Origin: Pseudomonas lini
Lineage (GTDB): Bacteria; Pseudomonadota; Gammaproteobacteria; Pseudomonadales; Pseudomonadaceae
Assembly (NCBI RefSeq): GCF_964063345.1
Contig: NZ_OZ061318.1
Location: 5,952,001-6,016,000 of the forward strand
Reading direction: 5' to 3'
Length of the DNA stretch: 64,000 bases
Within the stretch, counting starts at the first letter, position 1. Each line of letters starts with the position of its first letter. The notes beneath the pieces were generated by a model that was given only the letters and a program-made list of their open reading frames with translations, was not told the DNA's origin and ran no database searches. The position numbers and the translations under genes are program-made. Shown here in pieces: positions 1 to 64,000 of this stretch.

Positions 1-108
1 TTTTCCCATCAGTAAAGGGGGGCATGAGCTGGAAGCGGCTTTGTTGAGTGCCCGCTTCCAGTTTGACTAGCGCCCAAGTGAGTGGGTAAACAGCAACTTG
101 GTCATGCT

Positions 109-1005
109 TTAGCGTGGGATGAAATTGTTACCCGGACGCGCATCTGCAATCGAGATCATGAGACTTTTCGTCTCCAGGAACTCGTCGACGGCTTCGATCC
201 CCATTTCGCGACCGATGCCTGAACGCTTCATGCCTCCAAACGGCATCATGTAGCTGTAGGTGCGGTAAGTGTTACCCCAGACGGTTCCAACCTCCAGTGC
301 TTTGGACATCCTGAACAATCGTCCAGTATCGCGCGTCCAAACGCCTGCAGCCAATCCGTAAGGGATGTCGTTCGCGATCGAAATAGCTTCGGCTTCGTCT
401 TCGAAGGCAATGACGGACAAGACTGGACCGAATACTTCTTCCTGGGCGATACGCATACCGTTTGAAACGCCGACAAATATTGTGGGCTCGACAAATTGGC
501 CGCCCGTGAGGCCGGGTCCGGTTGCGGGCTTGCCACCCAGAATGCAATGCGCCCCTTCGCCCAGGGCGATCTCGATGTATTCCAGTACTTTTCGGTATTG
601 TGGTGCGGTGGACATGGGACCCATTTGGGTGGCTGGATCCATGGGGTTACCGAGCCTCACGGACCGAGCGCTTTCGAGCAACCGCTCAGTGAAGGTTTCA
701 AGAATCGAACTCTGCACCAACAGGCGTGAGCCTGCCGTGCACATTTGACCTCCGCCACCGAAGATACCGGAAACCGCCCCGGCAACGGCCAGCTCCAGGT
801 CAGCGTCTTCGAAGACAATATTAGGCGATTTACCGCCCAGCTCCAGGGCGACTCGTTTCATATGGCGAGCAGCAGTTTCGTATACCTTTGTCCCGGTCAG
901 ATCAGAGCCGGTGAAGGTGACCATCGCAACGTCCGGGTGCTCGACGAGGGGCGCGCCGATATCCGAACCAAGTCCGGTTACCACATTGAGGACGCCATCC
1001 GGCAA
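109..1005 (-). pseudogene. Aldehyde dehydrogenase, 5'-truncated (C-terminal ~298 codons)
   Basis: This is the C-terminal two thirds of an NAD(P)-dependent aldehyde dehydrogenase. It keeps the ELGGKSPN motif with the general-base Glu, and the QMCTAGSR motif with the catalytic Cys. The C-terminal oligomerisation part is also present (PFGGMKRSGIGRE). The first ~190 residues usual for the family, including most of the Rossmann NAD site, are missing. The reading frame runs directly into the upstream transporter gene and is separated from it only by a TAA codon at 1006-1008. The first sense codon after that stop is TTG, and I see no ribosome binding site for it. It was probably the last gene of the operon that starts near 4.27 kb. 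A product is unlikely to be active. Confidence 0.85.
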
Positions 1006-1860
1006 TTAAGGCACGGCAGAAATTAATCCGGTCTGCAGATCGCCAAGGCCAAATTCCTTGATGATCCTGGGAAGGAAAAAGCTTACGCCATAGGCGCCTA
1101 CGACGATCGCGAAGTTGGCCAGCCCCAGCAGCAGAACCCGTGCGCTGGTCAATGCACGAAACAGGCTGTCATGGGGCAAAGGAGGGCAGGCGTCGGCATC
1201 CTCGGCCAGACGTGCAGCCAACGCTTGTTTCTCTTGAGGAGATAGCCAGGTTGCGTCGTGGGGGCGATCGGTCAAATACCGAAGAACGACGAACGAAAGA
1301 ACAATCGCCGGCAGCGCCTCGAGAAAGAACATCCAGCGCCAGCCTGGAATGCCGAGGGTTCCGTCGAGCTCCAGAAGCACACCGGAGACCGGCCCCCCGA
1401 GTGATAGCGATATTGGAGCTGCGCACAGAAACGTTCCCATAACCCGGGCGCGATAACGGGCGGGGAACCAGAGTGTCACGAAGTAAGTGATTCCTGGGAA
1501 AAATCCTGCCTCTGCTGCGCCTAATAACAGGCGCAGAGCATAGAACTCCGTATCCGTGGTAACGAAGGCCATGGCCCCGGACATCAGGCCCCAGGTAAAT
1601 AATATTCTCGCTATCCAACGTCGTGCACCATAGCGGGCCAGCATCAGATTGGAGGGGATCTCGAATAAAAAATAAGTCAGGAAAAACAGCCCGGCACCCA
1701 GCCCAAACGCGGCAGCGGTGAGGCCGATGTCTTTGCTCATGTGAAGTGCGGCGAATCCTACGTTTGCGCGATCCAGATAAGCGACGAAATAGCAGACAAT
1801 CATTAACGGCATCAGTCGCCGAAATGCCTTTTTTGCCGCGGTGTCATCGGCAGTTGTCAT
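1006..1860 (-). pseudogene. MFS transporter (ACS-like), 3'-truncated
   Basis: This encodes the first ~284 residues of a major facilitator superfamily transporter. The N-terminus reads KKAFRRLMPLMIVCYFVAYLDRANVGFAAL, written here as the typical D-R-A-N-V-G-F motif at about residues 30-36, which is characteristic of the anion:cation (tartrate/phthalate/hexuronate) symporter branch. About seven to eight membrane segments remain out of twelve. The protein stops at ...LISAVP where the family normally continues with the next helix. The start is supported by GGGAGAAC just upstream of the ATG. It follows the SDR gene by 176 bp in the same direction. The truncation is explained by a deletion that joins it to the ALDH relic downstream. 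Substrate unknown, probably an organic acid. Confidence 0.8.
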
Positions 1861-2036
1861 GGTGTTCTCCCTTATTATTATTCAGCGTTGTTCTGCGCAG
1901 CGCCTGGATTGCTTAGGTCTTCTAAGGCTCTTTTTGGGGCCGCGATTCGCATGCGTATTGTTCGCCGGGCTGACGGCACTCTCCCTGCGTTTCTGATAGA
2001 TAAACGCCATCGGGAGGTGCCGGTTTTAGCCCGGCG

Positions 2037-2801
2037 TTACACCGGCGGAATGCAGGCGGTCTGGCCTCCGTCGACGCTGACCACCGCTCCAGTCATGAAG
2101 CTTGCGTCATCGGTCAGCAGGAACGCGGCGACTGCTGCGATCTCTTCTGGTTCGCCTTCGCGACCGATCGCGTGCGCTGCTCGAATGCGCTTGGTCTTCT
2201 CGGGGTCTTCGAACATATAGGCGGTGAACGGAGTGCGGATCATCCCAGGTGCAATGGCATTCACGCGGATTCCGAAGGCTCCGAGTTCCGCGCCCATGGT
2301 GCGGGTGATGCCGGAAACGCCAAACTTCGACGCGACATAGGGCAAACGATTCGGAACGCCGAGGATGCCGGCACCTGAGGAAATGTTGACGATCGCGCGC
2401 GGGCTCTTGTCGTCTCGGACCGCGCGTGCGAAGGCTTGGCACATCAAGAACGTGCCATCCAGATTCACCGCCATCACTCTCTTCCAGTTTTCCAGGTCGC
2501 AGTCGAGAACGTTGCCGACACCTTTGATCCCGGCACAATTGATCAGCCCATGCAGGTTGCCCAACTTGTTTTGAGCTTCAGCGACAAATGTTTTCGCCTG
2601 CTCGGGATCAGATACATCGAGTGCTGCTGCGTAAACCCGCTCGGGTTCATCGAACCGAGCCGCTATATCGTTGATTCGAGCCTGATCGATGTCCGCGATT
2701 GCGACGCTTGCACCTTCGTCGTACAAGCGTTGCACGCAAGCCGCGCCAATCCCGCTGGCTGCGCCCGTTATCAGAACTGCTCTGCCTTCGAACCGTTTCA
2801 T
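2037..2801 (-). CDS. SDR-family NAD(P)-dependent oxidoreductase
   Basis: This is a classical short-chain dehydrogenase/reductase of 254 residues, the usual length. The cofactor motif TGAASGIG lies near residue 12, NCAG near 87, the catalytic Ser in NISSGAG near 140, and the YVASK catalytic Tyr/Lys pair near 155-159. The C-terminal DGGQTA is typical. It is cytosolic and should interconvert a secondary alcohol and a ketone. AGAGGTG sits at a good distance before the ATG. It lies between the MmgE/PrpD gene (91 bp upstream) and the broken transporter, all on the same strand, so it is probably part of one operon. Substrate cannot be assigned. Confidence 0.9.
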   Translation of the reverse strand: MKRFEGRAVLITGAASGIGAACVQRLYDEGASVAIADIDQARINDIAARFDEPERVYAAALDVSDPEQAKTFVAEAQNKLGNLHGLINCAGIKGVGNVLDCDLENWKRVMAVNLDGTFLMCQAFARAVRDDKSPRAIVNISSGAGILGVPNRLPYVASKFGVSGITRTMGAELGAFGIRVNAIAPGMIRTPFTAYMFEDPEKTKRIRAAHAIGREGEPEEIAAVAAFLLTDDASFMTGAVVSVDGGQTACIPPV

Positions 2802-2892
2802 GAATGCACCTCTTATTGTTGGATGAGTGACTAGATTTCAACGTTGGGAAAAGCAGTCGAACGTCCGGCTGCCGAGGAGGAAGCCTTTGCGG

Positions 2893-4272
2893 TTAGCTCA
2901 GTGCGTTCAGCAATTTGGCGCAGTCGTCCAAAGACTCCAGATTTCGCGCCATCTGCACAGCCGCATCGATGGCATCCGGTGCCACAGGATGTGCAGCGAC
3001 CGAAGCGCAGTCCCGGAATTTTGAAATCAGTCGATCCCAGGGCAATGGCGTTTCCGGGCTGCCCGGGACGTTGTCGCCCTTGCGTTGCAGCCGTCGGCCG
3101 TCGCGCATGAGGATTTCCAGGCGGCCATCGGGGATCGTCACTTTCCAGTCCAGATCACTGTCCTCAATCGGAACGATTTTTTGCGCTAAAGCGAGCACTT
3201 CCGGATCGGCCAAGGCTGCCGAATTGAAATCGCTGATTCGGATTTCCCCGCGTGCCAGGGCCAAGGCAACGCAGTAAGGAAGACTGAATTTCGCATCCAC
3301 GAGAGTTTTCGGGGCGCGGCGCACGTCGAGGGGAGTGCACATGCGCATATGGAAGTCGCCCACGTAGGCGTAGATCTGCTCGATCTCGCTGGCCTTGAGG
3401 GAATGTTCACGCATCATTTCAATCGCTGCGTGAATATAGGTATGCACGTTGCCGACCGCAGGCCAGGCTTTGTAGATCATCGAAGCGCCAAAAAATGTCT
3501 TGCCCAGTCCTTCAACCATTTTGGCGCGATCATATTCGCCGCCGAAGTAGACGTTGAAAATGCCGGCCTTGCCTTCGAACAGATCGTTGATTCCAGTTAT
3601 CCCTCGCTCCGCCATCAGCGCTGCAAGCACTGCGCCTTGGGCTGTGAACCCTGCGTACATGCCGCGCAGATCACTGCCGATACCGAAGATGACTTCCATT
3701 GTCCCGGCAGACTGCATGCTCGCAATGCCGAGGGCATGAGCAAGTTGTTTTGCATTCAGTCCCAGAATCTGGCCCGCAGCTGCGGCGGCGGAAAACACTC
3801 CGAGGACAGAGGAGAGGTTCCAATCCTGCTTCCAGCGCACGTTGCATCGCAGCCGGACGAAAAGGTCCTCGCCCAGGGCTACCGCAGTGATCAGGTCCAT
3901 GCCGCTGACACCGCCCTTGTGCTGTGCGATGGCGAGAACGGCAGGTACCACGGAACTGTCAGGGTGCGCACCCCATGGGGTCTGGTTGTCGTAATCCAAG
4001 CAGTGGGCCATTACCCCGTTGGCGAAGGCGGCCATCGGGGCAGGAACTTTGCTGTTGAATCCCAGGACGGAGCAGTCTGGACGTCCGCCGCCGTTCAGCA
4101 CGATATCGGCTACGCCTTGGACTGCAGGCTCCATTCCGCTGCCGGCAAGGATGACGCCCAAGGTGTCCAGAATGGATTTTTTGGCCGCCTCAATGGCTTC
4201 AGCAGGTAGATTTTCATAGCGGGTATTAGCGACATGACGCGCAATTTCATGGCTTAAATCGATCGTTGACAT
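2893..4272 (-). CDS. MmgE/PrpD family protein
   Basis: This is a 459-residue member of the MmgE/PrpD family, which includes 2-methylcitrate dehydratase and cis-aconitate decarboxylase. Family signatures seen are the N-terminal helix region ending ILDTLGVILAGSG, the GVMAHCLDYDN segment at about residue 85-95, and the AHALGIA motif near 200. I chose the ATG at 4272 because the protein then begins MSTIDLSHEIARHVA as is usual; an upstream in-frame ATG at 4386 would add residues not seen in the family. It heads the minus-strand operon and is divergent from the LysR gene at 4441. It probably dehydrates or decarboxylates a di- or tricarboxylic acid. The exact reaction is unknown. Confidence 0.87.
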   Translation of the reverse strand: MSTIDLSHEIARHVANTRYENLPAEAIEAAKKSILDTLGVILAGSGMEPAVQGVADIVLNGGGRPDCSVLGFNSKVPAPMAAFANGVMAHCLDYDNQTPWGAHPDSSVVPAVLAIAQHKGGVSGMDLITAVALGEDLFVRLRCNVRWKQDWNLSSVLGVFSAAAAAGQILGLNAKQLAHALGIASMQSAGTMEVIFGIGSDLRGMYAGFTAQGAVLAALMAERGITGINDLFEGKAGIFNVYFGGEYDRAKMVEGLGKTFFGASMIYKAWPAVGNVHTYIHAAIEMMREHSLKASEIEQIYAYVGDFHMRMCTPLDVRRAPKTLVDAKFSLPYCVALALARGEIRISDFNSAALADPEVLALAQKIVPIEDSDLDWKVTIPDGRLEILMRDGRRLQRKGDNVPGSPETPLPWDRLISKFRDCASVAAHPVAPDAIDAAVQMARNLESLDDCAKLLNALS

Positions 4273-4440
4273 AGTGGCGCTTTCACTCGGGGAAATTGTT
4301 ATTGGGACCTTCCTTGAGCACCTGTGCAGCCCGTCCGTGGGCTTAGTGAGCGCCTTCAATCTGCCGGTGAGACTTACAATCAACAAGCAATGAATTACGG
4401 ACTATCATTAAGCAAAACTGGATAATCAAAGGGCCGCCCG

Positions 4441-5379
4441 ATGCCGCATCCACGTTTCACCCCGCGTCAGCTGGCTGCGTTCGTTGCTGTGGCGCAGGCA
4501 AGAAGTTTTCGCAAAGCTGGTGAGCAACTGAGTCTTTCAAGTTCTGCGGTCAGCCAGTTGGTAGGTGATCTGGAGTTGGCTCTAGAGCTTCGTTTATTTG
4601 ATCGAACGACGCGCAGCGTCGTCCTTTCCCCGGCAGGTAGGGAGTTTCTTCCTTCAGCCACGAGCGTTCTCAAACACATGCAATTGGCACAGAACGCCGC
4701 TGACGACATCTGCAACAGGGCTTCAGGTGTCGTTCGGATTGCAGCTCCACTGATCATGGCCAGTTCGGTGCTTCCAGCGTTGATCAAGGAGTACACCCGG
4801 ACGCGGCCTAAGCTTGTAATTCGTATACGCGACGCACCCGTGGATGGCCTGGTAGATAGGGTGAGCAATGCAGACGCCGATTTTGCTATCGGCGCAGATC
4901 AGCCGGTGGGAGATGACATTGTGCGCAAGGATCTTTTCAAGAGTCCCTGGGTGCTGTGGTGCTCGGCAAGCCATCCGCTCGCGGGATATCAAAGCATTCC
5001 GTGGAGCCAGTTAAGGCATCAACCGCTTGTTGTCGCGGGTCGCGACTATGAACGCACCGTCGCGCTCACTCACGGGGGACAGTTCGAGCAAGGACGAATC
5101 ATCCCCGTGGACATTGTTGAGAATGTCAGTACGGCGTTGGGGATTGCAGCACAGGGCATGGCAGCCACACTGGGCCCGGCATACGTGGGATTACTGGCCC
5201 GACTACTCGGGTTGACGATGCGGCCGATTGTTCAGCCGGAAGTCACCAGGCAGGTGTGTATTTACCATTCAAGCACACGTGCGATGTCTCCGGCAGCACA
5301 AGGTTTCTGTGAGTTTTTGGAGGAGCAGCTCAAAGGCAACGACGAGCTGGGGGTAGGAGGCGTTTGGCGATTGAGGTGA
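4441..5379 (+). CDS. LysR-family transcriptional regulator
   Basis: This is a 312-residue LysR-type regulator. The N-terminal winged helix-turn-helix spans about residues 5-65 (FTPRQLAAFVAVAQARSF...SSSAVSQLV), followed by a linker helix and a periplasmic-binding-protein-like effector domain. It is divergently transcribed from the MmgE/PrpD gene with a 168-bp gap. The usual LysR arrangement would make it the regulator of that minus-strand operon, with a small acid related to the pathway as co-inducer. I could not mark a convincing T-N11-A operator. The 3' end converges on the GabD-like gene. Confidence 0.9.
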   Translation: MPHPRFTPRQLAAFVAVAQARSFRKAGEQLSLSSSAVSQLVGDLELALELRLFDRTTRSVVLSPAGREFLPSATSVLKHMQLAQNAADDICNRASGVVRIAAPLIMASSVLPALIKEYTRTRPKLVIRIRDAPVDGLVDRVSNADADFAIGADQPVGDDIVRKDLFKSPWVLWCSASHPLAGYQSIPWSQLRHQPLVVAGRDYERTVALTHGGQFEQGRIIPVDIVENVSTALGIAAQGMAATLGPAYVGLLARLLGLTMRPIVQPEVTRQVCIYHSSTRAMSPAAQGFCEFLEEQLKGNDELGVGGVWRLR

Positions 5380-5514
5380 CGCGTTTTCGAGGCGAACATG
5401 AGCCTTCGCGCATCACGAATTGGCAGGGTTGATATGTGGTCAGCAAAATAGCCGTCGTAGGGCTTCGGGCGCATAACGCGCCCGCGCTTTTAGAGAATGG
5501 CGAGGCCTATTGGC

Positions 5515-6987
5515 TTACAGGCCGCCCAGCGCCATGTATTTAATTTCGAGGTATTCCTCGATACCGTTATGGCCGCCTTCCCGACCCAGGCCGCTTTCCT
5601 TGACACCACCAAAAGGTACTTCAGGGGTGGAGATCAAGCCTTCGTTGATACCGACGATGCCGTACTCCAAAGCTTCCGCCACACGGAAAACGCGGCCCAG
5701 GTCTCGGGCGTAAAAGTAGCTCGCCAGGCCAAACGGTGTGTCGTTTGCTAGATCGATCGCTTCTTTTTCAGTCGAGAAGCGGAACAGCGGGGCGACCGGG
5801 CCAAAGGTCTCATCGCGGAAGATCAACGCATCTTTCGGCACATTGGCCAGCACAGTAGGTTGGAAGAAGTTGCCACCCCTTGCGTGTCGGGCACCACCAG
5901 TGATGACCGATGCACCTTTGGCCAGGGCATCGTTGATGTGCTGTTCGACCTTGAGCACTGATGCCTGGTTGATCAGCGGTCCTTGGGTGGCTCCCTCTTC
6001 CATGCCATCCGCCACGAACAAGGCTTCCACGGCGACTTTCAATTTTTCGGTGAAGGCATCGTAGACGCCATCCTGAACCAGAATGCGGTTCGCACATACA
6101 CAGGTTTGGCCGGTGTTACGGAACTTGGACGCCATGACGCCTTTGACCGCCTCATCCAGGTTCGCATCGTCGAAAACGATGAAAGGCGCATTGCCCCCGA
6201 GCTCCATGGATGTTTTCTTGATGGTCTTGGCGCATTGCTCCAGCAGCACACGGCCCACTTCGGTCGATCCGGTGAAAGACAGCTTGCGTACGATCGGGTT
6301 GCCGGTCAGTTCGCCACCGGTCGCACCTGAAGGGCCGGTGATGACATTACAAACGCCTTTGGGCATGCCGGCGCGCTCGGCGAGCACTGCAATGGCAAGG
6401 GCAGAAAAAGGCGTCTGCGAGGCGGGGCGAATAATCCCGGTGCAGCCTGCCGACCAGCCGGGGCCAGCTTTACGGGTGATCATCGCTGACGGGAAATTCC
6501 ATGGTGTGATCGCAGCGAAAACCCCGATCGGCTCTTTGGTGATCAAGACACGCCGGCCCGGCACGTGCCCAGGCATGGTTTCGCCATACACGCGGCGCCC
6601 TTGCTCGGCAAACCACTCCAGGAAACCAGCCGAATATTCGATCTCTCCCTTGGCTTCCGCCCAGGGTTTGCCTTGCTCGGCCGTCATGATGGTAGCCAGG
6701 TCGTCTTTGTGGATCAGCATCAGTTCGCCGATTCGACGAATGATTGCGCCACGAGCCTTGGCAGTCATGGCGCGCCAGGCCGGGAGCGCTGCTCCGGCGG
6801 CCTCGATTGCCCGGCGGGTTTCTTCCGCGCCCATGGATGGGACAGTGCCTACGAGCTCACCTGTCGAAGGATTGCGTACCTCAATCACGGCACCGCTATC
6901 GGCGGACACCCACTGACCGTTGATGTAGTTCTGGTTTCTCAGCAGCTCAGGGTCGTTGAGGGTGATCTTATTGTTTGCATTAGACAT
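5515..6987 (-). CDS. Succinate-semialdehyde dehydrogenase-like ALDH
   Basis: This is a full-length 490-residue aldehyde dehydrogenase closest in pattern to GabD-type succinate/glutarate-semialdehyde dehydrogenases (ITPWNFP, PFGGVKESGLGREGG). The catalytic base is Glu262 (MELGGN) and the nucleophile Cys296 (GQTCVC), with the normal spacing of 34. Two things are odd. Residues 177-179 read GWS where the family has a small hydrophobic stretch (usually ALA). The residue normally Lys in the ...LKPASQTP cofactor-binding motif is Arg187 (IIRPASQT). The oddities lie within a 20-bp patch and might reflect paired indels. Cytosolic. It is followed upstream by the cupin gene on the same strand. Confidence 0.88.
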   Translation of the reverse strand: MSNANNKITLNDPELLRNQNYINGQWVSADSGAVIEVRNPSTGELVGTVPSMGAEETRRAIEAAGAALPAWRAMTAKARGAIIRRIGELMLIHKDDLATIMTAEQGKPWAEAKGEIEYSAGFLEWFAEQGRRVYGETMPGHVPGRRVLITKEPIGVFAAITPWNFPSAMITRKAGPGWSAGCTGIIRPASQTPFSALAIAVLAERAGMPKGVCNVITGPSGATGGELTGNPIVRKLSFTGSTEVGRVLLEQCAKTIKKTSMELGGNAPFIVFDDANLDEAVKGVMASKFRNTGQTCVCANRILVQDGVYDAFTEKLKVAVEALFVADGMEEGATQGPLINQASVLKVEQHINDALAKGASVITGGARHARGGNFFQPTVLANVPKDALIFRDETFGPVAPLFRFSTEKEAIDLANDTPFGLASYFYARDLGRVFRVAEALEYGIVGINEGLISTPEVPFGGVKESGLGREGGHNGIEEYLEIKYMALGGL

Positions 6988-7078
6988 TGGAGTATCCCTT
7001 GAATAATTATTTGCAGTCCTATCCGACCGCAGCGCTGTTTACGAGCTGCTCACAGCACAAGCCGCGCGGCTATCGTCT

Positions 7079-7918
7079 TTAGAATTGCGGGAAGACCACA
7101 CAAAGCAGCTCGGTTGGTTCGAGCGCGCGCATGGCGACGGGACCTTCGTTTGCCAGCAATTCAAAGCCGGTCTCAGGGCCATATTCATCATTGCCAACGG
7201 CGAGTCGGCCTTTTGTGAGATAGAGAACCTGGAGGGAAGGGTGCTGGCCGGCCCCGAACACAGCGTTTGCGTCCAGTCGAACAAAACCGATGCGCATGTT
7301 TCGTTCGGTAAAGGTGCCGAGCCACTTGACCGAGACACCTTCCGAACCTTCTGGCAGCCAGTCAAAGGCATCGGGGTTCATTGCGATCACATCGGTATAG
7401 CGAGGCTCGGCGAACTGCAATTTGCGCCCGGTCGCATGTTCGAAGCAGGCATCGGAGCCGTCCATGCTTTGCTCGTTGCCGTTCTCATCCTTCCAGTAGT
7501 AAAGGCCTTTCCTGAACTCGCCTTTCTCGTTGAGGATCGCATTTGTCGCTTCACGCTGGGCGACGCTCAGGTAGCCGAAGCCGCTGGCGCCGCCGAGTTG
7601 CAGCACGAGCGTCTCAAGCCCCTCGGAACGATCTTGAGGACCGTAGGGAACGCTTTCCGGGAAGTAACCCACCCAGCCTTGTTTGAGAAACTGGTTCTCG
7701 CCGTAAGGCAGGACGCCTTTGATGACGTAGCGGATCTGATCGAAATTATGACGATGGCGTGGCGTTCTCCAGCCCCCGGAGCCAGCCCGACCCATGTTCA
7801 AGTCGTAGTTGTTGGGTGAACCGTCTTCGCCAAACAGCAGATGCTTTTGCGCGAGCTTGCCTTCACGCATGGTTCCAACCATTTCACTGTTCGTGTCTGC
7901 AGCCTTGCCTACTCGCAT
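7079..7918 (-). CDS. Cupin-domain protein (unknown enzyme or sensor)
   Basis: This is a 279-residue soluble protein with a cupin core. Residues about 50-75 carry RTPRHRHNFDQIRYVIKG, the first cupin metal motif (H-x-H then a following E/Q position), and a second barrel-like region with ERNMRIGFVRLDANAVFGAG near residue 200. There is no signal peptide. It lies 91 bp upstream of, and on the same strand as, the GabD-like gene, so the two are likely co-transcribed. Cupins of this type include dioxygenases and isomerases, but no specific reaction can be inferred. I recognise only the fold. Confidence 0.72.
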   Translation of the reverse strand: MRVGKAADTNSEMVGTMREGKLAQKHLLFGEDGSPNNYDLNMGRAGSGGWRTPRHRHNFDQIRYVIKGVLPYGENQFLKQGWVGYFPESVPYGPQDRSEGLETLVLQLGGASGFGYLSVAQREATNAILNEKGEFRKGLYYWKDENGNEQSMDGSDACFEHATGRKLQFAEPRYTDVIAMNPDAFDWLPEGSEGVSVKWLGTFTERNMRIGFVRLDANAVFGAGQHPSLQVLYLTKGRLAVGNDEYGPETGFELLANEGPVAMRALEPTELLCVVFPQF

Positions 7919-8452
7919 TTTTCATTCCTCGTTTAACTGAATGTTGGTCGTGGCTGGATTATTCAATCCTGTCAGCGGGATGTTTTTCGGCGCCCGTGTA
8001 GTGATGGGAACCCCAAGATCGATTTGTGATCACGGATTAAATATATCCCGCACTGTGAGATATGGTCAAATTTTGAATTGGGCGGGATGACAAGCTGGCG
8101 TTGTCGGCTTTTTCATTGGTGCTTCAGGGTAGAGATGAGCTCTATAAAGGCGGTATGAGCGGGAGTAGGGGCGTTAATAAAGCTTTTTTAGTCGGAATCC
8201 AAGGATGTCGATTGGCTTGACAAATCCCACAATTCGACATAATTCTATTCGCAGGTTGGTGGTTTCATCGTTTTGCATCAATCGTCGATGACCGGGACTT
8301 TTGGGGGGAGGGCGGGCAGTTGCCGGTCAGCCCCCTTGATCAGCGGTTGAGGGCGAGCAGGATGTTTGGGTTCTGCCAGGGCCAAGCGTGACTCACAACA
8401 ACTTAAAAAAAGGTCCCTGTGGCCTCACAAAAAATTCAATCCAGGAATAGAC
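7919..8452. other. Intergenic region between divergent operons
   Basis: This 534-bp gap separates the minus-strand cupin gene from the plus-strand SDR gene. It contains a plausible sigma-70 promoter at 8217-8245 and AT-rich sequence around 8020-8080. I see no coding sequence in it. A short in-frame extension of the SDR from a TTG at 8366 is possible but lacks a ribosome binding site. Confidence 0.6.
8217..8245 (+). promoter_or_regulatory. Putative sigma-70 promoter for the SDR-ALDH-aldolase operon
   Basis: A perfect -35 hexamer TTGACA at 8217-8222 is followed after 17 bp by TAATTC at 8240-8245 as a weak -10. It is about 208 bp upstream of the SDR start and on the same strand. The spacing is optimal, but the -10 matches only partly. 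Confidence 0.4.
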
Positions 8453-9277
8453 ATGAGCGAATCATCCATTACCCACGCCCCCGCCGACTCCGGCGTTCCG
8501 CTGCAGGCCCGTGATTTCAGCGTCAAGGAACTGGTTGTGATCATCACCGGTGCGGGCCAGGGCATTGGCCGAGAACTGGCCCGGCAGTACGCGGCGGCAG
8601 GTGCCTTTCCGGTTATCGCTGATCTGAATCTCGACAAGGCGGCTTCGGTCGTGCAAGAAATTGAGGTCGCGGGTGGTCAGGCCTTGGCAGTGCAAGTCGA
8701 CGTGGGTGACAAGGCCTCGGTTGACGCCATGGTCGCGCAGGTCCTGAAGGTTCATGGGCGTATCGACGTCTTGATCAACAATGCATCCATTTTCGCAGCC
8801 TTGGAAAAATGCGCGTTCGATCAAATTCCATATCAACAATGGCAGAAGGTCCTGCACGTCAATATCACTGGGACCTATCTGTGCGTATGCGCCGTTGCTC
8901 AGGCCATGCGTGACGCGAAATTCGGCCGAATCATCAATATTTCCTCAGACGCCGTGCCCCGCGGCACGATGAATTACCTGCACTACGTCACGTCGAAATC
9001 GGCGCTGATCGGCATGACCAACTCGCTTGCTCGAGAGCTCGGACCACACGGCATCACTGTGAACTGCATTCGTCCCGGTAGCGTTGCCACGGAAGTGGAG
9101 CGGGTCGCCAATCCCACAGTTGAGCTGCGTCAGCGCGCGGCAGCCTTGCAGTGCATTCCCCGTGGAATGCTGCCCACCGACCTTGTCGGAATCATGTTGT
9201 TCCTGGCCACCCCGGCGGCGTCGTTCATCACCGGCCAGACCATTGCCTGTGATGGCGGCTACACCCACAGCAGCTGA
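8453..9277 (+). CDS. SDR-family oxidoreductase
   Basis: This is a classical short-chain dehydrogenase of 274 residues with an N-terminal extension of about 25 residues before the Rossmann fold. Motifs seen: TGAGQGIG cofactor loop, NNAS, catalytic Ser in NISSDA, YVTSK with the catalytic Tyr and Lys, and a C-terminal CDGGYT. I chose ATG 8453 because AGGA lies 7-10 bases upstream; the frame is open further upstream to 8366. It is the first gene of a plus-strand run (SDR, ALDH, aldolase, ketopantoate-reductase-like) with 41 bp to the ALDH. It probably oxidises a secondary alcohol in that pathway. Confidence 0.9.
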   Translation: MSESSITHAPADSGVPLQARDFSVKELVVIITGAGQGIGRELARQYAAAGAFPVIADLNLDKAASVVQEIEVAGGQALAVQVDVGDKASVDAMVAQVLKVHGRIDVLINNASIFAALEKCAFDQIPYQQWQKVLHVNITGTYLCVCAVAQAMRDAKFGRIINISSDAVPRGTMNYLHYVTSKSALIGMTNSLARELGPHGITVNCIRPGSVATEVERVANPTVELRQRAAALQCIPRGMLPTDLVGIMLFLATPAASFITGQTIACDGGYTHSS

Positions 9278-9318
9278 TTCCAGACGCTCGCCGCATACCA
9301 GTTGGAGGCACCCGCAAG

Positions 9319-10770
9319 ATGAAGGATTACGCCAAGTTCTATATCGACGGTGAATGGGTAGAGTCCGCAACGCCCCATCGGCAGGAGTTGATTGACCCGA
9401 CCACTGAAGAGGTGTTTGCGACAGTCGCCATGGCGACCGTTGAGGAGGTGGACACCGCGGTTGCCGCGGCTCGACGGGCATTCAAAAGCTACTCGCAGTC
9501 TTCCCTCGATGAGCGTTACGACCTGATCAACCGCATCATCGAAGCCTACGAACTGCGCGTCGATGATTTTGTCCTGGCCATTGCGCAAGAGGTGGGTATT
9601 CCTCGTAGCGCTCGGGCTCAGGTCATGGGGCCAATCGAACACATGAAGGTGGCTCGGGACCTGCTGAAAACCTATGAGTTCGAAGCTCGGATTGGCAACA
9701 CGATCGTTCGCCGCGAACCCCTGGGCGTGTGTGCGCTGATCTCACCGTGGAACTGGCCAATTCAGACAACCGTCATCAAGTTGATCTATGCGTTGGCCGC
9801 TGGTTGCACGGTCGTGTCCAAGTCCAGTATCAATTCTCCGGTCAGCGCTATTTTGCTGACAGAGGTGCTGGATGCCGCGGGCGTACCCAAGGGCGTTTTC
9901 AACATGCTCAACGGCTCGGGGCGAGTGATTGGCGAGGCGATGTCGAGGCATCCCGATGTCGACATGGTTTCCTTCACGGGCTCGACCGGTGCCGGTGCGC
10001 AGGTAGGCGAGGCAGCTGCACGCACCATCAAGCGCGTGTGTCTGGAGCTGGGCGGGAAGTCGGCGAATATCGTGCTGCGAGACGCCGATCTCGAAAAGGC
10101 CGCACGTTGGAACGTACAGCGTTGCTTCTTCAATACGGGGCAATCGTGCCACGCACCGAGCCGCATGCTGGTGCATGAAAGCCAAGTGGAGCAGATCATT
10201 CCGTTCCTGGCTGACGAAGCAAACCAGTTCCGTCTAGGGGATCCGCGTGATCCTTCCACAACGATGGGCCCGATTGTCAGCCAGGCTCAATTCAATAGCA
10301 TTCAGCGTCACATCCAGGCGGGAATCGATGAAGGTGCACGGTTGATCGCTGGCGGTCCGGGACGCCCCGAAGGCTTTGAGCGTGGCTTCTTCACTCGCCC
10401 TACCGTGTTTGTCGACGTGACGCCGGACATGAGTATTTGCCGCGAAGAGATTTTCGGACCGGTCCTGGTGGTGGTGCCCTATTCCTCCGAGGCGCAGGCA
10501 CTGGAAATCGCCAATGACTCGCCTTATGGATTGGGTGGCTATGTATTTGGCGGGGACCGGCGCAAAGCCTATGAGTTTGCCAGCGGCCTGCGGGCCGGGC
10601 GTGTTTGCTTCAATGGCGCGGCGACTAACTCTTTGACCCCAATGGGGGGTTACAAGCAATCCGGAATCGGTCGCTCGATGGGGGTATTTGGGTTGGAAGA
10701 GTACCTGGAAATCAAGTCGGTCTATGGCTTTGAAGAAGAGGCCGCGACGCTACCGTCATTGAAGGCCTGA
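9319..10770 (+). CDS. Aldehyde dehydrogenase, paralogue A
   Basis: This is a 483-residue NAD(P)-dependent aldehyde dehydrogenase of normal length. Catalytic Glu243 lies in LELGGK and nucleophile Cys277 in GQSCHA. Cofactor-site residues SPWNWP and VVSKSS are present. The start is preceded by GGAGG at a good distance. It is nearly identical in protein sequence to the gene at 16384, and a 257-bp core (9835-10091) differs at only one base, while the flanks have many silent differences. It oxidises an aldehyde made within this cluster to the acid. Cytosolic. The physiological substrate is unknown. Confidence 0.93.
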   Translation: MKDYAKFYIDGEWVESATPHRQELIDPTTEEVFATVAMATVEEVDTAVAAARRAFKSYSQSSLDERYDLINRIIEAYELRVDDFVLAIAQEVGIPRSARAQVMGPIEHMKVARDLLKTYEFEARIGNTIVRREPLGVCALISPWNWPIQTTVIKLIYALAAGCTVVSKSSINSPVSAILLTEVLDAAGVPKGVFNMLNGSGRVIGEAMSRHPDVDMVSFTGSTGAGAQVGEAAARTIKRVCLELGGKSANIVLRDADLEKAARWNVQRCFFNTGQSCHAPSRMLVHESQVEQIIPFLADEANQFRLGDPRDPSTTMGPIVSQAQFNSIQRHIQAGIDEGARLIAGGPGRPEGFERGFFTRPTVFVDVTPDMSICREEIFGPVLVVVPYSSEAQALEIANDSPYGLGGYVFGGDRRKAYEFASGLRAGRVCFNGAATNSLTPMGGYKQSGIGRSMGVFGLEEYLEIKSVYGFEEEAATLPSLKA

Positions 10771-10784
10771 TACCCATGCTCCAT

Positions 10785-10817
10785 CCAGGGCCACGGCACT
10801 ACTGTGCACAGCCCTGG
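10785..10817 (+). other. Inverted repeat in the ALDH-aldolase gap
   Basis: CCAGGGC at 10785-10791 pairs with GCCCTGG at 10811-10817. The 7-bp stem has a 19-base loop that can itself pair in part. There is no T-run, so it is more likely an RNA-processing or stabilising hairpin between two operon genes than a strong terminator. Confidence 0.4.
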
Positions 10818-10862
10818 CAATAGTGCAGTGCTTGCCTATGAATCTTTTCAGAGAACAAAAAC

Positions 10863-11651
10863 ATGAATGCTTCGAATGCGTCACTCAGAAACGGGGTCAA
10901 AGAAAAGCTCGCCAGGGGCGAGACGGTGTATTCGATGACATCTCGGCTCGTCAGAACCTTTGACATCGCCAGCATTGCCTATACGGCAGGTTTCGATTCG
11001 ATCTACATCGACATGGAACACAGCAGCTATTCCCTGGAAGCTGCTGGGCAAGTATGCATGGCGTGTCTCGGTCTGGACGTAACTCCATTCGTGCGCGTGC
11101 CCAGCACAGACCCGCACTTCATCGCGCGCGTGCTTGACTCCGGCGCCTTGGGCATCATTGTTCCAAGTGTGCAGTCGGCGGAAGATGCCAGGGCTATCGT
11201 ACGAGCGGCCAAGCATGCCCCGCTGGGCGAACGGTCGGTGGCCGGCGCGCCGCCGCAATTTCACTATCGATCCCTGCCCGCAGTAGACGCTACGCAGCAA
11301 CTCGACGACGCGACGATGATTATTGCCATGATCGAATCGTTGGAAGGTCTTGAAGCGGTTGAGGAAATCGCAGCAGTAGAAGGCGTCGACATCCTGCTGG
11401 TGGGGGCCAACGACCTCAGCAGCGCCCTCGGTGTGTCTGGCGAGATGGACCATGAACTGGTGCGTAACGCCTACAGGCGCGTGTTGAATGCCTGTCTGGC
11501 GAACAATAAGGTTCTCGGTGTAGGAGGGTTGGGCAGCCGGCCCGACTTGATCAAAGAGCTCGTGGCGTTGGGCGCACGATATGTTTCAACCGGCAACGAC
11601 ATCTCATTTCTTCTCGCGGCGGCGATACAGAAACGCCAACAGTTTGCATAA
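10863..11651 (+). CDS. HpcH/HpaI-family aldolase
   Basis: This is a 262-residue class II aldolase of the HpcH/HpaI (4-hydroxy-2-oxoheptanedioate aldolase/citrate lyase beta-like) family. Family signatures are IDMEHSSYSLEAAGQ near residue 53, a metal-binding Glu in MIESLEGLEAVEEIA and a metal-binding Asp in ANDLSS. Such enzymes split 4-hydroxy-2-oxo acids into pyruvate and an aldehyde. This agrees with the adjacent ALDH, which could oxidise the released aldehyde. It is cytosolic and follows the ALDH by 92 bp. The acid substrate cannot be named from sequence. Confidence 0.9.
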   Translation: MNASNASLRNGVKEKLARGETVYSMTSRLVRTFDIASIAYTAGFDSIYIDMEHSSYSLEAAGQVCMACLGLDVTPFVRVPSTDPHFIARVLDSGALGIIVPSVQSAEDARAIVRAAKHAPLGERSVAGAPPQFHYRSLPAVDATQQLDDATMIIAMIESLEGLEAVEEIAAVEGVDILLVGANDLSSALGVSGEMDHELVRNAYRRVLNACLANNKVLGVGGLGSRPDLIKELVALGARYVSTGNDISFLLAAAIQKRQQFA

Positions 11652-11772
11652 CCCGGCTGATCTGCAGCTAAGCCTCAACAACTATCGGTACTGCACGAAC
11701 GTAGGGTGACTCAAGGCGTCCGTGCGTGATGCCTTGATTCGCCCGCTGGAGTGCGTGCAGCGGAGCAGAAGA

Positions 11773-12750
11773 ATGAAAGTTTGCATTTACGGAGCCGGCG
11801 CTGTCGGCGGGCATATTGCAGCGAGACTTGCTGAGGGGGGAGCCGAGGTTTCTCTGGTCGCTCGGGGAGAGCATTTGGCTGCTATCCGCGCAAATGGATT
11901 GCGCGTGGAAACAAAGGATGGCGTTTTCGTGAGTCAGCCAGTGGCCACCGATGATCCCTCATCGCTGGGTCGACAGGACGTCGTGGTTGTATCGGTCAAG
12001 GCACCAGCGCTTCCCGGGATTGTGGCAGGTATCAAGCCATTATTGGGCGATGAAACGTTGGTGTTGTTCGCCTTGAATGGCATTCCCTGGTGGTACCTGC
12101 AAGGCCAAGGAGGAATGCTTGAGAGGGCATCACTTCCTCGGATCGATCCGCAATCGCTCCTGACGGCTGCCATTGCCCCCGAGCGCGTAGTGGGTGCGGT
12201 CGCTTATACCGCTTGCACGGTTACCGCGCCGGGAGTGATCAAGGCGGAAAATCCACGTAACCGGCTCATTCTCGGGCGCCCGGATGGGAAATCGGATGCG
12301 CGCCTGGATGCTTTGGCCGAGTGTTTGATCAGAGGGGGGCTGGAAATTGAAGTCACCGACAGGATACGGGACGCTATCTGGACTAAGCTGGTCATCAATC
12401 TGACGGGTGGATCGCTGGCCATTCTGACTGCGTCGACGATGAAGCAAGCCCTGGCTAGCCCAGCAATTTCGAAAACTGCCCAGGCTATGGCAAACGAGGC
12501 TGCCTCGATTGCTCGGAAGCTGGGATGCGACCCGGGAGATGTCGAGGAGGGGCTTCGTCGATTGGCCGTTTCGACGCATAAACAAAGCATTCTTCAAGAC
12601 CTCGAGCTGGGGCGCTCAATGGAAGTCGACACGATACTCAGGGCCCCGCTGGAGCTCGCACGGCTGGCTGATGTCGAGACGCCTGCGCTTGATCTGGTGG
12701 TTGACCTGGCTGTGCAGCGGGCGAAAGCCGCCGGTCTGTACGACAACTAA
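11773..12750 (+). CDS. Ketopantoate reductase-like protein (PanE/ApbA family)
   Basis: This is a 325-residue protein with an N-terminal Rossmann motif GAGAVGG at residues 7-13 and the C-terminal helical domain of the 2-dehydropantoate 2-reductase family. I chose ATG 11773, which begins MKVCIYGAG; the frame is open upstream but lacks family sequence. A housekeeping PanE would not normally sit in a catabolic cluster. It therefore more likely reduces another 2-oxo acid with NADPH, matching the preceding aldolase. It is the last gene of this plus-strand run and is followed by a GC-rich hairpin. Confidence 0.85.
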   Translation: MKVCIYGAGAVGGHIAARLAEGGAEVSLVARGEHLAAIRANGLRVETKDGVFVSQPVATDDPSSLGRQDVVVVSVKAPALPGIVAGIKPLLGDETLVLFALNGIPWWYLQGQGGMLERASLPRIDPQSLLTAAIAPERVVGAVAYTACTVTAPGVIKAENPRNRLILGRPDGKSDARLDALAECLIRGGLEIEVTDRIRDAIWTKLVINLTGGSLAILTASTMKQALASPAISKTAQAMANEAASIARKLGCDPGDVEEGLRRLAVSTHKQSILQDLELGRSMEVDTILRAPLELARLADVETPALDLVVDLAVQRAKAAGLYDN

Positions 12751-12762
12751 GTTCGGTAAAGC

Positions 12763-12783
12763 CCGCGCCGATGCCCGGCGCGG
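12763..12783 (+). terminator. GC-rich hairpin after the ketopantoate-reductase-like gene
   Basis: CCGCGCCG at 12763-12770 pairs perfectly with CGGCGCGG at 12776-12783 across a 5-base loop, 12 bp after the stop. There is no T-tract, so termination strength is uncertain, but the position at the end of the run and before a convergent gene fits. Confidence 0.5.
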
Positions 12784-12896
12784 CAACCTCATTAGTGATT
12801 GGTATGAGTCGGTCTCTACTGATCGGGACCTGCCCCTGAGTGCCCCTGCATGGCACTTTCAGATGCGAAGAAGGAAGAGGCTCAGAGCGTCGGTGA

Positions 12897-13790
12897 CTAT
12901 CCGGGGTACCGTAACTCATCGATTAGAACCTGCATCGCCCGAGACTTCTCGCGCTCGCTTGAGTAGTAAAGGTGCAGTCCCGGAAATGTTCTCCACCAGG
13001 CTTCCATGACAGGGACCAGGGTGCCATCAACCAGATGGGGATGGGCGATGTCCTCGGGAACATAGGCCAGTCCGAAACCCGATACAGCGGCATCCAAAAT
13101 CTGATTGATGCCATTGAATACGAGCCTGCCTTTGACTCTCGTATTGATTTCCTGGCCGTCTTTTTCCAGCTCCCACGCGTACAGGCCTCCACGTGTTGGC
13201 AGGCGCATATTTATACATTCATGTTCCATGAGGTCCTGAGGTCTGGTGGGCATGGCACGAGACTCCATGTAGGACGGCGCGCCCACCATTACAAAACGCA
13301 TGTCGGGAGCGATACGAACGGCTTCGATCCCGTTTGCCAATCCGTCCCCGAGCCGGATGCCAAAGTCGAAATGGTCGGCCACGATGTCCGTCAAGCCATA
13401 GTCGATAACGACTTCTACACTTATTTGTGGGTATTTCGGCAGGGCTTGCGCCAATTTCGGCCAAAGAACCGTTTCGATGACATGGTCGGTTGCGGTGATG
13501 CGAATGTTACCGGCGGGGGTGTCGCCAAGTTCGGCCACGGCGATCAGTTCGGTTTCGATTTCCCGTAACCGCGGTTCAACGGTATTGAGCAGACGTTCAC
13601 CGGCCTCGGTAACGGATACGCTGCGGGTCGTTCGAGTGAGCAGACGTACCCCGACCCGAGCTTCCAGTCTCTGGATGCTATGACTGAGCATCGATTGAGA
13701 GATTCCCAGCTGGGAGGCCGCTCGCGTGAAACTTTGCTCTCGTGCAACTGCAATGAGCGCGAGCAGGTCGCTGTAGTGTTCCTTTGCCAT
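12897..13790 (-). CDS. LysR-family transcriptional regulator
   Basis: This is a 297-residue LysR regulator. The helix-turn-helix covers about residues 8-66 (FTRAASQLGISQSMLSHSI), followed by the effector-binding domain of the type often seen beside oxidoreductase genes. It is divergent from the reductase gene at 13980 with a 189-bp gap, and it converges on the preceding plus-strand run. By the usual LysR logic it controls the 13980-17835 operon and perhaps the 8453-12750 run as well. No operator could be marked with confidence. Confidence 0.9.
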   Translation of the reverse strand: MAKEHYSDLLALIAVAREQSFTRAASQLGISQSMLSHSIQRLEARVGVRLLTRTTRSVSVTEAGERLLNTVEPRLREIETELIAVAELGDTPAGNIRITATDHVIETVLWPKLAQALPKYPQISVEVVIDYGLTDIVADHFDFGIRLGDGLANGIEAVRIAPDMRFVMVGAPSYMESRAMPTRPQDLMEHECINMRLPTRGGLYAWELEKDGQEINTRVKGRLVFNGINQILDAAVSGFGLAYVPEDIAHPHLVDGTLVPVMEAWWRTFPGLHLYYSSEREKSRAMQVLIDELRYPG

Positions 13791-13979
13791 TCATCATTCT
13801 CTGCGTGGGGGCGAATACTGTATCAGCTCAAGCGCCCGCGCCAAGGATCTATGTTCATGAGCTGGCCATGCCGATCGTGTAGGGGATTAATCAATTTGGA
13901 TCATACCTCTATTCGCCGTCGAGCCTTTCACCCGAACGCCATCCGTGTTTTTAATCGAAAAAATAGCAAGAGGCCTTTC

Positions 13980-14654
13980 ATGAGAATCGGAATCCTGGGC
14001 TCCGGCCGAATGGGCAGTCATCTGGGCACCATGTTCGCCCGGGTTGGCCATGAGGTCTCCTTCAGTTACTCGCGTAATCAGCAGAAACTTTCCGATCTGG
14101 CTGCGTCGGCAGGTAAAAAAGCACAGGCCAGCACACCGGCAGACGCGGCATTAAATGCTGACTTGGTCCTCCTGGCTGTGCATTGGCTTCAAGTGCCTGA
14201 CGTCCTCAGCCAGGTGGATGACTTGAGCGGCAAAATCGTCATGACCTGCTGCAATCCTTTAAACGAAGAGGACACCGAGCTTGTCATCGGCCACACGATT
14301 TCCGGTGCGGAAACGCTGGCACAGATGATACCTGGGGCCCATGTCGTTGCGGCCTTCCAGTCGACGCCCAGTGAAGTTCTGTTCGATGTGTTCGCGGCCA
14401 GGGGCGAGGCGTTACGTCCCAGTTTGATCTTCTGTGGCGAGGACGAAGCCAGTAAAGCCACAGTTTCGGATCTTATCAGTCAGGTGGGCTTTGATCCGGT
14501 GGACGCTGGGGCTCTGAAGGTTGCCCGTTATATAGAGCCTTTCGCGATGCTCTCCGCAGTGTTGGCTTACGAAACGGACCAGGGGCCCGAATGGGCTTAT
14601 CGCTTCGAGCGTTTTGACAGGTTGTTCAAAGGCACTTCCCGCGTCGGGAAATAG
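13980..14654 (+). CDS. NADP-binding reductase (F420:NADP oxidoreductase-like)
   Basis: This is a 224-residue protein with a Rossmann motif GILGSGRMGSHLG at the extreme N-terminus, followed by a compact domain as in NADPH-dependent F420 reductase-like and 6-phosphogluconate-like proteins. In Pseudomonas such proteins act on other substrates, because F420 is not made there. I chose ATG 13980; the frame is open upstream to 13680 over the divergent LysR gene but that part has no family sequence. It is the first gene of the set with the GMC oxidoreductase, whose ATG follows its stop by 16 bases. Function beyond a pyridine-nucleotide-dependent reductase is unknown. Confidence 0.82.
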   Translation: MRIGILGSGRMGSHLGTMFARVGHEVSFSYSRNQQKLSDLAASAGKKAQASTPADAALNADLVLLAVHWLQVPDVLSQVDDLSGKIVMTCCNPLNEEDTELVIGHTISGAETLAQMIPGAHVVAAFQSTPSEVLFDVFAARGEALRPSLIFCGEDEASKATVSDLISQVGFDPVDAGALKVARYIEPFAMLSAVLAYETDQGPEWAYRFERFDRLFKGTSRVGK

Positions 14655-14670
14655 CGGGAGGAGCGGGTAC

Positions 14671-16311
14671 ATGCAGATTTATGATTACATCGTTGTCGGT
14701 GCCGGTTCTTCGGGCTGTCCGGTTGCGCGCGGTTTGTCTGACGATCCCCGGAACAACGTCCTGCTTATTGAGGCGGGACCTGCTTCAGATCGTTTCTGGG
14801 TCAATACGCCCGCGGGAATGGGCAAGCTCTATTTCAATAAGTCATTGAACTGGAATTTCCGCACCTCGCCAATGGAGAAGCTTCAAGGGCGTCGGATGTA
14901 CTGGCCTAGGGGCAAATTGCTCGGTGGATCCAGCTCCATCAACGGCATGGTATTCATCCGAGGTCACCAAAAAGATTTTGACGGCTGGCGTGCCTTGGGC
15001 AACCCAGGCTGGGGGTATGAAGATGTCTTGCCGTATTTCAAAAAGATGGAGCACTTTGAGCGGGGCGGCGATGAATATCGCGGAGCGAATGGTCCGCTAT
15101 GGATCAGTGATCCGGTCGTCAAAGAAAAGAGTAGCTACGATTTTATAGAGGCCGCTAACCGTATCGGTATCCCGGTGACCGAGGACATGAACGGCGCCTT
15201 GCACGATGGCGTAGGTTTCATGCAGCACAACATCCAGGACGGGCAACGGATGTCGACTTACCGGGCATTTATCGAGCCTGTCATTGAACGGCCGAACCTG
15301 ACGGTTCGAACCGGATGCGAGCTGCAGCGCGTTTTATTCGAGGGGCGTACCGCTGTCGGTATAGAGGTTTTGAAGAGTGGCCGTTTGGAGCGTATCTATG
15401 CGGCGCGCGAAGTGATTCTGTCAGCAGGCTCGCTGAAGACACCGCAGATGCTGATGTTGTCCGGCATCGGCCCAAGGGCTGAACTGGAAAAACACGCAAT
15501 TCCCGAAGTTCTGAATTCCCCAGGAGTAGGGCAAAACCTGCAGGATCATTTTTATATTCACACAGCCTTCCGTTGCACCCCAGACAGTTCGTACAACGCC
15601 AACCTCGTAGGCCTGCGAAAGTACTGGGAAGGCTTCCGTTACCTGATGACCCGCAAAGGGTATCTTGCCCTTGGCTCTTCCCAGGTCGCGGCGTTTGTTA
15701 AAAGTAGCCCGGACGAGGACTACGCTGATCTCCAAATCAGCTTTCGGCCCATGACCTTTCAATACTTCCCTGACGGCACGGTTGACGTTGAAAAGCATCC
15801 CGGGCTCGGGGTGTCGGTCTATCAGTTGCGTCCCAGCACCACGGGAACAGTGACGCTGCGCTCAACCAACCCGTCTGACCCGGCCGATTACACACCAAAT
15901 TTCCTGAGCAGCGATTACGACATCAATGCCGTGATCAGTGGTGTGCGCTGGATACGCAAAATCATGAACAGCGAGCCCATCAAGTCTCGCGTGGTTTCGG
16001 AAGAATTGCCGGGGCCCCACATTCGTACCGATGAAGATATCTACAACTATCTGGTCGAAACCGGCAATTCGGCCCACCACCAGGGCGGCACCTGCAAGAT
16101 GGGTAACGACGCGATGGCGGTGGTGGACGAACGACTGCGTGTCCGCGGTATCGAGCGACTGCGGGTGGTGGATGCCTCGATCATGCCATTCATCACGTCG
16201 GGCAACACCAATGCGCCGTCCATCATGATTGGTGTGAAAGCCGCCGACCTGATTCGTGAAGATGCAATGGCTCGCCGGGCAAGCAGTTCGCCGGTCGAAA
16301 CTGTTGGTTGA
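14671..16311 (+). CDS. GMC-family FAD-dependent oxidoreductase (choline dehydrogenase-like)
   Basis: This 546-residue flavoprotein carries the ADP-binding motif VVGAGSSGCPVA at residues 7-18, the GMC signature GGSSSINGMVFIRG near residue 88, and the second signature SAGSLKTPQMLMLSGIGP near 255. The active-site His lies in NSAHHQGGTCKMG near residue 468. Family members oxidise primary alcohols to aldehydes. A strong GGGAGGAG precedes the ATG. The ALDH that follows 72 bp downstream would take the aldehyde product. There is no signal peptide, so it is probably cytosolic or membrane-associated. The alcohol substrate is unknown. Confidence 0.92.
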   Translation: MQIYDYIVVGAGSSGCPVARGLSDDPRNNVLLIEAGPASDRFWVNTPAGMGKLYFNKSLNWNFRTSPMEKLQGRRMYWPRGKLLGGSSSINGMVFIRGHQKDFDGWRALGNPGWGYEDVLPYFKKMEHFERGGDEYRGANGPLWISDPVVKEKSSYDFIEAANRIGIPVTEDMNGALHDGVGFMQHNIQDGQRMSTYRAFIEPVIERPNLTVRTGCELQRVLFEGRTAVGIEVLKSGRLERIYAAREVILSAGSLKTPQMLMLSGIGPRAELEKHAIPEVLNSPGVGQNLQDHFYIHTAFRCTPDSSYNANLVGLRKYWEGFRYLMTRKGYLALGSSQVAAFVKSSPDEDYADLQISFRPMTFQYFPDGTVDVEKHPGLGVSVYQLRPSTTGTVTLRSTNPSDPADYTPNFLSSDYDINAVISGVRWIRKIMNSEPIKSRVVSEELPGPHIRTDEDIYNYLVETGNSAHHQGGTCKMGNDAMAVVDERLRVRGIERLRVVDASIMPFITSGNTNAPSIMIGVKAADLIREDAMARRASSSPVETVG

Positions 16312-16383
16312 ATCGGCGGGTACCGTGTTGCCACCTGTCACGAAAATCCTCACCGAATAACAACAACTGGAGGCACCAGCAAG

Positions 16384-17835
16384 ATGCACGATTACGCGAA
16401 GTTTTATATCGACGGTGAATGGGTAGAGGCCGCGACCTCCCAGCGCCAGGAATTGATTGATCCGACTACCGAAGAAGCGTTTGCCACGGTCGCCATGGCG
16501 ACCGTTGAAGAGGTGGACACTGCCGTGGCCGCAGCTCGGCGTGCATTCAAAAGCTATTCGCAGTCTTCCCTCGATGAGCGTTACGACCTGATCAACCGTA
16601 TCATCGAAGCCTACGAATTGCGCGCCGATGATTTTGTACAGGCCATTGCGCAAGAGGTGGGTATTCCCTGCAGCGCCCGTGCTCAGGTCATGGGGCCAAT
16701 CGAACATATGAAGGTCGCTCGCGACCTGTTGAAGACGTACGAGTTCGAGGCGCGAATTGGCAATACGATCGTTCGCCGTGAACCCCTGGGTGTCTGCGCA
16801 CTGATCTCGCCTTGGAACTGGCCGATCCAGACAACCGTCATCAAGCTGATCTATGCGCTGGCCGCCGGTTGTACAGTCGTATCCAAGTCCAGTATCAACT
16901 CTCCGGTCAGCGCTATTTTGCTGACAGAGGTGCTGGATGCCGCGGGCGTACCCAAGGGCGTTTTCAACATGCTCAACGGCTCGGGGCGAGTGATTGGCGA
17001 GGCGATGTCGAGGCATCCCGATGTCGACATGGTTTCCTTCACGGGCTCGACCGGTGCCGGTGCGCAGGTAGGCGAGGCAGCGGCACGCACCATCAAGCGC
17101 GTGTGTCTGGAGCTGGGCGGGAAGTCGGCGAATATCGTGCTGCGAGACGCCGATCTGGAAAAGGCCGCGCGCTGGAACATTCAGCGCGGCTTCTTCAATA
17201 CTGGACAATCCTGCCACGCGCCGAGTCGCATGCTGGTGCATGAAAGCCAGGTGGAGCAGATCATTCCGTTTCTGGTCGACGAAGCAAACCGATTCCGTCT
17301 CGGAGACCCGCGAGATCCCGCCACGACCATGGGGCCGATTGTCAGCCGGGCACAATTCAACAGCATCCAGCGTCACATACAGTCGGGCATCGATGAGGGG
17401 GCACGGCTGATTGTTGGCGGACTGGGGCGCCCCGACGGCTTCGAACGTGGCTTTTTCACCCGTCCGACCGTGTTCGTCGATGTGACGCCGGAGATGACTA
17501 TTTGCCGGGAAGAGATTTTCGGGCCGGTCTTGGTGGTGGTGCCTTATTCCACCGAGGCGCAGGCATTGGAAATAGCCAATGACTCGCCTTATGGGTTGGG
17601 TGGCTATGTATTCGGTGGGGACCGGCGCAAGGCGTATGAGTTCGCCAGCGGCCTGCGTGCCGGGCGTGTTTGTTTTAACGGTGCGCCGACTAACTCGCTG
17701 ACGCCTATGGGGGGTTACAAGGAATCCGGCATTGGCCGCTCGATGGGTGTTTTCGGGTTGCAAGAGTATCTGGAAATCAAATCGGTCTATGGCTTTGACG
17801 AGGAAGCCGCAGCACTGCCGTCGTTGAAGGCCTGA
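16384..17835 (+). CDS. Aldehyde dehydrogenase, paralogue B
   Basis: This is a 483-residue aldehyde dehydrogenase with Glu243 (LELGGK) and Cys277 (GQSCHA), colinear with the gene at 9319 and differing from it at only a few percent of residues. It follows the GMC oxidoreductase and probably oxidises its product. The stretch 16900-17156 matches the other copy at all but one base, although surrounding sequence shows frequent third-codon-position differences. Even the GGAGGCACC ribosome-binding region and the 3' end (GAAGGCCTGATAC) resemble those of the other copy, which indicates a duplicated unit. It is the last gene of this set. Confidence 0.93.
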   Translation: MHDYAKFYIDGEWVEAATSQRQELIDPTTEEAFATVAMATVEEVDTAVAAARRAFKSYSQSSLDERYDLINRIIEAYELRADDFVQAIAQEVGIPCSARAQVMGPIEHMKVARDLLKTYEFEARIGNTIVRREPLGVCALISPWNWPIQTTVIKLIYALAAGCTVVSKSSINSPVSAILLTEVLDAAGVPKGVFNMLNGSGRVIGEAMSRHPDVDMVSFTGSTGAGAQVGEAAARTIKRVCLELGGKSANIVLRDADLEKAARWNIQRGFFNTGQSCHAPSRMLVHESQVEQIIPFLVDEANRFRLGDPRDPATTMGPIVSRAQFNSIQRHIQSGIDEGARLIVGGLGRPDGFERGFFTRPTVFVDVTPEMTICREEIFGPVLVVVPYSTEAQALEIANDSPYGLGGYVFGGDRRKAYEFASGLRAGRVCFNGAPTNSLTPMGGYKESGIGRSMGVFGLQEYLEIKSVYGFDEEAAALPSLKA

Positions 17836-17967
17836 TACGACTATCCAAGACCAAACGCTGCCGCACCGATGATTGGCGCGGCACGCCTGCTGTTTGAAGA
17901 GAGTATTTATTCATCTGATTAATAGCACCTTGCGAGCTTGCTCACGTGGTTCGCTTGCTGTGCCACG

Positions 17968-17994
17968 GACGAGCCCAGTAGGGTAAGGCTCGTC
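17968..17994 (+). other. Inverted repeat in the gap before the aldehyde oxidase genes
   Basis: GACGAGCC at 17968-17975 pairs with GGCTCGTC at 17987-17994, with an 11-base loop and an A-run after it. On the plus strand there is no T-run. It could be a terminator-like element or an operator in the 272-bp gap. Nothing else was seen in that gap. Confidence 0.4.
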
Positions 17995-18107
17995 TAAAAA
18001 AACGACGTTGCAGTTGTTGTTATTGCGAATGGTCAGTTGCCAAAGATTATCCGCAGGTCGTGCTCGGCCAGGTTTTTCACACTGTTTTCAATCGAGGCAT
18101 TCTTACA

Positions 18108-18554
18108 ATGGAACTCAACGTAAATGGCACTGTGTATGAGGTTGAGGCGGATGCGGATACACCATTGTTATGGGTGATTCGCGACGATATCGGCCTGACC
18201 GGAACCAAGTACGGGTGCGGTTTGGCGCAATGCGGCGCCTGTTCGGTCATGGTGGACGGCGTGCTGCTTCGCTCATGCGTTACACCGGTTGAAGGTGTAA
18301 AGGGCAAACAGATTCGCACAATCGAAGCCATTGAAGACGACGAGTTGGGCAAACGCGTAGTGGCCGCCTGGGTCAAGCATCAAGTCGCCCAGTGTGGCTA
18401 TTGCCAGTCTGGCCAGGTAATGGCCGCCACTGCGCTGTTGCAGCGCATTCCCAAACCTTCCCAAGCCGATATTGCTGCCGCCATGACGAATCTCTGCCGT
18501 TGCGGCACTTATAACGCGATCAAGACTGCTGTCGATGAGCTTGCTGGTGCTTGA
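18108..18554 (+). CDS. (2Fe-2S)-binding subunit of a molybdenum aldehyde oxidase
   Basis: This 148-residue small subunit carries two [2Fe-2S] sites as in isoquinoline 1-oxidoreductase IorA and aldehyde oxidases. The plant-type site is at about residues 40-62 (YGCGLAQCGACSVMVDG...SC), and the second site is CGYCQSGQ near 100-106 plus CRCGTYN near 134-140. I chose ATG 18108, giving MELNVNGTVYEVE as is usual for the family; a longer reading from 18060 is unlikely. It passes electrons from the Mo subunit 130 bp downstream to the cytochrome c. A decayed paralogue is at 28195. Confidence 0.93.
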   Translation: MELNVNGTVYEVEADADTPLLWVIRDDIGLTGTKYGCGLAQCGACSVMVDGVLLRSCVTPVEGVKGKQIRTIEAIEDDELGKRVVAAWVKHQVAQCGYCQSGQVMAATALLQRIPKPSQADIAAAMTNLCRCGTYNAIKTAVDELAGA

Positions 18555-18683
18555 GCACGCGCAATTCGACTGAGCTGCGACGTGCCTGGTGACAATGCCG
18601 ACGGCTAATCCTGACCACCTTTAATGGAGCAGGGATTGGTCTGCTGCCAGGCCGAGCATTGAATGCAAACACAGGGGAACACT

Positions 18684-20942
18684 ATGTCAAAACTGGATGA
18701 TTCAATCGCCGAGCGCGGCGTACTCTCCGACGCGCAACCTGTGAACGTCTCTCGCCGCCGTTTTTTGCAGGCATCGGCTGGCGTCACGGCGGGTGCGCTT
18801 GTTATCAGCTTCGGAATTCCCCTTGGCCCGTTGCGTGCTGCCGAGCGTGCCCAGGCATTGCCGCCTGGCGCCCGTGTACCGGCGTTCCTGGAGATTCGTC
18901 CGGATAATACCGTTCGCCTGCAGAGCCCCTTTATCGAGGGTGGGCAGGGTATTTTCACGGGCATGGCACAGGTCGTGGGTGAGGAGCTCGATATAGATCC
19001 AGCCAGCTTTCTGGTGGAGAACGCGGCGCCCGGGAGTGACTTCAAAGTCATGGAAGGTGGCATGCGCTTCACGGGTGGTAGCCGGTCGATGCGCGCGAGC
19101 TACATGACCATGCGCCGACTGGGCGCATCGGCGCGCCTGATGCTATTGCAGGCCGCGTCTTCCCACTGGAAGGTGCCTCTGGCGCAGCTAACTACCGAGC
19201 CAGGGCGGGTCATTCATGCCGCTTCCAATCGATCGATCACCTACGGTGAACTCGCGCCGCTAACGCTCGATTTGCCCATTCCCGATCCGCAAACCGTTAC
19301 TCTGCGCGACCCTGCCACATTCCGCTGGATCGGTAAGCCGGTCCAGCGAATAGACGTCTACGACAAATCCACTGGTAAGGCGCAATACACCATCGATACT
19401 CGTGTCGAAGGCATGCTCCACGCCGCGGTACAGCATGCGCCGCGCCTGGGTCTGCAAGTGGGGCTGGTGCGCAACGAGGATCAGATCAGAAACCTCAAAG
19501 GCGTGCATTCGGTGCACCGTCTTGAAGGGGCAGTGGCGGTGGTTGCGCAACGCTGGTGGGTGGCCAAGCGTGCCGTCGAGGCTCTGCAAGTGGAGTGGAC
19601 GGAGCCGGGTGGCGATTCAACCGTGCGCTACATGCCGGCTAATTTCGACACCCAGGCCTATGCGGAGCAACTGAGTAAAACCACCGACGCTGGGGATGAG
19701 GCCGAACGTGAGGGCGACCTGCAGCAAGGGCTGGCCGGCGCCAAGAAAATCGTCAGCGCGACTTATCATACCCAATACCTCAACCACGCCCAGTTGGAGC
19801 CGCCCTCGGCCCTGGCGCGCTTCGGGGCTGAAGGCAATCTCGATTTGTGGCTGCCGAACCAGGCCCCGGATTTGTTTTTGGCCGACGTCGCCAAGCGCAC
19901 CGGTCTGGACCCTTCCAAAATCACTCTCCACTCTCCGCTGCTGGGTGGCTTTTTCGGCCGGCATTTTTTATACCCGAATGCATCACCTTACCCTCAGGCT
20001 ATCCAGCTGGCTCAATCCACAGGTCGACCGATCAAGGTGATCTGGAGTCGCGAGGAAGAATTTTTGCGTGACGTGCTTCGTCCTTCCGCCGTAGTGCGCT
20101 TTCGCGCCGGCCTGGATGAACAGGGCATACCGGTGGCCTTTGAAGCAATTAGTGCCACGGAAGGGCCAACCGAGGGTATCGCTAACAAACAAGGAGACAA
20201 AATCGACCCGACCGCCGTCGAGGGCCTGGCCGGTAAAAAATACGCCATTGCGCATCGTCGGATCGCTCAACTGTACTCGCAGACCCCCGTGATGCTGGGC
20301 TACTGGCGTTCAGTCGGGAACTCCATCAATGACTTTATGTATGAAGCTTTTCTGGATGAAGTGGCGGATGCCGGCGGTCAAGACCCCTATGAGCTGCGGG
20401 CCAAGCTGCTGCAGGGCAACGATCGGTTAAGCCACCTGCTCAAGACAGTGGCCGACCTGTCCGGGGGGTGGAAACGAGGGCCGTTCACGGCGCAAGACGG
20501 CACCAAGCGAGCGAGAGGCGTTGCAATGGCATCGCCATTTGGTACCGAAACGGCGGTGATCGCAGAGGTTTCCATCAGCAACGGAGCCGTGAAGGTTCAC
20601 GATATCTGGCAGGCAATCGATCCGGGTAGCATCGTCAATCCCGCCATCATCGAGGCTCAGGTCAACTCAGCCGTGGCCCTCGGTTTGTCTCAAACCCTGA
20701 TCGAACAAGCCATCTACAAAGGTGGCACGCCGGTAGCGCGCAATTACGACCTCTACCGCATTCTCACACCGGAGATGATGGCCAGGGTCCATGTCCGCGT
20801 GGTTGAAAGTGGCGCGCCAATGGGCGGAATCGGCGAACCGCCTCTGCCTGCGGTGGCACCGGCGGTTGCTAACGCCGTCTCGCGACTGACCGGTCAACGA
20901 ATTCGCAGCATGCCTCTATCGCAGTACCGCTTCGACACCTGA
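18684..20942 (+). CDS. Molybdopterin-binding subunit of a periplasmic aldehyde oxidase (IorB-like)
   Basis: This large subunit of about 752 residues belongs to the xanthine oxidase/IorB type, single-chain without an FAD domain. An N-terminal twin-arginine signal with SRRRFLQAS and a hydrophobic stretch indicates folded export to the periplasm. Mo-site motifs include FFGRHFLYPN (about residue 425-435), GYWRSVG and the C-terminal GGIGEPPLPAVAPA, which holds the catalytic Glu of the family. AGGGGAA supports ATG 18684; an in-frame ATG 21 bases earlier is an alternative. With the small subunit and the triheme cytochrome it forms a complex oxidising aldehydes or N-heterocycles with water as the oxygen source. 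Confidence 0.92.
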   Translation: MSKLDDSIAERGVLSDAQPVNVSRRRFLQASAGVTAGALVISFGIPLGPLRAAERAQALPPGARVPAFLEIRPDNTVRLQSPFIEGGQGIFTGMAQVVGEELDIDPASFLVENAAPGSDFKVMEGGMRFTGGSRSMRASYMTMRRLGASARLMLLQAASSHWKVPLAQLTTEPGRVIHAASNRSITYGELAPLTLDLPIPDPQTVTLRDPATFRWIGKPVQRIDVYDKSTGKAQYTIDTRVEGMLHAAVQHAPRLGLQVGLVRNEDQIRNLKGVHSVHRLEGAVAVVAQRWWVAKRAVEALQVEWTEPGGDSTVRYMPANFDTQAYAEQLSKTTDAGDEAEREGDLQQGLAGAKKIVSATYHTQYLNHAQLEPPSALARFGAEGNLDLWLPNQAPDLFLADVAKRTGLDPSKITLHSPLLGGFFGRHFLYPNASPYPQAIQLAQSTGRPIKVIWSREEEFLRDVLRPSAVVRFRAGLDEQGIPVAFEAISATEGPTEGIANKQGDKIDPTAVEGLAGKKYAIAHRRIAQLYSQTPVMLGYWRSVGNSINDFMYEAFLDEVADAGGQDPYELRAKLLQGNDRLSHLLKTVADLSGGWKRGPFTAQDGTKRARGVAMASPFGTETAVIAEVSISNGAVKVHDIWQAIDPGSIVNPAIIEAQVNSAVALGLSQTLIEQAIYKGGTPVARNYDLYRILTPEMMARVHVRVVESGAPMGGIGEPPLPAVAPAVANAVSRLTGQRIRSMPLSQYRFDT

Positions 20943-20955
20943 TGAGGAATGGCTC

Positions 20956-22299
20956 GTGAATAAAACTATAAAGTATCTGCTGCCAGCAGGCATCGTCGTG
21001 GCAGCTGGCTTGGGCTGGTTTGTCAATCGCACGCCATCTTCGCCTTTTGCTGATGAGACAGCTCCCCCGTCGACAGATGCACAACTTGTCCAACGCGGTG
21101 AATATGTTGCCAGGCTGAGCGACTGTGTGGCCTGCCATAGCACGCCAAAAAGTGCGCCGTTTGCCGGTGGGTTAGAGATGGCGACCCCGATGGGGTCGAT
21201 CTATGCCACCAACATTACCCCGGACAAACAAACGGGCATCGGCAACTACAGCCTGGCCGACTTCGATCGCGCAGTACGCAGCGGAGTCGCGGCTGACGGA
21301 CACAGGCTGTATCCGGCTATGCCGTATCCATCCTATGCCAAGCTCAGCGATGATGATGTGCGGGCGCTTTATGCGTTCTTCATGGCCGGCGTTAAGCCGG
21401 CGCAGCAGCAGAATCAGCAAAGCCACATCCCCTGGCCGCTCAACATGCGCTGGCCGCTGGCTTTGTGGAATACCGCGTTTGTCGATGACGATGCCTATCA
21501 GGCCAAGCCGTCAGAGGATGCGCTGTGGAACCGCGGCGCCTACATCGTCCAGGGCGCGGGGCATTGCGGTAGTTGCCATACCCCACGAAGCTTGACGATG
21601 AACGAGAAGTCGCTGGATGAAAGCAGCGCTACTTTCCTCAGCGGTTCGCTGCTCGATGGGTGGTACGCGCCGAGCCTGCGCCAGGATCCGAACACTGGAT
21701 TGGGTCGCTGGAGTGAGCAGCAAATCGTCGACTACCTGAAGACCGGACGTAACGCTCACAGCGTGGTCGTGGGCACTATGGCGGAAGTCTTCAACAACTC
21801 GACGCAATACATGTCCGACCCGGACCTGAAAGCCATTGCGCATTACCTGGTGTCGTTGCCGGGCGACCCAAAGCGTGACGGGCCGCCATGGAAGCCATCG
21901 GCCACACTGGCGGCTGAACAATCACCACCCTTGTCGACACCTGGGGCAGCCAACTATATGGCCAAGTGCAGCAGTTGCCACGGCAGTGACGGCAGCGGGC
22001 AGGCGCCATGGATACCTCCTTTGGCAGGCGCATCTTCGTCGATGGTGAAGGAAAGCGCTACGAGCATCAATGCCACCTTGAACGGTTCCGAACGTGTCGT
22101 TGCCAATGGCATTCCGGATTCGTATCGCATGCCCCCGTACCGCAACCAACTCTCTGATCAGGAAGTCGCCGATGTACTGACTTTCGTTCGCACGTCATGG
22201 GGTAATCAGGGAGGCGCAGTGAAGGCTGACGAGGTGAAGGAACTGCGTGAGCGAACCAATCCGGCCAGCAGCAACCCGATCATCCTGCAGATGCGTTGA
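20956..22299 (+). CDS. Triheme cytochrome c (alcohol/aldehyde dehydrogenase subunit)
   Basis: This 447-residue exported cytochrome has an N-terminal hydrophobic anchor (about residues 5-22) and three CxxCH heme motifs: CVACH at 57-61, CGSCH near 205 and CSSCH near 338. This is the architecture of the membrane-bound cytochrome subunit of acetic-acid-bacteria alcohol dehydrogenases and of IorAB-type aldehyde oxidases. It starts 13 bp after the Mo subunit gene, so translation is probably coupled. It takes electrons from the 2Fe-2S subunit and delivers them to the respiratory chain from the periplasmic side. Confidence 0.93.
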   Translation: MNKTIKYLLPAGIVVAAGLGWFVNRTPSSPFADETAPPSTDAQLVQRGEYVARLSDCVACHSTPKSAPFAGGLEMATPMGSIYATNITPDKQTGIGNYSLADFDRAVRSGVAADGHRLYPAMPYPSYAKLSDDDVRALYAFFMAGVKPAQQQNQQSHIPWPLNMRWPLALWNTAFVDDDAYQAKPSEDALWNRGAYIVQGAGHCGSCHTPRSLTMNEKSLDESSATFLSGSLLDGWYAPSLRQDPNTGLGRWSEQQIVDYLKTGRNAHSVVVGTMAEVFNNSTQYMSDPDLKAIAHYLVSLPGDPKRDGPPWKPSATLAAEQSPPLSTPGAANYMAKCSSCHGSDGSGQAPWIPPLAGASSSMVKESATSINATLNGSERVVANGIPDSYRMPPYRNQLSDQEVADVLTFVRTSWGNQGGAVKADEVKELRERTNPASSNPIILQMR

Positions 22300-22308
22300 G
22301 AGAGTAGG

Positions 22309-22333
22309 GCGAGGGTCCCGCCAAGACCCTCGC
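22309..22333 (+). terminator. Hairpin after the cytochrome c gene
   Basis: GCGAGGGTC at 22309-22317 pairs perfectly with GACCCTCGC at 22325-22333 across a 7-base loop, 9 bp after the stop codon. No T-run follows, so it may terminate weakly or protect the mRNA end. The metallophosphoesterase gene starts 23 bp later. Confidence 0.5.
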
Positions 22334-22356
22334 TATAGAAACGGAGTGAGTCGGCT

Positions 22357-23493
22357 ATGAGTTACGAGTTTGTGTTCGTTCGTTCGATTGTGTTGACGAT
22401 CATCATAGGCTTGTTTCTCCTGGTGACTGGTCGCGCCGCCCGCAAGCGGGGTTGCATCGTGGCGTTCTGCGTATTGGCTGCCGCGGTACACCTTATTTGG
22501 TGGTGTCTACCCGAACTCAAAGGTGGATGGAGCGAAGCCGGTCGCTGGCTGGTCAGTGCGTGGGTCGGTGCGGTGCTGACGGCCTTGTTCCTGACTCTGC
22601 CCGTCGGGCTGTTTCTTGTTGCGCGTGGCCTTCTTGGACGGCGCTCGACCGTCGGCATGCGCGTTCCTCTGACTTTCGTCGCAGTTTCACTGATCGTTGG
22701 GATTGGTGTGAGCTTCGGCACCGTCGGAGGCCCAGTGGTTCGCGAAGAAGTGGTCCATGTGAACGGTCTGCCCGAGGGTTTGGACGGACTGCGGGTCGCT
22801 AACATAGGTGATGTCCACATCGGGCCTTTCATCGTGCCCGAGGACTTTGCCCAGGCCATCGACATCGTCAATTCGCGTAAGGTGGACTTGCTGGCGATTA
22901 CGGGTGATCTCATCGACGATCTCAGCCAGCTGGAGCCGACGCTGGACGCTTTGGAGAGAAGTGACGCGCTGCCTGTGCTCTCCATCCTGGGAAATCATGA
23001 CAAGTACCCTAACGAAGCCGCCGTAGTCGCCGCTTTGCGTGCGCGCGACCCTCGTATCCAGGTACTCATCAACAACAGTGTCGTAGTGCACCCGCGCGGC
23101 GTGCCGTTGCGCATTGCTGGCGTAGATTACCCGCTCGCCTCGGATGGACGTCACATGCTTCCGCGGGACGAGCAGGATGCTGCCATGCGCAGGTTCGCAG
23201 ACCTGGCGTTCGCCGAGGCGTCGCCTGGCGATACGCTCATTGCGCTGTCGCACCATCCTGAGTTCTTTCCCATTGCTGCCTCGCGTGGTGCGGTATTGAC
23301 CCTGTCCAGCCATACACACGGCGGACAGGTACGACTTTTCGGGCGGCCAGTAATCGTCGCTTACGACTATATGCATGGAATCTATCGTGATGGCGCAGCG
23401 TCTCTTGATGTGACCTCGGGACTCGGCCACTGGCTACCCTTGCGTATCGGTGTGCCGCGGGAAATTTCGATCATTACGCTTCGTCGGGCATGA
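22357..23493 (+). CDS. Membrane-anchored metallophosphoesterase (YaeI/YkuE-like)
   Basis: This 378-residue protein has about four N-terminal membrane segments (residues 5-130) followed by a calcineurin-like phosphoesterase domain. The metal-site motifs are in the expected order: GDVHIG, GDLIDD, GNHDKY, LSHHPE and SSHTHGGQV. The domain probably faces the periplasm. Related proteins act on phospholipid or UDP-diacylglucosamine substrates. It follows the cytochrome gene by 57 bp behind a hairpin, so it may be co-transcribed weakly. A link to the oxidation pathway is not evident. Confidence 0.87.
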   Translation: MSYEFVFVRSIVLTIIIGLFLLVTGRAARKRGCIVAFCVLAAAVHLIWWCLPELKGGWSEAGRWLVSAWVGAVLTALFLTLPVGLFLVARGLLGRRSTVGMRVPLTFVAVSLIVGIGVSFGTVGGPVVREEVVHVNGLPEGLDGLRVANIGDVHIGPFIVPEDFAQAIDIVNSRKVDLLAITGDLIDDLSQLEPTLDALERSDALPVLSILGNHDKYPNEAAVVAALRARDPRIQVLINNSVVVHPRGVPLRIAGVDYPLASDGRHMLPRDEQDAAMRRFADLAFAEASPGDTLIALSHHPEFFPIAASRGAVLTLSSHTHGGQVRLFGRPVIVAYDYMHGIYRDGAASLDVTSGLGHWLPLRIGVPREISIITLRRA

Positions 23494-23569
23494 TCCAAGC
23501 GGAACTCGAGTCAGGAGAGGCGAGAGGCTCGCATCAGGAGACGGGCGCCGCTTTCGACGGCCGGGCAGT

Positions 23570-24520
23570 TCAGGGAACGTTGTGACCAGCCGCTCGGATA
23601 AGCCCGTACCATTCGGGGCGGGTGAGCGGGATATTCGAGCCCGCGGCTGCCTCGACGAGGCGCTCGGGTCTCGTGGTACCCAGCACTACTTGGATGCCGG
23701 CGGGGTGACGGGTGATCCAGGCTGTTGCGATTGCGGTCGGAGTGACGTCGTACTTCTCAGCCAATCGTTTGAGTTCGGCATTCAGCTGCGGGTAGTCGGG
23801 AGAGTCGAAGAACACCCCATCCTGAAAAGCTTTCTGGAATGGAGACCACGCCTGCAGTGTGATCTTGTTGATCCTCGCATAGTCGACGATGCCGCCGCCG
23901 TCACGAGTGATTGAGTCGTCGAAGCCGGTCATGTTCGACGACAGGCCCTGAGCGACGATCGTCGAATGCGTCACCGAAAGCTGGACCTGGTTCGCCAGGA
24001 TCGGCTGAGTCACGGCCGTCTTGAGCAAATCGATCTGACGGGGAGTATGGTTGGAAACGCCGAACGCGCGAACCTTGCCGGTGGACTCCAGATGGTCGAA
24101 CGCGCGGGCGACTTCTTCCGGCTCTACGAGTGCGTCGGGACGGTGCAGCAGCAGCACATCCAGGTAGTCGGTACCTAACGCTTTCAGCGACCTCACGGCC
24201 GATTCCACGATGTGCTCGTACGACTGATCATAGTGCCACGGGTCGTCAACGATACTGGTCTTGGACTGGAGGAAGATCTGCTCGCGCTCAGCGCTGCTTA
24301 GTCGCAGCGCCTCGCCGAACCGGCGCTCGCACAAATGCGGGCCACCGCCGGGATGGTTGAATCCGTAGAGGTCCGCGTGATCGAAAAAATTGATGCCCGA
24401 TTCGCGCGCCGTGGTGTAGAGCGCGCGGATCTGGTCATCGGTGCTGCCGGCGATGCGCATCATGCCCGCGACGACGTTGGGAACCCGAGTGTCGGTTGAT
24501 CCTAGTGCTACGGTCTTCAT
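23570..24520 (-). CDS. Aldo/keto reductase (YdhF-like)
   Basis: This is a 316-residue (beta/alpha)8-barrel oxidoreductase. Family features are NFFDHADLYG with the catalytic Asp/Tyr, the LLLHRPD strand with the catalytic His, and the NADPH-binding GTTRPERLVEAA near the C-terminus. AAGGAGCT lies just upstream of the ATG. It is cytosolic and reduces carbonyls with NADPH. The SDR gene 59 bp upstream is on the same strand and probably in the same transcript. Substrate unknown. Confidence 0.92.
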   Translation of the reverse strand: MKTVALGSTDTRVPNVVAGMMRIAGSTDDQIRALYTTARESGINFFDHADLYGFNHPGGGPHLCERRFGEALRLSSAEREQIFLQSKTSIVDDPWHYDQSYEHIVESAVRSLKALGTDYLDVLLLHRPDALVEPEEVARAFDHLESTGKVRAFGVSNHTPRQIDLLKTAVTQPILANQVQLSVTHSTIVAQGLSSNMTGFDDSITRDGGGIVDYARINKITLQAWSPFQKAFQDGVFFDSPDYPQLNAELKRLAEKYDVTPTAIATAWITRHPAGIQVVLGTTRPERLVEAAAGSNIPLTRPEWYGLIRAAGHNVP

Positions 24521-24579
24521 GAGAGCTCCTTATCAGGGCAGTGGTGGGCTGTCGGACGCCTTGCGTGACTGCAATGCAT

Positions 24580-25323
24580 TCACCAAGGCTGGTTCGCGGG
24601 GCCAACTGTGAACTCGTTGATTGTCGTGTCATCGGGCTGGTCGATTGCGAAGGCGACAACGTTGGCGATCCGGTCTGGAGAAATGCCGTACTTGTCATAG
24701 ATGCCCTGCATCTGGTCTAGCGCCTGCTTATCGCTGATTGTCGCCAGCAGTTCAGTGTTGACTGCGGCCGGGTAGATCGTCGCGGTGCGAATGTTATTGC
24801 CCTCCATGGCGGACTCCATGCGCAAGACTTCCATGAAGTCGCGCACGAACCACTTCGTACCGCCATAGACGGCGCCGCCCGGATAGGCCTTGAGCCCCGC
24901 CACCGACGAGGTGGTGATCACGTGCCCGGACTTCTGTGCCAGGAACACGGGCAGCACGGCCGCTACGCCATTCAGAACACCTTTCACGTTGACATCGATC
25001 ATCTGGTGCCAGTCTTCGGTCTTCAGGGCGGACAGCGGCGAGTTCGGCATCAGCCCTGCGTTCAGGAAAATGACGTCCACACGGCCGAATGTTTCTTTGG
25101 CCAGTTGAACGATGCGGTCGTTTTCCTCTTGCTTTGTCACGTCCAGCATCTGATAAACCACCTGTCCACCGCTCAGGAGAATCTCGTCCGCGATCTGCTT
25201 GAGCTTGTCTTCGCGTCGCGCACCGAGCACGATTTTGGCGCCTTTGCTCGCGAGCAGCTTGGCGGTTGCCTCGCCGATTCCGGACGATGCGCCGGTGATG
25301 ATGACTACTTTGCCTTTGATCAT
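24580..25323 (-). CDS. SDR-family oxidoreductase
   Basis: This 247-residue classical SDR has TGASSGIGEAT at residues 10-20, the NAG motif, catalytic Ser in TTSSVAG and YGGTK with the catalytic Tyr/Lys. It resembles the YdfG/serine-3-dehydrogenase-like NADP-dependent group (GARREDKL after strand 2). The start ATG is preceded by AGAGAGA. It lies between the exported cyclophilin-like gene and the aldo/keto reductase, all on the minus strand. This looks like a small redox operon of the type often found near a stress regulator, but no regulator gene is intact here. Confidence 0.9.
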   Translation of the reverse strand: MIKGKVVIITGASSGIGEATAKLLASKGAKIVLGARREDKLKQIADEILLSGGQVVYQMLDVTKQEENDRIVQLAKETFGRVDVIFLNAGLMPNSPLSALKTEDWHQMIDVNVKGVLNGVAAVLPVFLAQKSGHVITTSSVAGLKAYPGGAVYGGTKWFVRDFMEVLRMESAMEGNNIRTATIYPAAVNTELLATISDKQALDQMQGIYDKYGISPDRIANVVAFAIDQPDDTTINEFTVGPANQPW

Positions 25324-25407
25324 GATTTCTCTCTCTGGATTCTGGCTGCGAAGGAGACGCAGCAGATGATGAGGCGGTATCTCAGGTCGGTGTTGAGCGT
25401 GGGGCGA

Positions 25408-25992
25408 CTACTTTGTCAGCGCACGCTGCTCTTGGGAGAACACCACCCGAACATCGCCACGGCCGAGCGCCTGGGCCAGGCCAGTCGGATCGTCCACGCG
25501 GCCTAGACGGGTGTATGAGTAAGCTGAGTCGAAGGTCTTGTAAAAGATGACCACGGTGCGCGATCCCCAAAGCATAAGGTCTCCGTTGCGGATCGTGCCG
25601 GGCCGGCTCTCACTGGTGGGCAGCGCGTCAGGCAGCTCTTTTTTCTTCTCGTTTCCGTGGAGGTCCTCCATGTCCAGTGTCAGCGGCAGCGTGGCGGCGA
25701 ATGCGCGAGTGGCCTCGTTGTCGGCCAGTGTGATGGCGAAGCGACGTTCCCCGACGGTCATCCACAGGCGTGATTCATCCGATTTCTTGGGTGCTTGAGT
25801 GACATCCTGCTCAGCGGCCACGGGCAGCGCAGTGCTGGCGGCGTGGGCAGGATGGCCGCTGCACAGTGCAAGGAGAAGCAACGGCATTCCAAGCTGTTGC
25901 ATGGCCCGCCGGTGCCAGGAATGCCTACGGCTTGCAGCGCCAAGAGAGGAGAGAGCGCCGCCTGTACCGACGTCAACGGTTTTGCCCTGCAT
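25408..25992 (-). CDS. Exported cyclophilin-like fold protein
   Basis: This protein of about 194 residues has an N-terminal hydrophobic segment ending PAHA-A, a probable signal peptide, although it starts unusually late (about residue 34). The mature part fits the cyclophilin-like domain: WMTVGERRFAITLADNEATRAFAATLPLTLDMEDLHGNEK, written in pieces as WMTVGERRFAITLADN then ...DMEDLHGNEK, followed by GDLMLWGSRTVVIFYKTF. I chose ATG 25992 because AAGGAGAA lies at the right distance; the frame stays open to 26169. It is probably periplasmic and of unknown role; co-directional with the SDR and AKR genes. Confidence 0.78.
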   Translation of the reverse strand: MQGKTVDVGTGGALSSLGAASRRHSWHRRAMQQLGMPLLLLALCSGHPAHAASTALPVAAEQDVTQAPKKSDESRLWMTVGERRFAITLADNEATRAFAATLPLTLDMEDLHGNEKKKELPDALPTSESRPGTIRNGDLMLWGSRTVVIFYKTFDSAYSYTRLGRVDDPTGLAQALGRGDVRVVFSQEQRALTK

Positions 25993-26249
25993 GTTGTTCT
26001 CCTTTGCAATGCGAAAAATGGGCCAGACGCGTTGCCGCGCCTGCACTTGAATTCGTAGGTTTCGAGCGCGAATTAGCGCAGCAATATGGCGCAGATGCTC
26101 CTCAGCGAGTGGCCTATTGCCAGTTCTGGTTGCGATCCTCACTGGAAAGTCAGAAGTGCTGAGTGGCATGAATCCATACCGTAGGGCGCGTCATCCCGCT
26201 CAGTCGCATCCAGATGCATTGTCCGCCTGGATGCGACTGCCTCAAGACG

Positions 26250-27224
26250 TCAAGCGGCGCGTGCCGCCGTGGCCAGGTGCTGCGTGAAGAAGGTCGTCAG
26301 CTTGTCGAAAGGAATCACGTCCACACGGTCATACAGATCGGTGTGGCTGGCCTCTGGAATGATCATCAGCTCCTTCGGCTGCGCCGCGGCCGCGTAAGCG
26401 GTTTCGCTGAAGTAGCGCGAGTGGGCGTTTTCACCGTGGATGAACAGGACCGGGCGTGGAGAAATTTCCGCGATGTAGGTCAGGATCGGCATGTTCATGA
26501 ACGACAGGGGTGTAGTGATCGTCCACGAGTTGCCCGAGTTGACCGCGCGCGGATGGTGTCCGCGGGTCGTGCTGTAGTAATCGTGATAATCGACCATGAA
26601 CTGCGCTTCCCCACCCCTCAGTTCGTTGTAGGGGGGCTGGTAAGCAGGGGCACCATTTTCCGCGTCGACCCAACGTTGTGCGCTCAGTTGTTCGAGCCCT
26701 TGCGTGCGCTGTTCGAGGGTTACGCTATCGTTGTAGCCCTTGGACATGACGCGGGTCATGTCGTACATGGTGCTGGCGACAACCGCCTTGACGCGCTTAT
26801 CCAAGGCCACGGCATTCAGCACCATGCCACCCCAACCGCAGATGCCGATGACGCCAATCCGCTCGCGATCAACGGAGGGTTGCAGGCCAAGAGCATCAAC
26901 TGCCGCGCTCACATCCTCGGTGTTGATGTCTGGCGAGGCGACGTTGCGCGGCTCACCGCTGCTTTCCCCGGTGTAGGATGCATCGAAGGCCAGCGTGACA
27001 AAACCGCGCTCGGCCATGGTTTGCGCATAAAGCCCGGAGGCCTGCTCCTTCACCGCGCCAAACGGGCCACAGACGACAATAGCTGCCAGCTTTGCGCTGG
27101 CGTTCTTCGGTTGGTACAGGTCGCCCGCCAGGGTGATGCCATAGCGGTTCGTGAAGGTGATCTTCTTATGGTCCACCTTGTCGCTCTTGGCGAAAGTCTT
27201 GTCCCATTCCTGTGTCAGTTGCAT
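26250..27224 (-). CDS. Alpha/beta hydrolase (YcjY-like)
   Basis: This 324-residue alpha/beta hydrolase resembles the YcjY/DLH-like 'X-Pro' group. The region IGVICICGWGGM (as IGVIGICGWGGM) near residue 118 is the nucleophile elbow, with Cys or Gly in place of a standard Ser. The Asp/His pair is in the C-terminal part (FIHGENAHSR and PEASHTDLYD). The elbow G-I-C-G-W-G points to a cysteine nucleophile as in dienelactone hydrolases. No signal peptide. It is in line with the cyclophilin-like, SDR and AKR genes downstream. Its role may be ester or lactone cleavage. Confidence 0.85.
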   Translation of the reverse strand: MQLTQEWDKTFAKSDKVDHKKITFTNRYGITLAGDLYQPKNASAKLAAIVVCGPFGAVKEQASGLYAQTMAERGFVTLAFDASYTGESSGEPRNVASPDINTEDVSAAVDALGLQPSVDRERIGVIGICGWGGMVLNAVALDKRVKAVVASTMYDMTRVMSKGYNDSVTLEQRTQGLEQLSAQRWVDAENGAPAYQPPYNELRGGEAQFMVDYHDYYSTTRGHHPRAVNSGNSWTITTPLSFMNMPILTYIAEISPRPVLFIHGENAHSRYFSETAYAAAAQPKELMIIPEASHTDLYDRVDVIPFDKLTTFFTQHLATAARAA

Positions 27225-28194
27225 GTGCGTGCCTTACATGTAGTTGAGATTGTTCCTGCCAGCCTGAATACCCGTCGAGCAGCGGGGGGCTTGTCGTCAG
27301 CGTCATAGGCTTTTAGAACCATGGGGAACATGTTTCGTGAATGACGTCGCCCGTCGGGATCGGCTTTGCCAGCTAATGTATGCCTGTCACTGCCCCAAAA
27401 CATCCCATGAAATTGCAAGCATCTATGCACGCTATTGGATAATCGCGCCCCCAAGTCCCAGGCGGTTCGAAATGGAAAACTACCCCGATGAGTTCATGCT
27501 TGTTCGAATGACATATCACCACGCTGCGATGACCATTGATCATCGAGTCCCGTACATGGAAGTATTCGGTCCGCCTGCATCAGCTCAGCCTCGCTATATG
27601 ACCGGCGGAAAACCCGCCGCAGGCTGCGTTGGTAGCCGATTCGAGTGACTCGGTCTGGGACAGGCGATGGACGAGACCTTGTAGAGGAAATCGGCCAAGT
27701 GCTTAACGGACGTGAAAGCTTGTTTGGTCAAGGCTTGTTGGGCTGCGTCGAAAGAGAGATCACAACCTCTGTTTCCGTTCCGGCAGCTTCCTGCTGAAGC
27801 TGCTTCTAAACCCGTTCTTCAGGTCTGTAGGGGCAAGAGACCATTTGAAAAATTAGCCGCTGACCGAAAAGTAATACTTCATCCAGGTTGTGGGCTGGTA
27901 GGTTTTTCCAAAAGAAAAAATGCAAAGCCCTGAATCGGTAACGGTATTCGTCTCAAGCATGTTGCTTAGTTGTGAGTCGTGCTCGCTCGTAGTTGAGCGG
28001 GCACTAAATCACTGTGTTGATGTGCCATCGATGCGCGGTGATTTCTTGTATTGCGTACTTTTATTCATAAGGCCTAGCACGTGGCTGCATGATTGAGCCC
28101 ACTAAGCTCGTGATACTTTCAAACCATGTATAGATAGCGATTACGCGACGCCTCGCTAATAGCGCTTTTTAGAGCCAAGATGGCTGGAGAGTTA
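27225..28194. other. Gene-poor stretch, no supported gene
   Basis: About 970 bp without a recognisable intact gene. A 103-codon plus-strand open frame at 27337-27648 has no family resemblance and no clear ribosome binding site. On the minus strand near 27590-27660 a short piece (RIGYQ... RRSYSEA) is faintly like the C-terminal helix-turn-helix of AraC regulators but is too short to claim. Base composition becomes AT-richer from about 27.7 kb. Confidence 0.5.
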
Positions 28195-28575
28195 TGGAGC
28201 TTCAGATTAACGATAAGACCTATCAGGTCGAAGCTGAGGGCGACACAGCCGCTGCTGTGGGTGATTCGTGACGAAATCGGTATGACGGGAACAAACTATA
28301 CCTGCAATGGGGATTACGGGTGTGGTCTCGCTCAGTGCGTCGCTTGTTCCGTCTTGATCGACGGCGTTGTGGCGCGTTCCTGTGTCATCCTCATTGCAGG
28401 TATATACGGCCGCAAGATCACCACGATTGAGGCGATAGAGCAGGATGATGTTGGCCAACGCGTCGTCGCCTCTTGGGGCAAACACCAAGTGGCACAGTGC
28501 GGTTATTGCCAGTCTGGCAAAGTGATTGCAACCCCGCAATCGTTGGGCAATGCGCTGATCCCCAGATCGGGATGA
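28195..28575 (+). pseudogene. Decayed (2Fe-2S) subunit of a molybdenum oxidase (IorA-like)
   Basis: This is a broken paralogue of the gene at 18108. It begins in one frame (MELQINDKTYQVEAEGDT), then a single extra base near 28245 shifts the frame so that PLLWVIRDEIGMTG continues in another. Within the first Fe-S loop an insertion of about six residues (YTCNGD) precedes YGCGLAQC, and the normal Gly after that Cys is Val. CGYCQSG is present, but the CRCGT pair needed for the second cluster is gone because the 3' end is shifted and truncated. No Mo-subunit gene follows. It cannot make a working subunit. Confidence 0.85.
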
Positions 28576-28599
28576 GCGGGAAGGGCATACGCAGGTACT

Positions 28600-28950
28600 T
28601 TTCGGCGCTTCGACAGGCAAGCCCTGATCTACGAGCATAAACGTCGCCAGCGTTTGGAAGGCATGACTGACACTCGGCATTTGCCGCAGTATGTCTTGCC
28701 CATTAAGCGCCAAGCTATCTCCGGCCAGCGTACTTTCAGGTCGGCACGGTAGAAATCAAAGAAGCCGGCACCCCGTTGAGGGGGTGCAGACAAAACGCGT
28801 CGCAGAGCATCACTCTGGAGCCCGGATGCAGATTCACCATCACCTCGCTGTGCAGTTTTGCCTGGGGGAATAGGATCGTCGCCACCTGTACTGCTTCTTC
28901 GCCGAGCCGCGCGGCCGGCGGCAACGTAATGTTGCTGGTCGGTGCGTATA
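28600..28950 (-). pseudogene. Relic resembling urease accessory protein UreD
   Basis: In the minus strand, two frames together read like a UreD/UreH fragment. One frame has ILFPQAKLHSEVMVNL and then HPGSRVMLCDAF, and after a frameshift FDFYRADLKV appears, followed by MPSVSHAFQTLATFMLV. The pattern of hydrophobic strands, a P-G-(A/S)-R turn, a D-A-F and a later R-A-D-L fits the UreD beta-helix. There is no intact start and at least one frameshift, and no other urease genes are nearby. The assignment rests on pattern memory only. Confidence 0.35.
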
Positions 28951-29046
28951 GAAGTCTTCAGCGCCGTAGCGACTTCGCACAAGGTTTAGAGTAAAGCGTT
29001 AAATTCGTTACAGAACTCTCCACCCCGCACTCCGGAAGAAATTTCG

Positions 29047-30120
29047 ATGAACGAGCGACATCCTCACTCCAATAAGTCTTTTCTCGGGCCGCTCGTACTG
29101 ATCGCGGCGGTGGTTGTCGCCGTCGGCGCCGCGTTCGCATACACAGCCGGTTGGTTGACACCCGCACGCCTCACGCCGACCAAGATCGTCGAGGTGCTGG
29201 CGCCGCCCGCCGGACCGGCGCTCGGCTTCCGCCGCGCCCATGCCAAGGGTATCTGCTTCACTGGTACCTTCGAGGCCAACGGCACTGGCAGCGATTTGTC
29301 CAAGGCACAGATGTTCGCCGCCGGCACCTATCCTGTGACCGGCCGCTTCAACCTCGCCTCGCCCGACCTCAAGGCGCCCGATGGCAGCGCGCGCGTGCGC
29401 TCCCTGAGCCTGCGCATCCGAACGCCCGACGGCCAGGAGTGGCGTTCCGCAATGATCAATGCGCCGTTCTTCCCAGTCGCGACGCCGCAGGCCTTCTACG
29501 ACTTGCAGGTGGCTTCCGCCGACAAGAGCCATCCGGATGCGTTGAAGAGCTTCGCCGCTGTGCACCCCGAGATCGGCGCGTTTAGCCAGTGGGCCGGCAG
29601 CGCGCCGTTCACCAGCTCGTACGCGGAAGACCGCTACAACGGCATCAACAGCTTCGTCTTCACCAACGCGCAGGGCCAAGACCAGGCCGTGCGCTGGTCC
29701 TTTAAGCCGGCCGCCAAACCTGTGTTGGTCTCGGGCGACGAACTCAAGAAGCGCGAGCCCGATTTCCTGCTGGCAGACATCACCGAGCGCGTCGCGAAGG
29801 CGACGCAGCGCTGGGCTATGACGGTCATGGTCGCCGACCCGGGCGACCCGACCGCCGACCCGAGCAAGGTTTGGCCGGAAGATCGCCGCAGCGTCGGCGT
29901 CGGCACCCTGTCGGTGACGAAAATTGAGCCCGAGGCCGATGGCTCATGCCGCGACATCAACTTCGATCCCACCGTGCTGCCGGCCGGCATGCGCACATCC
30001 GACGACCCTTTCCCCGCCGCACGTTCGGCCGCTTATTCGGTCTCGTACAACCGCCGGACCGCCGAAGAAAAAGACTATCCGCGCACCCCGTCCACCACCA
30101 CCGCCGGAGCCAAGCCATGA
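29047..30120 (+). CDS. Catalase-family peroxidase (SrpA-like)
   Basis: This 357-residue protein has one N-terminal membrane/signal segment (about residues 15-36) and a short catalase-core domain as in SrpA-type catalase-related peroxidases. The catalytic His is in RRAHAKGICFTGTF near residue 63, and the heme-ligand Tyr region is RSAAYSVSYNRR near residue 335. The length is well below that of true catalases, as expected. It probably reduces peroxides in the periplasm. Its stop overlaps the cytochrome b561 start (ATGA), so the two are translationally coupled and likely form an electron-transfer pair. GC content here is high compared with the flanks. Confidence 0.9.
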   Translation: MNERHPHSNKSFLGPLVLIAAVVVAVGAAFAYTAGWLTPARLTPTKIVEVLAPPAGPALGFRRAHAKGICFTGTFEANGTGSDLSKAQMFAAGTYPVTGRFNLASPDLKAPDGSARVRSLSLRIRTPDGQEWRSAMINAPFFPVATPQAFYDLQVASADKSHPDALKSFAAVHPEIGAFSQWAGSAPFTSSYAEDRYNGINSFVFTNAQGQDQAVRWSFKPAAKPVLVSGDELKKREPDFLLADITERVAKATQRWAMTVMVADPGDPTADPSKVWPEDRRSVGVGTLSVTKIEPEADGSCRDINFDPTVLPAGMRTSDDPFPAARSAAYSVSYNRRTAEEKDYPRTPSTTTAGAKP

Positions 30121-30695
30121 GCCAAGTCAACCAGCAATTCGCGCCGTTACAGCGGGCGCTTCATTGGGGCATGGCGATCTGCATCCTCGTGATGCTGTTC
30201 ATCGGCGTCGGCATGGTCTCGACGATCACGCCCGCGTACCTGATGCTGGTCTCGATCCACAAGCCGTTGGGCATTGCGATCCTCGTGCTCGCGGTGCTGC
30301 GCCTGATCGTCCGCTGGCGCCTTGGTGCGCCGCCGCTGCCGCGTGACATGCCCGAGCCGATGAAGCTCGCCGCCAAACTCTCGCATGTCGCGTTCTATGT
30401 GCTGATGCTCGCGATGCCCTTGCTTGGCTGGGCCATGTTGTCGGCGGCGGACTACCCGGTGCTCGTCGCCGGGCTGCGTCTGCCCGCCATCGTGTCGCCC
30501 GACGCCGGCCTGCACAGCTGGCTGTGGAACGCTCACAAGTTCCTCTCGTTCTGCTTCTTCGCGCTGATCCTGCTGCACCTCGGGGCCGCTCTGTTCCACG
30601 CGCTGGTGCGACGCGACGGCGTGTTCGAGACCATGGCGCCATTTCCGGTACATCCGTCGGTCGACGGCAGGGTCGTGACCAAGTGCGCTGACTGA
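30117..30695 (+). CDS. Cytochrome b561 family protein
   Basis: This 192-residue integral membrane protein has four predicted helices. Heme-ligand His residues are seen in LQRALHWGMA (helix 1), SIHKPLG (helix 2), KLSHVAFY (helix 3) and WNAHKFLSF (helix 4), the usual b561 layout. It oxidises quinol in the inner membrane. Because it overlaps the SrpA-like gene by 4 bp, its likely job is feeding electrons from the quinone pool to that peroxidase. The start is fixed by the overlap. Confidence 0.92.
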   Translation: MSQVNQQFAPLQRALHWGMAICILVMLFIGVGMVSTITPAYLMLVSIHKPLGIAILVLAVLRLIVRWRLGAPPLPRDMPEPMKLAAKLSHVAFYVLMLAMPLLGWAMLSAADYPVLVAGLRLPAIVSPDAGLHSWLWNAHKFLSFCFFALILLHLGAALFHALVRRDGVFETMAPFPVHPSVDGRVVTKCAD

Positions 30696-31109
30696 CGCAG
30701 GCTCCGTTACCACGGGCGCCGTGGCGCGCGCGTTCTCGGTGGGGCGAGATGAAATACCTCAGTGGGCATGTACTGTGGGACCACGACCTGCAGTGACCGT
30801 CGGGCTGGGAGGCTGGCACGAAGTGACGCTGACCCTCGCCGGATCACCGAGCTTCATAGAGATGTTCGTCGCCAAGTTCAGCGAGCCGCCGACTTAAGGT
30901 GCCGTGCCTAAACACCTGGCGTCGAAGCCTCCCGCCATTGGCGTTCGGACGCAGGGGGGCGCCTTCACGATACAGAAACTTCGGCGCATGAACGGGATCG
31001 CAAAAGCAGAGAAATATCTGGATGCACATGCGTAGCGCAAAGATTTACTAATTTATATCTTTCTTCGTAGGGTGTGCTAGCGGCTGTCAAATCAACCATC
31101 GGAACAGAC
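30696..31109. other. Intergenic stretch
   Basis: This 414-bp gap has no supported gene. It changes from GC-rich near the b561 gene to AT-rich by 31040, where the promoter of the sugar dehydrogenase gene probably lies (ATTTATATCTTTCT region). Short open frames here show no family pattern. Confidence 0.5.
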
Positions 31110-32228
31110 ATGAATCTGAAACTTGAGTGGGTTCTGGTCCCAGCATTTCTTGCCATGGGTTTTGCTGTCAGCGCGCTGGCCGCCGAGGTGCGGGCTGAGC
31201 GGGTGGCAACCGGATTGGAGAATCCCTGGGCAGTGGCCTTTCTGCCGGCAAATCGCTACTTGGTGACAGAACGGCCGGGCCGGCTTCGGGTGGTTGGTGC
31301 CGATGGGAGCATCGGCCCGCCGGTTGAGGGGCTGCCGGCGATCGCGGCAGGCGGGCAGGGCGGGCTGCTGGATGTCGTGACCGACAGTGCTTTCGACGTG
31401 AATCGCATGGTCTACTTCTGCTTTTCCGAACCGGCCGCTGGTGGCGCGGGCAATAGCACGGCAGTGGCACGCGCGACGCTGTCGAGCAACATGGTGCGCC
31501 TCGACAACCTGCAGGTGATTTTCAGTCAGCGACCGAAGGTGAGCAGCTCCGCGCATTTCGGCTGCCGCATCGTCGAGGCGAAGGACGGGACGCTTTTCGT
31601 CACGTTGGGCGAGCGTTACAGCCGGAAGGAGGATGCGCAGGAACTCGATAACCACTTGGGCAAAGTGGTGCGCATCCAGAAGGACGGCGCGGTACCGGCC
31701 GACAACCCTTTCGTCGACCGCGCCGGTGCCTTGCCGGAGATCTGGAGCTATGGCCATCGCAATAGCCAGGGCGCTACGCTCGGTCCGGACGGCCGCTTCT
31801 GGATGAACGATCACGGTCCGCAGGGCGGCGACGAGATCAACGTTCCGCTGGCGGGGCGCAACTACGGCTGGCCGGTCATCACCTACGGCGAAAACTATGG
31901 CGGCGGGAAGATTGGCGACGGCCTGACCGCCAAGGACGGCATGGAGCAGCCGCTGCATTACTGGGTGCCCTCGATCGCGCCGTCCGGCATGGCCTTCCTG
32001 ACTAGCGACCGTTATGGGCCGGCATGGAAGGGCAATCTCTTCGTCGGTTCGCTCAAGTTCGGTTACCTCGACCGTATCGAACTGAAAGACGGTAAGGTCG
32101 TGGCCGAGCACAAGTTGCTGGAGGACGGGCATGCCCGCATTCGGGATGTCAGGCAGGGCCCTGACGGCCTGCTCTACGTGCTCACCGACGAACAGGATGG
32201 CAAACTGCTGCGTCTTCAGCCGCGCTGA
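31110..32228 (+). CDS. PQQ-dependent sugar dehydrogenase (soluble aldose dehydrogenase-like)
   Basis: This 372-residue exported beta-propeller is of the glucose/sorbosone dehydrogenase family. A Sec signal peptide ends ALA-AEVRAE. Family motifs are GLENPWAVAFLP, GGQGGLLDVV, HFGCRIV, GERYSRKEDAQ, YGHRNSQG and NDHGPQGGDEIN, the latter near the PQQ/calcium site. I chose ATG 31110 because it begins directly with the signal peptide; the frame is open from 31074. It should oxidise aldose sugars in the periplasm with PQQ. It stands alone on the plus strand. Confidence 0.92.
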   Translation: MNLKLEWVLVPAFLAMGFAVSALAAEVRAERVATGLENPWAVAFLPANRYLVTERPGRLRVVGADGSIGPPVEGLPAIAAGGQGGLLDVVTDSAFDVNRMVYFCFSEPAAGGAGNSTAVARATLSSNMVRLDNLQVIFSQRPKVSSSAHFGCRIVEAKDGTLFVTLGERYSRKEDAQELDNHLGKVVRIQKDGAVPADNPFVDRAGALPEIWSYGHRNSQGATLGPDGRFWMNDHGPQGGDEINVPLAGRNYGWPVITYGENYGGGKIGDGLTAKDGMEQPLHYWVPSIAPSGMAFLTSDRYGPAWKGNLFVGSLKFGYLDRIELKDGKVVAEHKLLEDGHARIRDVRQGPDGLLYVLTDEQDGKLLRLQPR

Positions 32229-32732
32229 GCGCCATCAGGGCAGGCATTGCGCAGCTGCAGCGTCGGCAAGCCGCGACGCCTGCCCGCAACCTCTTCGACG
32301 GCTTGCGCTCGCCGCCTCCCAAGGAGGAACTCGGCGATATCAAGCTGATCGTCGAGAACGATACCAGCCAGGTCGGTTCTGTGGGGAAATGTGTTTCAGG
32401 ATCTCGACACCAGCGCTGGAAACAGAAGCGAGAAGCCCATTCAGGGTAACAGAGAGGCCGTCAACTCACATTTTCGAACCAGGCGGGAGCGTCCCAGGCC
32501 TTGTATTGATCACTCCAACCGCCAACCGTTCAGGTCAAGACCTCCTCTGGAATAACCTCATCGAAGAAATCAGCTGGGTTTGCGCTTGCTCTGATACGAA
32601 TGCAGGAGCTCATGGAGCATTCCATTGACGGTGCTTTCAGGGGGTAAGACTGTACCGGCAGAAGGTGACAACCGCCGATAGGTCTGCCAAGAGGAGGATC
32701 ATCCTGCGATAACGCTCCCTGACCTATGTCCC
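32229..32732. other. Coding-like relic without an intact gene
   Basis: Directly after the sugar dehydrogenase stop, a plus-strand frame from about 32231 to 32390 reads like real protein (ARNLFDGLRSPPPKEELGD, then IKLIVENDTSQ) with no start codon and no recognisable family. The rest to 32732 shows no supported gene. This is probably debris at the edge of the island. Confidence 0.4.
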
Positions 32733-32890
32733 TTAGAAGTCCATGGTCAGCCCCGCGTAAACGGCGCGGGCATCGAATGCGGCGTGCAGTGATTGATCCA
32801 CTCCAACGCTGGTGTCATACCAGACTTGGATCTTGAAATACTTCAAAAACAAGTCCAGAATTAAGTTTTTTCCTGCTTCGGCAAGAAAAG
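32733..32890 (-). pseudogene. C-terminal relic of an outer-membrane beta-barrel protein
   Basis: The minus strand reads KIQVWYDTSVGVDQSL, then HAAFDARAVYAGLTMDF and a stop at 32733. The alternating aromatic/hydrophobic pattern and terminal Phe are the C-terminal strands of an outer-membrane barrel. No start or upstream domain is found, since the direct repeat begins at 32898. The parent family is not clear. Confidence 0.5.
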
Positions 32891-32897
32891 AAACCCG

Positions 32898-33107
32898 TTA
32901 GATTTCAATGGGTCGGACGCCAGATACGAGTCTCGTTTCCCGCTCCAAGCATTAAAAAATGGATCTCTGAAAAGAGGTCCATTTTTTTTCGTCCAGAGAA
33001 AAGTCTTTCTTTGGCTTTTGCCGCGCGCCCCCCCCTTAAAACACTCAGATCCAGCCCCGATGGACACATTCTCCAGTACATCAATCCGGTGCCCGGCAGA
33101 TCGGTTT
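32898..33107 (+). repeat. Left copy of ~210-bp direct repeat bounding the island
   Basis: This segment matches 40224-40431 in the same orientation with scattered substitutions and a few small indels. Shared landmarks, in order, are TTAGATT, CAATGGGTCGGAC, the hairpin with T-run, AAAAGTCTTTCTTTGGC, CCAGTACATCAATCC and CGGCAGATCGG. Flanking bases on both sides are unrelated, so the ends are well defined. It encloses the LysE-to-Lrp cassette together with the right copy. Confidence 0.88.
32958..32989. terminator. Bidirectional rho-independent terminator in the left repeat
   Basis: An 11-bp stem (AATGGATCTCT at 32958-32968 with AGAGGTCCATT at 32973-32983, one G-T wobble) and GAAA loop are flanked by an A-run on the left and a T-run on the right. 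It can therefore stop transcription from either side. Confidence 0.75.
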
Positions 33108-33365
33108 CGTCTCTGAAGCATTGGCCGGTGCTGGTCTTCGGATCAGCATCCGCCAGCCACTTCAAGTGTCCATCGGACGGACTTCCAGTGCCGGATAGGT
33201 ATCGAGAGTATCCGGTGCCCAGGACACTGCTGCACCTTAGTAATGAAGGAAAAACAAGAATACTTCGTGCAAAATTATCGGAAAAGCCTGTGTGAAGATT
33301 AATAATTAATTCATAAAAAAGTGCACTTCCCCTAACCTTTCAGTATCAATTACGGAGGTGCATCT

Positions 33366-33998
33366 ATGTTGATTTTCGTTAAGTCAATGGTCATTGGGCT
33401 TTGTATTGCAGCCCCTGTGGGGCCCATTGGGCTGTTGTGCATACAGAGAAGCCTTATGCTGGGATGGAGAGCAGGGTTCGCGACAGGATTGGGGGCGGCT
33501 ACAGCTGATTCGATCTATGGATTTGTCGGTGCGCTGGGGATTACAGCTATCATAGCGACGCTCATTAGCCTCAAACCATGGTTGTGTATTTTCGGGGGAG
33601 TGTTCCTCGCGTACATTGGTTATCAAACAATAAGATCGAAAGGGAGCACAACAGCCTTGGCGGGTGAGCGAGCCAACATGTTCAACGCCTACTCGACTAC
33701 ACTGTTTTTGACACTGTCAAACCCAATGACTATCTTGTCGTTTATCGCGATATTTGCCGCCATGAGTGACGGCATGGTCAGTGATCAAAGCAGTCAGCAC
33801 TCAGTGCTGCCTATGGTGATCGGTATATTTCTAGGCTCGGCAGTCTGGTGGCTGGGGTTGAGCGGATTCTCCTCCATATTCAAGACCCGGATCTCCCAAT
33901 CAAAGCTTAGGTTGATCAACTATTTTTCCGGGTCAACCATAACCATCCTGGGTGCCTATCAGGTAGCCACTGGCGTTATACTCGCCACAGGTACCTGA
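33366..33998 (+). CDS. LysE-family amino-acid exporter
   Basis: This 210-residue inner-membrane protein has about six hydrophobic segments. The signature PVGPIGLLCIQRSLMLGWRAGFATGLGAATAD at residues 16-47 (seen as PVGPIGLLC...GLGAATAD) is typical of the LysE/RhtB superfamily, as is LSNPMTILSFIAIFA near residue 117. GGAGGT lies 7 bases before the ATG. It converges on the aminotransferase gene, 82 bp away. Within this island it is the obvious candidate to export an amino acid made or modified by the neighbouring enzymes. Confidence 0.92.
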   Translation: MLIFVKSMVIGLCIAAPVGPIGLLCIQRSLMLGWRAGFATGLGAATADSIYGFVGALGITAIIATLISLKPWLCIFGGVFLAYIGYQTIRSKGSTTALAGERANMFNAYSTTLFLTLSNPMTILSFIAIFAAMSDGMVSDQSSQHSVLPMVIGIFLGSAVWWLGLSGFSSIFKTRISQSKLRLINYFSGSTITILGAYQVATGVILATGT

Positions 33999-34080
33999 GC
34001 GGAAAGTCATACAAGGCTTGTTTCTCATTGACTGATCAACACGCCTTGGCATCAATCCCCAAGGCCCATGGGAGGATGCT

Positions 34081-35337
34081 TTACTGCATTCTAAATTCAA
34101 TGTACGCCCTGAGGCGGCCTATCGCTTGTTGGATTTCTGATTCTGTCGCATTACTAAACGACAATCTGACCTGAGTAACAGCCTCATTCGTCAGTGAAAA
34201 CAAGGAAGTGGGAAATACAATAACCTTGAAATTCCTGGCGCACTCGCACATTTCAGAATATTCAAAGGTGAAAGGCAACTGTAGATTGATGAAAAAACCA
34301 CCTGTCGGATGGTTCCAGGTGACAGTTCTTCGAGAATTGGTCTTGAACGGAAATTCACGTTCAAGGCATTCAATCATGCAGTTTCTTTTTTTCGTGTAAG
34401 ACAACACTCTTGGTTGGTTCAGGTTTTTTAAAGAGTAATTATTCTCTATCAACAAACCTCCGACAACCGCTTGACACAGTGCAGGTGTATTGACCGTGAT
34501 CAAGCTTTTGGCTTTGCATAATCTACTGCTAAAGGACATCACCCCGGCGCCCTCCGGAGCGACTAGATAGCCCATACGCAATCCCGGAAAAATCGACTTT
34601 GCAAAAGAGCCAAGAAGGAACACTCGACTACTGTCGATCGACTTCATCGAAGGGATTTTATCTCCCTCGTACCTGAAGTAGCTGTAGGCATTATCCTCCA
34701 GGATTAAAAAGTCAAATTCATTGGCCAAGGAGAGCATAGCCTTCCTGTCTTCATAGGAAAGGCTGTCAGCAGTAGGGTTACTAAAATCTGAAATCGCGTA
34801 CAGCGCTTTTATCTTTTCCCCCCTGGACTCCAGCTCCTTAGCTACCTTGCGCAGGGCAGAGGGATCGAGGAAGGTGTCCATGGGAACGGGTACAATTTTT
34901 ATTCTTAATAATTTCGCAATACCGGTTATCCCGGAAAACACAGGGTCGGGCACTAATAAAACACCGCCTCCTTCAAAAATGGCTAACAGTGTCAAGGTGG
35001 CAGCTTCTTGAAACCCCATACACACAACAATACTGTCAGGGTTGAAAATTTTTATCCCTTCATCCACCTGCAAGTATTCGGCGATTATCTCATTGATAAT
35101 CCCGGCGGTTTTTCCATATTGGCAAAGGAGTGTCGCAAGTGAATGTTTCGTATCGGCGATGTATCGTGCATAGCTGGCCAGCCCCTTATCGATGAGGGCG
35201 TGGTCGCATTGCTCATCATCAGGTCGACCGGAAGCCAGAGAAATAGCCTCTGGATTTTCATTGGAAATGGAATTTAGAAGATGGATAACGTTCAGAGTAG
35301 GGTCTTCGAATATCGTTTTTTCGAATGCAATGGACAA
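34081..35337 (-). CDS. Fold-type I PLP aminotransferase (2-aminoadipate/MocR-like domain)
   Basis: This aminotransferase of about 418 residues has the PLP-Lys in LLGSFAKSIFPGLRMGY (Lys247), the Asn in SDFSNPTADS (Asn187) and Asp215 in ILEDNAYSY. It resembles the aminotransferase domain of MocR proteins or LysN-type 2-aminoadipate aminotransferases, but has no DNA-binding domain. I propose a TTG start at 35337: GGAGAAG lies six bases before it, and a transcription terminator (35352-35385) lies further upstream, which an ATG start near 35400 would have to include. It moves an amino group on a substrate related to the lyase gene upstream. Confidence 0.85.
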   Translation of the reverse strand: MSIAFEKTIFEDPTLNVIHLLNSISNENPEAISLASGRPDDEQCDHALIDKGLASYARYIADTKHSLATLLCQYGKTAGIINEIIAEYLQVDEGIKIFNPDSIVVCMGFQEAATLTLLAIFEGGGVLLVPDPVFSGITGIAKLLRIKIVPVPMDTFLDPSALRKVAKELESRGEKIKALYAISDFSNPTADSLSYEDRKAMLSLANEFDFLILEDNAYSYFRYEGDKIPSMKSIDSSRVFLLGSFAKSIFPGLRMGYLVAPEGAGVMSFSSRLCKAKSLITVNTPALCQAVVGGLLIENNYSLKNLNQPRVLSYTKKRNCMIECLEREFPFKTNSRRTVTWNHPTGGFFINLQLPFTFEYSEMCECARNFKVIVFPTSLFSLTNEAVTQVRLSFSNATESEIQQAIGRLRAYIEFRMQ

Positions 35338-35351
35338 TTTCGCTTCTCCAT

Positions 35352-35385
35352 AAAAAAAGCAACGAGCCGTTGAAAGCTCGTTGCT
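35352..35385 (-). terminator. Rho-independent terminator/attenuator between lyase and aminotransferase genes
   Basis: On the minus strand AGCAACGAGC and GCTCGTTGCT form a perfect 10-bp stem with an 8-base loop followed by seven T residues. It starts 15 bp after the stop of the lyase gene and ends just before the aminotransferase ribosome binding site. It should lower aminotransferase expression unless read through. Confidence 0.85.
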
Positions 35386-35400
35386 CATGATTAACATCAA

Positions 35401-36546
35401 CTACGCAGGTTTAAGTGCATGTTCTCGATTCGCCATGTTTTCCATGGCTTCGAATGCTTGAAGCAGATCCTCTTTAAGATCCTCAAGGGCTTCTAAACCA
35501 AAACATAATCTAACCAAACCCTTTTCAATCCCCATGTCCGCTTTTTCCTGCTCAGTCATTGAGGCATGGCTCCCACTAAAGGGTTGAGCAACCATCGACG
35601 TGACACAGGCCATTCCCGTGCCCGTTCCAAACCATTTGAGGGCGCTGGTGAAGATTTTGTAAAAGGGAACCAGATCGGGCCGAATATCAACAAACACAAT
35701 GCCACCATATCCGGTCAATTGTTTGCCATCGACTCGCGGATAATAAACATGCTCAATAAAGGGCAGTTGCCGCAGGTAGTTGAGCATGCTGGAGGTAGTG
35801 TTACTGTGTTTCTCCATCCGTAGGTTAAACGTCTGCATGCTTCTGCGAAGCAGCCATGCGCTATAAGGGGCTAATATTGAGCCTGAATAAAAACGACCTT
35901 CGAGCAGGCGCTTATAAATCATTTCACTGTTGATAAGCACCAAGCCGCCCATGACATCGCTATGCCCGGAGAAATACTTCGTTGCACTGTACAGAGAAAT
36001 GTCGGCGCCAAAGTTTAGAGGTTTTTGAAAGATCGGAGTGGCCCACGTGTTATCAACGACTACCAGCGCCTGTGGGTTGTTTTGCTTAACCGCCCTGCTG
36101 ACCGCATGAATATCAATATCTTTCAGGAAGGGATTGGTCGGCGTTTCGAAAATGACCATATCCACATTCGATGGCAACGCTTCCAACCCACTTTCTGTGG
36201 TGAGATCCAGAATCGTCAGTTGCGCACCGATACGTGCAGCATATCGCTGAAACAGTTTATAAGAACAGCCATAGATGTATTTGTTGATCACCAGCGACCC
36301 ACCCGGTTTCAGCAGCTCCAAAACCATGTAGATGGCACTCATTCCGGTGCTGTAGGCCAAGGCGTATTCGCTGCCTTCCAGGGAAGCGACAACCTGTTCC
36401 AGCTCAGTCACGTTGGGATTGGCTTTTCTCGAGTAGAAGAACGCCGAGTCAGCGCTAAAAGCGCTGCACTGATAAATAGGCGTCACAGATGGATGGGCCT
36501 CTCGGTCATCTACCTTGATATGGAGTATTTCAGTAGACACATTCAT
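35401..36546 (-). CDS. Methionine gamma-lyase/cystathionine-lyase-like PLP enzyme
   Basis: This 381-residue enzyme belongs to the Cys/Met-metabolism PLP family. The PLP-binding Lys190 is in YSATKYFSGHSDVMGG and Asp165 in VVDNTWATP. The active-site loop reads YGCS at residues 92-95. The Cys94 position corresponds to the Cys of methionine gamma-lyases, where cystathionine synthases and lyases mostly have Gly. The substrate may therefore be methionine- or homocysteine-like, or an unusual gamma-substituted amino acid. It overlaps the radical SAM gene by 4 bp (translational coupling). An Lrp-type regulator lies in the same island, as with the known mdeR-mdeA pair of P. putida. A cytosolic tetramer is expected. 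Confidence 0.87.
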   Translation of the reverse strand: MNVSTEILHIKVDDREAHPSVTPIYQCSAFSADSAFFYSRKANPNVTELEQVVASLEGSEYALAYSTGMSAIYMVLELLKPGGSLVINKYIYGCSYKLFQRYAARIGAQLTILDLTTESGLEALPSNVDMVIFETPTNPFLKDIDIHAVSRAVKQNNPQALVVVDNTWATPIFQKPLNFGADISLYSATKYFSGHSDVMGGLVLINSEMIYKRLLEGRFYSGSILAPYSAWLLRRSMQTFNLRMEKHSNTTSSMLNYLRQLPFIEHVYYPRVDGKQLTGYGGIVFVDIRPDLVPFYKIFTSALKWFGTGTGMACVTSMVAQPFSGSHASMTEQEKADMGIEKGLVRLCFGLEALEDLKEDLLQAFEAMENMANREHALKPA

Positions 36547-38027
36547 GACTTGTTAACCAGTTTGATAATCTGCTCATACATGTTCTGCTTGCCTTCATAA
36601 CCAATTGTCGGCGTAATGTCATTTTGCGAAATACCAATCTCTTCAATCGACTCGGTTGGGAAGTGAGCCCTGTCGAATACTTCATGAAGATTTGAGTTCA
36701 CCCCCTTGGGAAGCCAGACCTCCGGGCCTGATTCATCAATTCGCGCCTTGGCGACAATGAATCGATAGCTTTCATACGGCCGCAATGTCAGGGATTTCCA
36801 ATCACTGTTAAGCCCGTCGGTATAATTGCGCCGCAGGTAGACGGTCTGTTCAAAGCCTTCAGTATTCAGCACTTGGGCATGCAGCGATACGATATCCCCA
36901 TGCCACTCGAACTTCCGCTTCTCGTAAGCGGTCAACGCATCCTCTTGCAGTTCAACAGGAATGTTCGCTTTGTGTTCGCCAAGTAACTTGAAATGTGCAT
37001 CGTGCCCACACTGAGTACAGCAACCGTTGCTATCCAGTCCGATGATGTCAGCATTCAAACCGTAGCGGGTAACGAGTAGAGCGTTACAGTTATTGCAACT
37101 GGTATTGGTGCCCTCGACATCATTCACGTTACCCAGATAAACATGCTCAACCCCCATGCTCCGAGCGATGTCTCGAGCCTTCAGGAGTCTGTCCACGGGG
37201 GTCCGGATGCTATTACTCATTTTATAATCGGGGTGAAACCTCACAAAGTGGAGCGGTACATTCGGGCCCAGTTCATCCAATACCCACTGGCTAATCTTCC
37301 TGGCGGTATCCTCATCGTCACTGATGTCGGTCACCATCAAAGTGCTGACTTCAACATATTTACCCGCATCGTATACTTTCTTGATGCCAGCCAGAACGGG
37401 CTCTACCCAGCCTGTTGTGACTTTTCGGTAGTATTCAGGGGAAATGGATTTTAGCGAAATGGAAAATATATCAATGACCGGCAATAGTTCATCAATGGCT
37501 TCTTCACTGATAAAAAATGCAGATTTATATAAGTTGATCAACCCCGCTTCCTTTGCCAGCTTTGCCGTGTCGAGGATGAACTCATGCCAGACAACAGGAT
37601 CGTTATAAGTCCAGGAGATGACGCGTATACCATGCTTTAGTGCAGTTTCCACCACCTGTTCAGGGGTATAGTAGTACACGTCTTTGTCTGTCACATATTT
37701 GGCCTGGGAGGTCTTCCAGTTGTGACAGTAGCCGCAGTTAAGCATGCAGCCGATATTGCCTAAGGAAAGGATTCGCTCTCCGGGAGCAAAATGGAATACC
37801 GCCTCGGTTTCGATCGTCTCTTCGGTACTGTGAACGCCTTTACCATAATTCAATGTAACTAACCGACCCCCTCTGTTTCCGCGTACCTTGCAAAAACCTA
37901 CCTTACCTTCCTGGATGACACAGTTTCGAGGGGAAAGATGACACTTTACACTACCGCCAGGAAGTATTTCTTCCAACTTTGCGGGCATGCTTTCCAAGGT
38001 CCAGTTTTTATTTTTTGTATTTTCCAT
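36543..38027 (-). CDS. Radical SAM enzyme (AmmeMemoRadiSam/PflA-like)
   Basis: This 494-residue protein has the radical SAM cluster motif C94-MLN-C98-GY-C101 after an N-terminal domain that starts CHLSPRNCVIQEGKVGFCKVR, of which CHLSPRNC and GFCKVRGNRGG are recognisable (residues 29-54). This is the layout of the AmmeMemoRadiSam-system radical SAM proteins. Further on are Cys pairs (CNNC near 325 and CCTQCGH near 350), which could bind a second Fe-S cluster or zinc. A C-terminal extension of about 110 residues has no recognised domain. GAGGAG precedes the ATG. AMMECR1 and Memo partner genes are not present here. The reaction is unknown but should involve a radical step on a substrate shared with the PLP enzymes. 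Confidence 0.87.
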   Translation of the reverse strand: MENTKNKNWTLESMPAKLEEILPGGSVKCHLSPRNCVIQEGKVGFCKVRGNRGGRLVTLNYGKGVHSTEETIETEAVFHFAPGERILSLGNIGCMLNCGYCHNWKTSQAKYVTDKDVYYYTPEQVVETALKHGIRVISWTYNDPVVWHEFILDTAKLAKEAGLINLYKSAFFISEEAIDELLPVIDIFSISLKSISPEYYRKVTTGWVEPVLAGIKKVYDAGKYVEVSTLMVTDISDDEDTARKISQWVLDELGPNVPLHFVRFHPDYKMSNSIRTPVDRLLKARDIARSMGVEHVYLGNVNDVEGTNTSCNNCNALLVTRYGLNADIIGLDSNGCCTQCGHDAHFKLLGEHKANIPVELQEDALTAYEKRKFEWHGDIVSLHAQVLNTEGFEQTVYLRRNYTDGLNSDWKSLTLRPYESYRFIVAKARIDESGPEVWLPKGVNSNLHEVFDRAHFPTESIEEIGISQNDITPTIGYEGKQNMYEQIIKLVNKS

Positions 38028-38126
38028 TACTCACTCCTCATCTCGGAAGTTACTGTCAACATCATCGGTTAAAATAGTCGAGGCAAAATAATCCCACAGC
38101 CACGGTGGCCGCAATCCCTCTCGTCG

Positions 38127-38846
38127 TTATGGGTAGGCAGAAGAAGCGCTGGTTAATCCATAATTCTTAAGTGAAAAGCGCCTGGCATTTATATTCATGA
38201 ATGGCTGTATTAGAGGGCCTATGACCAACAAAAATGCAATCGTTCCCATACCGAACGGCCCACCTAAAAGCCACCCGGTCGAAAAGATTCCAACTTCAAT
38301 GATCATTTTAGCCTTGGTGAATGACCACGCCCATTTGGAAACCATGGTAAGCACCACAAGGTCCATGATTCTGATACCAATACCGCTCATGATGATCAGT
38401 GCGGATGAATAAGCACACAAGATCAGTCCCATCGCCAATATCGTGTACTCATCCACTCTGACAATCAAATACTCTCCAAGCCCCAGTACGGACCAGAGGT
38501 CTATTAGCAGACCGGTAAGTGTAGTTGTAATAAAGGGACTTATCGGAGGGTACTTCTTGTTCCAGAGCATCCACCACAGCAGAAAGAATATAGCAACGAT
38601 GCCCGAACAAGCACCCATTCCGAGCATGAGTATTTTATTGATTGAAATGATCAGGACATCTAAAGGATCAGTTCCCAGTCGACTGACTATGAAAAACTTG
38701 GCGCCCACCGAGAACAGGGTGACGCCAGCCAGATACATGAAAACCTGATCCATCTTGAAGTTGCGAAAACCTAGGACTTCCGTTCCAATATACTTGGTGA
38801 ATGATGGGCAGGACTTTTGTGCACACTTTATTTTTTCATCTTCCAT
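38127..38846 (-). CDS. YczE/YyaS/YitT-family membrane protein
   Basis: This 239-residue membrane protein has about six hydrophobic segments (from residue 35 to 215). The segment VGAKFFIVSRLGTDPLDVLIISI is like the YczE family signature G-x-x-L-(G/R)-x-D-P. The N-terminal 30 residues carry two Cys and are hydrophilic. It is the first gene of the minus-strand operon, 99 bp before the radical SAM gene, and is divergent from the Lrp gene. YczE proteins have been linked to antibiotic production in Bacillus. Here it may help transport or protection; the function is unproven. Confidence 0.8.
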   Translation of the reverse strand: MEDEKIKCAQKSCPSFTKYIGTEVLGFRNFKMDQVFMYLAGVTLFSVGAKFFIVSRLGTDPLDVLIISINKILMLGMGACSGIVAIFFLLWWMLWNKKYPPISPFITTTLTGLLIDLWSVLGLGEYLIVRVDEYTILAMGLILCAYSSALIIMSGIGIRIMDLVVLTMVSKWAWSFTKAKMIIEVGIFSTGWLLGGPFGMGTIAFLLVIGPLIQPFMNINARRFSLKNYGLTSASSAYP

Positions 38847-38985
38847 ACGAACACCATCCCTGAAGGAAATTTTTTATTATGCGGTGCGTAACGCTAAAGA
38901 TTAGGGCTATTGATTTCCCGGATTCTTTTTAGGCTTTGTCGGGCTGTAAATAGACTAGCACCGCGCTTTATTTTGGTGCATTATT

Positions 38986-39017
38986 TTTTAATGAAAAACA
39001 CATGCTTTTCATTAAAA
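38986..39017. promoter_or_regulatory. Perfect 12-bp inverted repeat upstream of the Lrp gene
   Basis: Arms 38986-38997 (TTTTAATGAAAA) and 39006-39017 (TTTTCATTAAAA) are exact complements with an 8-base spacer. They lie 28-59 bp upstream of the Lrp ATG, in the region between it and the divergent yczE-like gene. This is a likely binding site for the regulator, controlling both directions. Confidence 0.75.
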
Positions 39018-39044
39018 TTTATACTTTTTACTGGGGAAACGTAC

Positions 39045-39476
39045 ATGGATCGTATAGACACAAAAATCCTGGGAAAGGTGCAGGACTGTGGTCGCATTTC
39101 CATCACAGAGCTGTCCAGGCACGCGGGTCTTTCTATTCCAGCCACCACTGATCGGCTGCGAAAACTCGAAGACTCCGGGGTCATCAAGGGCTATAGCGCT
39201 CAGTTAGATCCAACCAAGCTAGGGTTTGGCATATCTGCTGTCGTCGGCATCACCACCCTCAAGCCGGCGAAATCCAAATTGATAGCGACGCTCAACGACA
39301 TACCCGAAGTCGTTGAGTGTCTACACATCACGGGTAACGACTCCTACTTGATCAGGATCTATGCCAAGTCAATGGCCGATATCGAGAATGTCATTGCGAG
39401 GATCAACGCGTACGGTGAAACACGTACAAGCATTGTTTTGTCAGTCCCTATCGAGAGAAGAACGCTTGCCCCTTGA
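39045..39476 (+). CDS. Lrp/AsnC-family transcriptional regulator
   Basis: This 143-residue regulator has an N-terminal winged helix-turn-helix (MDRIDTKILGKVQ... SIPATTDRLRKLEDSGVI) and a C-terminal RAM/AsnC ligand domain (LGFGISAVVGI... ECLHITGNDSYLIRI). Length is normal. I chose ATG 39045 (GGGGAAAC upstream); the frame is open further upstream but without family sequence. It is divergent from the yczE/radical SAM/lyase operon. Lrp-type proteins sense amino acids, so it probably induces the cassette, including the LysE exporter, in response to a substrate or product. Confidence 0.92.
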   Translation: MDRIDTKILGKVQDCGRISITELSRHAGLSIPATTDRLRKLEDSGVIKGYSAQLDPTKLGFGISAVVGITTLKPAKSKLIATLNDIPEVVECLHITGNDSYLIRIYAKSMADIENVIARINAYGETRTSIVLSVPIERRTLAP

Positions 39477-39522
39477 GTTGCGCGACATCCTCTGACTATC
39501 TATTTTTGGTCAGTAGAAGGAC

Positions 39523-39633
39523 CTACATCCGCCACTCCAGCCCAACGAACAGGCTTCGGCCATCGCCGGGCAGAAACTGTGCACTGTCCTGCCCCTTCGC
39601 ATCGACAATCACCCCGGTAGTGGCGACGTAGGT
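39523..39633 (-). pseudogene. C-terminal relic of a TonB-dependent receptor
   Basis: The minus strand reads TYVATTGVIVDAKGQDS, then AQFLPGDGRSLFVGLEWRM and a stop at 39523. This is the usual C-terminal end of a TonB-dependent siderophore receptor, with the terminal barrel strand. It is preceded by a stop codon near 39634, so nothing of the rest of the gene is in frame. Confidence 0.6.
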
Positions 39634-39717
39634 CTAAAAGGTTTTCATCGGCATCCAATACTTCTATCAGACAGGCCACGCCTTCTTCATGCGTGGCAAA
39701 CGACATCGCTCGGGCTT

Positions 39718-40146
39718 ATGGCACTCTCGGATACCACCGTTCGGCAGGCCAGAATTACCGGCAACGATTATTCCCTCGGCGACACGGATGGACGGGCGCT
39801 CAAGGTGATGGCCCGTGGACGCCGCGATGAGGCGCGTGCCTTGGTTGCTCAAGGCATCAATCCTTATGAGCATCGTAAACAGCAGCGTTGCTCGTTCGTA
39901 ATGCGGCAGAGCACGCACTCGCAGATATTGAGAGTCTTCAAAAAAGACGTCCTGCCAACGCTCGGTCGGTGGTCCATCTACGACATCAATCGCCACGACT
40001 TGATGCACCTACTGAGCGGAATCGAACAACGCAGGGCGTTAACGACAGCGGAACAATGTCGGACCTGGTTCAAGCAATCGTTCCGATACGTCCTGGGCGT
40101 TTTTCAGCGTGATCAGTTGTTACCCAGGTACGAACTCAAGCCCTGA
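39718..40146 (+). pseudogene. Integrase relic 1 (P4-type tyrosine integrase)
   Basis: This is an open frame of 142 codons with the start MALSDTTVRQARITGND, the typical N-terminal arm-binding domain of P4-like integrases in Pseudomonas. Several segments expected in full proteins are missing (after about residue 30 and after about residue 52). It then resumes at THSQILRVFKKDVLPTLG and ends ...LLPRYELKP, before the catalytic R-H-R-Y domain. It therefore cannot recombine DNA. It lies just inside the right direct repeat. Confidence 0.82.
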
Positions 40147-40223
40147 CCGACACAATATTTGACCGGCTTGCCGACCTCACGGGACGCTGATGATTTCGCC
40201 ACTGAGGGGATATTTAAAAACCT

Positions 40224-40431
40224 TTAGATTTTCAATGGGTCGGACACCAGATGCGAGTCTCGTTTCCCGCTCCAGGCATTAAAAAAATGGATCTCTGAAA
40301 AGAGGTCCATTTTTTTTCGTCCAAAGAAAAGTCTTTCTTTGGCTTTTGCCGCGCAGCCCTGAAAACACTCAGGTATAGGCCCGGTGAGCACATTTTCCAG
40401 TACATCAATCCTGTGCTCGGCAGATCGGTTT
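40224..40431 (+). repeat. Right copy of ~210-bp direct repeat bounding the island
   Basis: This matches 32898-33107 in the same orientation, including the bidirectional terminator. The copies start 7,326 bp apart. Their similarity breaks sharply at both ends. Position right after integrase relic 1 and before integrase relic 2 suggests that the repeat travels with integrase ends. Confidence 0.88.
40286..40318. terminator. Bidirectional rho-independent terminator in the right repeat
   Basis: The same hairpin as in the left repeat: AATGGATCTCT at 40286-40296, GAAA loop, AGAGGTCCATT at 40301-40311, with A-run before and T-run after. Confidence 0.75.
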
Positions 40432-40499
40432 TCTCGTGGCGCCAGTCTCACCGCAAACCGTACAAATCTCCTCTATTCATACGGGGCGGAGATTGTGCG

Positions 40500-40745
40500 A
40501 TGGTCTCACCAAGACTACGGCCCTACACGCCAAACCTGAAGCTAAGGACTACACCCTCGCTGACTACTATTTCTCTCGGTACCTATTCTGAAATTAGCTT
40601 ACGAGATGCTCGCGTTCTGCATGATGTTGCAAGGGCATTGGTCGCTAGGGGCATCGGTCCGCGTGTCCATTGGCAGCTGGAGCGTAATGCTGGGCGCGAG
40701 GCCTCGGAAAAAGATCAAGCAGGGCTCACTGCATCAAATTCCTAG
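40500..40745 (+). pseudogene. Integrase relic 2 (N-terminal fragment, frameshifted)
   Basis: From ATG 40500 one frame with a one-base loss after the start codon encodes TTALHAKPEAKDYTLAD, the N-terminus of Pseudomonas P4-like integrases. A second frame then continues SLGTYSEISLRDARVL...ARALVARGIGPRVH, the next part of the same domain. About 30 residues between them are deleted. The fragment ends at about codon 80 of the original. No catalytic domain follows, since the SCP2 gene begins on the other strand. Confidence 0.75.
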
Positions 40746-41140
40746 CGCGTCGAAGGGTAAAATGCTGATGTTTTTTTGCTAGGCTGCAAGTATTCAGTTA
40801 ATCCCTGGAACCACATCACTTCAACAAAGTCACCGCTGATAACCAAGTCCTCTTTACGCAATCCTGTCAGAAATGCATCTTTACTATCTTTGGCAGACAG
40901 AATGGCGAAACCCTTCGCTGCATCCCTGAACGACAGGGTGAATTTTGGCTTTTCAGTCAAACCTGCAGAGGATTTTATCTTGCCGTTTTTAAGGGTGAAA
41001 TAGCGACCCACTCCGTCATGCGTTTGGATTTGAAAGACCAGCTCCTTGCCTTTAACGTATTTTGCGCAGTCAGGACTTTTTTTGATCGTTCTCTGTATTA
41101 GCTTGGTCAAAACCCATAACAAAAATTTAAACTTCAGCAT
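40742..41140 (-). CDS. SCP2 sterol-carrier-fold protein
   Basis: This protein of about 132 residues has the SCP2 pattern: KYVKGKELVFQIQTHDG, then the YFTLKNGKIKSS hairpin, PKFTLSFRDAAKGFAILS and GDLVISGDF-like (DLVISGDFVEVMWF). Such proteins bind hydrophobic ligands such as sterols, acyl-CoAs or alkyl chains. I chose ATG 41140; a TTG at 41158 is an alternative. It lies 22 bp after the hydrolase gene on the same strand, last gene of the operon with the hydrolase, OYE-type reductase and GMC oxidase. A second SCP2-like domain is in the HxlR regulator of this region. Confidence 0.78.
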   Translation of the reverse strand: MLKFKFLLWVLTKLIQRTIKKSPDCAKYVKGKELVFQIQTHDGVGRYFTLKNGKIKSSAGLTEKPKFTLSFRDAAKGFAILSAKDSKDAFLTGLRKEDLVISGDFVEVMWFQGLTEYLQPSKKTSAFYPSTR

Positions 41141-41162
41141 GGTAAGCGTGCTCCGCAAGCTA

Positions 41163-42008
41163 TTACTCGTTGAGAAACTGGATGGCGTGTTTCAGGAAAC
41201 GCTCAGGACATTGGAACTGAGCGCCGTGACCTGCATCTGGATACAGGAATAGCTGGGCGTTCGGGATGTTCTGAGCCATGTACCAGGAATTGACCGTTGG
41301 AACCATAACGTCATTCATGCCGTTCAGGATGAACGTCGGTTGTTTGATCTCGCGCAGATGATTGAAAGGATCGTCCGGGTCTAGCTTTGGCAAATAATGC
41401 ATATTGGCTTCGATCTGGGCCTGTATCACTTCCGGAGAGCTGGGTGGATCCTGGTCGACACGCTGATGACGACGCGCCCAGAAATCACGTCCGGCCTGCT
41501 GCGCCGCCGTGGATCGACCGAAGAACAGAAACAGAAAGTCTTCCAGAGTCGGAACGGGGCGCGGCGCAGCTTCCAGCACTCCTGGGTCTGAATCCGGATT
41601 ACCGCCACGAGGGCCAGTGCCGAGCAGCATGAGCTTGCGCACGAGGTCGGGATGGCGTCGTGTCAGATCCTGGGCTTGAAAACCACCGAGTGAGAAACCT
41701 AAAACATCGACCTTGGATAGGCCTAGCGTGCGAATCACCGCAGCCGCATCGTCGGCCATATGTTCGATCCGGGTACGCGGTTTTCCGGAAGAAGAGGCAA
41801 CCCCGCGACCGTTGTAGAGGATGACCTCGCGCCCTGCAGCAAGGCCATCCGTCATGAGCGGATCCCAATGATCCATACCGCCGCGGAAATGTTGAAGGAA
41901 GAACAGAGGGGGCTGGCCTGTCGTATTGTTGCCCCAGCGGCGATAGGCAAATTTATCCCCATCGACTTCCACGAAGCGAGTGGGGGCGGTGAAATGAGTG
42001 TCGGTCAT
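41163..42008 (-). CDS. Alpha/beta hydrolase
   Basis: This 281-residue alpha/beta hydrolase is similar in layout to the one at 60039. The nucleophile elbow is GFSLGGFQAQD (near residue 105), the acid lies in NDVMVPT and the His in DAGHGAQFQ. Oxyanion residues lie near the HFRGG motif. It is cytosolic. It may cleave an ester or lactone, or ring-opened intermediate, formed by the two oxidoreductases upstream. It is 64 bp from the OYE-type gene on the same strand. Confidence 0.9.
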   Translation of the reverse strand: MTDTHFTAPTRFVEVDGDKFAYRRWGNNTTGQPPLFFLQHFRGGMDHWDPLMTDGLAAGREVILYNGRGVASSSGKPRTRIEHMADDAAAVIRTLGLSKVDVLGFSLGGFQAQDLTRRHPDLVRKLMLLGTGPRGGNPDSDPGVLEAAPRPVPTLEDFLFLFFGRSTAAQQAGRDFWARRHQRVDQDPPSSPEVIQAQIEANMHYLPKLDPDDPFNHLREIKQPTFILNGMNDVMVPTVNSWYMAQNIPNAQLFLYPDAGHGAQFQCPERFLKHAIQFLNE

Positions 42009-42072
42009 GTTGGAGTCTTCCAGGTGGCTATTGTGGCGATCGATGCGATTGGATCATTGGCGAGCCTCGGGC

Positions 42073-43338
42073 TTATGCCCGTGCGCGCATGCGACGCGTG
42101 CGGAACGTGCCCCAGCCGCTTTTCATCACTGATTTTGAAAGTGCCCACAGCCCACTTTCGTTGGGGCGAGGATCACCTCCATTGGCGATTCGTTTGAGCT
42201 GCAGCGTGTACCAGAAGATTTCCATGACGCCCATCTGATCAATTTGCTTGATGCCTGTGGTGATCGGCCGTACACGTTGCGAACTGTCCTGTCCTTGCAG
42301 CAGGGCCGCCGGGGCATCGGGATCAATGGCCAACAACCGCGCGAGGCCAATGACGTCGAGCGCTCCGGAGCGCAGTGCAGCGTTCATGGCAGCGGCACTG
42401 CGAAAACCACCAGTGACCATCAAAGGCACCTTGATCGAGGCGCGCACCTTTTCAGCAAACTCAAGAAAGTAAGCCTCACGCGCTACGGTGGATGCTTTTT
42501 TAGTCTCCTGGAGACCGCCGCTCATGGCTGGAGCCTCGTAGGTGCCCCCCGAAATCTCAATCAGGTCGATACCTGCTTCGGCGAGCGCATGAATCGTCGC
42601 CATCGATTCCTCTTCAGTGAAACCTCCGCGTTGGAAATCAGCCGAGTTGAGCTTGATGCCGACGGGAAATTCGGCACCGACCTGGCGACGGATCTCGGTA
42701 TAAACGGCCAGCACGAAACGACGACGTTTTTCCGGGCTGCCACCCCATTCATCCGTACGCCGATTGTGGTGCGGCGACAGGAACTGGTTGATCAGATAGC
42801 CATGTGCGCCATGGATTTGCACGCCGCTGAAGCCGGCTTTCTTGCAGATGGCCGCACTGCGTCCAAAGCGCTGGATGATTTCTTCTATCTCGGCTGTAGT
42901 GGCTTCGCGTGGGGTCTCGAAGAGCGCGGCCATGTCCTCGCGAAAGGGGACGGCCGATGGCGCGAGGTTGCTGTCATTCAAGCCTTTGGTCGACTGCTTT
43001 CCGGGGTGATTGAGCTGCACCCAGATCGCCGCTCCCTGCTCAGTTGCCGCACGGGCCCACTGGCGTAGCACAGGCAAGTCCGCTTCATCCTCGATCACCA
43101 CGTTGCCTGGTTCACCGAGTGCACGCCGGTCGATCATCACATTTCCGGTGATGAGCAAACCAATGCCCGACGCGGACCAGCGCCGATACAACTCGACCAG
43201 TTTCAACGTCGGGTGGTTGTTGTAGGTGCCCAGCGTTTCGCTCATGGATGCCTTGGCGAGGCGATTGCGAAAAGCGCTGCCGTTCGGGAGTTGCAAGGGC
43301 TGGTTCAGCAGATTTTCTTCAGGCGAGGAGGCGGTCAT
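42073..43338 (-). CDS. NADH:flavin oxidoreductase (old yellow enzyme family)
   Basis: This 421-residue FMN enzyme has the OYE TIM-barrel with the active-site IHGAHGYLINQFLSPHHNRRTD near residue 178, of which HGAHGYLINQFLSP is diagnostic. WVQLNHPGKQ near 105 holds the substrate-binding His region, and a GGFRSAAAM FMN-phosphate site is near 305. It is a single-domain form without the 4Fe-4S/NADH extension. It should reduce activated C=C bonds of an enone. It is the second gene of the GMC operon, 24 bp after the GMC gene stop. Confidence 0.9.
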   Translation of the reverse strand: MTASSPEENLLNQPLQLPNGSAFRNRLAKASMSETLGTYNNHPTLKLVELYRRWSASGIGLLITGNVMIDRRALGEPGNVVIEDEADLPVLRQWARAATEQGAAIWVQLNHPGKQSTKGLNDSNLAPSAVPFREDMAALFETPREATTAEIEEIIQRFGRSAAICKKAGFSGVQIHGAHGYLINQFLSPHHNRRTDEWGGSPEKRRRFVLAVYTEIRRQVGAEFPVGIKLNSADFQRGGFTEEESMATIHALAEAGIDLIEISGGTYEAPAMSGGLQETKKASTVAREAYFLEFAEKVRASIKVPLMVTGGFRSAAAMNAALRSGALDVIGLARLLAIDPDAPAALLQGQDSSQRVRPITTGIKQIDQMGVMEIFWYTLQLKRIANGGDPRPNESGLWALSKSVMKSGWGTFRTRRMRARA

Positions 43339-43362
43339 GGTGAGTTCTCTATAAGGGCTGAT

Positions 43363-45006
43363 TCAAGATTGAAGGGTGTGCAGCGGGATGGCGTTCGATA
43401 CCCGCGTGTTTTTCACTGGGATGTACGACATGGCGTGCTCGGTCAGCGCGGTGATCGTCAGGCTTGGATTAACCCCGAGATTGGCGCTGAGCATCGAGCC
43501 GTCGCAAACCAGCAAGTTCTGATAGCCGAAGACCCGGTTCTGTACGTCCATCACGCCGCGCTCCGGCGAGTCCGCCATCGCACAGCCGCCCATGCAATGC
43601 GCCGTGGTCGGGATGTTGAATAAAATCTCGGAGAGAAAAGTGGTAGGTATGCCACCGAGCGCCTTAGCGCCCTTTTCGGCAAACGCATTCGCCTCTGGAA
43701 TGAAGGTGGGGATGGGGCCGCCTTCGCTTGCGAGCTGTTTTACGAACGGCCAAAACCAGCGACGCCTGAGCCGCATGTCGATAGACGCGTCTGCTGTCTG
43801 CATCACCAGCAATAACATCGTCTGACGGGCGAAACCGATGGGGTTGTGCACGAGCAATGCTTGCAGTGGATGTTTGAGCAGCGTCCATAGCCAGGTCAAT
43901 ATTCGCATCCACCCCGGGCGCCCGCCGCACAGCAAGGTCATCATCAAGCCTATCGCATCCGAGCCTTCCGGGTAGCGCACGACTCCGATATGAGTGTGCT
44001 CATCGAGATAGATGCTGCCGCCCCCCGCCAGTCCCGGCGACATGCTCTTGTCCGCTGCCGGAAAGCGTATGCCGATAAGGGATTCGGCATTAGTGCGCAC
44101 ACGTTTTCCGAGGTCGTCGCTGATGCGCGGCAATGACCTGTTCTGTTTGAGCCGGAACAACAATTCCATGGTGCCCAACGACGAGGCGGCGAAGATCACG
44201 CCGCGGCAGCGAAAACTGCGGGGCTGTTTGGCGAACCAGGCGGTCGAGCACTCAGTGAAGACTTCATAGCCATCACTGCCGTCTTCTTTGCCGTTGAGCG
44301 GTCGCACGTCCACCACCTTGGTCTCGGCAAAAACCTGGGCGCCACGCTTTTCTGCGAGATAAAGGTAATTCTTGTCGAGTGTGTTCTTGGCGTTGTGCTT
44401 GCAACCCATCATGCAGCCGCCGCAACCGGTACAGGTCCCGCGCGCCGGGCCTTCACCATTGAAGTAGGGATCCGGGTAGGTCTGGCCGCCTTCTTCACCA
44501 TCGGGAGCAAAGAAGGTTCCTACGCGCGGGAGGTGAAACGTGTGGCCCACACCTTGCAAATCCGCCATTTCCTTGAGGCGTAGATCAGCCTCTCCCATGA
44601 TCTTGCTTTCTGTCACACCCAGCATCTTCTCCGCCGTGGCGTAGTACTGCGGCATGATTCGTTTCCAGTCGGCCAGGCCAGCCCAGGAGCCTTCGCTCCA
44701 TACACTATCGTGAGGTGTCAGCAGGGCGTTGGCATAGGTGATGGATCCTCCACCGACGGCGTTGCCGCTCACGATCATCACGTGACGGAACAGACGCATG
44801 TTATAGAAGCCGAACATCTTCAGCCCAGGTCGCCACATCCAGTGCCGCGTGTCCCAGTTGGACTTGGGGAAGTCTTCGGCCGTCCAGCGTCGGCCCATCT
44901 CCATTACGCCAACGCAATAGCCTTTTTCGGTTAACCGGAAGGCGGACACGCTGCCACCGAATCCGGAGCCGATAACGATGTAGTCGAAATCGAAAGATGG
45001 ATTCAT
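43363..45006 (-). CDS. GMC oxidoreductase (cholesterol-oxidase-like), paralogue 1
   Basis: This 547-residue flavoprotein begins with DYIVIGSGFGGSVSA (FAD motif). It has VGGGSITYANALL and the C-terminal NIPTTAHCMGG with the active-site His. An internal Cys motif C-x2-C-x2-C-x3-C (CTGCGGCMMGC, near residue 205) is followed by NTLDKNYLYLAEKRG, as in ChoD-like enzymes. I chose ATG 45006; a TTG at 45024 is less likely. It oxidises a bulky secondary or primary alcohol. The similar protein at 52624 has the same motif. It is the first gene of the operon, with a 19-bp palindrome about 140 bp upstream. Confidence 0.9.
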   Translation of the reverse strand: MNPSFDFDYIVIGSGFGGSVSAFRLTEKGYCVGVMEMGRRWTAEDFPKSNWDTRHWMWRPGLKMFGFYNMRLFRHVMIVSGNAVGGGSITYANALLTPHDSVWSEGSWAGLADWKRIMPQYYATAEKMLGVTESKIMGEADLRLKEMADLQGVGHTFHLPRVGTFFAPDGEEGGQTYPDPYFNGEGPARGTCTGCGGCMMGCKHNAKNTLDKNYLYLAEKRGAQVFAETKVVDVRPLNGKEDGSDGYEVFTECSTAWFAKQPRSFRCRGVIFAASSLGTMELLFRLKQNRSLPRISDDLGKRVRTNAESLIGIRFPAADKSMSPGLAGGGSIYLDEHTHIGVVRYPEGSDAIGLMMTLLCGGRPGWMRILTWLWTLLKHPLQALLVHNPIGFARQTMLLLVMQTADASIDMRLRRRWFWPFVKQLASEGGPIPTFIPEANAFAEKGAKALGGIPTTFLSEILFNIPTTAHCMGGCAMADSPERGVMDVQNRVFGYQNLLVCDGSMLSANLGVNPSLTITALTEHAMSYIPVKNTRVSNAIPLHTLQS

Positions 45007-45145
45007 TGCGTGCTGCCCCGGCAAGCACTGCGTAGAGGCGTGAAAAAACTGGTCATGCCGGTCTCCTTATTTTTGTAATGGTGCTGCGGATGTTGGTTTT
45101 TGGAGTGGTCCTGTTAAATTACTATATCATTCGTATATTTCTATG

Positions 45146-45164
45146 GCTATACGAATCGTATAGC
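45146..45164. promoter_or_regulatory. 19-bp palindrome upstream of the GMC operon
   Basis: GCTATACGAATCGTATAGC is a perfect palindrome around a central A. An additional ATTCGTATA/TATACGAAT pair overlaps it. It is in the gap between the divergently positioned FadL 3' end and the GMC start at 45006. A similar sequence occurs upstream of the HxlR gene pair (48035-48053), which suggests an HxlR operator. Confidence 0.7.
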
Positions 45165-45246
45165 TTTGATTTGGGGGGGATGCGGCGACTCTCTCCGAAA
45201 TGAACATGAGCTTTGGCTCCGATCAGGGAGCCAGGCTGATGGCAAG

Positions 45247-46617
45247 TTAAAAACGGTAGGTTATCTGTGTACCTATAATGTGCGCGCTGTTGTCGTATTT
45301 TGCGTTGTAGCTGGGCTGTACACCGGTTGTATTTGCTTGGCTGACAGAGGTGGTTGATTCCCATAGATAGCCATAAGCCAAATCGATGGTCAGGTCAGTG
45401 TTGGGGGAGAAACCTGCACCCAACGTCACCGCTTTTCGGTTGCCCACCGGGAGCCGGACGTTTCGATCGGCGTTGCGGGCAGGTGATGGATCGTAGGCGA
45501 AGCCGCTGCGCAACAGCCATTTCGGGGAAAGCTGGTAAGAGGCCCCAACAGCCATCGACCAGGTGTCATGTAATTTAAAGTCATCTCCGAAGCTGTTAAA
45601 ACCCAGTTGCTGGCCCAGCGGCGGTACACCACTATTAACGGCTTCGATTCTCTGAACGCGGCTCCATCGAGTCCAGGTCGCGCCCAGGTAGCCAGTCCAG
45701 CGCTCATCAAAGTGATGGGTAAACGATGTGTCCAGCGACTCTGGCAAGGTGATGTCTATTTTATTGCTGTATTTGCCGTCGAGACCGAAAGCACTTGGCG
45801 AGTTGCTCACCTCCGTATGACCGTTGACGTGAAAATCAAGTTTTGAATGATAAGTGATGCCCCATGTGGTGGAGTCGTTCAGGTCGATCATCAGGCCGAA
45901 ATTATAGCCAATGGCGTTATCGTTACCCTTGATAGTGATCTGCGTGTCGGTGCCCCCGTTGAGCAGCCCTGTGGCCAAATAGGTTTGCATATTATTTTCG
46001 ATACGGTTCAATGTCAGCCCGCCTCCGACAGAGACATGATCATTGATGCGATAAGCAACGGCGGAGTTCAGGGTTTTAACTTGAACCTTGCTATAGGAAC
46101 CATGGTAGCGTCCCTGGAACGAACTTTCGTAATCGTTCACAAGGCCATAGAGAGCGTATACGCCCAAGCCGAAAGTGAAGCGTTCGTCAATCGGTATGGA
46201 TAAATAGCCAAAAGGGATTGTCGTCAGGGGTACGGAATCTCCGTTGTGGGTGCCTGGCGCATCGCTATGAGAGTTTTTAATATCACTATCAACCTTGATC
46301 AAGGCGAACCCTCCGCTCACTTCCCTGCGCTTTATCTTGCTCAGGCCGGCTGGGTTTCCATAGACAGTACTCGCATCCAGAGCCGCGGACGAGCGCCCGG
46401 CATAAGCGGTTCCGGCGCTACTTACACTTTGCTCGTTAACAGCTAAACCATTAGCTAAAGATACAGTTGCCTGCCCACAGATAATCAACAACATAGTTGT
46501 TATGAACAACGCTCTGCTTGACTTGAGTAGCAGGGTGGACCCTGTCTCAAGATGACGTTTCAAACGCAGCACTGATCTCTGGGAAGGGCGAAGTGCAGAA
46601 AGATGTTGATGGTTCAT
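45247..46617 (-). CDS. OmpP1/FadL/TodX-family outer-membrane transporter
   Basis: This hydrophobic-compound channel has about 456 residues from ATG 46617. A long N-terminal region (about 65 residues) leads to a signal peptide ending SLA-NGLAVNEQS, followed by the FadL hatch motif NPAGLSKIK and beta-barrel sequence to a terminal Phe (TQITYRF). The unusual N-terminus could mean a later start. Another ATG at 46707 would add a run of 13 Asn codons. It imports hydrophobic substrates such as fatty acids, aromatic hydrocarbons or terpenoids. It lies between the GMC operon and the HxlR gene and probably belongs to the same pathway. Confidence 0.85.
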   Translation of the reverse strand: MNHQHLSALRPSQRSVLRLKRHLETGSTLLLKSSRALFITTMLLIICGQATVSLANGLAVNEQSVSSAGTAYAGRSSAALDASTVYGNPAGLSKIKRREVSGGFALIKVDSDIKNSHSDAPGTHNGDSVPLTTIPFGYLSIPIDERFTFGLGVYALYGLVNDYESSFQGRYHGSYSKVQVKTLNSAVAYRINDHVSVGGGLTLNRIENNMQTYLATGLLNGGTDTQITIKGNDNAIGYNFGLMIDLNDSTTWGITYHSKLDFHVNGHTEVSNSPSAFGLDGKYSNKIDITLPESLDTSFTHHFDERWTGYLGATWTRWSRVQRIEAVNSGVPPLGQQLGFNSFGDDFKLHDTWSMAVGASYQLSPKWLLRSGFAYDPSPARNADRNVRLPVGNRKAVTLGAGFSPNTDLTIDLAYGYLWESTTSVSQANTTGVQPSYNAKYDNSAHIIGTQITYRF

Positions 46618-46628
46618 CTGGCGGTACC

Positions 46629-46670
<42 letters not shown>

Positions 46671-47018
46671 CGGGTGAATAGAAATCGTGGGCGGCGGTAT
46701 ACATCAACAGTGCCGGCTGGGCTGGAGTAGGAGAGTGTTAATTGGGTCTTGCAGATATGTAGTTATTTTTTAGTTGCAAAGCCCTCTCTGGAATATCACA
46801 GGCTCAGGCGATTGCCATATTTATATATGTGAGGTTGCAAGTTGCGTTGATGGCAAGAAGAGCCTTGCGTGGCATTGCTTTGCAGGCAAGTACCCTTGGG
46901 CCAGACGCGGGTACAAGGCTGCAAGCAGTTCGCTGATAAAGAGGCAATGACGGATGCCGGGCGGGCAAGTCCCCCTCGATCCGTATGACACGAGGGAAGG
47001 GGGAAGAGGCCGGTAATC
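46671..47018. other. Promoter region of the FadL gene
   Basis: About 350 bp between the microsatellite and the 3' end of the HxlR gene. It is expected to hold the FadL promoter; no palindrome like those at 45146 and 48035 was seen. No supported gene. Confidence 0.45.
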
Positions 47019-47678
47019 CTAGGGTTTGTATTCGAGTACTTTGAACACTCGTGTGAATGCTGGCCGATCCCCTTGCAACAGCTTTGCATGACCTTCGCGA
47101 AGTGCGCGCGTTGGGGTGATCTGGCGCAGGACTAACGCGATGAAGGTTTCCATGTCGCATTGTATTTTGACGTCGATGGGCTCTTCGCTCGGCCCGGATC
47201 GTGCCAACAGGTTCCCGTCGTTGACTTGAATATGGAAGACTTCCGCCCCCACCTGGAACTCGTACAACTCCTGCAAACCGGTGCTCGCTGCCGAATCGTT
47301 CGAGCCTGTCAGGCACAGAGCTATGAGTTCCGCACGAGCACTGGACGGATCGATGCGTTCGTCGATCGGTAGGCTCAGCCCCCAGAATCCCAGCGCGATC
47401 ACCGGCTTGCGTAGTTGCTCGCCCAAGTCCGTCAACTCGTAAGCTGGCGTGGCGGAAGGTGTGTGCAGGGTGACTTGTTGAATGACGCCGTTCTGCACCA
47501 GCATGGCCAGGCGTTCGGACAGTCGGTTTGTACCCATTGCAGGCAGGATCGCGAGCAGATCCTTGAAACGCTTCGGACCTAACAGGAGTTCGCGAATCAA
47601 GAGCAGCGTCCAGCGATCTCCGAGTACGTCGAGCGACCGGGCTAAGGGGCAGAGTTGACCGTAAGTTTTGTTTGTCAT
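47019..47678 (-). CDS. HxlR-type regulator with C-terminal SCP2-like domain
   Basis: This 219-residue protein has an N-terminal HxlR winged helix (about residues 8-100: CPLARSLDVLGDRWTLLLIR, ...GPKRFKDLL...GTNRLSERL). Unlike most HxlR proteins (~110-130 aa) it continues with an SCP2-like domain: FHIQVNDGNLLARSG, IQCDMETFIALV and LLQGDRPAFTRVF, with the typical D-G hairpin and the G-D turn. This domain could bind the hydrophobic inducer. It overlaps the preceding small gene by 4 bp. It is likely the regulator of the FadL/GMC/OYE/SCP2 genes and of itself through 19-bp palindromes. Confidence 0.87.
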   Translation of the reverse strand: MTNKTYGQLCPLARSLDVLGDRWTLLLIRELLLGPKRFKDLLAILPAMGTNRLSERLAMLVQNGVIQQVTLHTPSATPAYELTDLGEQLRKPVIALGFWGLSLPIDERIDPSSARAELIALCLTGSNDSAASTGLQELYEFQVGAEVFHIQVNDGNLLARSGPSEEPIDVKIQCDMETFIALVLRQITPTRALREGHAKLLQGDRPAFTRVFKVLEYKP

Positions 47679-47968
47679 GACGCATTGTACAAAATTCCGC
47701 TCAGTTGAAACACAGTGGAAAGCGGCGGCTGCCTCAAGTCGAAGGAATTGGGCGTTGTTCCAAGCCCTTGGACGGTGGCATGCACCTCATCAAGAATGAC
47801 AAATGCGATCAGCGCGTGGTTGTGCACTGTCATGCAACTCGGAAAACGCTTCAGGAGTTTCAGGGTAGAAATTTCTTCTTCTGACAGCGCGGTCACACGG
47901 ATCGACGCCAAATGGATGGGGGGCGTCGTATCTGCACTTTCTACCGCTGATCTCACGGTCGCGTTCAT
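47675..47968 (-). CDS. Small hypothetical protein coupled to the HxlR gene
   Basis: This is a 97-codon open frame ending in an ATGA overlap with the HxlR start. It has no recognised domain. The sequence is mixed with a hydrophobic centre (ALIAFVILDEVHATVQGLG) and no signal. The upstream ribosome binding site is weak. Support is the overlap with HxlR and the operator-like palindromes about 45 bp upstream. It could be a leader rather than a functional protein. Confidence 0.45.
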   Translation of the reverse strand: MNATVRSAVESADTTPPIHLASIRVTALSEEEISTLKLLKRFPSCMTVHNHALIAFVILDEVHATVQGLGTTPNSFDLRQPPLSTVFQLSGILYNAS

Positions 47969-48010
47969 GTATTGCTCACTGAATGGATTGAGTAATTTTT
48001 ATTGGTTTCA

Positions 48011-48053
48011 CTATACCGTTCGTTTAGTAGTGATGCTATATAAAAAGTATAGC
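48011..48053. promoter_or_regulatory. Two operator-like 19-bp sites upstream of the HxlR operon
   Basis: GCTATATAAAAAGTATAGC at 48035-48053 has the same ends as the palindrome at 45146. A second weaker site, ACTATACCGTTCGTTTAGT, is at 48010-48028. Both are just upstream of the small gene and HxlR (minus strand), which fits autoregulation. Confidence 0.6.
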
Positions 48054-48115
48054 TTTGCGATAGGTGCTGACGAGAGGTGTGTTGTCATCTGTTGCTCGAG
48101 TCGTAAACCTATCTG

Positions 48116-48964
48116 TCATCGCGCAATGCGTTGGACGATCCAGCGGGTGAGAGCCGCAGGCGCGAGATGGGTAGCGAACGAAAGGAATCCGGCTTGCATG
48201 CCGACGGTCCAGTGGGTTTTGTGGATGCGTCGTTTCGACGTCGCGCAAGCCCACACGGTCGATGCGACGTGGTGCGACGTGAGCCGAATACCCAGCGATC
48301 TGGCGCTGGGGATACGACCGTAGTCATCAGCCATTGCGGTCTGTACGAAGCTCGGCCAGATATCGCTCACGCGAATGCCGAACTTTCCCCATTCGAGGTC
48401 GAGTCCTTCGGTGAATCCGCGCACGGCGAACTTGCTCGCCGAGTAGGTTGCAAGTTCGGGCTGGCCGTAGATTGCGGTGGCGGAGGCCATATTGATGACA
48501 TGAGAGCAGGGCGTACCTCGCAGGTACCGGAAGGCGCTGTGACAGCCGGTGATCATTCCCTGAACGTTCACATCAAGCATTGCTTGGTGTCTGGTCAACG
48601 GTACGGCTTCAAATTGCCCGGCAGCGAGAATCCCTGCGTTATTGAGCAACACGTCAAGCCGCTGGCCGCTATGTGCCCAGAAATCCATAAGCGCTTGCTT
48701 CCATGCTTCGGGATCGCTCACGTCGAGCGCACCGGAGATGACGTTGCCCTCTCCCAGGGTCGCGGCGACCGCAGCGGCACCCTCTGAATCGATATCGTAT
48801 AGCCCCACGAACCAACCGCGCCGCGCAAACAACTCAGCGCAGGCGCGACCGATTCCCGAAGCCGCGCCTGTGACGAAGATGGCTGGTCTCCATTCAGGAA
48901 GAAGGGATTCAGTCGGGTTTCTGGCTGTTTGATTGCTCTGTACCACAGTGATGTGCGGTTTCAT
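48116..48964 (-). CDS. SDR-family oxidoreductase
   Basis: This 282-residue SDR has a 25-residue N-terminal tail, TGAASGIGRAC cofactor motif, NNAGIL, catalytic Ser in NMASATA and YSASK. It ends with an extension of about 60 residues beyond the standard fold, with a hydrophobic WTVGMQAGFLSFATHLAP-like patch that may attach it to membrane. AAGGGAAC precedes the ATG. It is divergent from the enoyl-CoA hydratase gene with a paired TetR operator between them, so it belongs to the TetR regulon. Confidence 0.9.
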   Translation of the reverse strand: MKPHITVVQSNQTARNPTESLLPEWRPAIFVTGAASGIGRACAELFARRGWFVGLYDIDSEGAAAVAATLGEGNVISGALDVSDPEAWKQALMDFWAHSGQRLDVLLNNAGILAAGQFEAVPLTRHQAMLDVNVQGMITGCHSAFRYLRGTPCSHVINMASATAIYGQPELATYSASKFAVRGFTEGLDLEWGKFGIRVSDIWPSFVQTAMADDYGRIPSARSLGIRLTSHHVASTVWACATSKRRIHKTHWTVGMQAGFLSFATHLAPAALTRWIVQRIAR

Positions 48965-49034
48965 TTCAGAGGTTCCCTTCAGGAGCTGAGCATTCAGGTT
49001 TTGTGTACAGGTCAGTGCATATTGCGAGAGTAAT

Positions 49035-49068
49035 ATAACGGTGTTATGTTTTGCAATAACAGTGTTAT
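49035..49068. promoter_or_regulatory. Paired TetR operator between SDR and enoyl-CoA hydratase genes
   Basis: ATAACGGTGTTAT at 49035-49047 and ATAACAGTGTTAT at 49056-49068, starts 21 bp apart (two helical turns). The same pair appears upstream of the TetR gene at 55119-55153. It can control both divergent transcripts. Confidence 0.85.
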
Positions 49069-49164
49069 CTATCTCTCCGGCTGATCTGATGACTGGTCAG
49101 GAGGTGGAAATACTGGTGGGAGCGCTTGCTTGCTCTCTACGTTTGTCACCGGAGGATCCAAGAG

Positions 49165-50139
49165 ATGACGAAGATGCACACACCGCCCGAGTACCTTGAT
49201 ATGGAGTCCTGTGGCTCTGTGTTGATTGCGCGGCTGGATGGAGGTCCACACGGGCTGATGGGGTTGGACATGGCCAATGAGCTTGCGGCGCTATTGGACA
49301 AGCTGGAGTCCGATACTACGGTAAAAGCGGTGGTGCTCACCGGAACTCATCCTGAGCGTTTCATCGGTCATGCAGACGTTCGTTGGCTGCAGGAAGGTGG
49401 GAAGAGTATCCCGTCGGTCGGGCGCAGCATGGCCTCGGCGATCGCTCAAACCGCCAAGACCGTTCGCGGTATTCCGCCCTTGGCGGCAGTTGCGTCTCTG
49501 ACACCGCTGGATGGCGGGATGCAACTCGACAAGTTGCACGACACTTTTTTACGGATGAACCGCAGCGGCGTCATTTTCGTCGCCGCTCTGAATGGGTCTG
49601 CGCTGGGACTTGGCAGCGAGCTCGCGCTAGCGTGTGACGTCCGCCTGATGGCGGATGGCGATTTCTTCATCGGGCAGCCCGAGGTGCTTCTTGGAATCCT
49701 TCCTGGTGGCGGAGGCACTCAGCGATTACCACGACTGGTCGGCGCCCATCGCGCGCTGATGCTGATGCTTGAAGGTCGGCCGGTGTCGCCACAGAAGGCG
49801 CTCGAAATTGGATACATCGACGAAGTGGTTGCTCCAGATGCACTGCTTGATCGCGCCATCGAGCTGGCCGGGTATCTGGGTTCCCGACCCAAAGGGGCAA
49901 TTGAGGCAATCAAGCGAGCCGTGTACTTCGGTGGGTCGGCCACCCTTGATGAGGGGTTGCATATGGAGCGTACCGAATTCATCAAGATCTCGCCGACCGA
50001 GACGGCGCAATCGTTGATGGTCGAATACCTTGAGCGCACCGATCGCGACGGTGGGGTGCCGTTTTACAACCCGTCCATTTTTGAGCAAACCCTTGAGCAA
50101 GGCTCTTTGCCCCGGCAAAACAGGGGAGGGAGGAGATGA
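49165..50139 (+). CDS. Enoyl-CoA hydratase/isomerase family protein
   Basis: This 324-residue crotonase-fold protein has the CoA/oxyanion region AALNGSALGLGSELALACDVRLM (AALNGSALGLGSE seen) at about residue 145 and QPEVLLGILPGGGGTQRLPRL with the two catalytic-Glu region near 175. A 30-residue insertion is present after about residue 65 (RSMASAIAQTAKTVRG...). I chose ATG 49165 because GGAGGAT is upstream. It overlaps the hydrolase gene by 4 bp. It probably hydrates or isomerises an unsaturated acyl-CoA in the pathway with the CoA ligase. Confidence 0.9.
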   Translation: MTKMHTPPEYLDMESCGSVLIARLDGGPHGLMGLDMANELAALLDKLESDTTVKAVVLTGTHPERFIGHADVRWLQEGGKSIPSVGRSMASAIAQTAKTVRGIPPLAAVASLTPLDGGMQLDKLHDTFLRMNRSGVIFVAALNGSALGLGSELALACDVRLMADGDFFIGQPEVLLGILPGGGGTQRLPRLVGAHRALMLMLEGRPVSPQKALEIGYIDEVVAPDALLDRAIELAGYLGSRPKGAIEAIKRAVYFGGSATLDEGLHMERTEFIKISPTETAQSLMVEYLERTDRDGGVPFYNPSIFEQTLEQGSLPRQNRGGRR

Positions 50140-51053
50140 ATCAAATGTCACCGCTTACCTACCATTTTACTCGCCAGGACGTTCGCTTTGACTCGGGCGA
50201 AACCTACTGTTCGGCCTGGCTTTACCTGCCGGTCGGCGTAGAGAAACCGCCGATCGTAGTGCTCGGTCACGGACTGGGTGCGGTTCGCGAAATGCGCCTG
50301 GACGCCTTTTCCGAACGCTTCGCTGCTGCCGGAATCGCTACATTGGCCTTCACCTATCGCTATTTCGGAGACAGCGGTGGTCGGCCCAGACAGTTGATGT
50401 CTGTGAAGCGGCAACTGGCTGATTGGGATGCAGCGCTGGACTTCGTCAAGGGCTGCGCGGAGGTCGATGGGCGCCGGGCTGCCGTATGGGGAAGCTCGTT
50501 TGGGGGAGGGCATGCGATCACCGTGGCCAGTCGGCATCCCGAATTATTGGCGGCCATCAGTCAGTGCCCCTTTACCGACGGTCTGGCTTCCGCCGCCGCA
50601 CTGGGTGTAAAGGGATCGCTGAAGGTAACCCCGGTGCTCTTGCGTGATTTTGCGGCCAAGCTGCTGGGACGCCCGCCCGTGATGGTGCCAATCGCTGCCG
50701 CTCCCGGTCAGCCAGCCTTGATGAATGCCCATGACGCCTTGCCGGGTTATCTGGCCCTGATGCCAAAGGGGATGGTGTTCGTCAATCACGTCGCCGCGCG
50801 AGTGCTCCCGGAGATCATGGCTTATCGACCCGGACGCTCCGCCTCCAAGGTGAAGTTCCCTATCCTGTTCTGCGTAAGCACCACTGACACCGTCACGCCA
50901 CCGGAACAGACGATCGCCTTGGTGCGCAAGGCGCCGCATGGAGAAACCAGGCTCTACGCCGCTGGGCATTTCGAGTTCTACATGGGTGACGCGTTTGAAG
51001 AACTGGTGGCGGATCAGACCCGGTTTCTGACCAAACATTTACTCGGTACTTAA
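50136..51053 (+). CDS. Alpha/beta hydrolase (acetylxylan-esterase/DLH-like)
   Basis: This 305-residue alpha/beta hydrolase has its nucleophile Ser in WGSSFGGGHA near residue 125, an acidic residue in STTDTVTPP near 250 and His in AAGHFEFYMG near 285. The long GHGLGAVREMRLDAF loop near 45 is typical of the group containing CoA thioesterases and esterases. It overlaps the preceding gene (ATGA) and is followed by the CoA ligase. It may cleave an ester or acyl-CoA. Cytosolic. Confidence 0.88.
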   Translation: MNQMSPLTYHFTRQDVRFDSGETYCSAWLYLPVGVEKPPIVVLGHGLGAVREMRLDAFSERFAAAGIATLAFTYRYFGDSGGRPRQLMSVKRQLADWDAALDFVKGCAEVDGRRAAVWGSSFGGGHAITVASRHPELLAAISQCPFTDGLASAAALGVKGSLKVTPVLLRDFAAKLLGRPPVMVPIAAAPGQPALMNAHDALPGYLALMPKGMVFVNHVAARVLPEIMAYRPGRSASKVKFPILFCVSTTDTVTPPEQTIALVRKAPHGETRLYAAGHFEFYMGDAFEELVADQTRFLTKHLLGT

Positions 51054-51101
51054 GCCTACTGATTCGAGCGTTTCCGTCATTTTTCAGAGAGAACAACAAT
51101 A

Positions 51102-52562
51102 ATGTGCTTTTCCAAACTTTCAGACTTGCGCGCGGTGTCAGAGCCTGATGCTCTGTGCGTCGCTGACGACTCCATCAGCCTGACTAACCGGCAGTTCCAT
51201 TCCAGAGTCCTCGCGGCAGCGGGAGTATTCGCGGACAGGGGGGTGGGCGTCGGAGACATCGTTGCGCTCATGTTGCCCAACCAGGTGGAATTTGTGGTGG
51301 CAATGTTCGCCGCCTGGCGTCTGGGGGCGGCGGTCACGCCGATTAATCCTGGGCTGACCAGCAAGGAAGCCACCCATCAATTGGTTGATTCAGGAGCGAA
51401 GCTGCTCATCAATGTCAGTGGCGAAGCCATCGTCCCGAATCTGCAATCCCTGCCTGTCGCCACTCTGGAAACGGGGACGCCCTACACCGGCGTACCTTTT
51501 GAAGAGCCTGCAGCGCTGGCACTGCTGATCTACACCAGTGGCACTACAGGCTTGCCGAAGGGTGTGATGCTCGATCACGCCAATATTGAAGCGATGTCGG
51601 AGATGGGCCGACATTCGCTCAAGGTTACGGCAGCGGACCATTGCTTATTGATACTGCCGCTATTTCACGTAAACGGCATAGTGGTGAGTACTCTTATCCC
51701 GCTATCAAGCGGAGGCCGGGTTACGATTCGCAAGCGGTTTAACGTCGATACGTTTTTTGAGGATGTCGAGTGGCTTCGACCCACGTACTTCTCCGCAGTG
51801 CCCACCATCTACGCGATGCTTAGCGCGTTACCCAAAGAGATCAAACCTTATACCTCCAGTCTTCGGTATGGCATCTGCGGCGCGGCACCTGCCTCGGCGG
51901 AACTACTTAAAAAATTTGAAGCTCGTTTCGGTTTTCCGCTGCTCGAGGGATATGGGTTGTCCGAAGGCACCTGCGCTTCGACCATCAACCCCTTCGATGG
52001 CCAGCGCAAGGTCGGTACTGTCGGGCTGCCTTTCATCGGGCAACGCATTGCTATCGCCGATCCGAGTGGTGTGCATCTGGCGCAGGGCGCCACTGGCGAG
52101 GTGCTGGTGCAAGGCCCTAACGTCATGCGCGGTTACCTTGGAAAACCCGAAGAAACAGCGAAGACCATTGTTGGTGGCTGGTTGCACACCGGCGACATTG
52201 GGCGGATCGACGAGGACGGTTATCTGGCCATCGTCGGCCGCCTTAAAGAGATGATCATTCGCGGTGGCGAGAATATCTATCCCAAGGAGATCGAAGATGT
52301 GTTGTTCGAATTTCCGGGCGTTCTCGAAGCGGCAGTGATCGGTGTTCCCCATGAGACCTTCGGCGAAATTGTTGTGGCTTACGTCGCGTTTCGTTCGGGA
52401 TTCGCCGGTACTCAAGAGGACTTGAATGAGCACTGTACTGACCGGCTGACGCGTTACAAAAGACCGTCCACGATCAACATTATCGATAGCCTGCCAAAGA
52501 ACGCCATGGGCAAGGTCGACAAGCCAAGGCTGCGCAAGATGTGGACCGAGTGGGTCGATTGA
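51102..52562 (+). CDS. Acyl-CoA synthetase (AMP-dependent, long/medium-chain-like)
   Basis: This 486-residue adenylating enzyme has LLIYTSGTTGLPKGVMLDH (P-loop-like A3 motif, about residue 135-150), GYGLSEGTC (A5), HTGDIGRIDEDGYL (A7), GRLKEMIIRGGENIYPKEIE (A8 hinge) and KNAMGKVDK with the catalytic Lys (A10). It is slightly shorter than many family members. It activates a carboxylic acid to its CoA thioester for the beta-oxidation step of this regulon. The 49-bp gap after the hydrolase implies the same transcript. Confidence 0.93.
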   Translation: MCFSKLSDLRAVSEPDALCVADDSISLTNRQFHSRVLAAAGVFADRGVGVGDIVALMLPNQVEFVVAMFAAWRLGAAVTPINPGLTSKEATHQLVDSGAKLLINVSGEAIVPNLQSLPVATLETGTPYTGVPFEEPAALALLIYTSGTTGLPKGVMLDHANIEAMSEMGRHSLKVTAADHCLLILPLFHVNGIVVSTLIPLSSGGRVTIRKRFNVDTFFEDVEWLRPTYFSAVPTIYAMLSALPKEIKPYTSSLRYGICGAAPASAELLKKFEARFGFPLLEGYGLSEGTCASTINPFDGQRKVGTVGLPFIGQRIAIADPSGVHLAQGATGEVLVQGPNVMRGYLGKPEETAKTIVGGWLHTGDIGRIDEDGYLAIVGRLKEMIIRGGENIYPKEIEDVLFEFPGVLEAAVIGVPHETFGEIVVAYVAFRSGFAGTQEDLNEHCTDRLTRYKRPSTINIIDSLPKNAMGKVDKPRLRKMWTEWVD

Positions 52563-52623
52563 CGGGTAATTCCCTGATGGACATCAGGCGGCAAAGCAGC
52601 TGGCACGTAGAGGGGGACACACT

Positions 52624-54327
52624 ATGAAAGACACCGACTTCGACTGGCTGGTGATCGGATCGGGATTTGGCGGCAGCGTCTCTGCGCTACGCCTCGTGGA
52701 GAAAGGCTATCGAGTGGGGGTACTTGAGCGCGGACGGCGCTACCGCGACGAGGATCTTCCCGCGTCGGCCTGGCAGTTCAGCAAATACCTGTGGGCACCC
52801 GCACTGGGTTTGAAAGGCATCATGCGCATGTCGCTGTTTCGCCATGTGTTCTTTCCCAGCCAGTCGGGTGTCGGTGGCGGCAGCACGGTGTATGGCGGTG
52901 TGTTGTACCGCGCCAAGCCAGAGTTCTTCGAAAACGTGCAGTGGCGGGAGCTCGGTCACTGGGACAGGCTATTGCAGCCTCACTACGATACGGCCGAGCG
53001 CATGCTTGGGGTAAAGACAGTGCCTTTCGACTCGACGAACCAGCAACTGGCCCGAGAGATGGCGCAACACTTCGGAACCGAAAACACATTCACTCGCGCA
53101 CCCACCGGAGTGTTCTTTGGCGAGCCGGGCAAGACTGTCAAGGATCCCTATTTTGGCGGGGAAGGGCCTGACCGTACGGGGTGCATACGCTGCGGCGCCT
53201 GTATGGTGGGATGCCGCGTCGGTGCAGTGAACTCGCTGGTGAAGAACTACCTGTGGTTCGCAGAGAAACGTGGCGTGCAGATATTCGCCGAGCACGAGGT
53301 CGTTGATGTGAGCCCGCTCGGGGCCGTCGATGGCAGTGAAGGCTACCGTGTGATCACTCAGCGTCCCGGCGCCTGGTTCTTCCGTGATCGTCAGACGTAT
53401 ACCGCTCGCGGCATTATCTTCGCCGGCGGGGCTCTCGGTACCAACGAGTTATTGGCCAACTGCAAGCATGGCGGCTCGCTGCCCCGGATCAGTGATCGTC
53501 TCGGTGAACTGGTGCGCACCAACAGTGAATCGGTTCTGAATGTGCGCCTGCCCGAGGACCGCAAAACCTGGAACGATGTCACCGCCAGCAGTAGTGTGCA
53601 CGTCGATCAGGATACCCACATCGAGTTTCTCACCTATGGTCGCAATGCCGACTTCCTGAGCCTGCTTTGCACACTGCTGGTCGGCAAGGGTAACCGCGTG
53701 ACGCGGCCATTGAAGTGGCTAGGGAATATCGTGTTGCATCCGGTGCGATGGTTCAAGTCACTGTGGCCATGGGGCTGGAGCCGAAACATGGTGATGCTGC
53801 TCGTAATGCAGACATTGGACAATGCAATCGCACTACGCCCCAGCAAGCGTTGGCTGGGCCGCGGCTACCGCCTCGTCACCGAGCAGAATCGCGACAAGCC
53901 AAACCCGACGTACATCGAGATGGGTAACCAGGCGGCCCAATGGTTGGCCAGGCACACCGGCGGAATTGCTCAGAGCAACGTACTGGAAGCGCTGGGCAAC
54001 ATTCCGACAACAGCCCATGTATTGGGCGGCGCCGTCATAGGCATCGATGCCCAAATTGGAGTGATTGATCAGAACCTGCACGTTTTTGGTTACCAAAACA
54101 TGTTGGTGTGTGACGGCGCCGCGATGCCTGCAAATCCTGGGGTTAATCCTGCGCTGACCATCACGGCACTCGCCGAGTACGCCATGGCGCAGATTCCACA
54201 GGCTAATGATCAAAGTATTCACGGACGAGGTGAGACGGTAACCAGGGGGCAGTCTGGTGTCGCGTCCAGCCATACCGATGATTATCGCCTGGCCTCGATA
54301 CAGATCCCTGTCCTGCTGCATAACTGA
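52624..54327 (+). CDS. GMC oxidoreductase (cholesterol-oxidase-like), paralogue 2
   Basis: This 567-residue flavoprotein begins DFDWLVIGSGFGGSVSA (FAD motif). It shares VGGGSTVYGGVL, the Cys motif CIRCGACMVGC (C-x2-C-x2-C-x3-C, near residue 195), followed by NSLVKNYLWFAEKRG, and NIPTTAHVLGG with the last positions of the active site. It is colinear with the protein at 43363. The position after the CoA ligase and in the TetR regulon indicates oxidation of an alcohol on the same kind of substrate. GGGGGA lies near the ATG. Where paralogue 1 has H-C-M-G-G, this one has H-V-L-G-G. Confidence 0.9.
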   Translation: MKDTDFDWLVIGSGFGGSVSALRLVEKGYRVGVLERGRRYRDEDLPASAWQFSKYLWAPALGLKGIMRMSLFRHVFFPSQSGVGGGSTVYGGVLYRAKPEFFENVQWRELGHWDRLLQPHYDTAERMLGVKTVPFDSTNQQLAREMAQHFGTENTFTRAPTGVFFGEPGKTVKDPYFGGEGPDRTGCIRCGACMVGCRVGAVNSLVKNYLWFAEKRGVQIFAEHEVVDVSPLGAVDGSEGYRVITQRPGAWFFRDRQTYTARGIIFAGGALGTNELLANCKHGGSLPRISDRLGELVRTNSESVLNVRLPEDRKTWNDVTASSSVHVDQDTHIEFLTYGRNADFLSLLCTLLVGKGNRVTRPLKWLGNIVLHPVRWFKSLWPWGWSRNMVMLLVMQTLDNAIALRPSKRWLGRGYRLVTEQNRDKPNPTYIEMGNQAAQWLARHTGGIAQSNVLEALGNIPTTAHVLGGAVIGIDAQIGVIDQNLHVFGYQNMLVCDGAAMPANPGVNPALTITALAEYAMAQIPQANDQSIHGRGETVTRGQSGVASSHTDDYRLASIQIPVLLHN

Positions 54328-54420
54328 GCATTCAGCCGCAAACGGCACGGCCGGTTCCTCCTTTATTTGGGCGAACCGGTTGACCTGTCTCTGTTGAGCT
54401 GAAGCACCCCGCAGGGTTTA

Positions 54421-55104
54421 TCAAGCTTCTGTCGGGCTTGTCCACTCGGCAATTACGCCAGCAGTGGAGGATTCCACTTTTTCCCGCTTCGCTCCCAAGC
54501 CGACAACAATGTTGTTGCACGTCGCTACCAGGATCTGCGAAGCAGGATTTTCCATTCCTGCGAAGTGGCCGGCGAGTTCGAGCATGATGAATCCATGCGC
54601 AGCACTCCACAGTTGTGGCGCGATGAACTCAGGCTCGATTTTGCGAACGCATTTGGCCTCAACCAATCGAGCGCACGCTTTGACCAGAATCGCGTACGTC
54701 GCCTTGAACGCTTCCGATTGTCCATCCGCAATCGTTGTCATGGTGCCCCGTGAGGGGCTATATCTGCCGTCAATCGAAAGGCCGAACATCAAGTCGTAGA
54801 GGTGGGGATTGTTTCTTGCCAGGTCTCGACAGGCCAGGAGCATCGCACATAAGTCGGTTATCGGATCGTCCGTGATGGGCACACGCTTGAACACTGTAGC
54901 CAACCGCTTGAATCCCTCGTCAGCGACTGCTTGTAGAAGTTCAGGCACGCCGCCGAAGTGCGTGTAAACCCCCATGGTCGACAGGCCGGCTTCGTTTGCT
55001 ACCGAACGGGCCTTGACTTCGGATGGGCCGCTAGTCGCAAGCAGACGGATGGTCGCTTCGACAAGGCGGGTGGGGGCATTAGGGAGTGAGTTATCAGTGG
55101 TCAT
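54421..55104 (-). CDS. TetR-family transcriptional regulator
   Basis: This 227-residue TetR protein has an N-terminal helix-turn-helix (about residues 10-55: LVEATIRLLA... ARSVANEAGLSTMGVYTHFGG) and a ligand-binding domain of the WHG/TetR_C type. I chose ATG 55104; the longer frame to 55140 would cover its own operator. It lies convergent with the operon it likely controls (49165-54327). Identical types of paired ATAACnnnGTTAT sites are found before its own gene and between 48964 and 49165. It should repress and autorepress until a pathway acyl-CoA or alcohol binds. Confidence 0.9.
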   Translation of the reverse strand: MTTDNSLPNAPTRLVEATIRLLATSGPSEVKARSVANEAGLSTMGVYTHFGGVPELLQAVADEGFKRLATVFKRVPITDDPITDLCAMLLACRDLARNNPHLYDLMFGLSIDGRYSPSRGTMTTIADGQSEAFKATYAILVKACARLVEAKCVRKIEPEFIAPQLWSAAHGFIMLELAGHFAGMENPASQILVATCNNIVVGLGAKREKVESSTAGVIAEWTSPTEA

Positions 55105-55118
55105 ATTGCAATAGTGCC

Positions 55119-55153
55119 ATAACGACGTTATGTTTAACAAATAACAGCGTTAT
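55119..55153. promoter_or_regulatory. Paired operator upstream of the TetR gene
   Basis: ATAACGACGTTAT at 55119-55131 and ATAACAGCGTTAT at 55141-55153 (starts 22 bp apart), 15 bp upstream of the TetR ATG. It matches the pair at 49035-49068 in both half-sites. Confidence 0.85.
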
Positions 55154-55301
55154 ACAGCTGGCGCGACTGGAAGCTTGCTCGGAAAGCGATCTGAACACAG
55201 CAAGCGCAATCCGATAGCCGTGAGTCACAGGGCCAATTTCATGCTCTGAAAATGGCATCAGGCCGACGAAAAAAATTCGTTCAATCATGAGGATTCAGAC
55301 A

Positions 55302-55757
55302 ATGCGTACGCTCAAAACAGGTGTTTTCGGACTCGTCCTGGCAGCAGCGATCATGTCGTCGGCACTGTGGGCAGACGACAATTCGCCGGTTGGTCTTTGG
55401 AGAAACATCGACGATGTCAGTGGCAAGCCGAGGGCATTGATCCGAATCACTGAGTCTGATGGCCTTTTGAAGGGCAATATCGAAAAAGTATTTCCCGCGC
55501 CGAGCGAAGATCAGAATCCCAAGTGCGAGAAATGCGAAGGCATGAACAAGAATGCGCCGGTGGTCGGGCTGACAATTTTGACCGGTTTGCAAAAGGATGG
55601 CGAAGAGTACACCGGTGGCCAAATCCTCGATCCGGATAACGGCAAGGTCTATAGCAGTAAAGTCTACCTGACCGACAACGGCAAAAAGCTCAGCGTGCGC
55701 GGCTACATTGGCGTGCCGGTATTAGGGCGCTCACAAACCTGGGTACGCCAGGAATAA
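55302..55757 (+). CDS. DUF2147 exported protein
   Basis: This 151-residue protein has a Sec signal peptide (MRTLKTGVFGLVLAAAI... ALWA-DDNS) and a DUF2147 domain: PVGLWRNIDDVSGKP, LKGNIEKVFPAP, NPKCEKCEGMNKNAPVVGL with a C-x2-C pair, and the C-terminal GYIGVPVLGRSQTWVR. I chose ATG 55302 because GAGGA is 8 bases upstream; the earlier ATG at 55287 is possible. It is periplasmic and of unknown function, perhaps lipid-binding. It is not linked to the neighbouring genes in an obvious way. Confidence 0.87.
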   Translation: MRTLKTGVFGLVLAAAIMSSALWADDNSPVGLWRNIDDVSGKPRALIRITESDGLLKGNIEKVFPAPSEDQNPKCEKCEGMNKNAPVVGLTILTGLQKDGEEYTGGQILDPDNGKVYSSKVYLTDNGKKLSVRGYIGVPVLGRSQTWVRQE

Positions 55758-55766
55758 GGAAGCACG

Positions 55767-56148
55767 ATGAAAGCATTCATTATCGATCGCTAGGGAAAAA
55801 AGGCTACGTTACGGGCGACCGAAATACCAGAACCTGAATTGGGCAAGGATGATGTTTTAGTCCAGATCCATGCGGCGGGTGTGAACCCTCTGGATTTAAA
55901 AATCAGGGACGGTGAGTTCAAAATGATTTTGCCTTATCGCGTGCCGCTTATTCTGGGAGATGATCTGGCCGGGGTCGTCGTGCGGGTTGGCTCACGCGGA
56001 GCAACTGCATGAACTTACCGCGCTCATCGATTCGCGGGTCATACGTCCGGTGGTGGATCGGGTTTTTCCATTTGAATCGACCCCGGATGCCTTGGCCTAT
56101 GTTGAAACCGGTCGCGCAAAAGGCAAGGTCATCGTCAAGATCAAATAA
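55767..56148 (+). pseudogene. Zinc-type alcohol dehydrogenase/quinone oxidoreductase, broken
   Basis: The remnant begins MKAFIIDR, then a TAG stop at 55791-55793. In the same frame it continues RATEIPEPELGKDDVLVQIHAAGVNPLDLKI...LGDDLAGVV, the N-terminal GroES-like part of the MDR family. Around 55995 it jumps to a C-terminal piece (ELTALIDSRVIRPVVD, RVFPFESTPDALAYVETGRAKGKVIVKIK in sections), so about 200 residues including the Rossmann fold are deleted. It cannot function. It sits 12 bp before the haloacetate-dehalogenase-like gene. Confidence 0.88.
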
Positions 56149-56160
56149 CGAGACGACCCC

Positions 56161-57057
56161 ATGTTCGAAAACTTCGAAACGCACCGAATTACCGTAGGCG
56201 ATGTAGAAATTGCCTGTGTTGCAGCGGGTGAAGGCGAACCGATATTGATGCTGCACGGTTTTCCGCAAACCATGGCGCTCTGGGCGCGTATCGCGCCTGG
56301 GCTGGTCGCGCGTGGCTATCGGGTTGTCTGTGCTGATCTGCGTGGGTATGGCGCATCGGCTAAACCGCCGGCTCAACCGGATCTATCGAACTACGGGTTT
56401 CGGGCCATGGCCGCGGATCAGGTCGGACTGATGCGTGTACTCGGACATGAACGGTTCCATCTTGTTGGACACGACCGTGGCGCGCGCACTGCACACCGGA
56501 TGACACTGGATCATCCAGGGGTGGTGGCGAGCGTCACGCTGATGGACATCGTTCCTACGGCTGTGATGCTGACAGATCTGCGCAAGGACGTAGCCCACAG
56601 TTACTGGCATTGGTTTTTCCTTTCTCAGCCCGCACCCTTTCCGGAGCGCATGATTGAGGCGGATCCCGATTTCTTTTTCGAGAGCTGCCTATTCGGCTGG
56701 GGGGCCGCAGGGCCGGAGGATTTTGATGCTGACCAACTGGCGGCGTATCGGAAAGCCTGGCGTGATCCGGCAACCATCGCGGGGTTTTGCAACGACTATC
56801 GCGCCGCACTCACTGTGGATCTGGAAGACGATATGTCCGATTCCGGACGACGCATCACTGCGCCCGCGCTGATCCTCTATGGCGCCTCAGGTGCGATGGC
56901 CAAGCACTATGATTTACCCGCCACGTGGGTGGATCGCTGCACAGTGATGGAGGCTTCTGCGATAGTGGGCGGACATTTTTTTGCTGATTCCCGGCCGGAC
57001 GAGGTCATTGAGCGAGTCGCCGCATTTTTGGCAAGACATCCCCTGCAGTCTTGCTGA
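56161..57057 (+). CDS. Alpha/beta hydrolase, haloacetate dehalogenase-like
   Basis: This 298-residue protein carries the residues of the fluoroacetate/haloacetate dehalogenase group. The nucleophile is Asp105 in LVGHDRGART, with Arg106 and Arg109 for the carboxylate. Asp129 lies in MDIVPT, Trp149/Trp151 in YWHWFF, and His272 in GGHFFADS. The DPDFFFESCLFGWG segment is also typical. The usual alternative, an epoxide hydrolase, has a Tyr pair in the cap that is not seen here. Cytosolic. Real substrate unproven; such proteins often act as dehalogenases or as promiscuous hydrolases. Confidence 0.83.
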   Translation: MFENFETHRITVGDVEIACVAAGEGEPILMLHGFPQTMALWARIAPGLVARGYRVVCADLRGYGASAKPPAQPDLSNYGFRAMAADQVGLMRVLGHERFHLVGHDRGARTAHRMTLDHPGVVASVTLMDIVPTAVMLTDLRKDVAHSYWHWFFLSQPAPFPERMIEADPDFFFESCLFGWGAAGPEDFDADQLAAYRKAWRDPATIAGFCNDYRAALTVDLEDDMSDSGRRITAPALILYGASGAMAKHYDLPATWVDRCTVMEASAIVGGHFFADSRPDEVIERVAAFLARHPLQSC

Positions 57058-57185
57058 ATACCTCTCCATACATTGATGTCCGCGCCTACCATGCCTGGTG
57101 GATAGCGTATCAGTGATGCCGGCTGCGAATGGAGCCGCTCCATGGGGTACGCGGCAACTGCTCGGGATTGCCGCTGAGGCAACGA

Positions 57186-57764
57186 CTATGTGGACTGCGA
57201 CGGTGACCGTGTCGCGAGAATTTTTTCGCGGCAGACCTCCAGAATCTCATCCGCCAGCGGGGAATCATCCGGACAAGCCCGCGACAAAACGACTGCGCCA
57301 ATCGCATGGGCAAGCATGTCGATCATCTGCGCTCGCACTGTGTGCGGATCCACGTCGCCCAGCGAGTCCACAGGGTCAAGGGCTGCCAGCATGCTTTCGA
57401 TCCCGTCAGCAAACGTTGCCTTGATCTCCTCTGATTGACGCGCAGCGTCCCCGCAGAGAGCTGCCATCGTGCAGCCAACGTTGCGGCCGTCACGGTGAGC
57501 CCGTGAGACGTAAAGATTGACGAACTCGGTGACGTCGAGACCTGCGCTATTGACCAGGCTCTGCGAAAGCCCGCTCGCCGCTGCTTCAGCCATCAAATCG
57601 GCTTTGGAGCGAAAGTGCTTGTAGAACCCGCCATGGGTGAACCCGGCAGCGGCCATCAGTTCCGCCACCCCCACACCGTCATAGCCGCGCTCACGAAACA
57701 GGGCGGAGGCCGTCTCGACGATGTGCGCCCGATTCGCCTGTGCCTGCGCTTTGGTGACTCTCAT
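57186..57764 (-). CDS. TetR-family regulator (AcrR/NemR-like)
   Basis: This 192-residue TetR protein begins MRVTKAQAQANRAHIVE and has the helix-turn-helix AGFTHGGFYKHFRSKADL near residues 38-55, followed by a TetR_C domain with a conserved Cys in NVGCTMAAL. I chose ATG 57764; an upstream open frame exists to 57818. It is divergent from the OYE gene at 57982. By location it probably represses that OYE-SDR-hydrolase set and, like NemR, may sense electrophiles through the Cys, which is an inference. Confidence 0.88.
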   Translation of the reverse strand: MRVTKAQAQANRAHIVETASALFRERGYDGVGVAELMAAAGFTHGGFYKHFRSKADLMAEAAASGLSQSLVNSAGLDVTEFVNLYVSRAHRDGRNVGCTMAALCGDAARQSEEIKATFADGIESMLAALDPVDSLGDVDPHTVRAQMIDMLAHAIGAVVLSRACPDDSPLADEILEVCREKILATRSPSQST

Positions 57765-57808
57765 ACCCACATGCCTCTTTGAATCTGCTGTCAGACGGCC
57801 AATATACA

Positions 57809-57828
57809 TTGATGTCAATCATCATCAA
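57809..57828. promoter_or_regulatory. Putative TetR operator before the OYE gene
   Basis: TTGATG at 57809-57814 and CATCAA at 57823-57828 form an inverted repeat with 8 bases between them, in the gap between the TetR and OYE genes. The length suits a TetR dimer, but the arms are short. Confidence 0.4.
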
Positions 57829-57981
57829 AGTTATTGACGATTAAGATTGTGATCATCATCATAACGGCTCGCTAACTTTTGGAAGGGCTCAGGCCATGAG
57901 CGACGCCCACCTGAAAACGCCAATCGTATGGCGATGCGCACTCGCAACAACGACCATCAGTCAACGTGGGAGAAACAAGCT

Positions 57982-59076
57982 ATGACCGAAAAAACTTTAT
58001 TTGAGCCCTACATCCTCGGTTCCCTGACGCTCTCCAACCGGGTGGTCCTGGCGCCGTTGACGCGCAACCGTGCCGGCGCGGGATTCGTTCCGAGTGAGTT
58101 CGCTGCAACGTATTACAGCCAGCGGGCGTCGGCCGGTCTGCAGATTTCCGAGGCCACACAGATTTCGCAGCAAGGGCAGGGCTACCAGGATACGCCCGGC
58201 ATCTACTCGCAAGCGCAGATCGACGGTTGGCGTGAGGTCACCGATGCCGTCCATGCGAAGAACGGGAAAATTTTCCTGCAGTTGTGGCACGTCGGGCGCG
58301 TTTCGCATGTTGATCTTCAGGATAATGGCGCCGCCCCGGTGGCGCCCTCGGCCATTCGGGCCGCAACCAAGACGTTCGTCAACAACAGCTTTGTCGACGT
58401 TTCCGAGCCTCGGGCGCTGGAGCTCGACGAACTGCCCGGGATCGTCAACGATTTCCGCCAGGCCGCGGCAAATGCTATTGCCGCAGGCTTCGATGGCGTT
58501 GAAATCCATGGCGCCAATGGCTATCTGCTGGACCAGTTCGTCAAGGACGGTGCCAACGTACGTACCGATGCCTACGGCGGTTCGATCGAAAATCGCGCTC
58601 GACTACTACTGGAAGTGACGGCGGCAGTGGTGGACGAGATCGGTGCCGAGCGCACCGGTATTCGTATCTCGCCGGTTTCTCCCACCAATGGTGTATCGAG
58701 CAGCGATCCACAGGGACAGTTCGACTACATCGTCGACCAGCTCGACGCCTTGGGCATCGTCTATCTCCATGTCGTCGAGGGCGCGACCGGCGGGCCGCGC
58801 GAGGTCGCGCCGTTCGACTTTGATTCCCTGCGCCGGCGATTCAAGAACACCTACATCGCCAACAATGGTTATGACCTGGATCTCGCTGCCTCCCGGCTCA
58901 CCGAAGGCAAGGCAGACCTCTTCGCGTTCGGGCGCCCATTCATTGCCAACCCCGATCTGGTGGAACGTCTGAAAACCGATGCGCCGTTGGCGGCGTTCGA
59001 TCCGACCACGCTTTTCGGCGGTGGTGCTGCGGGATACATCGACTATCCGGCCCTCGCTGACGCCAGCGCCCTGTAA
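57982..59076 (+). CDS. Old yellow enzyme-type alkene reductase
   Basis: This 364-residue FMN enzyme is of the classical OYE class (NemA-like). It has VVLAPLTRNRA near residue 20, LQLWHVGRVSH near 100, VEIHGANGYLLDQFVKDGANVRTDAYGGSIENR in the 180s (HGANGYLLDQF and GGSIENR seen) and FGRPFIANPDL near 325. I chose ATG 57982; the frame is open upstream to 57928 but without family sequence. It reduces activated alkenes and nitro compounds with NADPH. It is divergent from the TetR gene and heads a set with an SDR and a hydrolase. Confidence 0.93.
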   Translation: MTEKTLFEPYILGSLTLSNRVVLAPLTRNRAGAGFVPSEFAATYYSQRASAGLQISEATQISQQGQGYQDTPGIYSQAQIDGWREVTDAVHAKNGKIFLQLWHVGRVSHVDLQDNGAAPVAPSAIRAATKTFVNNSFVDVSEPRALELDELPGIVNDFRQAAANAIAAGFDGVEIHGANGYLLDQFVKDGANVRTDAYGGSIENRARLLLEVTAAVVDEIGAERTGIRISPVSPTNGVSSSDPQGQFDYIVDQLDALGIVYLHVVEGATGGPREVAPFDFDSLRRRFKNTYIANNGYDLDLAASRLTEGKADLFAFGRPFIANPDLVERLKTDAPLAAFDPTTLFGGGAAGYIDYPALADASAL

Positions 59077-59144
59077 CACTGGCGCGGTATCGATTTGTAC
59101 ATTGCATGCCCGCCATGGGTTCATCTGATCAAGAGAGCAACTAC

Positions 59145-59933
59145 ATGACTACCCATCCCGCAGTCCTCATTACCGGCGCTTCCTCCGGCATCGGCGCCAC
59201 CTACGCCGAGCGCTTCGCACGTCGCGGCCACGATCTCGTGCTGGTTGCCCGCGACAAAGTGAGGCTGGAGACACTTGCGGCTCGCCTGCGCGAGGAACAC
59301 AGCGTCGCTGTCGATATTCTCCAGGCCGATCTCACTCAGCCCGGCGACTTGGCCGTCGTCGAGACGCGCCTGCGCGATGATTCGCGAATCGGCATCCTCA
59401 TTAACAACGCCGGGGCAACCCAGTCCGGCAGCTTCATCGAGCAGGCGACCGACGATGTCGCTCGGATCGTCGCGCTCAACACGACGTCGTTGGTGCGACT
59501 CGCCAGTGCAATCGCCCCGCGGCTTGCGCAGGCCGGTGAAGGCGCGATCGTCAATATCGGTTCAGTGGTTGGCTTGGCGCCGGAGTTCGGCATGTCGGTC
59601 TATGGCGCCACCAAGGCTTTTGTGTTGTTCCTTTCCCAGGGACTGAGTCTGGAACTCACGCCCAAAGGCGTCTATGTCCAGGCGGTGCTCCCTGCCGGAA
59701 CCCGCACCGAGATTTGGGGGCGTGCGGGCATCGACATCAATACACTGCCGGAACTGATGGAGGTGGGTGAGATGGTGGATGCCGCGCTGGTGGGCTTCGA
59801 TCGGCGTGAGCTTGTGACCATCCCGCCACTGCACGACGCCAGTCGCTGGACCGCACTGGATGCCGCGCGACAAGCGCTCATTTCAGACATTAGACAAGCG
59901 CATGTAGCAGAGCGGTATCGCACGCCCTCGTAA
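59145..59933 (+). CDS. SDR-family oxidoreductase
   Basis: This 262-residue SDR has TGASSGIGATYAERFA, NNAGATQSG, catalytic Ser in NIGSVVG and YGATK. It resembles the DltE/YqjQ-like group (LVLVARDKVRLETLA after the second strand). ATG 59145 gives a standard N-terminus. The gene is 68 bp after the OYE gene on the same strand, so it is likely co-transcribed and controlled by the TetR protein. Substrate unknown. Confidence 0.91.
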   Translation: MTTHPAVLITGASSGIGATYAERFARRGHDLVLVARDKVRLETLAARLREEHSVAVDILQADLTQPGDLAVVETRLRDDSRIGILINNAGATQSGSFIEQATDDVARIVALNTTSLVRLASAIAPRLAQAGEGAIVNIGSVVGLAPEFGMSVYGATKAFVLFLSQGLSLELTPKGVYVQAVLPAGTRTEIWGRAGIDINTLPELMEVGEMVDAALVGFDRRELVTIPPLHDASRWTALDAARQALISDIRQAHVAERYRTPS

Positions 59934-60038
59934 ATATTCCGGCGATGCAGAGGCAAGGGCGTCATCACTTTCAATCGACGTAAAGCAGACCGGGGCCTCC
60001 CAGGACGCCCGGTCCACACCAGACGCATGGAGTAAACA

Positions 60039-60905
60039 ATGACCCATTCCGACAATTATCCTGGATCGGGTACGTCCTACGTAACTGCCGCGAACCGCTC
60101 GATCAATGTCGCAGGGACTGTGTTTGCCTACCGTGACCTGGGGCCTCGCAGTGGCGTGCCACTGATACTTCTCAATCATTGGGGCGCGGTATTGGACAAT
60201 TTCGACCCGCGGATCATCGATGGTCTTGCCAGTAGACATCGCGTCATCGCCACTGACTACCGGGGGATTGGCGGGTCGGGAGGAACCGCGCCCGTGACCA
60301 TCGATGAGATGGCGCGGGATGCGATAGCTTTGATCCACGCGCTGAACTTGGAGAAGGTTGATCTAATCGGTTTTTCCCTTGGCGGATTTGTGGCGCAGGA
60401 CATCGTGCTGAAAGCACCCGACCTGGTACGCAAGCTCATTTTGGCGGGTACGGGGCCGGCGGGCGGCAAAGACATTGACAAGGTAGGGGCGGCATCCTGG
60501 CCATTGATGATCAAGGGCTTGCTGACGTTGCGCGATCCGAAGTTCTATCTGTTTTTTACCGCCACGGCCAATGGTCGCCAAGCCGCGAAGGCCTTTTTGA
60601 AACGACTGAAGGAGCGCAAAACGGATCGGGACAAGGGACCCACGCCAAGTGCCTTTTCGCGGCAGTTGAGGGCGATCAAAGCGTGGGGGCGGCAGGCGCC
60701 CCAGGATCTCGGCAATATCCAGAGCCCGGTACTGATCGCCAACGGTGACAACGACATCATGGTGCCGACAGTGAACTCTACTGATATGGCGCGCCGCATC
60801 CCGAGCTCGCAACTGATCATTTACGAAGATGCCGGTCATGGTGCGATTTTCCAGCATCACGCCAATTTCGTGTCGAGGGCGCTGGCTTTTCTCGATAAGG
60901 CGTGA
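60039..60905 (+). CDS. Alpha/beta hydrolase
   Basis: This 288-residue alpha/beta hydrolase has the nucleophile Ser in IGFSLGGFVAQD near residue 113, acid in GDNDIMVPT and His in DAGHGAIFQH. It is colinear with the protein at 41163, with the same NHWG/HFRG oxyanion region type. It is the third gene of the OYE-SDR-hydrolase set and may hydrolyse an ester formed from a reduced ketone. Cytosolic, as there is no signal peptide. Confidence 0.9.
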   Translation: MTHSDNYPGSGTSYVTAANRSINVAGTVFAYRDLGPRSGVPLILLNHWGAVLDNFDPRIIDGLASRHRVIATDYRGIGGSGGTAPVTIDEMARDAIALIHALNLEKVDLIGFSLGGFVAQDIVLKAPDLVRKLILAGTGPAGGKDIDKVGAASWPLMIKGLLTLRDPKFYLFFTATANGRQAAKAFLKRLKERKTDRDKGPTPSAFSRQLRAIKAWGRQAPQDLGNIQSPVLIANGDNDIMVPTVNSTDMARRIPSSQLIIYEDAGHGAIFQHHANFVSRALAFLDKA

Positions 60906-60930
60906 CCCTGAGCTCCATCAAGGAGAAAGC

Positions 60931-62307
60931 TCAAAGTGATCCCAGCTTGAGCGGGTACTCGATAACCACATAAGTCCGGTCGATGTCATCGCCGGCCTGA
61001 GCGTTATTGGCTCGATGCGTCACATGGGACAGCTGCACGGACAAGTCCTTGGCCCGGCCCGATTGCACGATGTAGCGTAGGTCTATATCGCGTTCCCAAT
61101 GCCGGCCGCCATCCCCTTGTTGGGGTTGGTAATCGCCGGAGGTTGGGTCGAACGGGTTATACGCACCTCGCTTGGGTGCCTGGGTACCATCGATGCCACG
61201 CCCGGTCACGTAGCGGGTCATGAACTTCAAGCCAGGCAGGCCGAAAGTGCCGAGGTCGAAGTCGTAGCGCATCTGCCAGGAGCGTTCATGGGGGCCGTTG
61301 AAATCAGCGTACTTGATCGAGTTGGCCAGGTAGATGGAATCACCACCGACGAAGTCGAAGGGCGTGTCGCCGTTGATTTTCTGATAGGCGAGGGTGAAGG
61401 CTTGGGCCCCGATGGTGTATTTGCCCGACAGGCTGTAGGCGGTGTTATCGATCGCCCCTGCCACGGCCTCGCCATAGTCCTGGGTGCGGTAAAGATTGCC
61501 GTCGAAGAAAAAGCCGGGCTGTTTCAGGTGCAGGTTGGCGTAGTACTGACGCCAGGTGTCGCTCAGTTCCGAGGCATAAAGGGCGCCGCCCACCAGGCGA
61601 TCCTCGAACAGGTTGACCCCGATAAAATCAATGCCGCCCGTACCGGTGCTCACACCGTAGCCGGAGAAGTCGCCCTTGCGGGTGGACGCATCCTGATTCT
61701 TGAAAGCGGTGAAGTGACCGGCCAACAAATGCATGTCGTCGATTTCACGGCTGTCGATGAACAAGCCCGTGGCGTATTCCGGTTGCAGGCGTTTGTCCGC
61801 CGTGTCGAACACCGGTGTTTCCACAGTCATTTCACCGAACGCCAGGGTGGTGCGGGAGGCTCGCAGCTTCAAGGCTCCACCACCGCTGGAGTAGCTGTCT
61901 TCGCTGCGACCGTCATGATCCAGAGGTAACAATCCCGTCCCGGAACGTCCCTTGCCGCCGTCCAGTTTCAAACCGAGAAATCCATGGGCATCGATACCCA
62001 CTCCAATCATGCCGGGAGTGAACCCGGATTCAAACGAGGTGATGAAACCTTGAGCCCATTCCTGTTTGTAACTCTTGCCTGTCGGCGAGGGCGATCGATA
62101 GTCATTGTTGAGGTAGAAGTTTCGGCTGAGCACCTCAAGCGTCGACCCTGCCAGCAAACCTTGTGCGGTTTGTACGGGCTCGGCGGCTATCGCGGTTCCG
62201 GCGGTGCTCGTGAGCAACATGCACAACCAGAAGGGCATCAGGGGGCCAGTCGCGTTGCCCGGGCCTTGAATTGCAATAAGGTCGTTGGATGCATACATCA
62301 TATTCAT
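60931..62307 (-). CDS. OprD-family outer-membrane porin
   Basis: This 458-residue porin has a signal peptide (about residues 25-41, ending AIAA-EPVQ) and OprD features: FLEGSTLEVLSRNFYLNNDYR-like start (LEVLSRNFYLNNDYRS), the eyelet-loop region, DLRYIVQSGRAKDLSVQL near the C-terminus and the terminal VVIEYPL. Start choice is unclear, because no ribosome binding site stands before ATG 62307 and the first 24 residues are unusual; a downstream start is possible. These channels pass amino acids or carboxylates. It converges with the hydrolase gene. Confidence 0.9.
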   Translation of the reverse strand: MNMMYASNDLIAIQGPGNATGPLMPFWLCMLLTSTAGTAIAAEPVQTAQGLLAGSTLEVLSRNFYLNNDYRSPSPTGKSYKQEWAQGFITSFESGFTPGMIGVGIDAHGFLGLKLDGGKGRSGTGLLPLDHDGRSEDSYSSGGGALKLRASRTTLAFGEMTVETPVFDTADKRLQPEYATGLFIDSREIDDMHLLAGHFTAFKNQDASTRKGDFSGYGVSTGTGGIDFIGVNLFEDRLVGGALYASELSDTWRQYYANLHLKQPGFFFDGNLYRTQDYGEAVAGAIDNTAYSLSGKYTIGAQAFTLAYQKINGDTPFDFVGGDSIYLANSIKYADFNGPHERSWQMRYDFDLGTFGLPGLKFMTRYVTGRGIDGTQAPKRGAYNPFDPTSGDYQPQQGDGGRHWERDIDLRYIVQSGRAKDLSVQLSHVTHRANNAQAGDDIDRTYVVIEYPLKLGSL

Positions 62308-62418
62308 TCACCACGCGAGAAGTGGCTGCGCAGCCAGCGAGTCGGACGCCAGTGGCCCGGCATCTTCACCGCGGAGAAGGTTCCCCGCAGTGAAGTTGGC
62401 TTAAGTCCGGGGTTGTGA

Positions 62419-63423
62419 TCACTGGATCAGCGGGACATTTTTCGATCGCTGGTAAGGGCCGTATTCGACGGGCACCCAGGCGAAGGCTTTTTCGCGATTG
62501 CTGATATGCCCGATACCAGGGAAGGGCAAGTGAGCACCGGCAACCCAGGTGCGGTCATGAGCGACCTGTTTGAACAGTTTTTCGCGAGTCTCGACGGCCT
62601 GTTTGCCCTGGACATCGAAGCCGATGCTCACTTCCGGATGCTGGAACTGCACGGCGAAACTGTGGACCAGGTCACCCATGAACAGAATGCTCTGGCCGTT
62701 TGAGCTGAACGTGTAGCCGCTGCTGCCGGGTGTGTGGCCGGGCAGGCTGACCGGGGTGACGCCAGGCACCAGCGACTGCTCGGGGGTGAAGGTTCTAAAG
62801 CGGTCGGCGGCGACATAGGGAGCCACCGCTTTACGGGCAATCTCAAAGTAGCCACGGGCATCTGCAGGGGCCTTGTCCAGGTTTGCCTGGCTGAGCCAGT
62901 AATCGGCTTCCAGTTTGGCGGCATACACCGTGGCATTGGCGAACACGGGTTCACCCTTGGCGTTGATCAGGCCACAGACGTGATCGACATGCATATGGGT
63001 GAGCAGCACGGTATCCACTTGCTCAGGCTGGTAACCGGCAGCGCGGATATTGTCGGGCAGCCAGCCGGCGGTTTCACCGAAACAGGCACCGGCACCGGCA
63101 TCCACCAGCACCAGGTTTTTGCCGGTGTTGATCAGGAATGCGTTGAACGCGGTCGGCATGCCTTGGGTAAAAATGAACTTGCGTTCGAGCATGGCGCGAA
63201 TGTCTTTCTGCGAAAGGCCTTTGAGCAGCGTTGGCCCGAGGTCGCTGTAGCCATCGAACAACGCGGTGACTTCATATTCACCCACCGCCAGGCGCTGATA
63301 GCCAGGGACTTGAGTGTGTACTTGCGGCGGTGGCGCCGCCTGAACCTGACTGGCTGCAAACGTGAGACCGAGGGCCATCAGTGAGCCCTTGAAGTAGGCG
63401 GGGAGGTGCTTGAGAAGGCTCAT
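62419..63423 (-). CDS. Exported MBL-fold metallo-hydrolase
   Basis: This 334-residue protein has a signal peptide (ending SQVQA-APPP) and a metallo-beta-lactamase domain. The zinc motif THMHVDHVCGL is near residue 143, further metal-ligand regions are LPGHTPGS and FMGDLVHS, and a C-terminal GAHLPFPGIGHI. It is like quorum-quenching lactonases and arylsulfatase-like hydrolases of Pseudomonas in layout, but no specific substrate is evident. Periplasmic. It lies between the porin and the isochorismatase-family gene, all on the minus strand. Confidence 0.9.
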   Translation of the reverse strand: MSLLKHLPAYFKGSLMALGLTFAASQVQAAPPPQVHTQVPGYQRLAVGEYEVTALFDGYSDLGPTLLKGLSQKDIRAMLERKFIFTQGMPTAFNAFLINTGKNLVLVDAGAGACFGETAGWLPDNIRAAGYQPEQVDTVLLTHMHVDHVCGLINAKGEPVFANATVYAAKLEADYWLSQANLDKAPADARGYFEIARKAVAPYVAADRFRTFTPEQSLVPGVTPVSLPGHTPGSSGYTFSSNGQSILFMGDLVHSFAVQFQHPEVSIGFDVQGKQAVETREKLFKQVAHDRTWVAGAHLPFPGIGHISNREKAFAWVPVEYGPYQRSKNVPLIQ

Positions 63424-63494
63424 GGCTTGCTTCCTGGTTGCAATAAAAAAGGCGTGAGCAAGCGGCTACGCAGATGCGCAGCCGCTGTCGTCGC

Positions 63495-64000
63495 TCAATG
63501 GCCTTCAGAGGCGTGGAACATGGTTTTGGCGTAGATCAGACCCAGTCCGTAGGCGCCGCCATTGGCGATCGAGGTCTTGACGGTTTCCTCGTAGGTTTCA
63601 GTACGAGCCCAGTCACGTTGCAGCTCCAGCAGGTATTGCAACGCCGTCATCGGGCGGGCGCCGATCTGGATCATGCGTTGCACGGCCATTTCATGGGCTT
63701 CGATGGAAACATCGCCGCAGGCATCGGCGATGAAGTAGACCTCAAAACCTTGGTCGATAGCTGATAGCGCCGGGCCGACGATGCACACGGAGGTCCACAG
63801 ACCGGCGAGGACGATTTTCTGTTTGCCGAAGGCGTTCACTTCGACGGCGATGCGTTCGTCTTCCCAGGTGTTCATGCTGGTGCGGTCGATCACTTTGTGG
63901 TCCGGAAACACTGACTTGATTTCGTCGAAGATCGGGCCGGAGAAGCTTTTTTCGGCAACGGTGGTGAGGATGGTCGATACCTCGAAGCCCCGGGCGGCCT
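63495..64000 (-). CDS. Isochorismatase-family hydrolase (YcaC-like), 5' end outside the window
   Basis: The gene is cut by the window edge. The visible part (at least 168 residues) contains DRTSMNTWEDERIAVEV and VLAGLWTSVCIVGPALSAIDQG with the catalytic Cys of the isochorismatase fold (Cys in TSVCIV). It ends with MFHASEGH. The pattern is that of YcaC/nicotinamidase-like cysteine hydrolases. The start is beyond 64000; an apparent GTG at 63911 is internal. Confidence 0.88.
   Translation of the reverse strand, partial: AARGFEVSTILTTVAEKSFSGPIFDEIKSVFPDHKVIDRTSMNTWEDERIAVEVNAFGKQKIVLAGLWTSVCIVGPALSAIDQGFEVYFIADACGDVSIEAHEMAVQRMIQIGARPMTALQYLLELQRDWARTETYEETVKTSIANGGAYGLGLIYAKTMFHASEGH

Follow-up and report, generated by a model that had tools for sequence, protein, structure and literature searches.

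A six-gene block of Pseudomonas lini with a radical SAM/PLP enzyme pair and a putative role in making and exporting an amino acid

Genes and features of the block

The DNA analysed here, referred to as the window, is a 64-kb stretch of the Pseudomonas lini chromosome. It contains a compact block of six genes that encode a LysE-type exporter, an aminotransferase-like protein, a Cys/Met-family PLP enzyme, a radical SAM enzyme, a YczE-like membrane protein and an Lrp/AsnC-type regulator. An earlier note on this DNA, made without database searches, had described such a six-gene block, and every gene lies where that note had placed it. The genes and the elements around them are as follows.

32891..33107, plus strand: left copy of an imperfect direct repeat
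33235..33249, plus strand: possible regulator site CCTTAGTAATGAAGG, some 115 bp upstream of lysE (15 loci)
33366..33998, plus strand: LysE-family amino acid exporter (PF01810, 95.2 bits, cut-off 25.6)
34081..35337 (longer frame to 35400), minus strand: fold-type I aminotransferase-like PLP enzyme (PF00155, 89.8 bits)
35357..35386, minus strand: terminator-like hairpin and T run between the PLP and aminotransferase genes (conserved, 15 loci)
35401..36546, minus strand: Cys/Met-metabolism-family PLP enzyme, partner of the radical SAM enzyme, with the motif GTGMACVTSM (PF01053, 312.5 bits)
36543..38027, minus strand: radical SAM enzyme, 494 aa (PF04055 and TIGR04337)
38127..38846, minus strand: YczE-like membrane protein (NF052291, 75.6 bits, under the cut-off of 205)
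38988..39015, no strand assigned: 28-bp inverted repeat TTAATGAAAA-N8-TTTTCATTAA, candidate Lrp-type operator (15-locus alignment)
39045..39476, plus strand: Lrp/AsnC-family regulator, divergent from the operon (PF01037, 54.7 bits; PF13412, 50.1 bits)
39718..40146, plus strand: tyrosine-type phage integrase fragment, central domain (PF22022, 40.8 bits, cut-off 27)
40217..40431, plus strand: right copy of the imperfect direct repeat
40413..40745, plus strand: second integrase fragment, arm-binding domain (PF13356, 29.3 bits, cut-off 27)

The radical SAM gene shares 4 bp (36543-36546) with the PLP gene, as had been noticed before, and the identical overlap is present in 14 other Pseudomonas, two Paraburkholderia, one Magnetococcales and two Planctomycetota loci. 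ATG 39045, not TTG 38910, is the most probable start of the Lrp gene. For the aminotransferase gene the most probable start is TTG 35337, which is preceded by GGAG and follows the terminator-like hairpin, because most relatives align no earlier than residue 15-16 of the longer reading frame, a few doing so from 3 or 11.

The 28-bp inverted repeat lies in the gap that separates the operon from the Lrp gene and is likely the operator of the Lrp-type regulator. Its arms are conserved across 15 loci (17 of 20 columns invariant, compared with none of the eight spacer columns and 37 of the 170 columns in the remaining gap). The 64-kb window contains a single copy of it, as does each of 13 of the 14 other loci. 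The terminator-like hairpin can be seen by eye in 14 of the 15 loci, the window included, and is missing in L012. The count took in 12 distinct rows, leaving aside L012, L013 and also L002, whose sequence here is the same as the window's. In these rows 98.5% of the cells are paired and three pairs are changed on both sides, a result that two of 500 shuffles reached. The CCTTAGTAATGAAGG element was noticed in the aligned lysE upstream regions of the 15 loci. A strict pattern written for it post hoc matches nine of the 14 other loci and does not match the window itself, and its reading as a regulator site is suggestive only.

Occurrence and horizontal acquisition

The radical SAM gene (E <= 1e-100) and the PLP-partner gene (E <= 1e-85) are found in the identical 17 of 398 Pseudomonas genomes, and the other 381 contain neither at these thresholds. 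In the 17 positive genomes the two genes are adjacent and the other four lie in the same order within the fetched flanks of 1.5 kb, in which LysE is visible solely by its end. A search of genome contigs revealed 14 other Pseudomonas loci, and all 14 have the six genes, lysE among them. The block is thus a co-inherited gene set and goes beyond a chance grouping. The earlier note had treated the genes as a unit and had proposed a synteny search as the check; the neighbourhood is indeed conserved, and the contrary outcome named there, scattered homologues that share no gene neighbourhood, did not arise.

The block was acquired horizontally, since its base composition departs from that of its surroundings and it occupies different chromosomal sites in relatives. 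Its GC content is 46.9%, which bears out its description as AT-richer, as compared with 57.5 +/- 1.3% (minimum 54.8%) in 86 overlapping background windows of 6.1 kb, all outside 32.5-41.2 kb. The two copies of the flanking direct repeat are 88.6% identical over 219 aligned bases. The first integrase fragment also has a sub-threshold match to the arm domain (PF13356, 21.8 bits, cut-off 27). The cassette had been called mobile: horizontal acquisition stands, but mobility of the element itself is not supported, as integrase fragments and imperfect repeats are all that was seen beside the block and no intact mobility gene was found there.

The radical SAM/PLP pair is also found outside Pseudomonas, in nine phyla, and in seven of these the two genes overlap or are less than 120 bp apart. 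A contig search found 120 relatives, of which 80 were kept for comparison. Both enzymes are present in 37 of the 80 loci, and in 33 of the 37 their genes share a strand and lie -60 to 120 bp apart; in the other 43 the PLP partner was not found in the clustered stretch, in some because the contig ends. L017, whose contig ends in a PLP-partner-like piece assigned to a different cluster, is outside the 37. These absences are lower bounds, since the clustering of neighbours covered about 8-9 kb, a number of contigs break off close to the gene and a home-made score was used to call frames in GC-rich DNA. The distances between the radical SAM proteins and between the PLP proteins are correlated (Mantel r 0.73, 0 of 9999 permutations) in a set of 22 of the 37 loci, which contains one Pseudomonas locus (13 were dropped) and excludes L021 and L042 as split or truncated. 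The PLP family has four matches among 398 genomes from the phylum, and the two outside Pseudomonas have the radical SAM gene directly upstream. When the lengths of the contigs with the 120 best radical SAM hits were set against those for 118 of the 120 best PLP hits (the other two gave no length), 19 lengths occurred in both sets.

The neighbours of the pair were scanned against Pfam or NCBIfam with one representative per cluster. A protein of one NRPS-like cluster lies nearby in seven of the 37 paired loci, as would be expected if the pair made an amino acid for use as a building block. The one of these seven that was scanned, from L040, contains an AMP-binding domain and a partial condensation domain. 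Contigs titled as Paraburkholderia symbionts (L014 and L016) carry the pair; we take these bacteria to be leaf-nodule symbionts with reduced genomes. Four Streptomyces loci (L026, L028, L029 and L031) have the order radical SAM, SPASM-like radical SAM, HemN-like radical SAM, LysE and YczE, with one extra gene between LysE and YczE in L026. There the exporter and the YczE-like gene accompany the radical enzyme, and this PLP partner was not found.

The two enzymes and their accessory proteins

The radical SAM protein has the CxxxCxxC cysteines of its superfamily (C94, C98 and C101, invariant in 58 sequences), and PF04055 (69.4 bits) is the sole domain matched at E <= 0.001. It has a core like that of the pyruvate formate-lyase (PFL) activase, extra conserved cysteines and a C-terminal beta-sandwich, and its structure is modelled with a pLDDT of 91.2. 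It resembles the AmmeMemoRadiSam enzymes in passing the TIGR04337 cut-off (292.5 vs 220 bits), but differs from that system in the added beta-sandwich and in having a PLP partner in place of Memo and AMMECR1. Membership in the three-gene system is rejected, as neither Memo (PF01875) nor AMMECR1 (PF01871) is matched in the genome, while the control matched each of them in five of 14 genomes.

The PLP partner belongs to PF01053, and its closest solved-structure neighbours in sequence are methionine and cystathionine gamma-lyases. The SLGxxES/TL pattern is a family feature of these lyases. In two aligned PDB chains of methionine gamma-lyase it takes the form SLGDTETL, whereas the partner has GTGMACVTSM. 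The GT[GAS]MA core occupies this position in 38 of 38 aligned partner rows; its motif pattern is present in 115 of the 120 best database matches and fails in five, and the canonical pattern is present in none of the 120. The partner scores under the cut-off of each of the best 25 of 45 matched NCBIfam models (top score 266.4 vs 594 bits; methionine gamma-lyase TIGR01328, 255.2 vs 549.7 bits). By these measures it is a family of its own or a distinct subfamily and no methionine gamma-lyase, and the gamma-lyase label of the earlier note is not supported in that sense. Like the lyases, it retains the stretches with the PLP lysine, the active-site Tyr and Cys and the carboxylate Arg, which suggests that it should act on an alpha-amino acid.

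The aminotransferase-like protein matches solely Aminotran_1_2 and Asp_aminotransf in Pfam. Its best NCBIfam scores are to MocR-like models, under the cut-off, and a role as a MocR-type regulator is rejected because no N-terminal winged-helix or other DNA-binding domain was matched in Pfam. The exporter passes the cut-off for PF01810, and the regulator passes those for both the helix-turn-helix (PF13412) and the RAM ligand-binding domain (PF01037); with PF01053 and PF00155 in the PLP enzymes, the amino-acid type exporter, sensor and enzymes previously read from the sequence are supported at the level of domains. Judged by its score, the membrane protein is a distant relative of YczE, so that the label YczE-like, which had already been used, is right and YczE would be wrong.

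A proposed amino acid pathway and its alternatives

We are slightly inclined to believe that the cassette is a self-contained unit that makes, regulates and exports a free, non-proteinogenic amino acid. The radical SAM enzyme, from a standalone branch of the AmmeMemoRadiSam type, would make or modify an amino-acid-like intermediate. Its PLP partner may then subject that intermediate to gamma-type elimination, replacement or cyclisation, and the aminotransferase-like enzyme may adjust the product or recycle a keto acid. LysE would export the amino acid, possibly aided in transport by the YczE-like protein, and the divergent Lrp-type regulator would sense the product and control the operon via the inverted repeat. 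The substrate is perhaps a four-carbon methionine, homoserine or SAM skeleton, as used by the PLP family. The radical step, the free and exported state of the product and all roles in regulation and transport are what we infer from the genes.

A broader and more tentative proposal, which we hold to fall somewhat short of an even chance, is that the standalone AmmeMemo-type radical SAM enzymes make a novel sort of amino acid building block and underlie an undescribed class of natural-product pathways. It would extend to as many as nine phyla, with its own gamma-family PLP partner and a reaction new for both enzyme families. Actinobacteria and others would use different finishing enzymes, and the Pseudomonas cassette would be the compact form that releases the free amino acid as an exported antimetabolite or signal; the toxic analogue or signal suggested in the earlier note is likewise hypothetical. 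The earlier note knew of no described pathway with this gene set, and none was recognised in the literature covered, which consisted mostly of titles and abstracts, with most subscription journals and all preprints outside it, so that a description may exist elsewhere. Within that literature, five papers mention AmmeMemoRadiSam once each and another mentions AMMECR1, Memo and radical SAM together.

Relief from surplus amino acids is a common function of paired LysE and Lrp proteins, and it is conceivable, though unlikely, that the cassette serves to degrade or detoxify an amino acid, such as an analogue from plants or microbes, and to expel it. The PLP enzymes would break the compound down, the radical SAM enzyme would remove a refractory group, LysE would expel the excess and Lrp would sense it. 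The gamma-lyase-like nature of the PLP partner and the patchy distribution among Pseudomonas genomes agree with such a function, but the NRPS-like protein near seven of the 37 paired loci and the pair in Paraburkholderia symbiont contigs suit synthesis better than breakdown. It is quite improbable that the radical SAM enzyme acts as an activase or maturase and installs a radical or modification on a protein or peptide, with the PLP enzyme as its protein substrate or cofactor supplier. PFL-activating enzyme is its nearest solved fold and the sole PDB family with a sequence match, and the two genes are close partners, but the PLP partner was not found in the clustered stretch of 43 of 80 loci, some ending with the contig. 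Activation of a glycyl radical enzyme in particular is rejected, as the genome has no match to the glycyl radical domain (PF01228), for which the control matched in three of 14 genomes. Still more doubtful is a sulfur-metabolism cassette in which the PLP partner acts as a normal methionine or homocysteine gamma-lyase and gives off volatile thiols. The solved structures closest in sequence and the earlier annotation point to such an enzyme, but the scores (266 vs 594 bits at best) and the replaced motif contradict it.

If the make-and-export proposal is true, the six genes are a tractable entry to widespread, apparently undescribed radical SAM/PLP chemistry, and the built-in sensor and exporter should make the product findable in the culture medium. 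The misleading labels "AmmeMemoRadiSam system" and "gamma-lyase" on cassette genes would also be corrected. An ecological role is suggested by the way the cassette is distributed among Pseudomonas, sporadically and through horizontal transfer, and by the finding of the pair in contigs titled as Paraburkholderia symbionts.

There is a precedent for the proposed logic of the two enzymes. The radical SAM enzyme Orf29 and the PLP enzyme Orf30, homologous to Swb7 and Swb6, make norcoronamic acid (MeACC) from SAM (PMC7277169). Like the cassette, this module pairs a radical SAM with a PLP enzyme, in its case for a non-proteinogenic amino acid building block, and its genes adjoin NRPS genes. Orf29 is a cobalamin-dependent methyltransferase and Orf30 an ACC-synthase of the aminotransferase type, whereas the radical SAM enzyme of the cassette has no match to a B12-binding domain at E <= 0.001 and its partner is of the Cys/Met gamma family (PMC7277169). 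The conserved pairing would fit sequential action on SAM or a derived amino acid. The cassette also shares a YczE-type membrane protein and a protein of the aspartate aminotransferase fold with the MocR/YczR-YczE regulon; some YczE proteins are linked with PLP-type regulators, and a role in amino acid transport is proposed (PMC4944035). In contrast to that regulon, the aminotransferase-like protein of the cassette has no DNA-binding domain match and the regulator is of the Lrp type (PMC4944035).

The radical SAM/PLP pair and its six-gene block

The block at 33366..39476 contains genes for a LysE exporter (+), an aminotransferase-like protein (-), a PLP enzyme of the Cys/Met family, hereafter the PLP partner (-), a radical SAM enzyme (-), a YczE-like protein (-), and an Lrp/AsnC regulator (+). 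All six genes that the earlier note had listed are found at the positions and on the strands claimed, and the 4-bp overlap of the radical SAM gene with the PLP gene is there as described. The block is AT-richer, as had also been claimed. Its GC content is 46.9% vs 57.5 ± 1.3% outside, about 8 standard deviations below the surroundings (86 overlapping 6.1-kb windows, all outside the block). Two gene starts need correction: ATG 39045 for the Lrp-type gene, and about TTG 35337 for the aminotransferase.

The two central genes were searched separately in 398 Pseudomonas genomes drawn evenly across the genus, including the genome of the window. The radical SAM gene (E <= 1e-100) is found in 17 genomes and the PLP partner (E <= 1e-85) in the identical 17 and no others; the PLP-partner copy of G183 is reported to carry an in-frame stop. 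Gene order was checked at 16 radical SAM loci (excluding the locus of the window, which was read directly) and 17 PLP loci. The two genes have adjacent coordinates in all 17 genomes, and the YczE-like, Lrp, and aminotransferase genes keep their order around them; of LysE only the end is seen, where the retrieved sequence stops. A second collection has all six genes in 14/14 Pseudomonas loci other than the window. This co-occurrence and conserved order bear out the grouping of the six genes as a set.

The pair extends beyond Pseudomonas. In a phylum-wide sample (398 genomes) the PLP family has four matches, two of them outside Pseudomonas and both with the radical SAM gene directly upstream. 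Searching named genomes with the radical SAM enzyme gave 120 relatives; 80 loci were retained. The PLP partner accompanies 37 of the 80 (23 outside Pseudomonas), and many of the underlying records are metagenome bins. By tree labels, the paired loci span nine phyla: Pseudomonadota, Nitrospinota, Nitrospirota, Bdellovibrionota, Bacteroidota, Planctomycetota, Myxococcota, Cyanobacteriota, and Acidobacteriota. In 33 of the 37 loci, covering seven of the nine phyla, the genes share a strand and are separated by -60 to 120 bp; the cyanobacterial locus has a 0.6 kb gap and a split PLP frame, and the acidobacterial gap is 6.9 kb. Pairwise distances of the two proteins are correlated over 22 loci (Mantel r 0.73, 0/9999 permutations). 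In our reading the enzymes work together as a pair, and this pair ranges more widely than the Pseudomonas cassette.

The pair also occurs in records titled 'uncultured Paraburkholderia sp. isolate Vmac symbiont' (L014) and 'Candidatus Paraburkholderia schumanniana' (L016), which we take to be leaf-nodule symbionts.

The gap that separates the Lrp gene from the divergent YczE-like gene holds a conserved 28-bp inverted repeat, TTAATGAAAA-N8-TTTTCATTAA. Over 15 loci its arms are invariant at 17/20 positions, the spacer at 0/8, and the remaining gap at 37/170. The window and 13 of the 14 other loci each have a single copy; L010 has a degenerate one. A weaker, similar element lies upstream of lysE, and its strict pattern matches 9 of the 14 other loci and has no match in the window. 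Fourteen of the 15 loci keep a hairpin with a T run between the PLP and aminotransferase genes, and some of the changes in it compensate each other; expression of the aminotransferase is therefore probably lower or begins at a different start.

Flanks and probable horizontal acquisition of the block

The earlier note had called the cassette mobile. The flanks of the window (20.0-33.3 kb and 39.5-52.0 kb) have no alignment above 300 bases with the flanks of any of the 14 other loci. Nine of those loci have one upstream flank in common, Pseudomonas sp. GM50 (L002) and L022 have 3.2 kb in common on opposite sides, and the flanks of L010, L011, and L012 match no other locus. Each protein of the window copy is 98-100% identical to its GM50 counterpart; the flanks nevertheless differ. 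Imperfect direct repeats of ~217 bp and two integrase fragments lie beside the block, and no empty site was found. The non-matching flanks, near-identical GM50 copy, repeats, and integrase fragments support horizontal acquisition; they fall short of showing a working mobile element.

Two duplications involve sequence of the window:

40712-52305: right flank, repeated in inverted orientation elsewhere in this genome (G000:C1:6556500-6567852; L118:1-11353), 90-94% identity
45247-46707 (-), L118:5395-6864 (+): outer-membrane-protein-like frame (by eye) in the two copies
9303-10773 and 16368-17838: aldehyde dehydrogenase-type stretches (by eye), 89% identical over 1471 bp, 7 kb apart

The aldehyde dehydrogenase-type stretches are a local duplication. 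Near the start of the outer-membrane-protein-like frame is a run of AAC codons (13 in the window, 16 in the L118 copy), possibly slippage-prone or a mis-called start.

The PLP partner and proposed function

The PLP partner belongs to PF01053 (Pfam). Among the 25 best of 45 matched NCBIfam models it reaches no cut-off, and most of its scores are near half the required value. Compared with solved gamma-lyases, it retains the YGC stretch and the stretches that we take to hold the PLP lysine, the phosphate-site Tyr and Arg, and the carboxylate-binding Arg. The SLGDTETL of aligned PDB chains is replaced by GTGMACVTSM. The GT[GAS]MA core is present in 38/38 aligned PLP-partner rows and a fuller pattern in 115 of the 120 best database matches, none of which has the canonical gamma-lyase form. 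We read the protein as a gamma-family enzyme retuned for one unusual substrate.

As a local unit, the cassette would make, sense, and export a free amino acid, a general reading that we slightly favour. A four-carbon, methionine- or homoserine-related substrate is a doubtful detail, guessed from the PLP family. The closest precedent for such logic is norcoronamic acid biosynthesis, in which SAM is methylated by a radical SAM enzyme and the ring is closed by a PLP enzyme (PMC7277169); the enzymes of the cassette belong to other families. A Pfam scan matched no cobalamin domain in the cassette. No title or abstract in the literature searched, which lacks most subscription journals, was recognised as describing the cassette or pair. 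We regard the cassette as an apparently undescribed variant of radical SAM and PLP building-block modules; there is a fair chance that the chemistry itself is new.

Other contexts of the radical SAM enzyme

Neighbour families were clustered by sequence and one representative per cluster was scanned for domains. Downstream of the radical SAM gene, four Streptomyces loci have SPASM-like and HemN-like radical SAM, LysE, and YczE genes. Other actinobacteria have it beside varying sets of ferredoxin, cupin, class V aminotransferase, AurF-like, and LysE genes. In Nitrospinota the gene that precedes it encodes an AMP-binding domain plus a partial condensation domain, and in several Bacteroidota and Bdellovibrionota loci the pair adjoins an indolepyruvate oxidoreductase-like protein. 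Two more contexts are listed below.

Loci with LuxC/LuxE-type or HgcAB-like neighbours
LuxC/LuxE-type: L061, L062, L064, L066-L070, L072-L074, L076 (Budviciaceae, Morganellaceae, a Rhodocyclales, a Kofleriaceae, a Nitrospiria record)
HgcAB-like: L077:7099-18921, L071, L065, L053, L055, L027, L032

LuxE-, LuxC-, and LCAT-type genes accompany the radical SAM gene in 12 loci (Enterobacterales and three others), 11 of which have a penicillin-amidase-type gene; L076 has the PLP partner too. In seven loci the same radical SAM subfamily is clustered with an HgcAB-like fusion family, whose scanned representative, in L077, scores 333.7 vs a cut-off of 285 bits for NF043039. These clusters contain a SAM methyltransferase, and most also contain further radical SAM and ThiF- or DUF2817-type proteins; they may form a corrinoid-linked pathway.

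Across these varied neighbour sets the radical SAM enzyme is the constant, and some loci that lack the PLP partner still have the exporter and YczE-like genes after it. The pattern suggests an enzyme that makes or modifies an amino-acid-like unit for different finishing enzymes.

In Streptomyces, L044:15235-16752 encodes an RraA-like aldolase domain fused to a ferritin-like domain, adjoining radical SAM, cupin, and class V aminotransferase genes. In an actinobacterial bin, L025:1529-3027 has LysE and a divergent Lrp/AsnC-like gene (by eye) beside the radical SAM gene, an arrangement that resembles the Pseudomonas cassette.
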